Shown here one piece after another: positions 1 to 64,000 of a stretch of 64,000 nucleotides of DNA. The notes under the pieces are model-generated. The model saw nothing but the letters and a program-made list of their open reading frames with translations, had not been told where the DNA came from and did not search any database. A program made the position numbers and the translations under genes. The stretch spans positions 1-64,000 of the forward strand of contig CAUYUJ010015849.1 of assembly GCA_963575745.1 (NCBI GenBank), in the 5' to 3' direction. This DNA comes from Prorocentrum cordatum. Its lineage: Eukaryota > Sar > Dinophyceae > Prorocentrales > Prorocentraceae. Numbering within the stretch: the first letter of the stretch is position 1; each line of letters opens with the position of its first letter.

Positions 1-700
1 TCATGGAATTCGGTGCCTGTCACAGTCTGAGACGTGAACCGGGATAACCCAGCCCGTCAATCCAAGTGGGGGCACGACCCACACAGTAGAGACGTAAACC
101 AGGATGGTCAAATCCGTCGTGCTGAGTGGGGGCAAGTGGGAAGCCATTGGAGTGAGTCGCCAGTGGGGCGCCAGGCTCCAAACGCCCGGACGACTTGAGC
201 TAGCCAGAAAGGCTGACCGGTCGTGAGCCGTGGTGCAACGCAACTGGGGAAAGCTGAAGGTGAGCCTGGAATGCTGCACCCGCTGCGGAAGGCTGAACCA
301 CTCCGTAACGAAGCCAATGCCTGTCAGACCTCCACAGCGCAAGGGGGAACCGAGCGACTGTGAGCCTCGCAGTGCGTGCCGGCAAGGCGTCAGGCCTCTG
401 AGTGGGGGGGGAAGCCAGCTGGCGTGGACAGCATCGCCAGCGGGGAAGAGTAGAGGGAGCTGCACTGGTGGTAGTGATGCCCTGAAGGCGAAACTAGACC
501 AGAGCAGGCGAATCCCCAAGATAACAGGACGGGCTGTACCTCCCGGGGCACGCGGCGCCTGTGCGAGCGATGCGTGCCGAGGCCATAGGGCGATGCGCCT
601 GGGGGGAGCTGCACTGTGGTAGACACGAGGGCCAACAGGCGCCAGGTCTGGCCCAGTCCGTCGCTTGGTACTTCCGCCCAAGACTCCGGGAACGCCAACA
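1..700. other. No recognisable gene
   Basis: GC-rich DNA with overlapping open frames on both strands but no recognisable protein motif. The first 170 bases contain two similar stretches, each beginning near 'gagacgtgaacc/gagacgtaaacc', so this is probably another diverged repeat. Nothing further can be supported. Confidence 0.5.
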
Positions 701-711
701 CGCACCACGTG

Positions 712-1325
712 GTCCTCCAGGGTCGCAGCTAACCGCCGCTGAGAGTGATGAGCTTAACCACGACCAGCGAGGGACACGGGTGGCCCTGGGATGGGGGGGG
801 GCAACCACACAGACGTCTGACAGTACGTCTGGCGGGCCCCGGGGACAAGGGCGGGGGGCACTCGCCTGGCCCGAGAGGGGGGGAAAGCGAGGGGAAGCAA
901 CGCCTCTCCCCTCGGCCTGGCCCCGAACCCGTGGGTCAGGGGCCGTGGTCACTGTCTTGGGTCCTCCAGGGTCGCAGCTAACCGCCGCTCAAGAGCAAAT
1001 AGTATCGATTGTGCTCGGATTGGTCGGGTGTTGTGGTTCCTCCAGGGTCGCAGCTGATCGCCGCTATGATCTCTCTTTCATTTCCCCCAGGGTCGCAGCT
1101 GATCGCCGCTATGACCTCTATTTGCTGGTTGGTGTCTCCGTCCCCGTTGCCAGTAGGAGTGACAAAACTGTGCCCAGGTTGGGTCGCGTTCCCCGCCAGG
1201 CAGGCGGGGGGGAGGCAGTGGCCCACTTCCTGTCCAGGGGCAGGAGGTGGGCCACAGCATCCCCCCCGCCTGTCTGGCGGCGAGAAATTGCTTGGTTCCT
1301 CCAGGGTCGCAGCTGATCGCCGCTC
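712..1325 (+). repeat. Interspersed core repeat, first block
   Basis: Five copies of a core of about 25 bp, consensus 'CCAGGGTCGCAGCTAACC' followed by GCCGCT, lie near 715, 961, 1038, 1086 and 1298. Copies 3 to 5 carry a TGATC variant of the TAACC part. Spacing varies from 48 to 246 bp, so this is an interspersed rather than strict tandem array. The same core recurs after the PPR block (2.5-3.8 kb) and, more diverged, at 5.4-6.1 kb. The family is not recognised. Confidence 0.75.
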
Positions 1326-1439
1326 AAGACAATGAAATGTTGGGTGGGTCCTTCAAAGGTGATAAAGGCCGAGGGAGGGTGGGGTCCTACGTGGACCTCA
1401 GGCTGTGCTGGCCTCAACCCTCTGTGCAAGAGCAGTGTG

Positions 1440-2480
1440 CGATGCCACTTCCAGCCTCCGCCACACGCGCTGATCCCAGCGCTGTAGCTGATGACGTCTG
1501 GCTCAAACTTGGCCCTCGCGTCTCGCTGAGGCGCGGCAGAGCCTGCTGCCACTGCTCGCCTGTCCCGCACCGCATCGCAGCGATGTAGCTCACTACGTCG
1601 GGCTCCCATGTCGCGTCCCGTATCTATTTTAAGCAGCGACGAAGCCCGCTGCCACTGCCCGCCTTTCTCGCGCGCCCGACCCCAGCGTTGTACTGATTAG
1701 GTTGGTATCCAGCTTCGCGTTTGACACTCGCGGAGCGTACGTGGAGCCTGAGACCACTGATACCTTTCTCGCACGTGCTATTGCCAGCGTTGTATCTGAT
1801 GACGTCTGGCTCCAATTTCGCATGTCGAATCTCGCTGAGCAGCGACAGTGCCTGCTGACACTGGCCGCCTGTCTCGCGCGCGCTGATCGCAACGTTGTAA
1901 CCGGTGGCGTCTGGCTCCAATTTCGCGGCGCAAGCTCGCCAATCAGGGGCAGTGCCGGATGCCACTGTCCGCCTTTCAAGCACACTCTGATCCCACTGCT
2001 GTAACTGATCCGTTGGGCTTCACTGCCGCCTGACACATTTTGCTGGGCAGCGACAGGCCTGCTGCCAGAGCCCACCCTTCTCGCAACGTTGTCCCAGCGC
2101 TGCAAACAAATGACGGCGGGATCCAACTTAGCTTCCCACATACCGGCGAGTGGCGCCAGAGCACGCAGCCATTCCCCCTTTCCCTGACACTCGTGATTCC
2201 AACGTTGTAGCTGACAACGTTGCGCTCCACATCCACTTCTGACATCCCATTGAGCAGCGTCATGCGAGTTGGCATTGCTCACCCCTGGCGCACGCGCTGA
2301 TCCCAGCGCTGTAGCTCACAACGTCCAGCTCGCACATCGCGCCCCACATCTCGCCGAGCGAAGACAAAGCTTTTCGCCATTCCGCATCTCTCGCACGCGC
2401 TGATTCCAGCGTTGTAGCTGATGACGTTGGGCTCCAGATTTGTCTGTCACATCGCTTGGCAGCGACAGTGCCTGAAACCT
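1440..2480 (-). pseudogene. Degraded pentatricopeptide repeat (PPR) array
   Basis: PPR proteins bind organellar RNA through tandem 35-residue helical hairpins. On the minus strand ten units recur about every 94-111 bp (mean near 104 bp, close to the 105 bp of a PPR). Their anchors on the plus strand are near 1471, 1572, 1678, 1789, 1883, 1985, 2090, 2195, 2299 and 2402. Conserved pieces such as 'AKLEPDVIRYNAG', 'LELDVVSYSAGISAC'-like blocks and 'ALSLLSEI' show the usual PPR pattern. The units are spread over at least three reading frames with internal stops, so no continuous product exists. PPR genes are abundant in dinoflagellates. I read this as a decayed gene or retrocopy; functional organellar targeting cannot be judged because neither end is intact. 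Confidence 0.8.
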
Positions 2481-2499
2481 TGGCCACAGCCCCCCGCGT

Positions 2500-3760
2500 G
2501 GATCCAGGGCCGCGGCAAACCGCCGCTCTGGGTTGGGTGAAGACGAGGCACCCACGGAGGGTGGCGGCAAACGTCCCTTGTCAGACAGACCGGGATGCAA
2601 GGGTACCTGTCTCCCCGTTGGATGCCTCGTGCCCGTAGTCTCTGCTACTCCCCGCGTGGAGTACCTTGAGCTCGCGCGGGATGTCTCGCTCGACGCCTCT
2701 GCAGCTGTCCGCCTGGATCCAGGGACGCGGCAAACCGCCGCTCTGGGTGGAGTGAAGACGGAGCGTGCACGGGGGGTGTCGAGTGACGGCCATTGGCCGA
2801 CAACACCGGGATGCGAGAGTACCTTGAGCCCCCGCGCGGGGCCCCGGGCCCGTAGTCTCAGCTGCCCCCCGCGTGCATCCAAGGCCGCAGCTAACCGCCG
2901 CTGGGAGGAAGGCAATGCCGACCAGTCGGTCCTGCTGGCGCGACGCCGCTCTGGGTAAAGTGAAGACGGGGCGCCCACAAGGGTGGCGGCGGAAGGCCCT
3001 TGTAGACAGCACTGGGATGCAAGAGCGCCCAGAGCCCCCGCGGGAAGACACGAGCCCGAAGGGGGACAGACACCACCGCGCACCGAACGGGCCCCGGCGC
3101 ATGTGTCAGGGGGCTCGGCCGCCATCCCCGGGGGGCATCCAGGGTCGCAGCTAACCGCCGCTGAGAGGAAGGTAGTACCGAACGGCCGATCTGTTCGTCC
3201 ACTGCTAACGTGACCCGGGGTGGGCAGTCAGCTGCCAGTGGACTGATACGGTGGGGGCGGCGCTGCCACCTCGAAGGCCGACACATCCATGGGGGGGGGT
3301 ACATCCAGGGACGCCGCTGACCGCTGCTGAAGTGTAAAGAGGGGGTGTCGAGCCCGTAATCCCAGCTGCTCCCCGCGTGGATCCAAGGTCGCGGAAACCG
3401 CCGCTCTGGGTTGGGTGCAGACCAAGCACCTTCGGAGGGTGGCGGCAGACGGCCCAGGTCAGACAGCACCCGGATGCAAGAGTACCCTGACCCCCCGTAG
3501 GAGGACACAAGCCCGCACGGCAGACGGCCCTGGGCGGACAGCACCAGGATGCAAGAGTCCCTTGAGCATCCGCCGGAGGTCCCGAACCCGTGTTCTCAGT
3601 TGCACCCCGCGTGGGTCCAAGGTCGCGGGAAGCCGCCGCTCTGGTTTGAGTGAGGACGGGGCGCGCGCGGGGAGGAGGAGGCAGACGGCCCTTGGCCGAC
3701 AGCGCCGGGACGCAGGGTACCTGGAGCCCCGCGGGCCCCTCCCCGCCGGGGGGGCGACGG
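2500..3760 (+). repeat. Minisatellite with about 204-243 bp units
   Basis: At least six diverged units. Each has the core '(TCC)AGGGTCGCGG..AACCGCCGCTCTGGG', then a 'TGAAGACG' block, a 'GGTGGCGGC' block, 'GGGATGCAAGAGTACC' and 'CCCGTAGTCTCAGCTGC'. Units begin near 2519, 2723, 2944, 3157, 3400 and 3634. The core is the one seen at 0.7-1.3 kb, so the PPR block appears to sit inside a larger repeat field. Open frames here are by-products of the repeat. Confidence 0.75.
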
Positions 3761-3789
3761 GACGGGCGCCCAGGGATATGGCCGCTGGA

Positions 3790-5270
3790 CAGGAGCCGCG
3801 GGGCCCTTCACAGCCAGTGCGGTGCCGCGGCGTGGGGCAGCAACGGCTACTGTGGGGAGACGACCAGCCACTGTTTTTGTTGCCCTTCATGGGTGCGCGG
3901 GTGCCCGGGTGGCCCTTTGCCGCATGGTGGCCCCTGCCCGCGCCGCCGCTTCGACCCAGGTGCCGATGCCGCAGCCGAGCCCAGTCGGCGCCGAGGCCCA
4001 GCGCGTCGCTAACGGCCCGTACGTCGCACTTGTGGCTGCGGGAGGAATCCAGGAAGTGAAGGCAGGTCTGCGGGTCGTGCCGAAGCGGGTCGAGCGCGCC
4101 TTTGCTGCCAGGCGCGGCCTGCTGCGTGGCAGCAGCGTGCCAGGTGCCTGTGAACGTTGCCCCCAGGGTGACTTGGAGCCGCCTTATCGCCTCGCTGGGT
4201 GTCTCCCTTTGTACAGCTGCTCTCCCGTGTCGGGGTCTGAGGGCTCGGGCCATTGGCGCGGCTCTGGCCATTGGCGCTGCCGCGTGTTCTGGCCGCATGT
4301 CTCCAGCGAACCAGCCCCGCTGTCCTGGGCGGAGGGCTCGGAATCGCGACAGCTCCGGTTGCGCGCCTGGCGGGGCCTTGCGGGAGGGTGCGCGCCGCCT
4401 AGTTGGACGCCAGGCAGGGGTCGGATCGCCTGCGGCAGCCCGGGCGGACGTTGTCCTGGAATATGCGGGGAGAGGCCCCTTCCGCTGGCGCCCGCCTTCG
4501 GGCCTGTGCCCGCCGTCGCTCACGGGCGAGCCCCCTTCGGTCACCGCGAGACTCTCGCCGGACTCAGGGGCGCCGCTGGTCGTGCCAGGTGCGCGCGCGT
4601 ACGGCGACACCGTTTCCATTGCCAAAGCACAAGATTCTTTGTCAGGCGTGTCCTGGGCGTCTGGAGGGGGCGCCCGAGGCTCGCCGTCCGTTCGGGCGGT
4701 CTCACTGGCAGGGGAAGGAGGGCGAATAGGCGCGAAGGGGTTTCTCCCGAAGAGCCGGCGGATGGCTGCGATGTCCTGCGTCTGGAACGGCTGGTCCGTG
4801 GCCCCCGCCTTGGGTCTGTGGCGTTCCGAGAGGACTGCTGGCGGCCTGCCTATTTTGTGGAGAAGGTGGGGGTGGCACGATGTGGCAGGCTAGCCCCTGC
4901 TGGTCCAGGACCTCGCTGCGCGGACTGTTGCGGCAGTCGTCCGCGCTTTCGGAAGCCGACCCCTGTCTACCCGATTCTGCTCCAGGGGCACGGGTGACGG
5001 CTTGCGCATCGCCCGCACCTTCGACGGCCTCCGCCGCTTCAGGCCCCCGATATTCCGCGGCCTCCGCAGCTTCCGCCCCTGCCGCCGCAGCCCCCCACTC
5101 CTTTTCCCTGTCATCCAAGGCCGCATCTCCTGACCCAACCGGGCAGCTCGAGTCGAGAAGGTGGCTCGGGCACTGAACCTCTTCCGCGCAGCTGGAGTCG
5201 CGAAGACGGCTCGGGCACTGAGATGCGAGAGTGCCTTGTGCTCTCGGAGACCGGGGATCAAGGGGGCAAG
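3790..5270. other. No recognised gene; GC-rich DNA
   Basis: Open frames exist on both strands (for example 3822-4997 plus and 3459-4625 minus), but they overlap each other, are rich in Arg, Gly, Pro and Ala as expected for GC-rich DNA, and show no motif I recognise. A short local duplication near 5150-5220 repeats a 'GGCTCGGGCACTGA' block twice. Confidence 0.5.
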
Positions 5271-5486
5271 GGCGCCTCGTTGAGACCCGTTCCGCTCCCT
5301 TCAAGCCTGACGGACCCTGCGTCTTCTTGTGGGTTCTGTTGGCTTCCAGAGGTGCCTGGAAGGCCGTCAGCGAGCCGGGGTGCCTCCTTCTGTCCGGCAG
5401 AGAGGGTGCCTTGAGGTCTCGCGGGTCCCTCGTCCCTCGGGTTGCGGCGGACGGCTGTCTGAGCCGTTGTGGGTCTCTGCGGCTGC

Positions 5487-5487
<1 letters not shown>

Positions 5488-5518
<31 letters not shown>
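5488..5518 (+). repeat. (GCT)n trinucleotide run
   Basis: About ten GCT repeats within the minisatellite. The minus strand would read poly-Gln, Ala or Ser. Confidence 0.9.
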
Positions 5519-5519
<1 letters not shown>

Positions 5520-5779
5520 GGGGGTACCCCCCTCTGACCTTCGGGGGGGGGTGCACTGTGGTCTCGTGGGGCCCTCGTCACACGGGGTGCGGCTGACGGC
5601 CGTCTGAGCTGTTGCGGGTCTCTGTCCGCCAGGGTTGCCGTTGACGGCCGCGAGAATGCTTGGAGATCTCTCTTCGCTTGTGTCTTCCTGCCCAGTCTGC
5701 TGGCCGCCAGGGGTGCCCGGAAGGGCGACAGGGGGCGGGGGTGCCTCCTTCTGGCCCGTTCCGCCCCCCCCCCCCCCGT

Positions 5780-5780
<1 letters not shown>

Positions 5781-5863
<83 letters not shown>
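5781..5863 (+). repeat. Poly(T) tract of 83 nt
   Basis: An uninterrupted run of 83 T, preceded by a run of about 14 C and GTG. The flanks on both sides are copies of the same minisatellite unit, so the run lies within a repeat unit. It could be an expanded homopolymer or the minus-strand poly(A) of a retrocopy; no gene body is visible next to it. Its exact length may be affected by sequencing. Confidence 0.9.
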
Positions 5864-6079
5864 CTGCTGGGTCTGCTGGCCGCCAAGGGTGCCCGGAAGG
5901 TCGTCGGGGGGCAGGGGTGCCTCCTTCCGACGGTCAGAGAGGGTGCCTTGGTTTCTCGCGGGCCCCTCGTCACCAGGGCTGCGGTTGACGACCGTCTGAG
6001 TTGTTGTGGGTCTCTGTCCTCCACGGTTGCAGCTGGCGGCCGCCTGAGTTCTTGAGGATCTCTCTTCGCCTGCGTCTTC

Positions 6080-6929
6080 TTGCCAGGGCGGGCCGTCGGG
6101 CTGGCCGTAGGTCGGGCCGTCGGGCAGGCCGCGGGCACGGCCGTGAGGCTGGGCGGCTGGCTGCGGGGTGGACCCACTGGCTGGTCGTCGCGCGGGCCGC
6201 GGGGCTGGCAGCCAAGCAGGCCGCGGGGCTGGCCGTCGGGCAGCTCGGGGGGCAGGCCGCCTGGAAGGCCTTGGGGCGGGCCGCGCGGCTGGCCGTCGGG
6301 CTGGCCGTAGGGCTGGCTGTGGGGCTGCCCGGGCTCGCCAGCGCCGGGGCTGGCCGCGGGGCTGGCTGCGGCGGGCTGGCCGCGGCGCCGCCGGCCGCCG
6401 CCGCCGCCGCCGCCGGGGGGGGCCCGCAGCGGCGCTGCAGCGGCAGCAGCAGCGGCTGCCGCGAAGGCAGCCGCGACACCGGGCCGCGGCGCCGCCGCCG
6501 CCGCCGCCACCGGGGGGAGCCGGTGGCGGCGGCAGCGGAGGCGGCGGCGGCGGCGGCGGCAGTGGCGGCCGAGGCGCAGGCGGCCGCGGGGGCGGCCGAG
6601 GCGCCGTCGGCGGCGGCAGCAGCAGCGCAGCGGCCGCCGCGAAGGCAGCCGCGACGCCGACCGCGGCGCCGCCGGCCGCCAATGCCGCCGGGGGGGCCGG
6701 CGCGCGCAGCGGGGCGGGGCGGCGGCCGCGGCGGCGCGGCCGCGGCGGCTGCGGCGCCGCCGGCCGCCTCCAACAGCCCGGGCTCCAGCCCCCAGGGGGA
6801 AGGCAGCGCGGCGGCGGCGAGGCTCGCCGCCGGCCGCCGCCGCCGCCGCCGGCCGCCGCCGCCTCCCGCGCGCCGGCCTCCAAGGTGGAGGCGGCGGCGG
6901 CGGCGGCGGGAGCAGCCGCGGCCGCGGCA
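6080..6929. repeat. Extremely GC-rich low-complexity DNA
   Basis: 6080-6380 is a degenerate minisatellite built on 'GGCTGGCCGTCGGGC'. 6380-6929 is almost wholly GGC/GCC and CGG/CCG triplets. All frames stay open and predict Ala, Gly, Arg and Pro tracts, which I do not treat as genes. The Copia element has inserted here, and the same composition resumes after it at 14563. Confidence 0.75.
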
Positions 6930-6934
6930 GGCGG
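6930..6934. repeat. Target site duplication GGCGG (left)
   Basis: GGCGG abuts the LTR start at 6935 and is repeated exactly at 14558-14562 after the other LTR. Five bases is the usual Copia target duplication. The site is in GGC/GCC-rich DNA, so a chance match is possible, but both copies touch the TG...CA ends precisely. Confidence 0.85.
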
Positions 6935-7246
6935 TGTCAACTGCTCAACGCTCTCGAAGTCGTCGAACCTCACTCGAAATCCGTTTCCCGTCCTCGGCCG
7001 AAACGTCCTCGACACCGTCCCAGATAACGCTCTGCGGGCGGGAAAGGTGATGGTAACCTTTTGGTATGCCGAGAGGCCTCTCGAGCTAAAGATGGCAATG
7101 GTGCTTGCTGTCTTGACTGCTGCTCTGCACTGCGTGCTGTGCACATGCTCTGCCATGCATGCTGGGGGGAGGGTAGTATCTAACATCTTGGGTCAGAAAT
7201 CCTCTCACATACACTAGCAACTGCATTGTATGGAGTACAATTCACA
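6935..7246 (-). repeat. Copia 3' LTR
   Basis: 312-bp direct repeat of 14245-14557, beginning TGTCAACTGC and ending TTCACA on the plus strand, so both strands show TG...CA ends. It is flanked by the GGCGG duplication. In element orientation it is the downstream LTR. Confidence 0.95.
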
Positions 7247-7471
7247 CTGGTGAAAAAGGGAATGACAACTGATTAAACACTCACCTTTATCTCATGCAAA
7301 TCCTTCGCAGCCGCTTGTCATTACATTGCCTGCTGTTAAAAGCATGCTCGAGAGAAATGCGCCGGTCGATCGTCGCAATCAACCTCTCAAAATAAATAGC
7401 TCCATTGCGAGGGGGGTGGGGGGGGGAAGCTTCGAGACTGGAACGGGATGCAAAACGTGCTTTGCCGGGGC

Positions 7472-8215
7472 TCACTCGCATTGGCCCTTCAGGCCAGCAC
7501 GGGATTCAGCTAGCTCTCTCGTCGCTTCCCAGCCTCGGGAGAAACCCTGCGTAGCGTGAACATATCGTCCGTGAACTCCGTCAGGCTGGCCCACATATGA
7601 ATAGTGTATAGGCCCTTGAACTCCAACGTTCCACCTGATACTGCTGATCTTCACCTTCAGCTCATGCTTGTGTTTCGTCTTATCGTCTGGCTGCTCAGGT
7701 TCCGGCTCTGGATGGGTCGCGCTCGTCTCCTTCTCGGACCACTTGCTGTAGGTCACGTAGCACACTGTGAGAAGGCCCACGATCATCAGGATGGTCGTCA
7801 CCACTGCCTTGATGAACGTGCCAAGGGGTATCTTGATCACCACTTGCTGTGCCCTGGTCCACTCGAGCTCCATCACTGCCGTCGCCTTTTCGCGTCGTAG
7901 ATCTCCACCTCGCTGCTGGCTGCTGTCGTCAGGGTTGCCATGGTCGCCATCGCCGTCATTGTACTTGCCTTCGGTCTCGGTGTTGCGAACCTCTTGGCCT
8001 CCTCCTGTCGGTCCTTTCCGGTCTTCTTCAAACTTTAGGCTGATCGTTCCGGTCCGCAGCCTGTCTGCCAGTAGTTGTCGCACCGACAGCATGGTGAAGC
8101 CGTCTGCGAACTGGCGCTCCGAGCTGACCCAGTACCAGCCAGTAGCGCTTGCCGTCATACGCTCCTTTAGCACCTGCACCTCGATGCCCGTCCGCTTGTC
8201 GTCGAAGTTGTGCAC
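7472..8215 (-). pseudogene. Copia polyprotein C-terminus: RNase H end plus membrane segment
   Basis: The first 45 residues finish RNase H ('DKRTGIEVQVLKERM', 'WVSSERQFADGFT'). A polar, acidic linker follows, and then a hydrophobic stretch at about residues 131-156 ('FIKAVVTTILMIVGLLTVCY') flanked by basic residues, predicting one transmembrane helix. After it come a Pro/Glu-rich spacer and about 80 further residues. Classical Copia polyproteins end at RNase H, so the tail is additional. It is out of frame with the preceding RNase H segment (shift near 8200) and ends at a stop at 7472. An envelope-like role is possible but nothing shows it; a host-derived or neutral extension is equally possible. 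Confidence 0.75.
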
Positions 8216-8610
8216 GTGTGGTTCTGGGCCGCGTCGTACAGCGCCTTGGCGTCCCCCGCCAATTGACTCCTTCCCAGCACCGTCATGGTGCCGTTGAGCC
8301 TCGGGTCCCTCGCCGGGTCGAGCATCAGGCTGTAGTGCACCTTCACATACTCGAGTGCGTCCACTCCTCCTGCTGCAGCTTGGGCCTCACTCGCCAATGA
8401 GGACCTGCTCACCCTTGGTAGCTTCCACGAGCGCCAGTCGACCACTGCGTCCTTGACCGTCTCGCCGCTCAGCACACTCCTGTGCGCCGCCAGGATGAGG
8501 TAGCCCCCCTGCGAGCTTCCATCACGTCGTACTGCCCAGGCCGCGTCCGTCATACAAATGAACGCCACCTCGTTGGGGTCATCGCATATCTTGGGGAACA
8601 CCTGGCACAC
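8167..8610 (-). pseudogene. Copia RNase H domain
   Basis: RNase H degrades the RNA of the RNA/DNA hybrid during reverse transcription. Visible catalytic positions are Asp in 'MTDAAWAVR', Glu in 'SSLASEAQAAA' and Asp in 'AGDAKALYDA', with 'SQGGYLI' between, as in Copia RNase H. It is frame-shifted relative to RT (near 8610) and to the following tail (near 8200). Confidence 0.85.
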
Positions 8611-9712
8611 GGCGCTGTTGGCCTTGGCGAACCTCAGCGTCCTGCACGGTGGAGCCCGCGTTGATCGAGCCTTGTCCGAGACTCACGCTGCGCTGCAAGT
8701 GAGGCGCCGCCTGGTTGCTTGGCCACGCCAAGCTGCCCATAAATCCTCGTAGCTGCCGTCGCTCGCCCTCCGTGATGGCCAACTTGTGGTCGCTGGCCCT
8801 GCTCTTGGTCATCGGGATCGGCTTGAGTGCCTTGATGTAAGCCTCGCAACTCATCTGGTAATCTCCGTTTGTCGCCTTGGCGAGCTGGTTGCCACAGAAG
8901 TCCATGGACGAGTCGCCTGCCACGTCCAGGGTGCCAGTCTCAGTGCCCTCCCACGTCCGGAAATTGAAGACCTTCTTGAGCTCTTGGACGCGCGCCGAAA
9001 AGCACGCCTGGCCCTCCTGATTGCTGCCGCCTCCTAGCACATCGTCCACATGTAGTCCGGTAGCGCCGTCGAACACCTTCACGTTAGTCTCGTCCAGCCG
9101 GTAGCTCAGGAACAGGCAGGGGTCCAGAGGGTGAACCGCGAAGCCGCGCCCGATCATGCGGTCGGTAGCCTCCTCCCACCAGAGCCTCGGCGCGTCGCTG
9201 AGGCCGTGCATGCTCTTGAGCAGCTTCATCCTCGCTCCAGGCTGGTACCCGATCATCTTGCAGGCCTCGGATGGCAAACGTACTGAGATGCCACGATCCG
9301 AGCGCTTACCCTGCAGGAATGCGGTGCTCACGTCCGCCGTGAACAGGATCCAACCATGGACGCGACTCAGGAGCGCGATGAACGCCCTGCTCAATCTCGT
9401 CAGTGTAAGTGAAGATTTGGCCAGGGTCCCCGCGATAGCGTCTGGGTCGCGAAACCCTTGGATCACCAGTCGCGCCTTGGCTCGGTGGCTCCCGTCAGCG
9501 TTCCCCGACCACTTCATCAGAAACCGAGCACGCAAGACCTTCTTGGGGTCTTCCACCTCCTTCTTGTCCTGCTCCCAGACCTGGCTGTCAAAAAAGCTCT
9601 GGAGCTCCGCGCGCTTCGCCTCCGCAAACTTGGTCTTGTCCTCAAAGTTCATGTTCTTCTCGGTCAGCTCGCCAGCCGCGTAGCACTCCTCAAAATCCAA
9701 GTTGAACGCCAT
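8579..9712 (-). pseudogene. Copia reverse transcriptase domain
   Basis: 377 codons of uninterrupted frame. It starts with the Copia RT entry region ('KKVLRARFLMKW', 'HRAKARLVIQGF.DPD'), followed by palm motif A 'FTADVSTAFLQG', 'LLKSMHGLSDAPRLWWE' and motif C 'LHVDDVLGGG', where HVDD stands for the usual YVDD. It synthesises element cDNA. It is in frame with the upstream integrase tail except for a TAG at 9731. The catalytic Asp residues look intact, although the element as a whole is broken. Confidence 0.93.
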
Positions 9713-9730
9713 GGTCTCCGCATCGTAGCT

Positions 9731-10642
9731 CTAGCCCTTGGGTAGGACCTCCACGCTCATGAACATCACATCCTCTGCGATCTCCACCTTGTCATAGGGG
9801 TCCGACCGGCTGACGCTGCTCTGTCGGTCTCGCTGAGATGAGAACGTGCGTAGTGGCGCCATCTCCGAGGCGTCCTGGCCCCTCCGCATCTCCCTGAACC
9901 TTGCCCTTGCATCGGTCACCTGTTGAGCAGGTAACTCAGCTGGTGGTTGTTGAACTGCTGGTGCTTCTTGCTGCTCTGGCTGTGGTAGTAGATCGGCATC
10001 GTCGACATCTGGGATGGCCTGGTTGGTCACCGTCGGTGTGGGTTCCTCGTTGCTGGCAGGCCTAGGCTCCGCTTGCGGCTCTGAGCCCTGGGCAGACACC
10101 TGCCTGAGTTGGTCCGCTATGGCCTGCCCCGCCGTCGGCACACTCCCAGTAGCTGGAACTGGCTCGTCCTCCTCCATCGGCTCGCCTGCGCGGTCCTCCT
10201 CGCTGGGGCCGGGCAACTGGCTGATGTCGAAGAACTGTGCGATACCTCCGCGTCGTAGTCCTTGCAAGGCGGTCTGCGCGGCCTGCAGATTTGCCGGTCG
10301 CTTCGGCTCGCCGATCCGCTCCACGACGGGGCTGATCTGGCCCGGGCTGCACCGCAGAAGACCCCCGCCATGCGTGACCCAGTAGAACCTTGGGCTGGCC
10401 GCTCTCAGAGTCCTCGCGCAACGCCACCGTAGCCGGTCACTTCCAGCGTGACTTCTGGAGCCTGCTGGCCCCGCGATCGCGCCAGTAGTAGGACTCCTCG
10501 CCCACGTTGACCGAGTCGTGCGTGTGTCACGTCGCTTACGCAGGAAGGACCTGCGAAGCCTCTCCGTCGAGTCCGCCTTGATGAATGCCGTAGCTGCTGC
10601 CACGCGCCGCTGCATCACCTCCTGGAACGTCTCCTCCTCCAA
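9731..10642 (-). pseudogene. Copia integrase C-terminus and linker
   Basis: Region between the integrase core and RT. The N-terminal part contains the end of the integrase C-terminal region. The remainder is a Pro/Gln/Glu-rich linker ('PGPSEEDRAGEPMEEDEP', 'QPEQQEAPAVQQ') typical of Copia. It is one frame off the upstream integrase core (shift near 10600) and is separated from RT only by TAG at 9731. Confidence 0.75.
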
Positions 10643-11550
10643 GTCGGCCTCCGCTGCTGGCGTGTGTAGAGTATCTGCGGACAGGGAGTCGTTCAGCTCG
10701 GGGTTGTATCCCAGGACCCACTGCCGGACTGTAGCCCTTGTGGTGCATCATCCTGTTGATCTGATTGGGCACGTAGTCCAGTGTTGTCTTCAGGTTCTCG
10801 GTGGTGCGCTCCAGGCCGGTCTCCTCGAGCCAGAGCTCCAGCGACTCGCGCGTCACCTGGTGAGCTCGCCCCACGGGGCCCAAGACCTGCTGAGCCTCGC
10901 CAGGCGCGACTCGCATCTTGATGTTGTGGTGGCTGGCCCAGTCGAGCATCTCCTGACTGCATGCTGCGCCGCACTCGTCCATCACGAGATTGGTCGTGGT
11001 CCCGTAGTGCCGAATCCACGCCTTCTCGATGGACTTGACGGCCTCGGCGGTCGTCTCACGGGTCACGATCCTGCACTTCTGGAATCGGGTAGCTCCGTCC
11101 AGCATGTGCGCAATCCTCGCCGAGCCCGAGCGCAGCTTGATCTCGAAAAAGTCTAGGAAGAGCGCCTGGTTGAACGTCGTCCAGGATGTTGGTGCTGACT
11201 TCGGTGGCTGCGATGCTCGCTTCCGCTCCGCGCAACTGGCGCACTTGTAGCGCTTGGCGCAGGCGATGACATCCTCTCTGGCGCTCGCCGCCGTCAGCAT
11301 CCCCACGAACACCTCCGTGCTGGGATGGCCCAGGTTCTTGTGGAGGCGCTCCACGTACCCGGACACGTTCTGGCCGAACTCGCTCTTGAGCATCTTGTTA
11401 TGGCACGTCTGCTTGGCCTCGTTGCTGTCCACCGTCGCATGGTATATGTACTCCACCGCGTCCTCGCCCTCCTTCAAGCCTAACACCAGGATGTCGGTGT
11501 CCTGACTCGGTGGTTGCTCCAGCAGGTCGCTCAGGATCTGCGCCAGGAGG
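10536..11550 (-). pseudogene. Copia integrase core
   Basis: Integrase joins cDNA to the target. An HHCC zinc-binding module is visible ('LHKNLGH' then 'CASC'). The DDE catalytic core follows: Asp in 'ALFLDFFEIK', Asp in 'NLVMDECG' and Glu in 'APGEAQQVLG', spaced as expected. 'PNQINRMMHHKGYSPA' matches the post-catalytic region of Copia integrases. The frame is continuous with the upstream segment except for the TGA at 11715. Confidence 0.9.
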
Positions 11551-11559
11551 GGCCCGTAG

Positions 11560-12170
11560 TTCTCGGCGAAGCTAGTGCGGTGCAGGTTGGTGCCGGGAAT
11601 CTTGCCATCGAGGTGGACGTGCTTGTGCTGCTCATCACACTGGTACTCGTTGAGCCCTTGAGCCATTCCTCGTCGCGTCGCGCGAACTCCAGTGCGTTTC
11701 CGAGCCAAGCCTTCTCATGGAATCTCCAGTCCTGTCATACACTGATCGAATAGTACATGATGTCCGGGCAACTCGTAAAACCCTTTCGTCCTCAAGCTCC
11801 GTGCCGCAGCTGGTTGCTCAAGGTGGGCATCTCGGTAAGCCTGCCACTGCCTGTGGTAGACCTGCTTGCAGAACATCGGGTGCGCGCGGTGATGACCAGC
11901 ACGCCGCTGCTGCAACAACTTCTTGTCCTCGTCGGTCTGGCAGCCTCGCTCCTGCATGATCGCCCAAGCCTTGCACTCGCGGCTGAGCCATGCGTCGCCC
12001 GGCTGCTCCTCGTCGATCAGGTTGAGGAACTTCTTCTGAATGCTGGGCTTGCTGAAGTCCCAGCTGTTGTGCACTCCGAACGAACTCGCCTGGCGCCCGT
12101 GCTGCCTCAGCTCCTTGGTCAACTCCGAGTTGCCGCCATAAGCCTCCCAGATATTGCGCTTGCACTCCTT
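11560..12170 (-). pseudogene. Methyltransferase-like segment between protease and integrase
   Basis: Not part of the classical Copia set. The order of conserved pieces is 'WEAYGGNSELTKEL' (glycine loop like an AdoMet-binding motif I), 'NSWDFSK', 'DAWLSRECKAWAIMQ' (place of a P-C motif, here with Glu before Cys), 'DAHLEQPAAARSLRT', 'FDQCMTGLE', 'RKRTGVRATRRGMAQGL' and 'CDEQHKHVHLDG'. The arrangement recalls C5-cytosine methyltransferase-like regions that I know from dinoflagellate Copia proteins, where an (E/L)HP..A block and a C..H.H..L.G block occur in this order. The call rests on motif order only; the catalytic P-C pair is not conserved. A TGA at 11715 interrupts it. Confidence 0.45.
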
Positions 12171-12559
12171 GACGTCCTTGGCCCTGCTCAGCCCCTGGTC
12201 TATCTCCTTGCTGGCCGCCTGGAGGGCGTCCTGGCACTTGCGCGGCTGCTTGACGTTGAGGCGCTTGGCTATGTGGATATCTTCGTTTGTCGTGGTGACC
12301 TCGTTGTCGATCTCAACCATGTTGCCGATGAAATACACTGACTCCTCGTAGGGAAGCACCTCGTCTCCACAGAATGTATAGGGGTTGATCGGGCGCTGCA
12401 CGCGAACATGGTCCAACATATTCTGCGGCAACAGGGTCTGGTCGGCGCGCTCCTTCATGCACTCATCGTAGCTCTCCAGCATATCCATGATGAAGTGTCC
12501 TCGCTTGGGCTGCTGGCGTAGCGGAAACCACTTGCCGTCACCATCCCAGCATGCCCTCT

Positions 12560-13020
12560 TGTTCTTGTAATCCACGACCATGCCGAGCTCCTCCATCACC
12601 GGCCTAGCGAACAAGAGTCGCGTGCGTCCGGAGATCACGCAAGTGAGGATCTCCACGAACTTGCCGCCAGAGAAGGAGGGAACCATGACGCATGCGGTCG
12701 CCTCGCCGGTCGCGTCGTCGCCGTACCTGAAACTCTTGCTGCACGGGGGAATCTTCATCTTGTTGACCGGGAACCCTCTGGCAACCAGCTGCTCTCAGTA
12801 GCCTTTCAGCGTCTCAAGGCCCACTATCACGCTGGTCGCTCCACTGTCGCGCATCGCCTCCGATGGTTCCAACTCGGTCGAGATGTAAACGTCCTCCGCC
12901 TCATCCGTGACCATCCTCGCCTCGGCCACATCGCCCCCCCACGCGCTGTCTCTTGCGGCTCGCGCGCGGGCAGTCCCTGGCGAAGTGGCCTCGACCTCCG
13001 CGTCGTAGGCAGATCTTTTC
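12560..13020 (-). pseudogene. Copia aspartic protease
   Basis: The retropepsin active site 'RDSGATSVIVG' is visible with its catalytic Asp. Further downstream come 'VEILTCVISGRTRLLFARPVMEELGMVVD' elements, cut by a TGA at 12795 in between. The protease processes the polyprotein. It is one frame off gag, as the gag frame runs out just after the zinc knuckle near 12901. Confidence 0.8.
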
Positions 13021-14166
13021 TTCTGTAGCTCTGATGAGTGGTGGATGTGGTGGCTGACCTCGTCCAGGTGAACCTCGGCCGTAGCCGCTGGCGTGCGCAT
13101 TCTTGCCGCGCCCCTTGCCGGTGCCTTTCCCAGTCGTCTTGCCTCTTGATGTGCCGCGTGCCGCGCCTCGTCCTCGAGCCTGGCCGGCCCTGGGAACGAT
13201 GGCCGTTGAGCTTCTCTGTGGTGGCGGCACCATCGCGACAACTGGGTAGAAACCTCTCGCCAACCTCATGTCGTTCATCTTCTGCCTCGCGTCCGTGTAG
13301 ACTGCCATAATCTCGTCGTACTGATCCACATCATGCGACTGGTCCGGCATGGGGGTGCCACTCATGGTAGTCGTCTCGCTGTAGTAGGCCACCTCTGAGT
13401 CGAAGCTGGGCCCTGCATGCACTCGTTGATCCTCTGCAGCTTCCTCGTAGTACTCGTCTTCCTCGCATCCGTAGTAGGCCTCCTCCTGGAAAACGTCATC
13501 GTCGTCGTAGTCGTCCAGGTTGTATGCTGCCGCTCCCGAGCTCGCTCTGTAACTTGGAAATGAGTCCAGGCCGAACGTCTTCTCCATCTCGCTCTCGACC
13601 TTGTCCAGCGACAGGTTGTCGCCGACCTGGCTCGTGATCAGCTGCTTGCCCTCTTTGTCTAAGCATGTCCGTCGTAACAGGAACCAGCCGAGCACCTCGT
13701 CTGGCAAGATGACGTCGTGCGCGCGAACCTCCCGCTCGGCCGCGCGAAACCTCGCGAGGTAATCCATCAGATTCCCCTTAGGCCTGCGAGCTGACCTTAA
13801 GAAGAACGTCTCGACATCTGTCGGCAGTTCCGTGATCTGGTCATACTTGTACGCCCGGTCGAGGGCGTCTACGATGGTCTGCCATCCTTTCTCCTCCTCG
13901 AGCTTCTCAATGTCTTAGTCCTCGACCACCTCCCACGCCCGGCCGCTCAGGCCTTGCATGATCTCCAAGCCTACTGTCTTCTCCTGTTCTCGTCCACGAG
14001 CCCGCGCTGCGAATATCTCCACCTTCCGTCGGAAGGTCTTGTACCCGTCGATCGAGCCGTCGAACTCTGGGGCTCGACCCAGGAATCCAGAGGAGAGCTG
14101 CTGTCCATCTCCAGCCGCCGCTGCGCGCCCGAGCGCGCCTCCTGCCGCTGCTCCTCGCCCCCCCAT
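12901..14166 (-). pseudogene. Copia gag
   Basis: Capsid/nucleocapsid region. The N-terminus has 'PEFDGSIDGYKTFRRKVEIF' and 'IMQGLSGRAWEVVED', typical of the gag entry region. A TAA at 13915 lies in frame, and the frame then continues through 'DALDRAYKYDQITELP' and 'YLARFRAAEREV' to the C-terminus. A zinc knuckle near the end reads 'CLRRGGRGHFARDC': spacing is that of CCHC (x2, x4, x4), but the second Cys is Arg, so zinc binding is probably lost. I chose the ATG at 14166 because it is the first in this frame inside the 5' LTR. Confidence 0.85.
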
Positions 14167-14231
14167 TGCCGCCTGGTGGTGGCATCGTTGAAGTACTTCA
14201 CTATGTCCGTGTGCGTGTCCGTGGAGCTACT

Positions 14232-14243
14232 GCTCCGCTACCA
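14232..14243 (-). promoter_or_regulatory. Primer binding site (initiator tRNA-Met type)
   Basis: One base inside the 5' LTR the minus strand reads TGGTAGCGGAGC. This closely resembles the complement of an eukaryotic initiator tRNA-Met 3' end (TGGTAGCAGAG...). The position and the TGG start are right for a minus-strand cDNA primer site. Confidence 0.7.
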
Positions 14244-14244
14244 A

Positions 14245-14557
14245 TGTCAACTGCTCAACGCTCTCGAAATCGTCGAACCTCACTCGAAATCCGTTTCCCG
14301 CCCTCGGCCGAAACGTCCTCGACACCGTCCCCGATCACGCTCTGCGGGCGGGGAAGGGTGATGGTAACCTTTTGGTCTGCCGAGAGGCCTCTCGAGCTAA
14401 AGATGGCAATGGTGTTTGCTGTCTTGACTGCTGCTCTGCACTGCGTGCAGTACACATGCTCTGCCATGCATGCTGGGGGGAGGGTAGCATCTAACATCTT
14501 ATGCCCGAAATCCTCTCAAATACACTAGCAACTGCATGGTGCGGAGTACAGTTCACA
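14245..14557 (-). repeat. Copia 5' LTR
   Basis: 313-bp partner of 6935-7246, with the same ends and about 93-94 percent identity by hand alignment. In element orientation it is the upstream LTR and would carry the promoter. No TATA-like box is obvious. Confidence 0.95.
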
Positions 14558-14562
14558 GGCGG
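14558..14562. repeat. Target site duplication GGCGG (right)
   Basis: Exact repeat of 6930-6934, directly after the LTR end. Confidence 0.85.
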
Positions 14563-14872
14563 CAGCCCAGCGCGCGCGGCGGCGGCCAGGCGCCGCCGCC
14601 GCCGCAGGGCGGCGCCCGAGGGGGGCGAGGCCATCGCGGGGCCGGCCCGGCGCGAACCTGTCCAGGGGCGGGCTCGAGCCGAGACGGCTTGAGCCAGGGG
14701 GGCTACGGGCTGGTGGGGGTACTTTTTCGGTCGCGCCGGCCGGCCCACTCAGACACTGTTTTTTTCCCAACCATTCTGTGGTGTTGGGTCCTCGTTTTGA
14801 AGAGACGTTGCCCGCGTTCCTCCTCCTCCTTCCTCCTCCTCCCCTTCCTCCCCCCTCCTCCCCCTCCCACAC
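14563..14872. other. GC-rich DNA, no gene
   Basis: Continuation of the GGC/GCC-rich target region (to about 14700), then unique DNA ending in a CTCCTC-rich tract at 14818-14870 that leads into the satellite. Confidence 0.6.
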
Positions 14873-17165
14873 CCATTTTGGCACACCCCTCACACGTTTC
14901 GTGGCCCCATAGGGAGCTCCACCGAAGGCCCCAGTGGCTGCGCCCGCATGCGGTTCCACCCTCCATTCTGGCACACCCCTCACACGTTTCGTGGCCACAT
15001 AGGAAGCTCCACCGAAGGCCCCAGTGGCTGCGCCCGCATGCGGTTCCACTTCCCATTCTGGCACACCCCTCACACGTTTCGTGGCCCCATAGGGAGCTCC
15101 ACCGAAGGCCCCAGTGGCTGCGCTGGCATGCGGTTCCACACCCCATTCTGGCACACCCCTCACACGCTTCGTGGCCCCATAGGGAGCTCCACCGAAGGCC
15201 CCAGTGGCTGCGCCCGCATGCGGTTCCACCCCCCATTCTGGCACACCCCTCACACGTTCGTGGCCCCATAGGGAGCTCCACCGAAGGCCCCAGTGGCTGC
15301 GCCCGCATGCGGTTCCACCCCCCATTCTGGCACACCCCTCACACGTTTCGTGGCCCCATAGGGAGCTCCACCGAAGGCCCCAGTGGCTGCGCCCGCATGC
15401 GGTTCCACCCCCCATTCTGGCACACCCCTCACACGTTTCGTGGCCCCATAGGGAGCTCCACCGAAGGCCCCAGTGGCTGCGCCCGCATGCGGTTCCACCC
15501 CCCATTCTGGCACACCCCTCACACGTTTCGTGGCCCCATAGGGAGCTCCACCGAAGGCCCCAGTGGCTGCGCCCGCATGCGGTTCCACCCCCATTCTGGC
15601 ACACCCCTCACACGTTTCGTGGCCCCATAGGGAGCTCCACCGAAGGCCCCAGTGGCTGCGCCCGCATGCGGTTCCACCCCCCATTTTGCACACCCCTCAC
15701 ACGCTTCGTGGCCCCATAGGGAGCTCCACCGAAGGCCCCAGTGGCTGCGCCCGCATGCGGTTCCACCCCCCATTCTGGCACACCCCTCACACGTTTCGTG
15801 GCCCCATAGGGAGCTCCACCGAAGGCCCCAGTGGCTGCGCCCGCATGCGGTTCCACCCCCCATTCTGGCACACCCCTCACACGTTTCGTGGCCCCATAGG
15901 GAGCTCCACCGAAGGCCCCAGTGGCTGCGCCCGCATGCGGTTCCACCCCCCATTCTGGCACACCCCTCACACGCTTCGTGGGTGGCTCCATGGGGAGCTC
16001 CACCGAACGCCCAGTGGCTGCGCTCGCATGTGGTTCCCCCCCCCTCATTTCGGCACACCCCTCACACGGTTCGTGGCCCCATAGAGAGCTCCACCGAAGG
16101 CCCCAGTGGCTGCGCTCGCATGCGGTTCCACACCCTTTTTCGGCACGCCCTCACACGTCTCGTGGCCCCATAGGGAGCTCCACCGAACGCCGCAGTGGCT
16201 GCGCTCGCATGCGGTTCCACCCCCCAATTCGGCACACCCCTCACACGTTTCGTGGCTCCATAGGGAGCTCCACCGAAGGCCCCAGTGGCTGCGCTGGCAT
16301 GCGGTTCCACACCCCATTCTGGCACACCCCTCGCACGTTTCGTGGCCCCATAGGGGGCTCCACCAAAGGTCCCAGTGGCACTGCCCGCTTGCGTCCGCCA
16401 CCACCCAGCACAGCCCTTGTTCCCTGCGCTTCACCCACCCAGAACAGCGCTTCGTAGCCCTATAGGGAGCTCCACCAAAGGTCCCAGCGGCACCGCCCGC
16501 ATGCGTCCGCCACCACCCTGCACAGCCCTTGCTCCCTGCCTGCGTTTCACCCACCCAGTACAGCGTTTCGTGGCCCCATAGGGAGCTCCACCGAAGGCCC
16601 CAGTGGCTGCGCCCGCATGCGGTTCCACCCCCCATTTCGGCACACCCCTCACACGTTTCGTGGCTCCATAGGGAGCTCCACCGAAGGCCCCAGTGGCTGC
16701 GCTGGCATGCGGTTCCACACCCCATTCTGGCACACCCCTCGCACGTTTCGTGGCCCCATAGGGGGCTCCACCAAAGGTCCCAGTGGCACTGCCCGCTTGC
16801 GTCCGCCACCACCCAGCACAGCCCTTGTTCCCTGCGCTTCACCCACCCAGAACAGCGCTTCGTAGCCCTATAGGGAGCTCCACCAAAGGTCCCAGCGGCA
16901 CCGCCCGCATGCGCCCGCCACCACCCTGCACAGCCCTTGCTCCCTGCCTGCGTTTCACCCACCCAGTACAGCGTTTCGTGGCCCCATAGGGAGCTCCACC
17001 GAAGGTCCCAGTGGCACCGCTCGCATGCGTCCGCCACCACGCAGCACAGCCATTGCTGACCGCGTCTCACCCACCCAGTACAGCGCTTCGTGGCCCCATA
17101 GGGAGCTCCACCGAAGGTCCCAGTGGCGCCGCCCGCATGCGTCCGCCACCACCCAGCACAATTGC
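14873..17165 (+). repeat. Satellite array, 89-90 bp unit
   Basis: About 25 head-to-tail units. The A type contains 'GGCACACCCCTCACACG', 'TTTCGTGGCCCCATAGGG', 'AGCTCCACCGAAGGCCCC', 'AGTGGCTGCGCCCGCATGCG' and 'GTTCCACCCCCCATTCT'. From 14873 to about 15960 units are nearly identical. After 16000 they diverge, and a longer B type appears with 'GCGTCCGCCACCACCC'. Ninety bases is 30 codons, so several frames stay open and predict 30-residue repeats; these are not supported as genes. Confidence 0.95.
16215..17030 (+). repeat. 408-bp higher-order repeat (two copies)
   Basis: 16215-16622 and 16623-17030 are near-identical blocks, each made of two A-type and two B-type satellite units in the same order. 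The offset of 408 bp is constant across the block. This is the A-A-B-B higher-order organisation produced by unequal exchange. Confidence 0.88.
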
Positions 17166-17169
17166 GGCA

Positions 17170-19100
17170 TTCACAACTGCATATGATTGGGTCCTTCGCC
17201 AGGCTAATTTTTTTTGTTGTTTTACATCCGCGGGCGGAAGCGCCAGCGGCGGCGGGTAACGGTCGGGCTGCGGCCGCTACAAATTTTCCGAAAGCACTGG
17301 TGGGGTTACGCGAAGTGTATAGAATTTGTTCTTTCACTGGTGTTTGGAAGAACGTGTTCGCCCAAACGACAGGCCGAGCGGGCGCTCGTCTTTCTGGGAG
17401 GCACTGGGAAAGGAATGTACTCATGAGGAGGGCACTGATGATGGAGGGTGTATTGCAGCAGCGTTGATACATCCTGGGTTGGTCCTCCTCCTCTCCCACC
17501 CTTTCTCCGCCCCCCTCGCTGTCCTCCATCCCTCATCGAACCGGTTCGTTGAGCAAAGCGGGCGCCAAATCGGCGCCTGGGACGTGAAGGACGAGATGCG
17601 TCCGGCATGGCGACCTAGCCCCGGAAGGCCCAGCGTGATCTGGTCCGAGGGCGAACTCCTCGCGCGCGGTATGAGGACAGAAGGAGGAAAGGGGGAGCGA
17701 GGAGGGGGGATGTGGAGGAGGATAACAGAGGATAGCGGAGACGAGGCGTAGGAGCATGGAGATGGCAAGGGCGATGAGAGGAGAAGAACAGAGGTGAGGA
17801 CGGGCAGGACGACAAGGAGAAGGACGTGGAGGAGAAGGAGGGCAAGAGAGAGGAGAATCGGAAGAATGACGAGGGGGGGAGGACTGAGGAGGAGAGGAGG
17901 AGGAGAAGGAGGAGGAGGAGGAGGAGGAGGTGGACCACGATGACAAAAACGAGGACCAAGAAAACGATCTGGGCCCTGGCGCTCCCAGGCGCCTCGTCCA
18001 CCCGTTCCCTCGGCACTGGCCGGACGCGAGGAGGGAGGAGGGAGGGATTTCCTCGTGAGGGGAGGACTGAGGGAAGAAGGAAGGGAGCGAGGTCTGTTGC
18101 TTGTATCCCCAGCTGACGCGTGAGCTTCTCGTCCAGACCCACGGGGTGCCAGGTCAACTACTGAGTCCGCCCACGCAGAAGAAGAAAGCGGGTCCTCGCC
18201 TGAGGGGCAACGATAAAGGAGCACTCGCAAAGGGGTGAAACATTGACCGGGAATCGGCGATATATCGCCGCTAGATCGGCGATAGGCTTCCGATTGCACA
18301 TCCCAACGCTCCTGGGTGCGGTGGAGCTGTCGGCCCGTATCGGCGATGAATAGACGATTGAGGTTCGATGCATTCGCCCCTATGCCCATCCCCCCCCTAT
18401 TGTCGCCCCTGGGGAAGGGGAGAATGAAGGGGCCCTGGGACACACAAATAAATACACACAAATAAAAAGGCTCCCCATATTTTCCCATATTTTCTGAGCT
18501 TTTGTCTTCCCGCCCAGTTCCCATATTTTCCCATTATGTCCTTGGGGATCGACGATTAATTGTGTCTGTGTGTTTTTTCCCTCCTGAGAGAAGGAGAGAG
18601 GGGAGGGATGGGGCGAGGAGAAGGGAGAAGGAGGAGACGGGAGGGGGCAGAGAGCGCGTGGGAGGGGAAAGACGAGAAGGAGTAAAAGGAAGTGGCATGC
18701 GGGAGGGGGAGGAGGGAAGGACATGGAGACGAGGAGGAGGGAAGAGGGAGGGGGAGGAGGGAAGGAGGATGGGAGGAAGAGGGAGGGGGAGGACGCAAGG
18801 AGGAAGGAGGATAAGGAAATGCGAATAGGGATGAGGGAAGCTGGGGGGTGTGGGGGATTATGGAGAATAGGGAGGATATGCATGGGGGGTCGCCTCCTCT
18901 CGCCTCATCCGCGATTTCGCCCGAGCGGTTTCGCCCGGGACGGTATCGCCTCGGCCGGTTTCGACCGGTAGCGAGTTTGCGCAGTGAGGCTTTCGCCATG
19001 CCCGGTCGGGCTTGCCCACGAACGACACCGTCGCGGGTGAAACCGTTTCGGGCGAAAGGCGCGCCTGGGAGCTTCCCTCTCTGGACGCGGATTTCTATGC
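17170..19100. other. No recognised gene; purine-rich tracts
   Basis: 17690-17945 and 18590-18800 are long GGA/GAG-rich purine tracts. 18240-18340 repeats a 'TCGGCGAT' block several times. 18905-19080 contains repeated 'TTTCGCCCG' and 'GGTTTCG' pieces. None shows protein or RNA gene features. Confidence 0.55.
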
Positions 19101-19119
19101 ATGAGACTCTGAACCAAAT

Positions 19120-19400
19120 CATGATTAAGCCTATCAGCCCCTGTGTGCTCTTAGAGACACAGGAAAACCACCCCCCGCTGTCTCCTCGCCGTCCTGGCTC
19201 CCAGACAGGACATCCAATAATCTACGTTCAGTGAGGTAGTAAACTGATTAGTATGTGTGCGCTTCTGTGACAGCGAACACATTTATCTTTGTCCAGCGCC
19301 TCCACGTGGATCTGTAGCTCCTCCAACTTCGCCTCCGTCAGGCCCTCGACATTTCAGGACACAAAGCTGAGGTTCACTTCGCTAGGTTGCAACTGACCTC
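19120..19400 (-). pseudogene. LINE endonuclease N-terminal relic
   Basis: On the minus strand the block at 19290-19370 reads 'NVEGLTEAKLEELQIHVEA', preceded by 'LSFVS' and a TGA exactly where a Trp is expected before NVEG. This is the start of a LINE AP-endonuclease (W-N-V-x-G-L). Downstream, in other frames, weak traces of the following endonuclease part are seen around 19130-19240. The fragment is short and multiply shifted. It gives no function, but shows a further LINE insertion. Confidence 0.5.
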
Positions 19401-20680
19401 CTCAAAAATCAGGGTCTGCATGCTCGCTGTCACGGCGTCCGGCTGAGTCGGCCCACCTCGAATGCCAAGGTCTCCAGCAATGCATGTACGTGTGGACCAA
19501 TTTCTTAACCGATGTGGGCTCATAGCACCCCGACTGCAGGCGCCGGTGAAACAATGTGGGGGTCACTCCTACTCTTAGGTCGGGCTTGTCCCCTACAGGC
19601 GGGTTTTGGGTGAAAAAATTGAAGACTCCAAAAATGCCCCAAAAGAGTCAAACAACAATCAACAAATAGTCCCCAGACTATTTTTCACTATTTTTGAACA
19701 TTCCCCCCGTAGAGGGACAGGCCCGACTCAATCCTACTCCCCTGGACGCATGGCGGCGCCCGCTAGCTTCCCAGTGGGGAGGCCCTTCGCGATGGCCCAT
19801 CGCAACTCGGGATAACAGGTCGTCAGACTTTGTCCTGGGCTCCTTGGCGAGAGTGCCCGTGAAGCTCCGCACGAATCTCCCACCCTCGTGCCAAATATAC
19901 TAAACGCCGTTCTGCGACACTTTCGCGGTCAGGTCGTAATCCCCCCTGACCGCGATAATGGAAATATGGAGCCGCGTCGTTGACCGAGGTCGCGTCCGGC
20001 ACCGCCAACATGTTGTTCAACATGCACGCCATGCCAAAGCATAACTCCGACCGGCGCGCTTGATGGGGGACCGGTCCTGGTGCGCCCAGATGTGCCCCCC
20101 TCCGCTACGGAGGCCGGCGCCCCGCAAGAGTTCTATCGCTCTGTTGCGCTCATTCGTTGCCCCGCCTCGGCGAAGAGAAGCTTTTGGCAACCACCCATTT
20201 ACACCTATCTTCGCTGAGAGAGGGGCTCCTGCAGGATTCAAATGCTGCTCCAAACATGTGGTCGCCTGGGAAAGGTCGGACAGGCCGTCAAAGTTCTGGA
20301 TCACAGCCGTCCCGTGCAAGTCGCGAGTGATAGAAAACTACCCGGCTTTTCTACCACGCTGAAGGTGGGGACGAGGAGAGGATAGAGAAGACAGATGAAG
20401 ACAATAATGCGGCATCACACATTGGGTGCACACAGCTGCCAACAAATCGTGTTGGGATGGGCATTGGGGCGCATGGCAAAAGCGACGCTGCTCCGCAGCG
20501 GATGGCAAGGGCGAGCCTGGACAGCTGAAGCGGCCCAGAGTCGGCCAAGAGCGGCTGCAAACACCGCCGCGCAATGCCCGTGCAAACAGTGGCATCGAGG
20601 ACACACATCCGGGGAGGGAGGGAGGAGGACGGACGGGGGCAAGGAGGGAAACAGCGCGGGTGGCAATTGACGCCATCATG
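19400..20680. other. No recognised gene
   Basis: Unique-looking, less GC-biased DNA. Open frames up to about 110 codons occur on both strands without recognisable motifs. Confidence 0.5.
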
Positions 20681-20685
20681 GGAAT

Positions 20686-20850
20686 CCCACCAGCCCTCTG
20701 GGCGTCGGTGATTTAGAGCGTTTCTTCTTCCACCCCTCCTTCTTCCCCTTCGGGGAGGGGTTTACCCCTCCCCCCACCCCCTCCCCACTGACCTGGACAG
20801 GGGGGGCCGCGACGCGTTGGAGCGTCCAAGATGAGCCAAGACGACTCCAA
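20686..20850 (+). repeat. Direct repeat, copy 1 (about 150 bp)
   Basis: Starts 'CCACCAGCCCTCTGGGCGTC', contains 'CCCCTTCGGGGAGGGGTTTA' with a hairpin-like CCCCTTCGGGG, and ends near 'CTGACCTGGACAG'. A second copy lies at 21414-21566 about 728 bp downstream. Confidence 0.85.
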
Positions 20851-21400
20851 GAGTGCCTCAGGGAGCCCAAGATCGCCTCCAAGATGGTTCAAGATAGCGC
20901 AAGATGCCTCAAGATGGTTCCGAAGATGCTCCAAGACGCTCCAAGACCGCCCCAAGACGGCTCTAAGTGTCCACTAGAGCTCCCCTCGGATGCCCCCATG
21001 AAGCCAAAATGTTTCAAAACCCAAGGGAAAATCAATGTTTTTGGCGTTCTCGCGCTTTCGCTTCCGATGCCCACCCGAGGCGTCAAGATAGCTCCAAGAT
21101 GGCTCAAGATAGCTCCAATAAGGGCCCAAGAAAGCCCGAAGACGGCGCAACGAGCGCCCAAGAGCCCTCCAAGAGCGGTTCAGGAGGCGATTTTAGAGGC
21201 TTTCCAGGAGCGACGCTAATTAGTGCTTCCGCTTTCTTTGACAGATCCCCTCCAATATGGGCTCTACCAGCGCCTCTGAGGCCTCCAACAGCGCTTCAAG
21301 AACGCCCCAAGAGACGCCCAAGAGGCCTCCAGGAGGCTCACAAGATAGTGAAAGATGGGCCAAGACGGTTCCGAAAGAGCTTCGGGGAGCCCAAGATAGC
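20830..21400 (+). repeat. Degenerate CAAGATGG-type minisatellite
   Basis: Many short units built on 'CAAGATGGCTC' or 'CCAAGACGCTCC' with 10-16 bp spacing. The related array at 21670-21935 and diverged stretches at 23780-23880 and 25500-25830 belong to the same pattern. Confidence 0.7.
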
Positions 21401-21413
21401 CTCCAATATGGCT

Positions 21414-21566
21414 GAAAATCCTACCAGCCCTCTGGGCGTCGGTGGTTTAGGGCGTTTCCTCTTCCACCCCTCCCTCTTCCCCTTCGGGGAGGGGTTTACC
21501 CCTCCCCCTACCCCCTCCCCACTGACCTGGACAGGACGGGCGGGGAGCGGTCAGAGCGTCCAAAAC
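21414..21566 (+). repeat. Direct repeat, copy 2
   Basis: Close copy of 20686-20850, including the CCCCTTCGGGGAGGGG segment and the CTGACCTGGACAG end. Confidence 0.85.
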
Positions 21567-21669
21567 AGCCTCGGCGAGGAAGCCAAAATCATTGATTTGG
21601 GTTTTGGCCCCATTTTGGCCTCCTGGGGGGGCAACGCTAATTAAAGCTCAGCTCTTCTTTGATAGATCT

Positions 21670-21935
21670 CCTCCAAGATGGCACAAAGAAGCGCCCAGGA
21701 GGCCCCAAGAGGTCCCAAGATGGCCCCAAGATGGCCCCAAGAGGCCCCCAAGAGGCCCCCAGAAGGCCCCCAAGAAGACCCTCAGAGGCCCCAAGAGGCC
21801 CCCCCCCGAGGCACCCAAGACCCCGAAGAGCCCCCCAGGATCGCCAAGAGACCCCCAAGACGTCCCAAGAGGCCCCCAAGAATCGCCCAAGAGATACTCC
21901 AAGAGGCTCCTAGAGGCATCCAAGAGACCTCTGGC
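21670..21935 (+). repeat. CCCCAAGAGG minisatellite
   Basis: A run of about 20 short units such as 'GGCCCCAAGATGGCCCCAAG' and 'GGCCCCCAAGAGG'. A pyrimidine-rich CTC tract follows at 21945-22110. Frames are open on both strands because of the repeat. Confidence 0.8.
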
Positions 21936-22149
21936 CCTTGTGCTTGCCCTCCTCCTCCTCCTCCTGTTCCTCCTTCCTGCTCCTACTCCTTCTCTTCCTC
22001 CTCCTCCTCCTCCTCCGCCTCCTCCTCATCCTATTCATCCTCCGTCTTCCCACTCCCTCATCCATCCATCCATCCACCTCCTCCTTCTCCTCCTCACTCC
22101 TTTGCACGGTTCGGCCGTCCTCCTCTTTGCTGCCGCACTTCCCTGATCA

Positions 22150-23950
22150 CCTCAACTCGCCTGGACATCGTTTCGGAATGGGCTGGTGGGGATAAGCGAA
22201 GCGTCTAGAATTTGTAATAAGTACGGAGGTGCGTTGGACCCCCCTCCAGGGACGTCTTCGTAGGCCGAGGGTCCCTAGAGGAGGCCTCGGCCCCCTCCGG
22301 TGGCCATTGACGCCTTCATGTAGAGGTGGGGGGGGGACCCACGCAGCCCCAATGCTGGAAACTGCGCGGGGTGTGAGGCCTATTGACGGTCCTCACGGGT
22401 GAGGCCTAAAGATGGTCCTCACCCGGAGGGGGGGCGAGAGGGTCGGGGCGCGCGCGCTTCTCGGCGAGGTGGCTCCTGCTGACGGTCCTGAGGCGGGATT
22501 CCTGAAAAAGAGACCCCTAAACTGCATACGCAGCTTCGACTGCGAAACATAGTATGCCTTGCGCACTCGGTGAAGGGAAGGAGGGGGGAGGGGAATCCCA
22601 GGGGGGAGAGGGGACTCCAGGGGGGAGGGAGGACCCCAATCTGTTAATCTCTGTCCGGGCAGCGTGGCCGATGCAGGAGGGCATTTCGCTAACCGCAGTC
22701 CCCTCAATGTCGATGGCTTCTGAGCGCATAAAAACAGAGACTCTCTCCAGGAGCTTCAACTTCCTCCAGAAGCTGCGCTGACTACCAACCCTCCTCGAGG
22801 TGCGCCGACTACCAGCCCTGCTCGGTCCAGATCTGGAGCTCCGAGTGGCGGAACTCTGGAGGGAGCGAGGACGAGACAGGCAGAGGAGGCAGAAAGCTGG
22901 CTTGCAGTGCACCACCTGTTTTCACCAGTTCGCGCGCCAGTCTGCCTGGTCTGCTCGTCTCGCCTTCGACTCGGCAAAATGTGCGGCGGGGCTCATGCTT
23001 GCATCCAAACCAATCTTCAGCCGATGAAGCTGCTACCCGGAATGATCAAGAAATGGTTCGTTTGAATGTTCAGCGCTGCGCTGGCCAAGGCAGATGGAAG
23101 ACATAATTTTCGGCGCATCGTGACACAGGCCAAACTCGAAAGGCGTATATCGATCCCTTGGTATAGCAACGTACCCCGCCCGAGGCACAGAGGCTGCTCC
23201 TGGAAACAGATTGTGCCATTACCCATAACGAATAGTTGAGTATCGTCAACTTTGCTCAGATGATCATCAACCTACCCACGGATCCAATGGTGTGCCATGT
23301 CTCGTATTCGACCAAAAGAGTTCGTCAGATCTTGCTGCTTCCAGTGTCCCCGTCCATGTGTGAGCGAGCTCACTGTTTTGCTTTCTCGACCTGCATTGCG
23401 AACAGCCTCTCGGCGGACGTTCAGTGGCAGGTGGAACTTGCTATCTCATCACCGTCGTTTGAATTGGTGGTGATCAGTGCGGAATTCGCAATTGATCCGA
23501 TTCGGGGGTTTCTCACCAGAGAGGTCACGCTCCTAGAGTGGACGCATCGCATGAAATGCCACCGTGCCATCAGTACGCGGGGGGGCACCCTGTGAGACAT
23601 GGTGTGCGTCGAAGTGACACGAGGGCGCGGCAACATGTGAGGATCCTCGATATATCTGGGGCTGACCCTTGAAGGCAACCAGACCAATTCACTATTGGTT
23701 CTCCCTTACCGTTCTCGCCGGTCTGGTTTCTTGCGGAATTGTTGCTAGCACAAATGGTTCTTCTTCGGCAACTTAAATCCAAAACAATCAAATGAGGTCC
23801 CAAAATGGTCCAATAGCGCTCCGGCCCATGCCTCAAGACGGCCCAAGAAATTCGCAAGATGCCGAAGAGTGCTTTAACAGACCCACAAGTGAGCCCCCGA
23901 ATGTAACGATATGTGATTTCACGCTGTGATATTACGTAAATTGTGGCTTA
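22150..23950. other. No recognised gene
   Basis: Mostly unique DNA. A minus-strand frame at 22517-22915 includes a non-repetitive stretch ('RSFWRKLKLLERVSVFMRS') that could be an exon, but no family is recognised and no splice context can be proven. Confidence 0.45.
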
Positions 23951-23993
23951 ACGTTTTTCCCGGCGGAGCCGGGTGAAATTCCGCGCCCGCCGG

Positions 23994-24036
23994 TGACTGA
24001 TTGACTGACTGATTGACTGACTGATTGACTGACTGA
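23994..24036 (+). repeat. (TTGACTGACTGA)n microsatellite
   Basis: About 3.5 copies of a 12-bp unit. The reverse complement occurs at 47113-47160 next to the inverted array. Confidence 0.92.
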
Positions 24037-24061
24037 ACGTCAGGAGGGCGCCTTGAACAAC

Positions 24062-24750
24062 ACATTTCAAGCCGCCCGCGGGCGCGCAGCCGCACCTGGG
24101 CGACACATTTCAAACCGCCCGCGGGCGCGCAACCGCAACCGCACCTGTGCGACACATTTGAAACCGCCCGCGGGCGCGCAACCGCAACCGCACCTGGGCG
24201 ACACATTTCGACCCGCCCGCGGGCGCGCAACCGCAACTGGGCGCCACATTTCAACCCGCCCGCGGGCGCGCAACCGCAACCGCTACTACGCGACACATTT
24301 CAACCCGCCCGCGGGCGCGCAACCGCAACCGCACCTGGGCGACAAATTTCGACCCGCCCGCGGGCGCGCAACCGCAACTGGGCGACATATTTCGACCCGC
24401 CCGCGGGAGCGCAACTGCAACCGCTACTGGGCGACGCATTTCAACCCGCCCGCGGGCGCGCGACCGCAACCGCACCTGGGCGACGCATTTCAAGCCGCCA
24501 ACGGGCGCGCGACAGACATCTACGCGACGCACTTCGACCCGCCCGCGGGCGCGCAACCGTGACCGCAACTGGGCGACACATTTCAACCCGCCCGCGGGCA
24601 CGCAACCGCGCCCGCACCTGGGCGACACATTTTAAACCGCCCGCGGGCGCGCAACCGCAACTGGGGGGCACATTTGAACCCGCCCGCGGGCGCGCAACCG
24701 CAATCGCAACTGGGCGGCGCATTTCAACCCGCCCGCGGGCGCGCAACTGC
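24062..24750 (+). repeat. Tandem array, 43/49-bp units with palindromic core
   Basis: About 15 units, each with 'ACACATTTCAACCCG' followed by the perfect palindrome CGCCCGCGGGCG and 'CGCAACCGCAACCGC'. Units differ mainly by one optional hexamer (CCGCAA), which explains the 43/49-bp lengths. Confidence 0.92.
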
Positions 24751-25499
24751 TCCAGGGGGTCTGAGGCGGAGGAAGGACGGGAGGGGGGGCGGGGGGGCGG
24801 GAGGCGGGGGGGAGGAAATAGGGGGAGAAAGGAAACGGAGGGAGGGTAAGGAGCTCACAACGATTGGGGGCGGACAGTTTCTGCCCCCCCCCCGTTCCAC
24901 GCGAGTGGATCTCCGCGGGGCTCCAGACCCTGGGTTCCTTATCCCAGGCCTCCACTGTCAGCTGGCGGGGCGGGTGGGTTACGCGCCGCCGAGGGGGGGG
25001 GCGGGGCTTTGACAGAAGCGGTCCGTTGCACCGCCTGGTTTGAACTTGGGGGGGGGGCGATGCCGCGGGGATCGATTGCGCGTTCACCCGCGCGCAAGCT
25101 GCCCGCGGATGCAGGCGCGCTGTCGCCGTCTTATTCGCGCAGCCTGCCGCATCTTGTCCATGAACTGGCTGGAGCAGGTAGGAGGGGAGGGGGGGGAGGA
25201 CATGGGGGAGGTAGGGGAGGGGGAAGAGGAGCAGCAGGACGAGGGGGGGGGGGGGGGACGATGAGGAGGGGGAGCAGCAGGACGAGGAGGAGGAGGACCA
25301 GGGTGGCCAGGAGGAGGAGGACGATGGGGAGGGGGATGCCAGGGTGGCGCTGCTTGAGAAGGTGCACGAGCAGGTGCTTGTTGCGGAGGACTGAGAAGGA
25401 TGAGGTGGCGGGCGTCAAAGAAGATAGAGGTGGATGTCCTCCTCGCGGCCCCCGGGCGTGACCCGCGGTTCTCCGCCGGGACATTGCGGCGGGGGGGCC

Positions 25500-26915
25500 C
25501 CATTCCACGCTGATGCCTCTGCCCGAGACAATCCAAGCAGCCCCCAAAGAGGCCCCCGATATGGCCGCTAGACAGCCCAAGAAGGACGAAAGACTGCCCT
25601 AGAAATCCACGACCAGAGCCCAGGAGGCTCCAACGAGGCCCCCTAGTGGGGCTCCAAAGGGAAACCCGAACCGCAATGTCGAGCAATCCCTGTAAAGATA
25701 CCCTCCGAGACTGCCAGCAGGCCCCGAGAAGACCAGAGTAAACCTCTCTGAGGCCCCCCCGATGAACCCCCAAGAAACCGCAAGAGACCTCAGGAATCCA
25801 TCTAACAGTCCCCCCAGAAGATTGCCCGAACGAGCCTCTACGAGTCCGCGGCCTCTCTGGGGCCTTCGTGGGGCCAGCCCGGGGCCTTCCTCCGGATCTC
25901 CTTTTCAGGGTCGGCGGAACTGGCCGACAGGCCCCTCCAATAGGTATGGGGCTTACGTTGGGAGTCTTGGAAGCGATCAGAACAGCTCAGAATGGGTTCT
26001 CGGTTCCTGTTCTCCAGCCTGTAGCTCCTTGCGGAATGTGGGAGGGCGGGCGCGTGGAGCTGGCTGTAGCACCCCGCCCCCTCCTGGGCTCCAAAAGCTC
26101 CCACCTCCACTAGACGGCGCCCCTTGCAAGCCCTCGCTGCTTCGCAGTGCGCGGCCGGCACCGCTCTCGATCAATGCGAGCATCGGGGCAGCAGCGCGCC
26201 CATCGACGGTGGCGGCGCCCCCGCGTGAATCCAATATCTCCGAATGCCCGTGCTGCCCAGTCTTCTCAAGGACTCCCCAGGAAAGTAAATGGCTCTCTCG
26301 GTCTGGGGACTCACGGGACCCTTCTAGACAAGAGCGAGGCTGACTTGTTCAGGACTGCCTCCAAAAGGAGGTACCCAGATGGCAGTCGCGGGCACTGTGC
26401 GTAGCCTCGTCTCCTCTCCCTGCCCTTCTCCGCAGTGCATCCAGTTAGTTCGCGCGCCCGATACAGCGGCGGTGAACGGTTACGCCATGATTTGTCACTC
26501 GAGGCTTGATTGGGATGCTCCGCAGGTCTCGACCCCTGCCCCTGACTTTGCTGGCGTTTCGAATGCGGTCGAATCTAAGCGGGCCCCGAGCGTTTTCGCC
26601 AGCCTCCTCGGGGCAGGCCTGAGGGCGCCGAGGGCGGAGCAGTAGGTTGTTCACAACCTCCTCTGCTTTTGTGGGGCAGGCCGCATCCTGGCCCTTGATA
26701 TTCCCTCTACTCTCGCCCCCCCGCCCCCCCCCCGCCCCGCGCCCCCTTCCCCCCCTCTCAATGAGCCAAGATCACAACCAACAGGCGCGACACATCCGTG
26801 CGGAGCGGCGTCGCCGGCAGGCGGCGTCGCGCGGCCAGGCCCCGCCTGCCCCTGCTTTCTGCCGCCAGCCCCGCCCTGGGAAGAGGGCGGCTCGCGAGGG
26901 GGCGTCTTGTTCTCT
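25500..26915. other. No recognised gene
   Basis: 25500-25830 carries the CAAGA-type degenerate minisatellite. The rest looks unique. Open frames such as 26379-26645 have no recognisable motif. Confidence 0.5.
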
Positions 26916-26916
26916 C

Positions 26917-27157
<241 letters not shown>

Positions 27158-27418
27158 GCGCCCCGAGGAGCGGCCGCAGTCGGTCGAGCCGACCGCGGAC
27201 GCCCGAACGCACGCGCAAGGCCGCGCAGCCCTCACGGCTGCAGGCCCGGCATCAGGGCGGCCAGCCCCAGCAGGCCGCAGGCGGCCGCGCGCAGGCGCGC
27301 GGCCGAGCAGGACCTGGGCCCCAGCGAGGCTGCGCCCAGGAGGCGGCAACGCGCCAGGCGCGCGGCCGAGGGGCCCTCAGGGCCCGCGGGCAGCCCGCCA
27401 GCAGCAGCAGCCCCGAGC

Positions 27419-27640
27419 TCATCCGAGCGGCCGCTCCGTGTACGGGTCCTTCCCGCTCAGCAAGCGGCCCAGGTAGAGCCTCTTCTTCTTCTCCCCAGCC
27501 GTGGCCTGCGGCCCGAGCGGCAGGCGGCATCCGCATTCCGCCTTCAGGCCCTTGGCCCGATCCACGCCCTTCAGCTGCGCGAAGGCCCCGCACTTGCAGC
27601 AGAAGGCATACTGCCCCGCCGTGCGCATGCCGCGCCCCAA
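27419..27640 (-). pseudogene. LINE-A terminal zinc finger
   Basis: End of the minus-strand frame 28072-27419. It has 'FCCKCGAFAQLKGVDRAKGL' followed by a Cys pair 'ECGC', then 'RLYLGRLLSGKDPYTERPLG'. The C-x2-C-G ... L-x3-C pattern and the G-K-x-P ending match C-terminal zinc-finger tails of dinoflagellate LINEs. It is one frame off the long ORF that precedes it (shift between 27660 and 28070). Confidence 0.7.
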
Positions 27641-27662
27641 GTGCACCTCTGCGAGCTGCACC

Positions 27663-30600
27663 TCACCGCGCGGCGGGCGGGGGCCTCCCACCCGCTCGGG
27701 GCTCCTCGAGCGCTGGGCCCCATCGGGCATCCGCGCTCGCCCCCTGCCCGCCGCCGCCGCACTCGCTGGGCCCAGCAGCCGCTGCCGCCGCCGCTGCCAA
27801 GGCACAGGCAGCCGCCACGGGGGGCCCCCCCGCCCCGCGGGCAGCTGTAGCCTCACCTCCTCCGTGACCCAGCGCAGGGTCGTCGCCTCCCACGGCGTCG
27901 GCCTCGCCTCGAAGTCCCTGATCCGCCCCTTCTGGCTGCGGCGGCGGTGCCTGGCCCGCTGCGGCCGCAGGCGGGGGCGGAGGCAGCCCAGACGGCGCCG
28001 CCCCTGGGTGCGGCCAGTCGTCCTCGCCGTCGCTGTCGCTGCCCAGGGCACCTGGCCCACCCTGCATCGCATTCACCATTGGCAGCTGCTGGTTGTGCCG
28101 AGTGCCTGGCCACGGCCGTCGCAGTGCTTCGATCCCTCGGCCTCGAAGGCCCAGGGGCCGCGGCAGGCCAGCTTGGCGGGATGGCTGCTCGCTGGAGCCA
28201 GCGGGGCCCAGGCCAGGCAGGGCACCAGCGAAGCCAGGCAGCGCGGGCAGGTTGGCCCCCGCCTCGCCGATGACGTCCTCCATGGCGCAGCAGACGTCGT
28301 CCAGCGTGGCCCACTGCAGGGCAGCCACGTGCAGCCACTCCTCCAAGGTCACCAGGCTCATCAGGTGCCCCACTGTGATGCGCCGCGCGTCCGCTTTCAA
28401 GAGCCACGCTTGCCTGGCCATCGCCTGGACCAGCGCTCGCAAGCCTATGGGGCCTGCACGCCTCGCAGCCGCCGCCCCCGTGTCCTCGTTGTCGGGCCTG
28501 GCCAGCCAGGCGAGGGCGTACTGCGCCGCCCAGGCCATCCAGGAGTCCTCCGCGGCCTCCGAGTCGCGCAGGTCGAACGCCCAGCAGCCCGCGAAGGCCC
28601 TCAGCATGCTGCGCAGCACGTCCAGGCCGATCGCTGCGTCAGGGTCGGGGCTGCCGTTGCGCTCGGCCTCGGTATGGGCCGCGGGCTGGCCCCGCGCTTG
28701 CGGAGAGCGGGGCCTGCTGGCCGACCGCCTCGCACTGCGCCTGCGCCGCTGGGCGTGGGCGGCCCGCGGGTCCACTGGCCGCTGTGGGCCCTCCGCATCG
28801 CCTCTTGGCCGCTGCAGCGCAGGCCTCTGCGGCTCGGCTCGGCCCCCCGCGGGGCCCTGCGGCTGGCTGGTGCGGCTGCTCGTCCGAGACCTCGAGCGCC
28901 CTCGCCGCCGGGGCGCGCCACTCTGCCGCCAGCCGCCACTACCACCTCCACGCGCCCCGCCCACGGGCTCAAATAAGGCGAAGTAGAGAGGCCCACGTCT
29001 GCCCCCAGCGCGCCGTGCGCTGCCACGATCGCACAGGGAGGCGCGCGCCGCAGCGTGGTAGCCCCTCAGCCGCTGGAGCTTGGCTTGTAGGGCCTCGCCC
29101 TCCAGCTGGAGCGTCTCGTCAATGTGGGCCTCCCTGAGTGACCCGCCATAACGCCAGCCTCTCTCGCAGAACTCCTCGGCCCGCCTCAGGCGCTCCGCGC
29201 TGCGCATCTCGTCGCTGTTGTGCGCGAAGAAGCCGCGGTCGACCTCCTCGTCCAGCAGCCTGTACACGTACTCTACGCACTCCTCCATCCAGGGCGCGCA
29301 GGCCAGGCTCTGGTCCATCAGGTCGGCGATGCAGGAGCTAGCCAGCATGCCCAAGGCGGCCTCCAGCGGCCCAGCGCGGCCCCACGCTTCGATGGCGAAG
29401 AGGTCGTTGCCTCCCTGCGGCCGCGCCAAGCCCGCGCGTCTCACGGCGCCGCCCTGCTCGCAACCTCGATCGGGTCGAGGAACGGGTCGCTGCGACCTCC
29501 GTGCCTTTGGCGGTCCAGATGCCCCCGTGTCGGCAGGCCTCGCAGCAGGGGCACCCTTGGCCGCCTCCAGCAGGTAGTTGACCTCCCGCTGCAACGTCCA
29601 CTTCTGGTCCTCTGCCGTGGTGTGCGCCCCGCTCGTGGGCAGGAGCTCCTCCCCCCCCCCCAGGCGCTCAGCCGCCTGCAGGCTCGCATTGACAGCTGCT
29701 GAACTCGCCAGTGGCCGCCCCTGGTTGCAGTGGGCCCGCGTCCTGTCCAGCGCCGCAGGCTGGCAAGGTCTACAGTCCAGCAGCGTCCGTGCCTTTGCCG
29801 TGTAGGCCTCCCTCCCGCAATGCACACAGTGCACTCCGCACAAGCTGGTGACCTGAGAATCGTGCCTCGGGAGGCTGAGCTTTGGGGCAGCGGGCCCCCT
29901 CCAAACCTGACGGCGCTGGAGTCTGCCATCTTCGCCGAGGGGCCTCCACAGGTCCAGCTGGCAGATGCGCGCCGCCGCCCAGCCCAGGAACGTGGCCGTG
30001 TCCAGGGCGCGCTGGAGCTCCGCCTGCAGCGCCTCCACCGTGTCGTTGGGCAGCCTGGTCTCCTCCGCACCGAGGTTGGCGAAGAAGTCCGCCCAGCAGT
30101 TCCCCAGCCAGTCCAGGGGCCGCAAGCCCTCGCCCAGCGCGTGTTGGAGGCTGCGGTGGGCGGGCACCCATCGGAAGCGCGGCGGCGGTCCCCCGCGCCT
30201 CGCTGCAGCCGCATGGAGCTGGCGCCAGATGCTGGCGTGCCGTGCCCTGGCCGATTGCGCCGTCGGGGGCCAGTCGCTGCCCTCCGTTACTAGGGCCTGC
30301 AGGTCGCTGACGATGACCTGGACAGAGCCCGCCTGCACCAGGGGCGCTAGGCACGCTTGCCGTTCAGCCCTCCCCACCGTCTGGCGCGGCCCAGGCAGCG
30401 GCCCGCATGCCGCCTTGGGGGGGAGCCCATCAGGCCTGAGGGCCACCGCGGCCCATCCACACCTTCGCGCCTCGGGGGCACTGGAGGCGTGCCCTGAGCC
30501 GTCCGTGTATACAACCGACGGCCAGCCCCCCTGCGCGGCGCCCCACTCCAGGACCACGTTGTCCGACGGCGCAGGCGGCGGCATGGCAAGCAGCAACGGC

Positions 30601-31934
30601 AGGCCGTACGACGGCGGCAGCTCGCTGTCCCCGATGGCCCACTTCTGCTCGGCCTCCTCCAGCTGGTGGCGCATCTCCGCGATCGGCTTGCGGAACGGCT
30701 CCTCGTGCTCCAACTCTTCGCCACGCGGTGCCATGAGGACAGGGCATGCGCACCACCTGTGCATGAGCGTGTCCTTGGCTCCCCCGCAGGCCTGGCACAT
30801 GTCGGAGTCGGCGTATCCTCTGGCGTATCCCCGGGCGTTGGTGAAGTGCCCTCCTGCCCAAAGCGCTTGGATGGCCCCCAGCTCCGCCGCGGGCCTCGTC
30901 TTGCACGCCACGGCGCGGACTGCCCTCGGCCAGAGGGTCTCGCCCTGGCCCTCGGGCAGGTGGGCTACCAGCCGCCTGCACTGCCAGCCCTCGATGCCCC
31001 CCACCAGCGCGTCCTTGATGTCCCGCGGGGCCACCCTCAGCATGGACAGCGTCTCGCCCAGGTCGGTCTGCAGCGCCCGCGCCGCTGTCATCGACCAGCC
31101 GACGCGGCCGAGCGTGAGCCACGTGGCCCCGAGCGGGCCTTGCACCGACGCCCAGGGCAATGCGCCCGCCCTCGCCGCCTCAGCCAGTTTGCCCCAGCTG
31201 GCGCTCAGGCTGGCCAGGGGGCCCCGGCCCTCCCAGATGCGGCTGGCCAGGCGCGTCACCAGCGGGATGGTGGCTGCGTATATCGGATTGTAGTCCACGC
31301 GCCGCTGCAGCAGCATGACCGCGGCGGTACCACAGCCTGCCTTGGCACCCGCCGTGGCCGCCGCCACCGTCCCCAGCTGTGCCAGCGGCCGATCCGCCAG
31401 GCCAGCCACGCCCGCGCCATGGCCAGCCGAAGGGGACAGGCCCGCGGCTACCAGCGCCGCTGCGCGCCTTCCAGCGGCCCGCCTGAGCATGGCCACTCGG
31501 CTGCGCCGGGCCGCGAGGGCCTGAAGGCGGCGCTTCTCCTGAATACGGAGCACCTTCCGCCCACGGAGCTCGCGCCCTAGGTTGCGCCCCCAGAACTTCT
31601 CCGCGAGGCCCGCGCTCCGCATGGAGGGCGCGAGCAGCCGCGCCCTCAGTCTGGAGGAGGCCAGGTGCCCCGACTTCTGCGGCCGCAAGACTAGCTTGAA
31701 CTCCACCATGCTCGACGAGAAGCTCTTGAGCGCCTCGGACAGGCTGTCATCGGGCGCGCCCCGTGGCCCGCCCCAGTCCAGGGTGACGTCGTCCACCAAG
31801 CCGCGCGGTGTCACCGACGGCGCAATGGCGTGCGCTCGCTGCAGCGCGCGGAGCGTGAGTACCATCAGCAGCGAGTTGGCGTGGCCGCGCCCTGCGATGT
31901 TCCCTTGCCAGGCCACAGATGTCCGACGTGGCAT
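27663..31934 (-). CDS. LINE-A ORF2, C-terminal half: RT palm end, RNase H and long extension
   Basis: 1423 uninterrupted codons. The order is RT motif B ('IAGRGHANSLLMVL'), motif C 'LVDDVTL' with LVDD in place of YADD, RT thumb, a zinc motif 'MCQACGGAKDTLMHRWCACP', then RNase H with all expected residues (Asp in 'VYTDGSG', Glu in 'GRAERQA', Asp in 'IVSDLQALV', His in 'FRWVPAHRS', Asp in 'NCWADFFAN'). A Cys-rich finger 'CVHCGREAYTAKARTLLDC' follows. The remaining roughly 700 codons are largely helical, with no recognised fold. The true start lies upstream in another frame (shift near 31910), so this is a fragment of one large polyprotein. Confidence 0.88.
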   Translation of the reverse strand: MPRRTSVAWQGNIAGRGHANSLLMVLTLRALQRAHAIAPSVTPRGLVDDVTLDWGGPRGAPDDSLSEALKSFSSSMVEFKLVLRPQKSGHLASSRLRARLLAPSMRSAGLAEKFWGRNLGRELRGRKVLRIQEKRRLQALAARRSRVAMLRRAAGRRAAALVAAGLSPSAGHGAGVAGLADRPLAQLGTVAAATAGAKAGCGTAAVMLLQRRVDYNPIYAATIPLVTRLASRIWEGRGPLASLSASWGKLAEAARAGALPWASVQGPLGATWLTLGRVGWSMTAARALQTDLGETLSMLRVAPRDIKDALVGGIEGWQCRRLVAHLPEGQGETLWPRAVRAVACKTRPAAELGAIQALWAGGHFTNARGYARGYADSDMCQACGGAKDTLMHRWCACPVLMAPRGEELEHEEPFRKPIAEMRHQLEEAEQKWAIGDSELPPSYGLPLLLAMPPPAPSDNVVLEWGAAQGGWPSVVYTDGSGHASSAPEARRCGWAAVALRPDGLPPKAACGPLPGPRQTVGRAERQACLAPLVQAGSVQVIVSDLQALVTEGSDWPPTAQSARARHASIWRQLHAAAARRGGPPPRFRWVPAHRSLQHALGEGLRPLDWLGNCWADFFANLGAEETRLPNDTVEALQAELQRALDTATFLGWAAARICQLDLWRPLGEDGRLQRRQVWRGPAAPKLSLPRHDSQVTSLCGVHCVHCGREAYTAKARTLLDCRPCQPAALDRTRAHCNQGRPLASSAAVNASLQAAERLGGGEELLPTSGAHTTAEDQKWTLQREVNYLLEAAKGAPAARPADTGASGPPKARRSQRPVPRPDRGCEQGGAVRRAGLARPQGGNDLFAIEAWGRAGPLEAALGMLASSCIADLMDQSLACAPWMEECVEYVYRLLDEEVDRGFFAHNSDEMRSAERLRRAEEFCERGWRYGGSLREAHIDETLQLEGEALQAKLQRLRGYHAAARASLCDRGSARRAGGRRGPLYFALFEPVGGARGGGSGGWRQSGAPRRRGRSRSRTSSRTSQPQGPAGGRAEPQRPALQRPRGDAEGPQRPVDPRAAHAQRRRRSARRSASRPRSPQARGQPAAHTEAERNGSPDPDAAIGLDVLRSMLRAFAGCWAFDLRDSEAAEDSWMAWAAQYALAWLARPDNEDTGAAAARRAGPIGLRALVQAMARQAWLLKADARRITVGHLMSLVTLEEWLHVAALQWATLDDVCCAMEDVIGEAGANLPALPGFAGALPGLGPAGSSEQPSRQAGLPRPLGLRGRGIEALRRPWPGTRHNQQLPMVNAMQGGPGALGSDSDGEDDWPHPGAAPSGLPPPPPAAAAGQAPPPQPEGADQGLRGEADAVGGDDPALGHGGGEATAARGAGGPPVAAACALAAAAAAAAGPSECGGGGQGASADARWGPALEEPRAGGRPPPAAR

Positions 31935-32697
31935 TGAACGTCGCCAGCGTCATTGGCTGCCGATAGGTGCTCAACAGCATCCACGCCAGCCCCATAGGGA
32001 ACCCCAGCGCTCGGGCCTCCACCAGCTGCGCCTCGGGCGCCACCAGCTCGTAGGCCTTCCAGAGGTCGAGGGCCACCTGGGCTGAGCCCAAGCCTCCCAG
32101 GCGAGCCTGTTCCTTGGCCAAGTTCAGCTCGAACGCGGAGTCGGAGCTCGAGCGTCCAGGGCCTGTGCCCCAAACCAGGGCCGAGGGATGGGCAAGCTCC
32201 CAGTTCGTGGTGATCGGCCTTCTTGCTCGGCTCCACACTCGCACCAAAGTCGGCATGAGGCCGATCAGCCTGCAACCCCCGTCGGGCTTGGGCAGCCTCA
32301 CCATGGTGTTGGTGAGGCGACCACTCGGCCACGCGAGGAGCTCCTAGCACTTGTGGTAGACCGCGATCATGGCGTGCAGGGCCTCGTCGGGGAGATCCTC
32401 CAGCGCCCTCGGCGGAATGCCCGACTGGCCCACCCCTGTGCGCCATGGGAACGGTCGTATCACATCACGTACGTCGTGCAGCTGCAACGGCGGCAACTTG
32501 CCCCATGCATGCGCGTCGAGGGGGAGCTCCATGCTGGTGAGGCCGTGGTAGTTCCAGATGTCGACCCACGGCTTCAACTCCCTGCCCACCAAGGCTGCTG
32601 AGCCTTCCTTCTGCAGCCAGGGCAGCACCTCCTGGAGCGCAGGTACATTGGAGGTCGCATGCGCCGCTCCCGCGCCGCCCAGGAAGGCCTCGTCCAC
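31747..32697 (-). pseudogene. LINE-A reverse transcriptase, N-terminal half
   Basis: One frame interrupted only by TAG at 32344. It contains 'GGAGAAHATSNVPALQEV', 'VRLPKPDGGCRLIGLMPTLV' (RT motif 1-2 region), 'GTGPGRSSSDSAFELNLA' and palm motif A 'VALDLWKAYE' with its catalytic Asp. Motif B follows in the next frame, so a frameshift lies near 31910. The D-L-W-K-A-Y-E form of motif A differs from the common D-x-x-x-A-F-D. Confidence 0.88.
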
Positions 32698-34406
32698 CTA
32701 CTCCTTCCAGCGGGCCTCGTCGGCCTGGACCAACCTCCTCTGCTTCTCCTTCGCCTCAACCAGCGCGCGCTTGAGGTCCCGCTCGAAGTCCGCCTCTGCC
32801 CAGTTGGCATCAGCTCGGAAGGGCCGCTGTGCCCACCGCGGCAGGGTCCGCCAGTGCACATGGTCCTCGATGTCCGCCAAGAATGCCCTGAGGTGCGCCA
32901 GGGTGGCCGCGATGGACTTCGCGCACTTGTCCCTCGCCGCGACCGACTTTCTGCCTTCCTCCTGCCTGTGGCTGTCCAGCGCTGCCAGCAGCTTGCCCAG
33001 GCGGTCGCTGAGGAGCTCGGGCGCCCACCCAGCCAACGCCGCCCAAGCGTGAACCCCTGGCCCCCGCAGCTTCCCCTTCTGGGGTGGCCTCCACTGCGCC
33101 ATCTCCCATCTCAAACCTGCAGCCTCCCCCCGCGTGCCGCGCCCAGCGAAGGCGCGGCGCGCGGGTCCCGCCAGGTCCCGCCTTTTGAGGATCTCCGTCC
33201 CAATTCCCTCCAGCAGCAGGTCCCAGATGATCTGCAGGCCTTGGTCGCCCTGCGTGGCCTGGACGCATCGCATCACCTCCGTCCACCGCCAGGGACCACG
33301 GGCGCAACCAGGCTTGGCGGGCCCCCTGGGAACTGCCCTCGGCTCATCCAGCACCTGCTGCCAAGTCTCCACTCTCAGTGTCCGCAGGGGCAGGTGGACG
33401 GGCCAGTGGGGCCACGTGCTGGCACCCCTGTCGAGCCGCGGCGGTGCCTCCGCAAAGCAAGCCAGGCTCTTGGACATCACGAAATAGTCGATCCTGGAAC
33501 CGCTGCCCTGTCTGCAGGTGGGGGCGTCGGGTACCCGAATCTGCGCTCGCAGCTTGCGGATCCACCCGGAGTCCAGGACGTCCGCCTCCATGTTCCAGTC
33601 TCCCATGACCGCCCAGTGGTAGCCTGGTAGCTGTCCGCCTCCAGCACGCCGAGGTACTGGGCCAGCTGCCACATGATGCCCAGGTAGTTCGCCGAGGGCC
33701 CCTCCCCGACGTGCAGGTGCACACTCAGCACCACCACGTCTCCTTGAGGTCCTGCTCGTACATGCCCAGCGACCAGCCGCCCAGGCACCAGCACGTGCGA
33801 GTCGCGCCCAGGGGGGCCCGTCAACTGGATGCTGGCGGGGGCCAACACCGCGACCCCGCCGCTCGTGCCCGTTTTCGATGCCGGGGACGGCGCAGCGGCG
33901 CTCCAGACTCCGTGCCAGCCAGCATCCTTGGCCGCCCGCTGCTGCGTCGCCAGGACGCTTGCCGCACAGTGGTGCTCCTGCACGGCCAGCGCCAGGGTCG
34001 CCTGGCCATCCGCCTGAAGGAGGTACTCATTCAAGGGCCCCCGCGACGTCGCGTTGGCGGTGGCCAGGCAGCAGCCCCCCCTGACCATAGGCGCGCGCTC
34101 ATCCACGCGGCCCCGAGGTGGGCCTGCAGCTCCTGTCTTCTGGCCAGGCAGGGCTGGGGCCCGCGGGAGGGCGGCGCCATCCCGCGGCTGGGGGGGCGGG
34201 GTGGGCGGGGCCTGCAGCCTTCCTGGCAGACCGGGCGGCCGAGCTCCTCGAAGAACTGGTCGCCCCCCTCCAACGAGTCGCCGAAGGTGAAGTCCGTGCG
34301 GGGGGGAGGCTGCGACTTCGAGGGGCTGAATCCCTCCGCCTCCCCCCCCCTGGGCCGTACCCTGAGGCCGCCACCCGTGGTTGCCAATTTGGAGACCCCT
34401 GGTCAA
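32698..34406 (-). pseudogene. LINE-A AP-type endonuclease
   Basis: This endonuclease nicks the target DNA for target-primed reverse transcription. Recognisable pieces: 'TANATSRGP' (Asn), 'AVQEHH' (Glu), 'TGTSGGVAVLAP', 'VVVLSVHLHVGEGPS', then after a frameshift near 33640 'AVMGDWNME' (GDWN motif), 'SRIDYFVMSK' and 'HWPVHLPL', where the usual S-D-H is W-P-V-H. The second part runs to TAG at 32698, beyond which the same frame continues into RT. Replacement of the Asp before the last His is notable and may abolish or change activity, unless this lineage normally differs there. Confidence 0.82.
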
Positions 34407-34759
34407 CCGCCTCTGACATCCGGGGGCCGTGCCCTTGATGGCCGATCACCCCCTTCAGCCCAGAGTGGGTCTGAAGGTCCGCCCCCTCCACGAGAGTGCC
34501 TCCAGGAAGGTCATGCAGTCCGTAGCCTGAGGCCGACCCCTGCAGCTCCTCCGCGCACCGCAGCCCCAGCTCCGCGCAACCAGCGGCCGCTGCCGTTCCG
34601 CGCCCTGGCCGCGTCTGACCCTCTTGGCTTGGGCAGCCGTCAGCTCCCCAGTAGTCGCGGACTCCCAAGGCACGGGCAGCCTGCTCGTCGGCCTCGTACA
34701 ACTCGTTGCAGTCGGCCACCCCATTGCAACTGCTGCCCGCCATGGCTCCTGCACTGCCC

Positions 34760-35994
34760 TCAAGCCGAAGTGCGCGCCCGCTTGGGCGGCAGCAGGTCCA
34801 AGTCGTCGTAGAACCGCTTGAAGGCTTCACGCACATCATCGTCAGCAGGACGATCAGTGCCCTCGACCCCAGCTGGGGCAGCCCCCACCTTCGTGAGGAA
34901 GTTGAGCTGCGTGTCGACGTCCAGCTCCTCGTCGCCCATGGCATCTCCGCCTGCAGGGGCTCCTTCCCCAGGGATCGGGGCACGCACCCGCTCGGCCGCC
35001 TTGGCTGCTGCCGCTGCAGCCTCGGCAGCCCTGGCCTCTCGGCGCTGCTGCTCGACCTTGGTCGCCTGCTCCAGCAGCGACGCATGCAGAGCCCCTTCGA
35101 TCCCGATCGAGCCCAACACCTTGCCCAGGAAGTTGGCGGAGACCTTGAGGCCTCGACCTCGAGATCCCCCTCCATGCCGCTGCGCAGCTCAGAAGGAGGC
35201 TGAGCCAACTTGCCCAGCGTGCGAGCCTGCTCCGCCCTGAGCTCGGCCAGCTTCGCCCCCCTCTCGGCGTCCGCCAGGCGCAGCGCTTCGGCCTTGGCGT
35301 CAAGCTCCTTCTGCTGCGCCGCCACTGCCACCATCTCCCCGCGGCCCTTATCCTGCTGCTTCTCCGGCTTCTTGATCTGGTCCGTGAGGCTCTTGAGCGG
35401 CACGTCCTTGGGCTTAGCCTGGAAGACCTCCTGGCGCAGCTGATCTCGCTCCGCCTCGAGCTTGGCCTTCCTGCTGCGGGCGGCCTCCACGAAGTCGCCC
35501 CCCTCGTCCTCCATGTCCGCCCAGCGCCGAATCTCGCCCAGCTGCTTGTCCAGCTGCTCCAAGCGCTGGCGCTTCTCGCCCCCCGCCGCTGCGTCTTCTC
35601 GCCAGGGGGGCGTGCCTCCTCCAGGCGCGGAGCTTCCTCCCGCTCCAGGCTGGGCCGCCGCCGCCTTGAGCCTCTTGAGCTCGTCCAGCGCCTGGGCGAG
35701 CTTGACCTCGGCGTTGCTCCGCGAAGGCGCAGCCTGCGCCGGCCCCCCCCCGAAGTGGGAACTCTTCGGCATGTTGCATCACTTGCGCTGCATGCGGTCC
35801 CCGAAGTTGAGCTTCCTGAAGCCCCTGGCGCCTGGCGTACTGCACGACTGGCAGTGCCAGGGGCTCTCGGCAGCTGCCTTGGCCGCTGCCCCAGACTCGC
35901 CACTGCGGGGCCCGCCGCCAGGCCCCCCTGACTCCCCTGACTTGCCGCCGCCGCCTCCGCCGCGCGCCCCGCCGCCAGAGCTGCCCCCAGCCAT
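34760..35994 (-). pseudogene. LINE-A ORF1: zinc finger and coiled coil
   Basis: ORF1 proteins bind element RNA. I start at the ATG at 35994 ('MAGGSSGGGARGGG'). A RanBP2-like finger follows: 'WHCQSC', then 'LNFGDRM'; the second Cys pair is damaged by TGA at 35779. After 'CNMPKSSHFGG' comes a long heptad-rich coiled coil ('LAQALDELKRLKA', 'RQRLEQLDKQLGEI', 'QQKELDAKAEALRLADAE'). A frameshift near 35160 moves the frame to the C-terminus, which ends 'FYDDLDLLPPKRARTSA'. An upstream ATG at 36149 directly after the spliced leader opens a different, shadow-like frame. Confidence 0.78.
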
Positions 35995-36152
35995 GGCGCC
36001 CCCAGCGCAGCAAGGAGACAAAGCGCGGCCGCCGCCCGCCGCGGCCGCGAGCGCTGGCAAGGAACTTGCAAAGAGTCCTGGCCCAAAGCGCGAGACCCCT
36101 CGCGCTCAGGAAACGCCCGCGAGGGACTCGCGGTCGTCGGGTGTCTCATGGC

Positions 36153-36173
36153 CTTGAGCCAAAATGGCTACGG

Positions 36174-36174
<1 letters not shown>
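36153..36174 (-). other. Dinoflagellate spliced leader (relic SL)
   Basis: The minus strand reads T-C-C then GTAGCCATTTTGGCTCAAG, matching the dinoflagellate nuclear mRNA spliced leader at all 22 positions, with T at the variable first base. The SL is added in trans to mRNA 5' ends and is not normally part of a gene, so its presence in front of an element shows that a trans-spliced transcript was reverse-transcribed and inserted. The 3' edge (after CAAG) leads straight into the LINE-A 5' leader. There is no SL RNA gene here: the expected GT donor after the SL is replaced by GC and the downstream SL RNA body is absent. Confidence 0.96.
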
Positions 36175-37160
<986 letters not shown>

Positions 37161-37162
37161 CC

Positions 37163-38607
37163 TAACTAGCGACAGTCGGCAACGACGCCTTCTGCCGCGA
37201 GCACACCCAGCAACGAGTCGACACGGCCACCGAGCTCCTCGACGCGCTCGGCGCTCTGGAGAACGCCCACCTGCTGCGACAGTGCGCCGGCGTCTGCAGG
37301 CTGATCATCTCAGCGCGGGTTGCTCCGCCCAACGTGCACGCGGAAGCCCTGATTGCCTTCGACAAAGCAATCCGGGCCAGCCTGGAGCTGCTGAGCAACA
37401 GCTGCCCGACGGACGACTTCTGGGCTCGAGCGCAGCTCGTCCTCAAGGCAGGCGGCCTGGGGCTGCGCTCAGCGGAGAGCCACGCGCCCGCCGCCTACCT
37501 AGCTTCCCGCGCGGTTTGCTCTGCGCTCTGCCGGCAGCTGTGGGCTGGCGATTCCGACGACGACACTGGCGCCGACGGCGCTTTGAGCACTGCCGTGGCG
37601 TCCTGTAACGCCCAGCTGCCGCGGGCGGGGAAGATCGAGTTCGACGCTGGCCGGCACGGCGACCAGCGGGGCCTCTCTGACAAACTCGACAAAGCCGCCA
37701 CGGCCGAACTCTGGGCGCGCGCCAGCCTCGCCACCAGGGCCCACCTCTCGCTGGTCAGCCCCGAAGGCGCTCGCAGAGGTCGCCAGCCTCGCCACCGCGG
37801 CCTAACGCAGGTCGCCTTGCAGATGCGGCTGCGGGCGCTGGGGGACGAGGGGGCTTTCTGCCCAGCCTGCGACGGCATCCTCGACGTATATGGGGACCGC
37901 GCGCTGGTGTGCCCCTGCCGCGGAGACCGCGTGAAGCGGCACAGCGCCTTGCGCGACCAGATTTTCTTCGCCGCGCAGGCCGCTGGCGTCCCTGACGCCG
38001 AGCTCGAGCGACAGGGCTTGCTGCAGCCCCGCCTGCGGGGCGAGGGCCCCCCCGAGACGGAAGACGGCGGTGGGCTCGACGAGGGCGCCCCGCGCCCAGC
38101 AGATGTGTACATCCTCCGTTGGCGCAGCGGCGTCCCGGCCGCTTTGGGTTTCGCAGTCACCTCCGGCTGCGGGGGGACCAGCTAGCTGCCTCAGCCGCCG
38201 CGCCCGGCGCCGCCGCCGAGTTCTACGAGGAGCAGAAGCGCCAGTTTCTCGACACGGCGCGCAGCTGCCGCGCGGCAGGCGTCACCTTCATTCCGATGGC
38301 GATGGAGGCGCACGGTGGCGCATGTGGGAAGGAGGCGCGCCGCGCGTTGGCCGCCCTGGCGAAGCGCGCGGCGGACGCCACTGGGGAAGACCCTGCGCAG
38401 GCGGCGGCGGAACACGCCCAGCGACTCTCGCTACTCCTGCACAAGGAGAATGCGCGGGCCGTGCTCCGCCGTCTGCAGGCGCCACGCGGGGCGCCCGCGG
38501 CCAGGCTGGCCGCGGCGACAGCGGCGCAGGCGGCGGACGCCGCGTGGGCGGCCCCAGGCCAACCCTCCGCCCCTGACCAACCCCATCCCCTTTCCAGCCC
38601 GCGATGA
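37163..38607 (+). pseudogene. LINE fragment C: RT C-terminus with a PD-(D/E)XK-like tail
   Basis: The 5' end is truncated. The frame includes 'LLDALGALENAHLLRQCAG', 'GGLGLRSAESHAPAAYLAS' (RT thumb/connector), a zinc motif 'CPACDGILDVYGDRALVC' with 'RHSALRDQ', then 'RPADVYILRWRSGVPAALGF'. R-P-x-D...(about 13)...D is the endonuclease signature of restriction-like LINEs; here the second Asp position is Gly. A shift near 38180 moves to the frame ending 38607. This lineage is distinct from LINE-A and LINE-B, which carry AP endonucleases. Confidence 0.72.
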
Positions 38608-38809
38608 CCACGCGCCCCCCGACGACTCACGTCGACACCCAGTCCCGCGAAGACCCCCGACGACCCCCCTACCGCCGCCGCCGACCTTCGTCCCTTCCCC
38701 CGCCCCCCGCCCGCCTCCAACGTGCTTGCTTGCTGCTGCCTTTGCCGTCCCCCTCTCCTCCTGCATGCTCGCGTTTGCTCGCCTTGTGTTTCGCCCTCCT
38801 CCTCTTCCT

Positions 38810-38866
38810 CCTATTCCTATTCCTATTCCTATTCCTATTCCTATTCCTATTCCTATTCCTATTCCT
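38810..38866 (+). repeat. (CCTATT)n microsatellite
   Basis: About 9.5 perfect hexamer copies, followed by CTC-rich DNA. It lies 200 bp after the end of LINE fragment C and could be its tail or an independent repeat. Confidence 0.95.
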
Positions 38867-38939
38867 CCTCCTCCTCAGATTCCTACTCCTCCTTGTCCTC
38901 CTCCTCCTCTTCCTCCTCCTTAGTGTGGTGTCGCGCTGC

Positions 38940-40780
38940 CAGTCCTGAACAGCTGGCTGGGCGCTCCGCCTGTGGTATCTCTGCGAAGGTGCATGTGGCA
39001 GCAGGCTGGCCATTCGGGCTGCTCGATTTTAACATTGTGCTCTGAGGTGCCCCGACTTGGGCGGTCTCGTCTGGGATGATGGGTGCGTTTGCAAGCATGC
39101 TGTAGTGTTGCCCGCGAGAACTGTTTTCAAAGCTGTGGACTCACCGCATGTCTTGCTCAGCTCTGCAGGATCCTGGAATACTGTCCGGCGCTCTGGCTGA
39201 CCCCCGTTTGCGTTGACAACCGCTTGAGGCTCCCGACATCCCTCCTGCCCCTGCCGTCTGACCACACACCCCTCGCGCCCTCGGCCGCGCGTCGCCCGGA
39301 TGCCAGGTCACGGGTCCTCGGCGCGCCGTACCCGGCGTGCTCGTGCCGGAAGGCGTACGGCCTGGCGGCAGCCCGTGCGCGGCCAGCCATCGTCGTGGTC
39401 CTCAGCCTGGTCATGGTCCTGGTCGTCCTCCTGATGGTCGTCCGTTTCCTCCTCCTCCTCCTCCTCCTCATCACCATCATCCTCCTCCTCTTCCTTCTCC
39501 TCCTCCTCCTCCCCCCTGATCCTCCTCCTCCTTTTGCGTTGCTCGGACATTAGGAACTTCCTCCTCCTCCTTCTCCTCCTCCTCCTCCTCCTCCTCCTTC
39601 TCCTCATCGTCCTCCGTCTCTTTCTCCATGGTCCTCCTCCTCCCTCTCTCTCTCTCCCTGTTCTGCCTCTCGTGCTCCCGCTGCTGCTATCACACGTGCT
39701 CCAGTCGACGCAAAAACCACAACTACCTGCACACTGCTACCACTGCTACGGCTTCTGCCTCCAATATGTTCGTTTCATATTGCAATGTAGGGAAATAAAC
39801 AAATCCCTTGGCGCATGCACGCTCACGAAGCACCGAGGATGAGGGCGAGCCAGAGCCGAGGAATAACAGTGGATGGGACACAGCCGAGGGGATGGGAATA
39901 AGAAGAAGGGGAGAATCCGGCACCCCCGAGGAGCCTCTGCCTAGCTCCCTCCACGCAACGCCTCGACATCCAGACCCGCCCTCAAGCCGAACCTGACAGC
40001 CTGACAGCGGCGGTGTCGCGACCAATTGAGGGCCGGTTCGCCTGCTGACCATGGGGGACATCAGAAGGGGGAGGTCGCACGTGGGAGCGGAAATCCTTGC
40101 CATACATCTCGGGCCGCAAGCATCCTGGAGAGTCGGACTGCCTCGATACACGCAGCAACGGCGCTCTCGCACCAAAGCCTGGCTTGGCCGACCCCCCCTG
40201 CGCTGACTTGCGCGGAGGGGTGGGGGGGGTTGGGGGTGGGTGGAGGGGGTGGGCAAAACGCGACATGCAGCGGCCCCCTCGCTGTCTGAGCGCGCACTGC
40301 GACGCCAGCTGCCCAGCCCAACCCAAGGCGGCCAGTGGCAAAGCTCTGACATCCAAAACACGCCAAGAGCAACAGAACACTCGAACACTTACAGATCCGA
40401 CAGCGTCGGTCACTCCCCTATCTTGCATCGCTTCCGTTCCTTTTACCCCTGATCCCCTCTCTCACCTCCTGGCCTGGGCCATCGACTGCCACGGCGGGCG
40501 CGATGAGTCCCCAGGCTCCACGTGCGGGGCCATGTCCACGGCCACGTGCTGATGCCGCCCAGTGGGCTCGCCCGCCCGAATTGTCAGGCCAGCGAGCAGC
40601 CCCCGCTTGAGCTGCAGCGGACATTCTTCATCGTTCAAGGGGAAGGCTCCGTCTCCTCGTTATGGTGACGCCCGCAAGAGTCCCCCCATCCAGTCTGCGG
40701 TGACACGCCAACTGGGGCAATCTTAAAAACGTGCTCCCGGACCCTGAACTCTTGAACTATGTTACATCTATGCTACGTCT
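38940..40780. other. No recognised gene; CTC tracts
   Basis: 39445-39620 is CTC/TCC-rich with interruptions. Elsewhere the DNA looks unique, with no motif found on either strand. Confidence 0.5.
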
Positions 40781-40989
40781 CCGCTTCGGTCGCGGCTGGG
40801 CTGGGGGGTCAGGGGAGGGGGGGGGGTCTCGGCCAGGCCCCTGGGCGCCTCCTGTGAGCGCCCCCCGTCAGACCCACTGGCCTTGCCGGACTTGCCCATC
40901 TGAAGGCCTACAATCTTATCGCGCTCGTGATCGAACTCGCTCTCACCGCTAGTGCGCGAGACGCTCGCGCCATCGAAGAGCTCTACCTC

Positions 40990-41990
40990 TCTTGACAAGC
41001 AGGACGCCATCTTCAAGATCGCAGAGGCAAAACCACGGCACTGGGCTGGAGAAGCATGCTCTTCCCAAGAAAGGAGGGCACCGGCGAACGCAGTGCGCGC
41101 AGGCAGAGACGAAAAAGGAAAGGACAAGGACAAGGACAAAAGGAGGCCAAATTGGCGGCAAAGGCAAGGACCAGCAAGTTTGGATCCCATGTTCGATCCA
41201 CCTTAGCGGATATTGCCGCTGGGTTACCGACTGCAAGTTCTCCCACGCTGCTAACGACCCAAAAGCGCCACTAGCACGAGACGTGTGCCACATCTGCAGT
41301 CAACCTGGACATTGGTGCAACGAACGCCGCTAAAAGAACTCTGAGGTGGGGCCCGGAGCAGGAACCGGAAAGCCTGGGGTGGGGCACAGACCAAAAGGGA
41401 AGCAAGGCGACGCCAACAACAAATGAAAAAGCACAGGAGAAGGATGGGGCGCCGCGCCGCTATGCCCACATCCGCAACTCCTGGTCTCGAGACCGAGGAG
41501 AGCCAGAACCGCAGCAGGATCGGAGCCTGCGCGCTGGCCACAGAGGCAGCCGGATCAGAACTGACGCCAGCACCACAGCAGTCCGCGGCAAGCATGGCAA
41601 CTTTTACCCAGATGGCACAGCAATTGATGAACGAACGGAAGACCACCTACAAAAACAGTCAAGGACATCCTAGAGCGCGTCTCCGGACAGATGCTCCGAG
41701 TCTCTACTCCCAACCTCACCCTAGGGATCAACACCACCTCTTCGGATTCACATTTGGCGATGGCGGCACAGTCAGGTGTTGAAAGCCACGTGTTTGCAAG
41801 CAAGGACTTCAGGCACGCCAAAAACATCCGCGAGCTCGAGGCACCTCTCATCCTTGAGACGGCAAGCGGGGAGATGACCGTTACGGACCAGTGCGACGTC
41901 GTGTGCGGAGGCGTCCTTCTCCTAGACGTCCTGATGTGCAAGACAGCTACGTCTCCACTTCTACGCGCGCGCTCCCGCGGAAATAGCATA
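40990..41990 (+). pseudogene. Gag-protease relic of an LTR retroelement
   Basis: Frame 40992-41333 is Lys-rich and then has a perfect CCCH finger spacing (Cys in 'IPCSIHLSGYC', 'CRWVTDCKFSH': C-x7-C-x5-C-x3-H), followed by a zinc knuckle start 'CHICSQPGHWC' and a stop. Frame 41691-42035 has 'SGVESHVFASKDF' and 'APLILETASGEMTVTD', the active-site and flap region of a retropepsin, with the catalytic Asp before Ser-Gly replaced by Gln. Together they look like the 5' part of a Copia-type element with no integrase or RT remaining. No LTR was found. Confidence 0.6.
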
Positions 41991-41999
41991 AGGATGACG

Positions 42000-42670
42000 T
42001 GGAGAAGAAGCACATCCTCCCCCGCATGCTGTTGATGCTCCTCCCTCCTCTCCCCTCCTGCTCCTCAGCGTCCTCTTCCTCTCCAACCGCCCTGTCCGTC
42101 CTCCTCTTCATCCTCCCCGTCCTGCTGTAGACCATGCTCCGCTTGTTCAGCTTTCGCCACGCCCGAACACAACCTAGTTGGGAAATGTCTGCGTAAACCT
42201 ACACACACCTGCGGAAACAAGATATAATCACCAAACTTGGCCAGCCACTCTTAGTCAGGCTCCCAAGTAGCAGTGTTCTCGATTCTCCGCGTGGCAGCGC
42301 GGATGGGCGGAGAACGCACTACCCTTCGACATTCGACACGTGGGTCCACCACTAGAAAAACAAACAACTCTGATATACTCCGCCCTTGGCAGCGCACTGC
42401 TCGGAACAAAGCAGTAGTGAACTCTACACGTCACGCGACAACGCAGGAAGAGCAAACGAATCGTATCATTACGTCGGCCCTAAAATTCTACACGAAAAAA
42501 ACAACGCATGTATGACCTGTGCGACGGGCGGCGGGAACGATCACGACAGACGAGGACGAGGAACAACAACAAAAGACAGAGACACCTATAAGGATGAAGC
42601 AGTGCGAACGGGAACGCGCAGTGTCATCCTCCTCCTCCTTCTCCTCCTCTTCTTGTTCCACATCCCCATC
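42000..42670. other. No recognised gene
   Basis: Unique-looking DNA between the gag-protease relic and a microsatellite. Confidence 0.5.
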
Positions 42671-42677
42671 CACCACT

Positions 42678-42679
<2 letters not shown>

Positions 42680-42759
<80 letters not shown>

Positions 42760-42816
42760 GTCGTATTCCTCGCTCTCTCGCTCTCTCTCTCTCTCTCTTT
42801 CTCTCGCTCTCCCTCT
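42680..42816 (+). repeat. (CT)n(TA)n(CT)n microsatellite
   Basis: CT repeats, then about 17 TA repeats (42725-42757), then CTCGCTCT-type repeats. The same CT-TA-CT design is seen at 26921-27157. Confidence 0.95.
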
Positions 42817-43004
42817 CCATTTCCCCTTCCCCTCCCCTCCCTGTTCCTCCGCTCCTCCATTCCTCCATCACCTCCCTCTCGTCCGTCCCTTGTTCGCCCT
42901 TGTCCATAACACCTCCCTGTCGCACCCCCAGGCGTGCCCGTATGGCGGGCTGGGCATTGCGCGTGGAACTCCCTCACCACGTCTGATCATTTCGACTGGG
43001 CTTT

Positions 43005-43640
43005 GCAAAAATTGCAAGGATGGAGCACGGGTGATTTTAAAAGGTTCGTTCCCGCCCAAGCGCAACGCACATTCGTCAAACAATTGTGCAACAGCGCTCC
43101 GGATGGACGAGTTTCTTTTCAAAATGTGACCCTCGCCTTAACACCGCGCACACTCGCTTTCACATTTCGACGCAGTTGCGAAGATCACGCGCCGGCGGGA
43201 TTCAGCATGTGGCTTCGCCTCAGCGCAGCGCACACCCGTCTGAAACGGGTCTCGGTTTAGCGCCGAGTGCATGCGTCTTTGCAGCAGCTTCAAGGATGGG
43301 GGGCGGCTCCTTGTCAAACTGTGGATCTTCAGACAGCGCCACGCACATGCGCCTTACATGTGTCGCAACACTTTCAAGAATGGACGGGGGTGTTTTCGGA
43401 ACTTGTCTCTCGCATTAGCGCCTCGTAGATTTGTCTTCACAATTTGCATAAGTTTCAAAGATGAGAGGGGGGCGATTCAAACGAACTGCACCGCGCACGT
43501 TCGCCGCAACATCTTGCAATAGCTTCAACGATGGAGGGCGGTTCCTTTTTTCAAAACATGGTCACTCGCCTTAGCGCCGAGCACCTCCGTCTCAACATAT
43601 CGCGTTCAAGTTGGGGTTCTCGCCCAAGCGTCGCCCACCA
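43005..43640 (+). repeat. Degenerate minisatellite, 70-110 bp units
   Basis: Seven or eight diverged units, each with a 'TTTCAAGGATGG' start, a 'TTCTTTTCAAAAT' block, 'CTCGCCTTAGCGCC' and 'CATTTCGCAACA'. Starts lie near 43013, 43100, 43185, 43293, 43378, 43459 and 43529. Confidence 0.7.
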
Positions 43641-44393
43641 GCGCCGGTCTTCAAGGGGCGCGCTTCTTATACTGAAAAAGCAGAGGCGAAAGCGTCAAAT
43701 GGGGATCCCCCGCTGCAGTACCCAGGCGGAAAACCGTGGGTCACGCCCGGAGGCCGCGAGGAGGACATGCACTACCACGCCCATATCCTCATTGACGTCC
43801 ACCACCTCATCCTCCCACACCCTCCGCAACAAGCACCTACTCGTGCACCTTCTCGAGCAGCGCCACCCTAGCATCCCCCTCCCCATCGTCCTCCTCCTCC
43901 TGGCCATCCTGGTCTTCCTCCTCTTCCTCGTTCTGCTGCTCCTCCTCCTCATCCTCCTCGTCCTGCTGCTCCTCCTCCTGCCTTACCTCCTCCTCGTCCT
44001 CCCCCCCATCCTCCTCCTCCACCTGCTCCTGCACCAGATCATGAATAAGACGCGGCAGGCTGCGTGAATAAGACGGCGCCGATGCACCAACATCCGCGGG
44101 CAGCTTGCGCGCGGGTGAACGCGCAATCGATCCCCGCGGCATCGCCCCCCCCCAAGTTCAAACCAGGCGGTGCAACGGACCGCTTCTGTCAAAGCCTCGT
44201 TTCCCCCCTCGGGGGCGGTTAACCCACCTATCCCGCTAGCAGACCGTGGAGGCCTTGGATAAGGAATCCAGTGTCTGGAACCTTGTGGAGATCCACTTGC
44301 GTGGAACGGGGGGGGGGGCAGAAGTTGTCCGCCCAAAATCATTGTGAGCTCTCTACCCTCCCTCCCTCTCCTCTCCCTCCCCCCTACTTCCGG

Positions 44394-45816
44394 GTTACGA
44401 CATTGACACCGCGTGCATATGCGGGGCCCCCCAGGACCACATATTCCACCGCCTTCTGGAGTGCCCCAATTGTGCTCAGCTTCGGGAGGAGTTTCTTGAG
44501 GAAGGAGATGTGGAAGCCCTGAAGGACCCAGCAGCCTTTGCCACGTGTGCGGGTTTTCCAGAGCCGCCCCCTTTCAAGGTCCCGCGGCCCGTAGGATTAG
44601 GTTTGAATGAGGCTGAGTTTTGGTCCCGTGACGGCCGTCAACCCGCGGAAGTTTTCGCTGGCGAGGTTTACGTCGACGGCAGTGTGGCCAAATCGGGCCA
44701 CTCTTGGTTTCACGCCCCAGGCTGGGCTACGGTAAAATGTGACCCCCATGGGGAAATAGAAGCCTACTTGTGTGGGCCAGTAGGCAGCGCGCTGCCGCCT
44801 ACCTCCCCAGCGGCCGAATTCCTGGCGTATTTAGCCAGCAGCCAATTTAGAGGAGTAACTAAGATCCACTCCGACTTTAAGGGAGTCGTGACCTGCCACA
44901 ATTCTGGACTCCCTGCCAGTAGGAAGAATATATATATGACGGGCTTGGTGCTATGGCCAAGCTTGGAGAAGCCAGCCGCGACGGGGGTTTTGAAGTTGCT
45001 AAGGTCAAAGCCCATCAAGATTTAGATTCCCTCGAGCGCTACTCAGACGAGTGGCGCCACGCCTCGGGAAATGACGCAGCTGACAGAATTGCAAAATTAG
45101 CTGCCTCTCGCCTCCCCCAGCCCTCGGCCAACGAGCGTGACGCCCAGCAGCAGCTCGACCAGAGACTCAGAAGGTTCCTTCGGTTTGTGCCGAAGGCCCT
45201 CGCGTTGTGGCCTCCTATTGCGCCGAGGGTTGGGGGAAAGGCCCTGGAGGGGCCTGTGAAGGCCGCCAATCCTGCTGTCGGAGCTGGCTCAATCGCGGCA
45301 GTGTGGCAAGGCGGAGTTAACCCTGGGGGCTCCTCGGGCTCTGGTGCTGCGGCGGCTCCCCCCCCTCCCCGTCCCCTCAGGGCCGCCCGTGCTCGCGTGG
45401 GGCACGTCTGGACGTGGCAGAAGAATCGTTGGCTCTGCTGCGTTTGCCACTCGCGATGCCGCTCCGACAAAGTAAAGGTTTCACGTGAAAAGGAAAGGTG
45501 CCCAGGCAATGCTGCTAGACTAGCTAAGCTAGGCATGCAGCCCAATGGGCACAAGTTATTTGTTTACGATAGCAGTGTTGATGAAAGTTTTATTGTTGCA
45601 TGTCACCTGTGCGGCAGTTATTCAGAGTGTACTGTGAAGAGCCTCCAGAAGAGTTGTCTCAAGAAATTCAATTCACACTTTTCAGAAGGCGCCCATGCGC
45701 GCCTCCAGGAGGGGAGACATCCACGGGCCTCTAAGACGAGTCCCATTGTCTTCAAGCCTCCGATTTCAATTGATGCGGTTGCCGCTCAGGCAGCCCAGGC
45801 GCTCGAGTCGCAGTAA
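44394..45816 (+). pseudogene. LINE fragment D: RNase H and C-terminal zinc fingers
   Basis: The 5' end is truncated within the RT-associated finger ('CICGAPQDHIFHRLLECPNC'). RNase H follows: Asp in 'VYVDGSV', Glu in 'SPAAEFLAYLA', Asp in 'KIHSDFKGVV', then after a frameshift near 44945 His in 'KVKAHQD' and Asp in 'GNDAADRIAKLA'. The C-terminus carries two Cys-rich modules ('LCCVCHSRCRSDK' and 'ACHLCGSYSECTVKSLQKSC'), the last matching the finger tails of dinoflagellate LINEs. Both flanks are pyrimidine-rich and belong to the composite repeat, so the insertion is nested in it. Confidence 0.83.
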
Positions 45817-45921
45817 GCGAAGTCGAACCCCTTCCGAAGCCGTGCGATGGTCCCTCCCCTCTCCCCCCCACCCTTCCGTCGCCTCAGATCCCCTGGAGGA
45901 GGACGGCAGGTGAGCGGTAAG

Positions 45922-47090
45922 GTTGCGATTGCGCGCCAGCGGGCGGGTTGAAATGTGTCGCCCAGTTGGGGTTGCGGTTGCGCGCCCGCGGGCGGGTTGA
46001 AATGCGTCGCCCATGTGCGGTTGCGCGCCCGCGGGCGGGTCGAAATGTGTCGCCCAGGTGCGGTTGCGGTTGCGAGCCCGCGGGCGGGTCGAAATGTGCC
46101 GCGTAGTTGCGGATGCGCGCCCGCGGGCGGGTCGAAATGTGTCGCCCAGGTGTGGTTGCGGTTGCGCGCCCGCGGGCGGGTTGAAATGTGTCGCCTAGTA
46201 GCAGTTGTAATTGCGCGCCGGCGGGCGGGTCGTAATGGGTCGCCCAGTTGCGGTTGCGTTTGCGCGCCCGCGGGCGGGTTGAATGGAAATGTGTCGCCCA
46301 CTTGCGGTTGCGGTTGCGCGCCCGCGGACGGATTGAAATGTGTCGGTGCGCTTGCGTGCCCGCGGGCGGATCGAAATGTCGTGCGTTGTTGCGGTTGCGG
46401 TTGCGCGCCCGCGGGCGGGTTGAAATGTGTCGCCCATGTGCGGTTGCGTGCCCGCGGGCGGGTTGAAATGTGTCGCCCAGGTGCGTTTGCGGTTGCGCGC
46501 CCGCGGGCGGATTGAAATGTGTCGCCCAATTGCGGTTGCGGTTGCGCGCCCGCGGGCGGGTCGAAATGCGGCGCCCAGTTGCGGTTGCAGTTGCGCGCCC
46601 GCGGGCGGATTGAAATGCGACGGCCGGTTGCGCTTGCGCTCCCAAGGGCGGGTTGAAATGCGTCGCCCAGGTGCGGTTGTGGTTGCCCGCCCGCGGGCGG
46701 GTTGAAATGTGTCGCCCAGTTGCGGTCGCGGTTGCGCGCCCGCGGGCGGGTCGAAATATGTCGCCCAATTGGGGTTGCGGTTGCGCGCCCGCGGACGGTT
46801 TGAAATGCGTCGCCCATGCGCGGTTGCGCGCCCGCGGGCGGGTTGAAATATGTCGCCCAGTTGCGGTTGCAGTTGCGCGCCCGCGAGCGGGTCGAGATGT
46901 GTCGCCCAGTTGCGGTTGCGGTTGCGCGCCCGCGGGCGGGTTGAAATGCGTCGCCCAGTTGCGGCTGCGGTTGCGCGACCGCGGGCGGGTCGAAATGTGT
47001 CGCCCAGTTTCGCTTGCGCGCCCGCGGGCGGGTCGAAATGCGCCGCGCAGTTGCAGTTGCGCGCCAGCGGGCGGTTTGAAATGTGTTGCT
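45922..47090 (-). repeat. Tandem array with palindromic core (inverted copy)
   Basis: About 24 units of 43-51 bp with the CGCCCGCGGGCG palindrome, 'GGGTTGAAATGTGTCGCCCA' and 'GTTGCGGTTGCG', the reverse complement of the 24062-24750 array. Confidence 0.92.
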
Positions 47091-47112
47091 CAAGGTGCCC
47101 TCCTGACGTTCC

Positions 47113-47160
47113 GTCAGTCAATCAATCAGTCAATCAGTCAATCAATCAGTCAGTCAGTCA
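47113..47160 (-). repeat. (GTCA)n / (TCAATCAG)n microsatellite
   Basis: Inverted counterpart of 23994-24036, next to the array. Confidence 0.92.
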
Positions 47161-47284
47161 CCGGCGGACGCGGAATTTCACACTGCCCCGCCGGGAATAA
47201 AATTTGTAGGGACGTGTCAGGAAGTGACTCGGGACGGACGCGTCTATTGGAGCTCCGGTGATACATCTTGGGTCCACTCTGGCC

Positions 47285-47318
47285 CTCCTCCTCCTCCTCC
47301 TCCTCCTCCTCCTCTCGC
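47285..47318 (+). repeat. (CTC)n microsatellite upstream of LINE-B
   Basis: About 11 CTC triplets. Similar CTC tracts occur after LINE-B (58015-58080, 58405-58450). Confidence 0.95.
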
Positions 47319-47651
47319 TCCCCTCCATGATCCCCTACATGACGTTTCCCCTCCACATATGAATCCTGCCCTTTCGCCCTTGGCCTGTTTCCCCGCCGCC
47401 CCCCCTACCCCCATCCCTCCATCCTCCTCCTACTCGTCGTCCGCCTCCCAGATTTCTCATTCGCGCCATTATCCTCTCTCCTGCTTCTCTTTTTTCTGAA
47501 CAACCTCCCCCGCGCACTGCTCGTTACCTGCCCATCCTCTTTCGCCCGTGGACCCTCTCCCAAGCACTCCTCGTCACCGTCTGTCGCACCCGACCTATTT
47601 AGGTGATTTCCGATACGCCCAGAGCAAAGACACACCAAGATCAGGGAGCAA

Positions 47652-50569
47652 GTGAGGTACCTCCGCGCGGGGCTCCCGGACACCTGCTGCCAGGCAGGAA
47701 GACCAACGCCTCAGGCCGCAGCGTCCCCAAGGATCGACGGCTTCGAGGTGCCAGGGCTTATTCACAGCGTTCGTGGTTATTCATGGCGTTCTGCTCTGGC
47801 CTTTCTACCTTTTCTTCTACTTGCCAGCCCTGCCGAGGCAGGGTGCACTGATAGTCCTGGGTCAGAGGATCACTTAGTTCTGGGAGGAGGTTTGACGAAC
47901 GGGGAGATGGACATTGGGTACTTGGGGATGGGTACTGGTCTTCTTCTTCGATCTCGGTTTGTTCCTACTTTAGTTTCGTACGGGGAGATGGGCTTTGGGT
48001 ACTTGGGTATGGGCGCTGGTCCTCTTCTTCGATTTCAAGTTCTTCTTTTTGTTCTGCGCGCGACCGTCTCCACGATGGTCTACCTTCTGCGGCATTGTCT
48101 CCGGGCGTCGGGGACGCGGCAGCAGACGCAGAGTGAGGCGCAGCGGGTCAGCTTGCCAGGATCCGCTTGGCGGGCCCACGCCCGCCCGCTCAGTGGAGGA
48201 TGGCCGGCTCGCCGTGCGGGACTCGTGCGGCTACCCAGCAGGAGGAGGTGGAGTTCGTCGCGCGGGCCCTCGACGCCTCCCAGACAGCACGACGCCATGA
48301 ACGTCGTGATCCTTCGTGCACGCCTGCGGGAGCGTCATCGCGAGCAGTGCGCCGAGCGGCGGCGCAACCACCAAACGAGGCGGAGGCGGGCGCGCTACCG
48401 TGCCCGTATCAAAACTGGCACCGACTCCTGCGACGGCAGCCACAGCACAGCACCAGCACCTGAACCTGTGATGCTCATCTGCGACGGCGGCAGCGGCGGC
48501 AACTCCAGCACACCAGGCACATCAGCACCTACGACGCCCACTGGCGACGTCAGCAGCGGCAACACGTTCACATCACAGGCGTCAGCAACTCCGACTCCCT
48601 ACTGGGACAGCAGTCGCGACGACAGCACCGGTGAGGCGGCACCACCAGCACCCACTGCACTCAACCGCGACAACGGCAGCTACTACAGCAATAACTCAGC
48701 ACCAACGACGCCTACCAGCGACGAGAGCATCGATGAGGACGGCATCCACAGCTGGCGGGCTCCAGACGGACAGCTGATCCCCAACGTCCGCATGGGGGCT
48801 CCTCAGTCTGTTTCTCCCAAGATCGCCAAGGCCATCACGGCTGCGATCCAGGCAGCCCTTGCGGCTCCTTCCCGACGACCGCAGAAGCCGGCTCAGGGGC
48901 GCAAGCGACGGAGGGCCAAGAGAACAGCGGCGGCAGCTGCGCGAAGGGGGGCGCAGCCGCAGCAGCAGCAGCAACGGCAAAAGCAGCAGCAGCAGCAGCA
49001 GCAGACATCCGACAACCAGCAACAGCACGACGATTCCTCTTCACCAGACTGGAAGCGCAAGCTTGGTCAGGCCGACGAGGCCACGCTGGCTCAGATTGCA
49101 GCGGTGATCGAGGCACGGCGCACTCAGCTCAAGCAGACTACGCAGCAGCAGGATAAGTCCACGCCTCAGCCAATAACACGGGTCCGGCGCTGGAGGGTGA
49201 ACTAGCGGTCTTTTGGTGACAAGACTTTCACGTCCTCCACCAAGGTGCTGGAAGCCCTACGAGAAGGCCACGCACCGAGTGGGGATGTATGTGTGATGAG
49301 CACGACACAGCTCCAAGAGGCGCGGGCCACGGCCTGCCAGCACGATATTGATAAGCCTCTCCTTCTGGTATGCCCTGACGCCCCAGCTGATTCACCACCA
49401 CCAGGCGCAGAGGTGTCTTATGTGGAGGCTCTTGTCAAAGGGAGACCTACCCTCAAGCGATGCGCTACCGTGACTCTTGGGAATGGGGGCAAGTCCGACC
49501 CGCCGCTCAGAACTACTGAGGGCGCCGCCGCCCCTACGCAGCAGGATTCTGTCACTTTGCGCTGCACTGTGAAGCGAGAGTACACCAACTCAGCTGAATG
49601 GAACTCTGCCAGACAAAACCCAGGCGACTTTTCGACCCGCGGCATGCCCTTGACCAGTGTTGTGGCCTCTGAGGGCTTCGCCGAGAAAGTTGACAGCAAG
49701 ACCAGCCGAGTGCTGGAGGTGCAGATTTACGTCAAGGTCCTGCGGACAGACGCTGACCGCCTCATCACCGAGTTCAGCGGCACCTCGGGACGTTTCTACC
49801 GCGTCATCGCTCGCGACAGGGGCAAGACGCCAGACGACTTACCTGTACGGTGGATCCCTCGACTCAAAGATGAGGAGCACGAGTTGTATCACGCTCGCGT
49901 GCAGAAGCTTGCGACGGACGATCCCAACTCCAAGGGACTTGTGCTGCGTCCCACTGGTGGATCCGACCTCGGCGTGCGAGGCCTCCAACCGACCACAGCC
50001 CCTCTCAGCACTTGGCGCGTCCACGGCGTGAACGACTGGACCCCGGAAATGCTGACTGGATGGCTCACCAACAGTGGGTGGAAGCAGGTGGAGATCCGCG
50101 ACAAGCCGTCGGGGCGCTACGGCTGGCTGGTCCGCGCTGACCCCCATCATGGTCGACCTGGGCACGGCACCGCTACCCCGGCTGATGCTTGGAAGATCAC
50201 CTTCCCGGGCGACTCTGGCAGGGCGCCGGTCAGGGTAGAACGGTACGTCATGGCCTCGCGGGGTCCGCAGGAGGAGCTGAAGACTATTTCGACGAGGCGT
50301 GCTCGTTGGGCTCGTGGCCAGAACCCGGAAACTGGCAAGCCCGTGTACGAAGCCGCCTATGAGCAAGCGTGTCAAGCCCGAGCTGACGCCCGGGCGCAGG
50401 AAGACGCAGACTTGGAGAGCATGGAGCCTACGGAACGGGCCAGAATCGCCGAGGAGCGTGCAGCACGGCGCAAGCAGGAGGATGCTCGGGCTGTACAAGC
50501 CCTGTCGGAGGAACGGGAACGCGCCGCTGCCGCGAAGGCGGAGGCGGCGAAGGCCAACGCACCTACGAC

Positions 50570-50610
<41 letters not shown>

Positions 50611-50760
50611 CACCACAGCAGCAGCAGCAAAAGCAGCAGCAGCACCAACAGCCCTCACAGGAGGCCGCGCCATCGGAGCATCAGGCCACAGGAGCGCCGC
50701 AGCCGGCGGCCGCCCAGACCTTACCAGCACCAGCACGACCGTCTTCCCGGGCCTTCACCA
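47652..50760 (+). pseudogene. LINE-B ORF1 region
   Basis: One frame to 51017 broken by a TAG at 49203. The N-terminus holds a hydrophobic segment ending in an A-x-A-like site ('LAFLPFLLLASPAEAG') and an 80-bp duplication (47898-48060) giving two 'GYLGMG' motifs. Then come a Ser/Thr/Pro-rich acidic linker, 'SPKIAKAITAAIQAALAA', a basic patch 'GRKRRRAKR' and poly-Gln. After the stop come about 500 residues with no recognised fold ('WRVHGVNDWTPEMLTGWL', 'GWLVRADPHHGRPG') and a Glu/Ala-rich coiled coil before a second poly-Gln run. An RNA-binding role is inferred from position and charge only. I cannot tell whether the first 80 codons belong to the element. Confidence 0.6.
48958..49010 (+). repeat. 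CAG repeat in LINE-B ORF1
   Basis: CAG-rich run encoding poly-Gln; a second one lies at 50572-50655. Confidence 0.9.
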
Positions 50761-50769
50761 AGGGCTGGG

Positions 50770-51310
50770 CCAAGGAGGAATTCGAGGAGATCGACGCTGT
50801 GACCAACGGCGGCGACTGCCAGTACCGGCACACCGCCATCGCTTATTTCTTGGCCCATGGTAAAAACAAGGAAGACCTGGTGAAACCTGCAGAGGCCGCC
50901 AGCCTTGCGAAGACCATGCGTGCCGAAGTCGTCGTCGAGCTCGAGAACAATCGGGAGTACTACGAACCTTTCGTCAAGCACATCCCTTCGCATGACAGTG
51001 ACAAGACTAAGCCATAGACATGGGATCAGTACCTCGACCTCGTCAAGACCCAACCTACACGCTGGGGAGACGCCGCAGTGACGCTTGCTGCTGCCACGCA
51101 CCTCCACAGCCAGATCTTCATCTACATGGGTGGCCTCGTGGAGGGTAACACTTGGCGGTGGCTGCAGAGATGGGATTGCTGGCCGCGGGAAGGCGCCGGC
51201 AAGGCGGTGAGAGGAGCCCTTGAGAATCCACCGCTCCACCTGGGCTTCCGGGACGGGCACTGTTTCGTGCTTGTTCCCCGTGACGTTGCACAGCGGACCT
51301 CCCTGAGCAA
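50770..51310 (+). pseudogene. OTU-like cysteine protease domain in LINE-B
   Basis: OTU enzymes remove ubiquitin from proteins. Seen here: 'VTNGGDCQYRHTAIAYFLA' with the candidate nucleophile Cys at 50817-50819, a helix 'LAKTMRAEVVVELENNREYY', then 'WDQYLDLVK...RWGDAAVTLAAATHL', '(S)QIFIYMGG', and near the end 'LGFRDGHCFVLVP' with the candidate His at 51258-51260, 147 residues after the Cys. This order (G-D-x-C, W-G, His-aromatic/valine strand) is the OTU layout. The usual Asp three residues before the Cys is Gly here, and a TAG at 51015 splits the domain (K-P-*-T-W-D). The assignment is by pattern, not search. Confidence 0.7.
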
Positions 51311-51333
51311 GAAGCGCCCCCAAACAGAAGGAG

Positions 51334-52870
51334 GTGATAAAGTTTATTGAACAGGTGCCCCGCGTTGGCATGCCTGCGAGGACGGCCTCACACGTCAGCT
51401 CGGTCGACTCCTTCTTTCGTAAATTACGACAACGCCGTGCGGTGGATGAGCAGACCCACAGGAGCTCCGTCGATTCTGATTTCGCTGCCCTCAGACGGCA
51501 CCGTGAGGAAGAGGTGGCAGGGGCTGGTGGCCAAGGAGGAGGCAGAGGACGAGACAGACGCACTCCCAGCACAGGCACGGGCACTCCTAGAGCTGGATTC
51601 GCCCAGACATGCTGTCAGAGCTCGGCACCAGGGAGCAGATCAGGAGGTAGAGGAGGAGGACGAGGCACTTCCAACACAGGAGGCAGAGGCAGAGGCACAT
51701 CCAGCAGAGCAGGAGGAGGAGGAGGTAGAGGACGCAGCGGCGGCTTCTCCAGCAAAAAGAGCGGAGTGAGGGCGACCAGCAGGGGAGGAGCGACGGTGCT
51801 CCCAGACAGCGCTTCCGCTGCGGCAGGCGGGGCTCGCGGCCGTAGGGCCGCCGAACCCCCTCCGACAGGACCGGCGCCTCGGCTCTCTTGGCGCTGTCAC
51901 ATGCCGAGCTGCGACGCCATCCTCTTCAAGGACACGGTCAAGAGGCTCCAGGAGGCCCGTAACCACCACATGGTGACCGTGCACCCTGAAACCAAACGGT
52001 TCTTGTCGACGACCATGCGCTGGAATGCGCCGATGGACATTCCAGCAGTATCAGCCGATGTACCACTTGAGGAGGCTACGTGGCACTGTGGCCTTTGTGA
52101 CGCGCGACAGCGGCAGGGAGGCACCGCCTATCAGCGGAAGCGGGCTCGGCAGCTCCACCGGTCCCAGCGCCACCCAGAGGCCACTTCTGCCGAGTGGAAG
52201 CGCGCTTGTACTTTGAAAGCGATCCAGCACAACTCTGGGCATCGCTCCAAAGATTCAGAGCACATGAGAATTATGCAACAGAAGGGCGTGGCTGGCCATA
52301 AGGCCGCCGTGCAGAGCAAATACGACCAGGCCAACACGGGGGAGCACCAGGTTGTCCTTCTGAAGGCCCCGAGTGTCGACCCAGTCCGACAGTGCGCCAC
52401 GTGCACCCACTGCAACGTGATCTTCCTCTCGGGCCGCACGAGTCGTCAGGAGGTTTGGCAGAGGTTCGCTTGCTGTCGGTGGAACAGCCTGGACACGCCT
52501 TGGCGCTCAGAACGCCAGCTCGCGTTCTGGCAGAAGGTGTCGCCTGTGGATCGTGCGGCGTTCCTCACAGCTTGGCGCAAGGGTTCTTGCCCCCCAGAGC
52601 GCGCCTAGGCCATCTTCGACAAGGCAGCGGCCGTTTTTCGTGAGGAGCCCGTCCCACTACAGAAATGGCAGAACATGAGATGGTTCGGGAAGCCTTTTGC
52701 GGCACACCGAGCCGTAGTCGACAAATTGGCCAGTCTTTACAGTGCTTTGCTGCCGCCAGCCGCCCGTGCGGACGACCAAATGGGGACGCCATGGTTCTAC
52801 CGCGTTCACCCCAAATGGGCGATCACTGTACGCACGCCCGGCCCAGAAGATGGGCGAAGGCGCTGCTGAG
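51334..52870 (+). pseudogene. LINE-B C2H2-like zinc-finger region
   Basis: Frame 1, broken by TAG at 52606. It begins with an RGG-rich linker ('SGGRGGGRGTSNTGGRGRG'), and frame 2 alternatives suggest shifts there. Three Cys/His modules follow: 'WRCHMPSCDA...HHMVTVH', 'WHCGLCDARQ...LHRSQRH' and 'RQCATCTHCNVIF', spaced like long-linker C2H2 fingers. Past the stop the same frame continues ('WQNMRWFGKPFAAHRAVVD') to 52869. A nucleic-acid-binding function is likely from the motifs. It overlaps the next frame by about 130 bp. Confidence 0.62.
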
Positions 52871-54679
52871 GCGGCGACTCCACCATCTTCGACAGCATCA
52901 GACCACTACACAACAGCAGACCGGCAGACGCCCACAGCAATCGTAGCAGCACCCACTAAGTATCCGACAGTGCCACGACAGCAGCACGACGGCAACATAA
53001 CCGCAGCACCACGCCAGCATCACGACATCAACTGCACGTCAGCACCACGACATCACGACATCCACATCAAGTCAGCACCCTCACAGCAGAAGCATCAAGA
53101 CATCCACAGACGACCTGGACGCGGAGGCTCTGCGCAACCAGAGCTCGTATGTCACGGAATACCCCTTCGCTGGGGCACGTCCACGTCAGCACCGCGACAT
53201 CACGACATCAACATCAAGCCTGTACCACGACAGCAGCGACACGACTGCAGCAGCACGCCGACGGCATCAGCTCGACAACGACCAGACAGCAGTCTGCACC
53301 AGGACATCTGCTTGACGGCAGACAGCAGCACGACATCAGCACGACGGCAGCCAGCTGCACGACATCTGCCGACGGCAGACAACAGCCAGCAGCACGACAA
53401 CAGCACTACATCAGCACGACGGCAGCATGACATCAGCACGACGGCACCCGAACAGCCGACTGGCAGGCTTCGAGTTGCCACGCTGAACGTTGCTTCGTAT
53501 TACAAGCACGTCTCTGCCGCCCTGACGGCCGCGAAGACCGAGAAGGCTTCCACCATGTGCCTGCAGGAGACTCTTCTCACGGAGGCGCAGATCCGCTCCA
53601 GCCAGACATCGCTTCAGAGGCGAGGGTGGTCCATGGTTTGCGGCTGCAGCGCCCGCGCCTGGTCCAAGGCCGGCGGGAACTCCCATGACCGAGGAGGGCT
53701 GGCTATCCTGGTGCGGCACGGTTGGAGGGCGACGAGGCAGTACCAGCGGCAGTTGCCGGGCGGCGAGTTTGCGCACTTCCTCCTGGCCAGGGGGCGCGAG
53801 CGGCTGCATGTCTTCAACGTGCACAAGCGGCTGGAAGGCGGGCGCGGGGGAGACCGCCTACGAGTTTCAGTTGATGATTCGACGCATTTTGACGATGTTC
53901 TCGAGACCGCCGTGGCGGCCGTGCCCGCCACGTGCAACGTCATCATCGGCGGAGATTGGAACAGCCCCGTGTCCGGGGGCCACATCTGCGTACAGGCGCA
54001 ATGGGAGGCAGCTGGCAAGGTCCACGTAGCCGTACCTGAGATCAGCACAAGATGGCGTACGCCACACAAGGAGGCCATCGATTACTTCTTGCTCCGCCTA
54101 CGGGGCGGGTACCACGACGTGACTACAGTTGTTTCTCAGGACGTTATCTCCGACCACAAGATGGTTATCGTCGACCTGCCCTGCTTCAGCCTCCAGGAGC
54201 AGCCCGGTACCCACCAGTGGCGACGAGCACCGACACTCTTACGACCCACCGAGAGCGATGAGCAGCGCCACTGCGACGAGACAATGGCGGCGGCAGTTTG
54301 GCTCGAGGACCCGCTTCGTGAAGTCTGGTGTGATCAGCGGGATTACGATGCCTGGTGGCACTCCTGGTCCACTAGGGCGGAGACACTCCTGAGGCTAGCT
54401 ACAAATTCCAACGGCAGGCTGTGGAAGACTGGTGCTGCCTTGACCCGCCCGGGCGATGGTGCCATCAGCAGAGACAAGGACGACGGCGACATGTCGCCCA
54501 AAGAGCGGGAATTCAGAGCAGCACTGGCGACAGGCCATGACTTGGCGGGCCTGCCCAGCAAGCGAACCCAACGGGATGCTTGGCGCCGACAGGATTTGGC
54601 GAGCCATCTTCACACGCAGGCGCAGCATCTTGGTATCGCCACGAGGGGGCTCAGCTGCAAGCAGATCACTGAGCGCTAG
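52742..54679 (+). pseudogene. LINE-B AP-type endonuclease
   Basis: 645 codons. The first 230 codons are low-complexity His/Gln/Ser/Thr-rich and include direct repeat copy A. The endonuclease spans 53465-54180: 'RVATLNVASY' (Asn), 'MCLQETLL' (Glu), 'RGGLAILVRH', 'LHVFNVHKR', 'VIIGGDWNSP', 'EAIDYFLL' and 'ISDHKMVIVD' (Asp, His). All catalytic positions appear intact. It nicks target DNA to prime reverse transcription. A TAG at 54677 separates it from RT in the same frame, so endonuclease and RT were one ORF. Confidence 0.88.
53049..53313 (+). repeat. 265-bp direct repeat, copy A
   Basis: Same length and about 98 percent identical (about five differences by eye) to 57305-57569. It lies inside the low-complexity N-terminal part of the endonuclease ORF. 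Confidence 0.93.
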
Positions 54680-54745
54680 GAGGGCGGCCTCAACAAGCTA
54701 CTGGCCGACAACGCCCGCGGCAGGGTCAAGGCTTGGCGCGACAAG

Positions 54746-56737
54746 ATGCGGCACATGACCGGTCGCACCTTCGCGTGGCTCAAAGGCGAGTCGACTTCCC
54801 GCGTGGACTGCTCCCTCCAGACCCGCGAGGGTGAGTGGGTGTCGGGGCGCGCTGCTTTAGACCTTCTCCAGCAGCACTGGCACGAGCACTACCGCAAAAT
54901 CCAAGAGCGCCCGACTGACTTGGCTGGATACCAACGTCATTTTGGCCAGCGCGTCACGCTGATGCACGACAGGATCGAGGCAGAGTATCAGAAACTACCC
55001 GCGGACATCCGTGACACTGTCCGTGATGGAGCCTTCAGCGAGCCCACGGTGCACGAACTGCGGCGCTCGCTCCGAAAAATGAAGCATACAGCTGCTGGGT
55101 TGGATGGTTGGCAGGCGCGTGAACTTCGTGATCTGCCAGACGCGGCGCTGGAGGAGCTGCTGGCGCTGTGCCGTGCGGCCGAGCAGCATTCGGCGTGGCC
55201 CCGTGCCTTGTTGCGATGGCGGCAGTGCCACATCCCGAAGACAGCAGACAGCTTCGTACACAAGATGCGCCCCATCAGTGTCAGCAGCTCCGTGGTACGC
55301 GCGTGGAGCCGAATAAGGGCACCGCAGTTGGCGACCCACTTGTTGCCTGGCTTCCCGCAGGCGCAGGCGGACGGGCTTCCAGGCCGCCGGCTCGAGGAAC
55401 TGATAGACCCGCTCTTGGACAAGTTGGAGCGCACCTGCATGGCACAGGAGCTCACCGAAAGCATTGACGACGCCGACGAGCTTGAGGCCGCGCTAGATTC
55501 CCCTGCGCTGCGGGGCGTCTGGCCGCGCATCTTCACCCGCAGTTGGGACTTCGAGGCTGCTTTCGACACGGTCCACCCGACCCTGGTGCGGACTTTGATG
55601 GTTCAGACTGGAGTGCCGCAAGATATCGCAGACAGTGTTCACAGTGTCTGGGGCGCCCAGGCCCGCTTCGTTGAGCTCGGCGGGAAGGTGCACCCGACGC
55701 CGCTTGAAGTGACCGCCAGTATGCCGCAGGGGTGCCCAGTGGCTATGATTGCAATGGCCCTAGTGCTTGGTCCGCCGACCCTGGAGGCGCAAGCCCGGGC
55801 CCCAGATGCTGAATTATGCGTTTACGCCGACGACCGCACTTGCGGCGCCCGCACACAACACGAGATAGGGCAGGTTGAGCAGGTATGGGCTGCCCTCGAG
55901 GCCACCACCGCCATGCGTAGCAACAGTGACAAGCAGGCGGATTTCGTCATCGAGGTGGTCCGCCCCAGGCAGGCGCAGCGCAAGAGGCAGCGTACGCAGA
56001 TGCTCCGCGGTACCGGCGAGGACGGCCAGATCCGCCTGCTCGGTTTCGACGTCCTCCTCGGGAAGGGAACGGTGCTGTCAGTCAGAGAGAAGCGCCGACT
56101 GGACGCCTTCTACACCACGGTCCGCCGGGCAGGTCTCCTACCAGTCGGCCACCGCTGTCGAAGGCAGCTGGTAGCGAGTTGCGCCGTGGCGGCCATGACA
56201 TGGCCTATGATCCTCAGATGGCTCAGTGCTTCCGCCATCCGGCGTATGAGCTCTGCAGTGCGAGCCGCAGTTGCCGCGGGACGCTGGAGGTCGGGCTCCG
56301 CGCATTTGAAAGACCTGCTCCTCGTGCAACACCGTGCCTCCCCGCTCTACGCCCTCGCGCACCGAGTGTGGAGTGTGATCCAGGCACGCGTGGCACGAAG
56401 CGGCGCCGAGGGTGTTGAAAGCATGCTATCACTGCGGGCGGCGCACAACATGCAGTTTGCGGGTGCGACGGGCGCTCTGCTGCACTATATGCGGTTGCTG
56501 CGGTGGCAGTGGTCAGATGGAGGGCGCACTTTTGTCGCCGAGGAGGGGCGGGGCCTACGCGTGTCGCTCCACACCGGCGCTCACATCAGGAGTCACGCTC
56601 TACGACACCATCAGAGATCCAGGCAATGGAGCGCCTTCCTTGCCTCTGACCGCCGAGACAGCCGATCATGTGCCCAGGCGCCGCCCGTGTACGACCACGT
56701 AGCGGGCCTGCGCGCCATGAAGCTGGTCGACAAGTGA
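54746..56737 (+). CDS. LINE-B reverse transcriptase
   Basis: 663 uninterrupted codons. Visible motifs: 'HTAAGLDGWQARELRDLP' (motif 0-1), 'RPISVSSSVVRAWSRI' (motif 2), palm A 'RSWDFEAAFDTVHPTLV', palm B 'MPQGCPVAMIAM', palm C 'CVYADDRTCG' (55823-55834), and motif D/E 'LLGFDVLLGKG'. The set is complete, so RT activity is possible from sequence alone. It is in frame with the endonuclease across TAG 54677. A further Cys/His cluster 'CTRCRTGAAAAAVHDFWSC' follows TGA 56735 in the same frame. The real start is upstream; the ATG at 54746 is only the first after the stop. Confidence 0.93.
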   Translation: MRHMTGRTFAWLKGESTSRVDCSLQTREGEWVSGRAALDLLQQHWHEHYRKIQERPTDLAGYQRHFGQRVTLMHDRIEAEYQKLPADIRDTVRDGAFSEPTVHELRRSLRKMKHTAAGLDGWQARELRDLPDAALEELLALCRAAEQHSAWPRALLRWRQCHIPKTADSFVHKMRPISVSSSVVRAWSRIRAPQLATHLLPGFPQAQADGLPGRRLEELIDPLLDKLERTCMAQELTESIDDADELEAALDSPALRGVWPRIFTRSWDFEAAFDTVHPTLVRTLMVQTGVPQDIADSVHSVWGAQARFVELGGKVHPTPLEVTASMPQGCPVAMIAMALVLGPPTLEAQARAPDAELCVYADDRTCGARTQHEIGQVEQVWAALEATTAMRSNSDKQADFVIEVVRPRQAQRKRQRTQMLRGTGEDGQIRLLGFDVLLGKGTVLSVREKRRLDAFYTTVRRAGLLPVGHRCRRQLVASCAVAAMTWPMILRWLSASAIRRMSSAVRAAVAAGRWRSGSAHLKDLLLVQHRASPLYALAHRVWSVIQARVARSGAEGVESMLSLRAAHNMQFAGATGALLHYMRLLRWQWSDGGRTFVAEEGRGLRVSLHTGAHIRSHALRHHQRSRQWSAFLASDRRDSRSCAQAPPVYDHVAGLRAMKLVDK

Positions 56738-57834
56738 GGGGAGGACGCCAGCCACGCCGCGTGTGTGCTCCTCGGGGACTACTGGAGCGAGGCCCGTTTG
56801 GCCAAGAGCAAGGGCGAGCCCATCCCTGCGTGCACGAGGTGCAGGACAGGCGCGGCAGCCGCAGCAGTGCACGACTTTTGGAGCTGCCTTTTTTCAGCAG
56901 ATGGCGGCGTGCCATCCAGGTGCCGAGGGCAACTTTGACACAACGGACGGGGTGGCCGACACGGCCGCTCCGCACCCAGCGGGAGGCCGTGGAGTTCGAG
57001 ACCCGTATCATCTTCATGGCTCAGGTGCGGGCCTGCACCTCCCGCGCGCGACATCTTCTACATCCACCTCCCCAGTCCCGCGGTGCTGCCGCCGTGGCGA
57101 TGGAAGAGGGGGGGGAGGACGACGACGACGACTGCGGCTCCCTGTCGGACCTCTTCACACCTGATGACGATGATGTCATGAAGCAAGGGTGTCCGTCGGA
57201 CCTCTTCACACCTGATGACGAGAGCACGCAAGTAGCTCAGCAGCAGCAGCAGCAACGCCAGCAGCACAGACCAGCAGCTCACCAGCACGACCACCAGCAG
57301 CACAGACATCACGACATCCACATCAAGTCAGCACCCTCACAGCAGAAGCATCAAGACATCCACAAACGACCTGGACGCGGAGGCTCTGCGCAACCAGAGC
57401 TCGTATGTCACGGAATACCCCTTCGCAGGGGCACGTCCACATCAGCACCGCGACATCACGACATCAACATCAAGCCTGTACCACGACAGCAGCGACACGA
57501 CTGCAGCAGCACGCCGACGGCATCAGCTCGACTACGACCAGACAGCAGTCAGCACCAGGACATCTGCTTTCCACCACCTGCTCCACTACCAGCACCACTA
57601 CCACCAGCACCACATCAGCACGACCATCAGCAGCTCCACCACGAGCACCACGACCGCCAGCACCACCAGCTCCTCAGTCGCAGCAACAGCTGTCGCAGCA
57701 CCCTCTCTGGGATCAGCGACGCGTTGACAACATTCACCTTGGAGTCGCGGCAGCGCCCCCGACGGGGCTTCCGGCGGGCCCGTCCCCCCGACGACCTCCC
57801 CGAGGTCGACTGCAGGCGGCGCCGCCTGCAGTGA
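56738..57834 (+). other. LINE-B 3' region
   Basis: Holds the Cys/His motif (56800-56890, in the RT frame), an acidic duplicated segment ('GSLSDLFTPDD' and 'GCPSDLFTPDD'), a CAG run at 57238-57290 and direct repeat copy B. A frame from 56668 to 57834 runs through it, but its first part is a shadow of the RT frame. Confidence 0.6.
57305..57569 (+). repeat. 265-bp direct repeat, copy B
   Basis: Partner of 53049-53313 with no indels. It lies 0.6 kb after the RT stop. Confidence 0.93.
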
Positions 57835-57989
57835 GCTCCTCATCGAGCTCTTGGCTGTGTACACACCAAGATCACCACCAAGCTAAGACGAAGCATACGC
57901 CACAAACACCCCGTTCACCCCTCGCTCTGTTTCGAGGTACTCTTCGTCACCCTACCGATCCTGCTTGTGATCCTGCTCATCTGCCTCCC

Positions 57990-58450
57990 CTCGTCATGCT
58001 CCTCCTCCCCCTCATCCACCTCCTCCTCCTCCTCCTCCTCATTCTCCTTCTCTCCCTGTCCCGTCCTTCCCTCATCCTCTTGCTCCTTCTCCTCCTACTC
58101 CGTATAATGTTCCTGTCCTTTCTCCCTCCGCCCGTCTCCCACCCTCACCCTTACCCTCCAACCCCCCTCCCACTCGTCTTCCGCCATGCTGCTCCAGACC
58201 CTCCGCCACGTACTCCTCGTTGCCGCCCGCAACACCTATCTCAGCCCCCTCACTCCTCACTCTTCCCCCTGATCCCGAGCCTCCTGGTATTACTCCACCC
58301 CCTCCTCCCCCTCCCTTCTCCACGCCTGGAACCTCCCCCGCGCACTCCCCCATCTTACCTCCTGACTCTCTTCTACTCTTCACCGCCCTCCTTCCCATCC
58401 GTATCGTCCTCAGCCTCCTCCTCCTCCTCCTCCTCCTCCTCCTCCTCCTG
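57990..58450 (+). repeat. CTC-rich pyrimidine tract
   Basis: Two CTC runs (58015-58080 and 58405-58450) within pyrimidine-rich DNA, between LINE-B and LINE fragment E. Confidence 0.85.
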
Positions 58451-58619
58451 TCTCACAACTGTACTGGCCATGCAAATGTGTCGCAGGGATCCAGCGGTCG
58501 AGCTTCGTCGACAGCTCGTTTTTGAATTTCTGTTGATGTGAAAATCCTCGCCCGACCTTCATCTAGCAAGCTTGGAAGTCTCTGACCCCTCGGCCCTGGA
58601 ACACCACCCATCATTGGAG

Positions 58620-60123
58620 GAGGGTGAGGGGCCCTGTCGGCGCGGTTGTTGCCACTTTGTATGAGGCCGGGTGGATCCCGTCGGCGGCCGACTCCTGGCG
58701 CAGGCCCATCCAGAGTTCGAACGAGATCTGGAGGCTCCCCCGTGCTGACGAGCCGGGTTTCGAGCAAGGTGATGCCAATTTCACCGAGCTGCTTGACGAC
58801 CTGGCTCAGGACCTCACGTCCCAGCTCTGGACCCGCGCTTCAGACCACTACGAAGGAAAGGGTTTGGGGTCGGCGGGAAGGGGGGATGTGCTCTTGGCGG
58901 GGAGGGAGATCAACCGATCGGTAACAGCTGGCGAATTCGATCTTGTAGGTTTGCAGAATGCTGCCTTCTCGGGGGGACCAAAGTCCGCCAGGCGAGCTGT
59001 GGTTACGGCGTTGGTACCTTGTGCCCTCGCTGCCAGCAAGAACCTGAAACGCTGGTTCACCAGATCTGGAGATGCCCGTGCAGCATAGGCCCCGAATTTG
59101 ATAGCATCGGGTCCCTTGTCAGCCAGGCCGAGACCCAACACAAGCAATGTCCGGCGTTGTGGCTCAGGGGTATCACGCCCGTGTCGTACCCGCACCCGCC
59201 GAGATTTCACGAGGAAAAGCAGGAGGCTCTCGGACCCACTTCGATCACCGAGGCGCGTCCCCACCCCACGTACGCGCGTGTCGTGGTTTTCGGCGACGGG
59301 TCGGGGGGGGGGTGCACAGCTCGGACCCTCGGCGGCGGAGGTGCGGTACGGCGATTCTTGTGTTGGGGAGTTGGCCGGAGGCCTCTCTTCTCCCCTCGGA
59401 TGCCGAAGGCGAATCGTTCCTCGCTCAGAGCTGCTCGCGTTTGCGCTTGCTCTTGAACGTGTAGCAAGCCCCATGGTTTTTTGTTACTGATCACGAGCCC
59501 TTGGTCAAGGCTTGGACCAGTGGCAGACACGAGCGAAACAATGGGGCCAATCAAAATCTGTGGTCTAGGATCCGAGTTGCCTTCCGGGGCCGTTCGGAGG
59601 TCAGCATTAAATGGATTCTTCTCACTTGTCAGACGAAGAATCCCCTGCCCTTGCAGGGGAGCGCGACCCCTTCCTAATTCTGGGCAATGTCTTGGCCGAT
59701 CGGGAAGCGGGGTTGGCGGCTGACTTGGGGCGGGAGTCGGTTCGGCAGGGCGAGCCGGACACGGATCATTGGGATGCCATCGGCACCGTGGTCCGAGCTC
59801 GGGCTAGGAAGGCGCTGGCCTTGGCCGCGTCCGCCGACCCGTGGAGCGGGGAGCGGCATCGACGCGAGCGAGTGCTAGCGCCTTCCGCTGAAAATTTGGC
59901 GATTCTGAATACGTCCCTCGCGTTTTCCATGTGTGGATCCAAATGGAAGTGTAGCCGTTGTCCCTTGCTGGTGCCGCAAGGCAGGATCGTGAGGGTAGCA
60001 GCGACAACCTGCCGAGGCCCTCCAGATCGCGACGAGATCGTGGCGGGGACGCGGGCGGAGCTCGTTCCCGGTAGGACCACCCATCCTTCTCATACGCCGC
60101 AGCGTTGGGATCGGTCAGAGTGA
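58620..60123 (+). pseudogene. LINE fragment E: RT C-terminus and RNase H
   Basis: The 5' end is truncated. It begins with the thumb region ('GPVGAVVATLYEAGW', 'LWTRASDHYEGKGL'), then, with frame changes near 59000, the RT-associated finger 'CPRCQQEPETLVHQIWRCPC'. RNase H follows in several frames: Asp in 'VVFGDGSGG', Glu in 'RSELLAFALAL', Asp in 'VTDHEPLVKAW', His in 'SSHLSDEE' and Asp in 'GNVLADREAGL'. The C-terminus has 'CGSKWKCSRCPLLV', a finger like those ending other dinoflagellate LINEs. It ends about 100 bp before a large repeat field. Confidence 0.75.
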
Positions 60124-60894
60124 GGGGGGCCGAACGGTCATTCATTGACCGTGGGTGCGTGGCTGAAAAGGGAATCCGTGGTGAGGATTATGCTTGTTGT
60201 GTTGTTGTTGGTGTTGAATTCTCATTTCTGAAGAATGATTATTGTTGATCCCCCTCACCAGTGCATACTGTTTTTCTCAATCAAAGTGTGCACCTCGACG
60301 CTCGCACCCGATTTGTTGTCAGGGAAAGTCTTGATGCCCAAACTGGGCACCAGGCCCCCGGGATTACAACAACAAGGGCTCCCGCCTGAGACTTCCTCGA
60401 AATTTACTCAGGACCCCCGCTCCTGAGACTTCCTCACAATTTGCTCAGGATCGGTGCTCCCGCCTTTTGACCCCCTCGCAATTTAGTCAAGACCCCCGCT
60501 CCCATTTGAGACTTCCTCACAAGTTACTCAAGAACGGTGCTCCCGCTTGAGACTTCCTCGCAAAATAACCAAGACTTCCTTGCAATTTACACAGAACCCC
60601 CGCTCCCGCCAGAGAACCCTTCACATTTTACTCTGGACTTGCGCTCTCGCCTGCGACGCCCATGCAATGTATTCAGAAATCGCGCCTGCGACGCTCAGGA
60701 AAAACGCTGCGCCAAGGACGCCGTCACACCTCACTTAATAATAATCGCGCTGTCGCCATACTCAGGCATCCCGCTTGAATGTCCCATCCGCCCGACCCGC
60801 CCGTCAGGGGATCGCCCGCCCGTCGCGGGCTCCCGCCCGAGATTTCCTTCAGGACCGGCGCTTTCGCCTAGGACTTCTCCGAACGTTCACGCTC

Positions 60895-61068
60895 GTACCT
60901 TCCTGCTCCTCCTCCCTCTCCCTCCTCCCTCCTCCCTCCTCTCCTCCCTTCTCTCTCCTTCTTCTCTTCTCTCATCCTTTTGCCTCTGTGCCCTATCCCC
61001 TCTCCCTCCTCTCCCTCCTCCCTTTTCCCTCCCCTCTCCTGCCTCCTCCCTCCCTCTTTCTTTATTTG

Positions 61069-61099
<31 letters not shown>

Positions 61100-61175
61100 T
61101 TTTTCCCTCTCTCTCTCTCTCTCTTTCTCCGCCTCTCTGATGTCTTTCTCTCCCTCTCTCTCTCTCTCGGGGGGG
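60895..61175 (+). repeat. CT-rich tract
   Basis: Pyrimidine-rich DNA ending in CT microsatellite at about 61070-61170. Confidence 0.85.
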
Positions 61176-61379
61176 GAGGGAAGGGCGGTCCCCGGCACTC
61201 AGGGAGCAACCAGGCCCGGGCAGGGCAGCTGGCGGCGGCTCCCTGGTGCCAAACCACACCGGCGGCCCGCGCGGGACAGGAACGCCAGAGAATTAATTAT
61301 TAATCAAGACAGCACTCGGAAGAGCAAGGGGAGGGGGAAGCGGGAGGAGCGACCGGTCGGAGGGGGGGAGGAAGGGGCA

Positions 61380-61700
61380 AGGGACGGGGGGCGGAGCGGT
61401 GGTCGAGGTGGTGGTCGTGGTAGCCGTCGTGGGCGCGGGGGCGGTGGTCGTAGTGGTGATCGTGGTGGTCTTGGAGGTCGTGGTGGTCGAGGTGGCAGCG
61501 GTCGTTGTCGTCGTGGTCGCTCGCGGTGGTCGCAGTGGTCGTGGCGGTCGGCGAGCGTAGTGGTGGTGGGCGGGATTGCAGTAGTGGTCGTGGGGCGGCG
61601 GTCGTGGTGGTGGCCGTGGTTGTCGTAGTGGGTATGGGCGGGCGTGCTAGTAGTCGTCGTGGAAGTGGCGGTGGTCGCGTCGGAGCTTGTGGTCGTGGCG
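61380..61700 (+). repeat. GTGGTCGTGG minisatellite
   Basis: Degenerate repeats of 'GGTGGTCGTGGT' with G/T and C changes. Frames give Gly/Arg or Val tracts. Confidence 0.75.
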
Positions 61701-62907
61701 GTGGGTTGCTTAAGTCGCGCTCAGCAGCATTTCAGCGTTGCCGAACGCGAGGCACCGCTGAATCTTCCTCCACGCGGTAGAGATTACAGCGGACCTGTCG
61801 GCATCAGGCAAGTCCCGACCGTAGGAGCGCACGAAGGCGACCACCGGGCACATGTACGCCCACGAAGGATTGTCCGCCCGTTCAGGTTTGCCCGCCTGTC
61901 TAAGCCCGCCGCCCCCCGCAAAGAGAAAGAATACCCCCAAAGGGGGTGTGACCGAAGGCAAAAAGGGCGGGTATCGAGGGTGTGGGGGGGAACTCGTTTT
62001 GAATGACACGCGGGCAAGTAAGAGCGAACAAAATTAGAATGATTGTTGTTGTTGCTGTTGTTGTTGTTCTTTCTATACTCGATTCTACAGAATAATATTT
62101 GCTGATCTCTGGAAACGGTTCCGCGCGCTCTCGCCTCGACGCCGGCTACATGTTCGCTGAAAACGTGGTTCCCGCTCGAGCGTTGGCTTGACCCTAAATG
62201 TGGGCCCTTGGAGGCCCAGCTACGACAACAACGGCTCCCGCTCGATACCTCACAATATACCCCGAGACACCCTGGCCAGAGAGGCCCCCGAACTAAGGAA
62301 CGTCGCTCTCGCCCGAGACTTTCTCGTAATTCAACTACGTCGGCGGAGGCCCAGCCACGACGACAAGGGCTCCTGCTCGATACTTCCTCACGGTTTACTC
62401 CGAGAGCCCCTGGCCAAAAAGTCCCCCGAACTCAAGAACTGCACTCTCACTCGAGACTTGCCCGAAGTTCAAGCAAGTTGGAGGAGGCCCGGGCACGGCG
62501 ACAAGGGCTCCCGTTCGATATTTCTCGATAAGTATTCCGAGAGCCCTTGGCCAGAGAGGCCCCCGAACTAAGGAACGGCGCTCTCGCTCGAGACCTCTTC
62601 GCACTTCAGTCAGTGCCCGACAAGGAAGAGATTCCCCCCGAAAGGGGGTGCAATCGAAAACGATATGGGCGGGTATCGAAGGTTTCGGTATACGGAATGC
62701 AAGACACGCGTGCCAATAAGAGCGAGCCGTCGTAAAATGATTGTTGCTGTTGTGGTGGTTGTTGTTGTTGAGTGCGAATTACTAAACAACTACTACTGTT
62801 AGACCTCCCCAAGCGCTTTGGCGCTCTCGCCTCGGCGCCGGCTACATTTCATTGAAAACGAGGCTCACGCTCGAGCGGTTTGGGGGGGCACCAAAACAAC
62901 CCCCCCC

Positions 62908-62974
<67 letters not shown>

Positions 62975-62975
62975 C
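62908..62975 (+). repeat. (CAA)n microsatellite
   Basis: About 22 CAA triplets, within one block of the repeat field. Confidence 0.97.
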
Positions 62976-63871
62976 GCTCCCGCTACTCTTTCTCTCATCG
63001 GCGCCGCCACCCGCAACAACAACACTCCCGCTCGCCGCCGAAAACCGCCGTCCCGACAAAACCAGCGCTCCCGGCGACTCCCTTTTGAATTAGCACCGCT
63101 CCCAGCAAGAACAACGCTCCCGCTCGAGACTTCCTCCCTTTTCATATGGACGGTGCTGCTGTTCCTTGCCGCCGACAGCCCTCATCCCGACAAAACCACG
63201 ACTCCCGCTCGAGACTTCCTTCCTTCTTACTCAAGGTGGTGTTCCTCCTCGCCGCCGACAGCCGCCGTCCCAACAAAACCAGCGCTCCCGCTCGAGACTT
63301 CGTTTTGTGTTACGCTGGACTAGCGCCCTACTCTCTCTTCAGAATTGGCGCCGCTCCTAGCAACAACAGCGGCCCTGCTCGAGACTTCCTCCCTTTCTAT
63401 TCAGGGCCAGGTTTTTGCCTCGCCGCCGACAGCCCCCATCCCCATCAAGGCAATCATGTCGCTCGATATTTCCGTGTGTTTTACCCTTGGCTGGGGCCCC
63501 ACTGGCGGTCTCGCATCGTCGCAGCAAGGCGCGGGCATGTGTCTTCGAGGCGGGATATGTTGAAATTCCTCGGAGGAGGTGTTTGCAAGACCTCTTTGGG
63601 CGGGAGGTTTGGGAATGGGAATAACGGGCCCCTCTATAAAACAATAGTCCCCCATGATGGGGATGGTTATCATGATGGTCGCATGCTTCGTGTGGAAACA
63701 TCGCGCATGAAGGTAGAATGATTGTTGAACTCTCGCTCTTGAAGAATATGTTGATTCTCCCCCACCAATGCACATTTATTTTTTCAAGTGAAGTGCCCCT
63801 CCCGGGGCTCGCACCTTGTTTTTTGTCAATGAAAGTCTTCCTGCTCAAACTTGCCCCCTGGCCCCCGGGTT

Positions 63872-63926
<55 letters not shown>

Positions 63927-63927
63927 C
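63872..63927 (+). repeat. (CAA)n microsatellite
   Basis: About 18 CAA triplets at the same place in the next block, where the 60.3-kb block has only CAACAA. Confidence 0.97.
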
Positions 63928-64000
63928 GGCTCCCGCCTGAGACTTCCTCACAATTTAGCCAAGACCCCCGATCCCGCCCGAGACTTCCTCGCATTCTATT

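What the first reader, a model, noticed from the sequence alone, without database searches (positions are those of the whole stretch)
36153..36174. A LINE whose 5' end is exactly a complete dinoflagellate spliced leader
The full 22-nt dinoSL sits at the outer 5' end of LINE-A on the coding strand, between a GA microsatellite and the element's own leader. Relic SLs are known at retroposed dinoflagellate genes (established). Here the retroposed transcript is the LINE itself. The inference is that this LINE uses host trans-splicing to mature its mRNA 5' end and that target-primed reverse transcription copied the element to its very first base, including the cap-proximal leader. A LINE that regains an SL at each cycle could mark full-length insertions by that SL.
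Basis: partly seen in the sequence, partly recalled or inferred. Interest (0 to 1): 0.93.

Follow-up and report, generated by a model that had tools for sequence, protein, structure and literature searches.

The report
LINE clade capped by spliced leaders
In what looks like the red-tide dinoflagellate Prorocentrum cordatum, a family of jumping genes that lands in simple repeats starts its complete copies, as far as they were read, with the cell's own 22-letter spliced leader, which suggests that it lets the host's RNA splicing make a fresh front end before each jump.

Summary
The exact 22-nt dinoflagellate spliced leader (SL) at 36153-36174 (-) is the outer 5' end of a ~9.0 kb LINE inside a (GA)n microsatellite. 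Host inferred: Prorocentrum cordatum. Searching its genome with the element's leader and no SL, 50 of 50 places read abut an intact or decayed SL, 54 distinct places. Of 492 exact relaxed-leader places, 425 have the SL's last seven bases directly upstream. Three of 30 copies lack leader and SL together. All 11 3' ends read run into (GA)n without SL, against insertion into an SL gene. Ten of 11 stacked-SL places read carry this leader. On a 20-copy tree the SL has 18 terminal and 0 internal changes. Best reading: the LINE RNA is trans-spliced by the host, and target-primed reverse transcription copies it to its first base. No RNA was available. An inherited SL kept by selection, with an internal promoter, is less likely but not excluded.

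The parts
36175..36920 (-). (GA)n-rich microsatellite on the 5' side, the insertion target
   Evidence: a like flank precedes the SL in other LINE-A copies
36153..36174 (-). complete dinoflagellate spliced leader TCCGTAGCCATTTTGGCTCAAG, the 5' terminus of the element
36124..36152 (-). conserved element leader GCCATGAGACACCCGACGACCGCGAGTCC, directly abutting the SL
   Evidence: 492 genome places of its relaxed form
34850..35994 (-). ORF1 region: start codon placed by eye from the annotated relative P0001 (MAGGSSGGG...), cysteine-rich motif, then a charged helix-like stretch; the frame is interrupted in this copy; lower boundary approximate
32698..34406 (-). ORF2 part: AP-type endonuclease (Exo_endo_phos), in two overlapping frames in this copy
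   Evidence: PF03372 E 0.0081, below cut-off; relative P0001 E 5e-05, just below cut-off
31747..32304 (-). ORF2 part: first half of the reverse transcriptase
   Evidence: PF00078 E 0.004, below cut-off; profile of relatives against the RT of LINE-B E 8e-05, probability 61%
27663..31934 (-). ORF2 part: RT end with a VDD motif, CCHC knuckle, RNase H-like TDGS/E/SD/AHR/WADFF motifs (all read by eye) and C-terminal part
   Evidence: translation; homologues; no Pfam family for this piece itself
27159..27662 (-). 3' end region of the element, last bases CTCCTCGGGGCGC
26911..27158 (-). (GA)n-rich microsatellite on the 3' side; no SL remnant

Best explanation
The element is a non-LTR retrotransposon (LINE) of a group that inserts into simple repeats; this sub-family uses (GA)n. 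Its RNA is cut out of a longer host transcript by the cell's own SL trans-splicing, which joins the 22-nt SL directly to the element's leader. Target-primed reverse transcription then copies that RNA to its first base, so a full-length DNA copy begins exactly with an SL, and copies that stop early have none. The inserted SL ends in AG and has a second AG inside (CCGTAG). It can therefore serve as the next 3' splice site: the final AG gives back a single SL, the inner AG gives a full SL plus a 15-nt relic. Shown from DNA: the exact junction, its generality among places read, copies without leader lacking the SL, repeat on both sides, stacked SLs at the leader, private decay of the SL. Inferred: trans-splicing as the source, use of read-through transcription, renewal in every cycle.
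For: Junction at 50 of 50 leader places read, found without the SL in the query; 54 distinct places. 425 of 492 exact relaxed-leader places have GCTCAAG directly upstream, against 1 in 16,384 by chance; reversed control 0. 27 of 30 best DNA matches have leader plus SL; 3 of 30 (L040, L041, L056) have neither in the 1.5 kb read. 11 of 11 3' ends read end in (GA)n. Stacks: 1,202 exact SL+15 nt places, 167 triple ones (a subset of the 1,202), but only 4 of the exact full-SL-T-full-SL type, so the usual acceptor is the AG inside the relic. 10 of 11 stacked places read carry this leader, and L060, which also matches LINE-A further in, is a decayed stack. Tree of 20 copies: SL 18 terminal and 0 internal changes, body about 484 and 593; of 836 sliding 22-column body windows none has 0 internal and 15 or more terminal changes, though 7 have 0 internal. 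Terminal changes per site are 0.82 in the SL and 0.57 in the body, so the SL is not conserved after insertion.
Against: No transcript was seen. The conserved first 30 bases of the leader also change mostly on terminal branches (14 to 2), so the SL's 18 to 0 does not by itself separate renewal from strong selection on an inherited SL. Exact stacks followed by GCCATG number only 13 beside 425 leader places with an SL end, so most cycles would have to use the final AG, which leaves no trace. Two of 30 SL loci (L018, L021) look by eye like decayed full-on-full stacks, a type that the exact count of 4 understates. The 10 stacked leader places were read over at most 97 bases, so that they are LINEs rests on the leader, and for the GCCATGGCG type on one contig-length link. 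L011, a GCCATGAAC-type place, shows no homology to LINE-A proteins in its 1.5 kb. 130 of the 180 places were not read, and 67 of the 492 lack the exact heptamer and were not read as a set.
Confidence: 0.82

Rival explanations
1. Inherited SL: an ancestor captured an SL once; the group now carries it as an ordinary part of its 5' end, kept by selection, and transcription starts at its first base from an internal promoter in the leader.
For: The adjacent 30-nt leader is also conserved and also shows mostly terminal changes, as an internal promoter would; the LINE L1Tc has an internal 5' promoter (PMC4748587, passages).
Against: Does not explain a new full SL set on a 15-nt relic at this leader, nor why places with different leaders and different repeat targets return to the host SL letter for letter (20 of 50 perfect).
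Confidence: 0.14
2. Site-specific insertion into SL sequences: the LINE targets SL exons as SLACS, CZAR and NeSL do, and the SL is flanking target.
For: SL directly at the 5' junction; LINEs that target spliced leader exons are known (PMC4640811, passages).
Against: Upstream of the SL is repeat and downstream is element; 11 of 11 3' junctions read have (GA)n and no SL remainder; copies without the leader lack the SL.
Confidence: 0.01
3. Element leader fused by chance or by assembly error to a relic SL at this one place.
For: None found.
Against: Same junction at 50 of 50 places read, on many contigs.
Confidence: 0.005

Closest known systems
Dinoflagellate retrogenes with relic SL (Slamovits and Keeling 2008, as reviewed in PMC6050394)
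   Same: SL copied into DNA at the 5' end of a retroposed RNA; repeated rounds leave several SLs in a row (PMC7245778 and PMC6050394, passages).
   Different: There the cargo is a host gene; here it is the LINE itself, sitting in a chosen repeat target. PMC6050394 says it is unknown which kind of element mediates retroposition and favours LTR elements such as Ty1/copia.
Trypanosomatid L1Tc LINE
   Same: LINE in a host with polycistronic transcription and SL trans-splicing.
   Different: L1Tc starts from its Pr77 promoter, carries an HDV-like ribozyme there, and the Pr77-derived transcripts tested lacked the SL (PMC4748587, passages).
SL-targeting LINEs (NeSL and others; the names SLACS, CZAR and CRE in this role are recalled)
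   Same: LINE next to an SL sequence.
   Different: Those use the SL exon as target (PMC4640811, passages); here the 3' flank is microsatellite and the SL belongs to the copied RNA.
Microsatellite-specific LINEs (some HERO families; Togen in (TG)n)
   Same: Insertion into simple repeats.
   Different: No SL at their 5' ends is mentioned in the passages seen (PMC4640811); that paper counts HERO and NeSL among LINEs with a restriction-like endonuclease, this group has an AP-type one.
C. elegans Cer1 (LTR retrotransposon)
   Same: Retroelement RNA that can receive an SL (PMC3315495, passages).
   Different: There a spliced 2.4 kb mRNA is found with and without the SL; the 8 kb RNA is not trans-spliced at that site.

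Membership tests
Non-LTR retrotransposon (LINE) with AP endonuclease | AP-type endonuclease domain | tested here: met
   weak in the window piece (PF03372 E 0.0081) and in P0001 (5e-05, 23.6 bits against cut-off 24.5); above cut-off in more distant relatives found by profile: P0016 7.3e-07, P0017 9.1e-07, P0019 2.5e-07
Non-LTR retrotransposon (LINE) with AP endonuclease | Reverse transcriptase domain | tested here: met
   weak in the window piece (PF00078 E 0.004) and in P0008 (0.0011); above cut-off in profile relative P0014 (6.9e-10), below it in P0016 (5.5e-06); hhalign to LINE-B RT E 8e-05, probability 61%; no match among solved structures, none but weak nuclease and coiled-coil names in NCBIfam
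Non-LTR retrotransposon (LINE) with AP endonuclease | Dispersed copies with a common 3' end, some without the 5' end | tested here: met
Non-LTR retrotransposon (LINE) with AP endonuclease | No long terminal repeats | tested here: inconclusive
   the two ends look different; no LTR search was run
Relic-SL retroposed dinoflagellate sequence | SL copy directly at the 5' end of the retroposed sequence | tested here: met
Relic-SL retroposed dinoflagellate sequence | Stacked SL with 15-nt relic | tested here: met
   met at other places with this leader, 10 of 11 stacked places read and L060; not in this copy
Relic-SL retroposed dinoflagellate sequence | Cargo is a host gene | tested here: not met
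   cargo is the LINE
SL-gene-targeting LINE | Insertion inside the SL exon with SL sequence continuing 3' of the element | tested here: not met
   11 of 11 3' ends read run into (GA)n
Microsatellite-specific LINE | Simple repeat on both sides of full-length copies | tested here: met
   5' side; 3' side
Element whose RNA is SL trans-spliced | RNA with SL joined to the element leader | not testable with these tools
   no transcript reads held; DNA stacks are indirect evidence

The most novel reading that the evidence does not exclude
The element has given up the internal promoter. It rides on read-through host transcription, and the relic SL it lays down is a portable, self-renewing 3' splice site that makes its own cap-proximal 5' end anew each cycle. 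Several further SL-headed repeat families in microsatellites work the same way, so that most of the 14,218 exact SL copies in this genome mark LINE landings and not retrogenes.
Probability: 0.45. Interest if true: 0.92.

Novelty: new variant of a known kind. Interest (0 to 1): 0.82.

Why it matters
A LINE must remake its 5' end at every jump, as a rule by an internal promoter (general knowledge); borrowing SL trans-splicing would be a different answer to that problem, and the DNA itself would record each use. The SL would mark complete insertions and, in stacks, the least number of cycles, so full-length against truncated insertion could be counted from sequence alone. It bears on which reverse transcriptase makes dinoflagellate retrogenes, a question that PMC6050394 calls open, and it warns that genomic SLs counted as retrogenes may be LINEs.

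Tried and rejected
SL-gene targeting was rejected because the 3' flanks read are microsatellite. An assembly join was rejected by 50 of 50 places. A cysteine-pair pattern matched ORFs of 9 of these 30 loci; 7 of the 9 look like a zinc ribbon by eye. Pfam on 30 ORFs from 28 of the 30 loci (L011 and L017 not scanned) found no RT in the 1.5 kb held. LINE-B (47652-56737) as a background family: no SL at its visible 5' side, copies not searched. The clade's proteins against solved structures gave nothing. To place the endonuclease protein P0019 next to a GCCATGGCG leader I searched the genome with it; the tool failed twice, so only the equal contig length, 112,935 for P0019 and for C496, links them. 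L011 against LINE-A proteins gave no homology (best E 0.063). No structure prediction was run. The argument from private SL changes is weakened by the 14 to 2 ratio in the conserved leader, so I do not rest on it alone.

Literature: in the rows listed by searches (capped lists; one found nothing) I saw no paper describing a LINE that begins with a spliced leader. Of 13 papers I saw passages only, of the others listings with the start of the abstract. Subscription papers and preprints are not held.

Full report
What is there. On the - strand the window reads (GA)n, then TCCGTAGCCATTTTGGCTCAAG at 36174-36153, then GCCATGAGACACCCGACGACCGCGAGTCC. The 22-mer is the dinoflagellate spliced leader DCCGTAGCCATTTTGGCTCAAG with D = T, as printed in PMC7245778 (passages). 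It is the only match with up to 3 mismatches in the window. The coding strand continues for about 9.0 kb to CTCCTCGGGGCGC near 27159 and then goes straight into another (GA)n stretch.

That it is a LINE. Pieces of this copy match an AP-type endonuclease and a reverse transcriptase only weakly. Of 11 homologues found with the last ORF piece, nine (P0001-P0007, P0009, P0010) are named Prorocentrum cordatum; P0001 has the endonuclease at E 5e-05. A profile of six of them finds 10 proteins. Among the more distant ones, P0014 has RVT_1 at 6.9e-10, P0016 Exo_endo_phos at 7.3e-07 and RVT_1 at 5.5e-06, and P0017 and P0019 Exo_endo_phos at 9.1e-07 and 2.5e-07. RNase H-like motifs and a CCHC knuckle are read by eye from the translation. 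No solved structure matched.

Host. The genome that holds the window has 4,128,499,153 bases, and contig C1 has 3,562,531. The published P. cordatum CCMP1329 assembly is 4.15 Gb with a longest scaffold of 3.56 Mb (PMC10666404, passages); its 22,724 scaffolds differ a little from the 21,875 contigs here. Contig lengths of P0001, P0004 and P0005 (481103, 243475, 426045) equal those of contigs with LINE-A matches. The host is therefore inferred to be P. cordatum.

Is the junction general? I searched the genome with 801 bases of the element that start after the SL (46 matches, 30 cut out as loci). Of the 30 loci, 27 have the leader, and each has an SL or a decayed SL directly before it; L040, L041 and L056 have no leader and no SL in the 1.5 kb read. 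A 29-nt leader pattern with up to 3 mismatches has 180 places and 0 in the reversed control. The 30 loci cut out plus 20 that I chose from the other listed places make 50, and all 50 have an SL at the exact position: 20 perfect, 13 with one mismatch, 8 with two, the rest with three to six except L107, which has a one-base deletion. 23 of the 50 are the same places as, so 54 distinct places were read. Genome-wide 492 places match the relaxed exact leader, and 425 of them (86%) have GCTCAAG, the end of the SL, directly before it; the other 67 were not read as a set.

Target. Upstream of the SL the LINE-A copies have (GA)n. Places with other leader letters have other repeats: GCCATGGCG a GGAGCACGGCAGACCACACA-like minisatellite, GCAATGCGT (AC)n, GCCATGAAC (TGCA)n with (AC)n or (TA)n (read by eye). 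By a simple period score, 29 of 50 leader places have a repeat of period 1-6 in the 60 bases upstream; nine of the other 21 are the minisatellite. The 3' ends of the window copy, of L111 and of nine more copies, 11 of 11 read, run into (GA)n; one search lists 40 matches, so most 3' ends were not read.

How the SL gets there. If the SL were target, SL sequence should go on at the 3' side; it does not. If it were an ordinary inherited part, one would not expect a new complete SL set on a relic. Stacks of SL plus CCATTTTGGCTCAAG occur at 1,202 exact places, triple stacks, a subset, at 167, and the exact SL-T-SL type at only 4, although two of the 30 SL loci (L018, L021) look like decayed stacks of that kind. 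So new SLs are mostly joined at the AG inside the relic SL (CCGTAG|CC). With GCCATG behind the stack there are 13 exact places; I read 11, and 10 carry this leader (L121-L129, L131; L130 does not). Three of the 10 are the GCCATGGCG type; a protein with an endonuclease related to LINE-A, P0019, lies on a contig of 112,935 bases, the length of C496, which has four GCCATGGCG leaders. Placing it exactly failed. L060, which matches LINE-A in the leader and again further in, is an older stack. RNA with this leader has thus been trans-spliced onto relic SLs, and the products went back into DNA; for the other stacked places the LINE nature rests on the leader alone.

Renewed or inherited. On a tree of 20 copies built without the SL, the 22 SL columns have 18 changes on terminal and 0 on internal branches; the body has about 484 and 593. 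Of 836 body windows of 22 columns, 7 have 0 internal changes, all in the leader, and none combines that with 15 or more terminal changes. This fits an SL that starts perfect in each copy and then decays freely. The caution is that the conserved first 30 leader columns have 14 and 2, so selection in the active lineages gives a similar pattern.

Background of SLs in this genome. There are 14,218 exact SLs and none of the reversed sequence. The first 30 listed all lie on contigs C1-C3; 23 of them have a repeat of period 1-6 upstream at the chosen score, against 13 of 339 windows further upstream in the same loci. Among the seven without, L030 is a WD40 gene, and L012 lies in a minisatellite-like stretch. 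L008, with a KOW motif, is in a (TCC)n stretch, so a host-like sequence can also be in a repeat. What most of these 30 encode is not known; the zinc-ribbon look of 7 of 30 hints at more LINE families but does not show it, and L011 shows no homology to LINE-A proteins.

Known relatives. The papers of which I saw passages treat relic SLs as marks of retroposed genes; one says that which element does the retroposition is unknown and favours Ty1/copia (PMC6050394). Endogenous virus pieces with relic SL, with LINEs named as likely carriers, have been reported (PMC10235124). LINEs of Symbiodinium that carry a DNA methyltransferase are described without mention of an SL in the passages seen (PMC5890265). 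Trypanosomatid L1Tc has a promoter and a ribozyme at its 5' end, without SL (PMC4748587). I saw no paper in the listings of searches that describes a LINE beginning with an SL; these lists are capped, so this is a limited statement.

Verdict. What is left is the RNA: an SL-LINE junction read from a copy with a mutated genomic SL would settle it.

Noticed in passing
L132 1936-2913 (-), IMG/VR contig IMGVR_UViG_3300045993_001077: An AT-rich contig filed as viral carries a 254-aa ORF that looks richer in GC, with an exact dinoflagellate SL 45 bases upstream of its start and a second exact SL 147 bases further upstream: it looks like a host mRNA copied back into a large virus or its host.
   Followed up: partly
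window 47652-56737 (+): A second LINE with clear endonuclease and reverse transcriptase and no SL within 7 mismatches at its visible 5' side.
   Followed up: partly
window 8579-13767 (-): Open frames that by eye look like a Ty1/copia-type element (HVDD reverse transcriptase motif, integrase-like and zinc-knuckle parts).
   Followed up: no
window 36985-38185 (+): Directly beyond the GA/TC stretch lies an open frame on the other strand that by eye resembles the C-terminal part of a LINE reverse transcriptase (GGLGLRSA); perhaps a truncated insertion at the other end of the same repeat.
   Followed up: no
contigs C496, C612, C1676, C3561, C4649, C13230, C13356, C13435 of the window's genome: The GCCATGGCG type often has several leader places on one contig, many 4-14 kb apart, as if insertions nest or line up in one minisatellite.
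   Followed up: no
L044, L050, L051: The SL variant CCGCAG turns up in 3 of 20 tree copies as separate terminal changes, either a mutation hot spot or a minor SL RNA.
   Followed up: no
window 14709 (-): CCCGTAGCCCCCCTGGCTCAAG, 5 mismatches from the SL; about one match of 7 or fewer mismatches per strand is expected by chance, so it may be nothing or a decayed SL.
   Followed up: no
C19206, C8031, C2736, C11113, C14796, C15420, C17221, C2213: Short matches to only the last 110-150 bases of LINE-A: heavily truncated copies, sister families or SINE-like passengers sharing its 3' tail.
   Followed up: no
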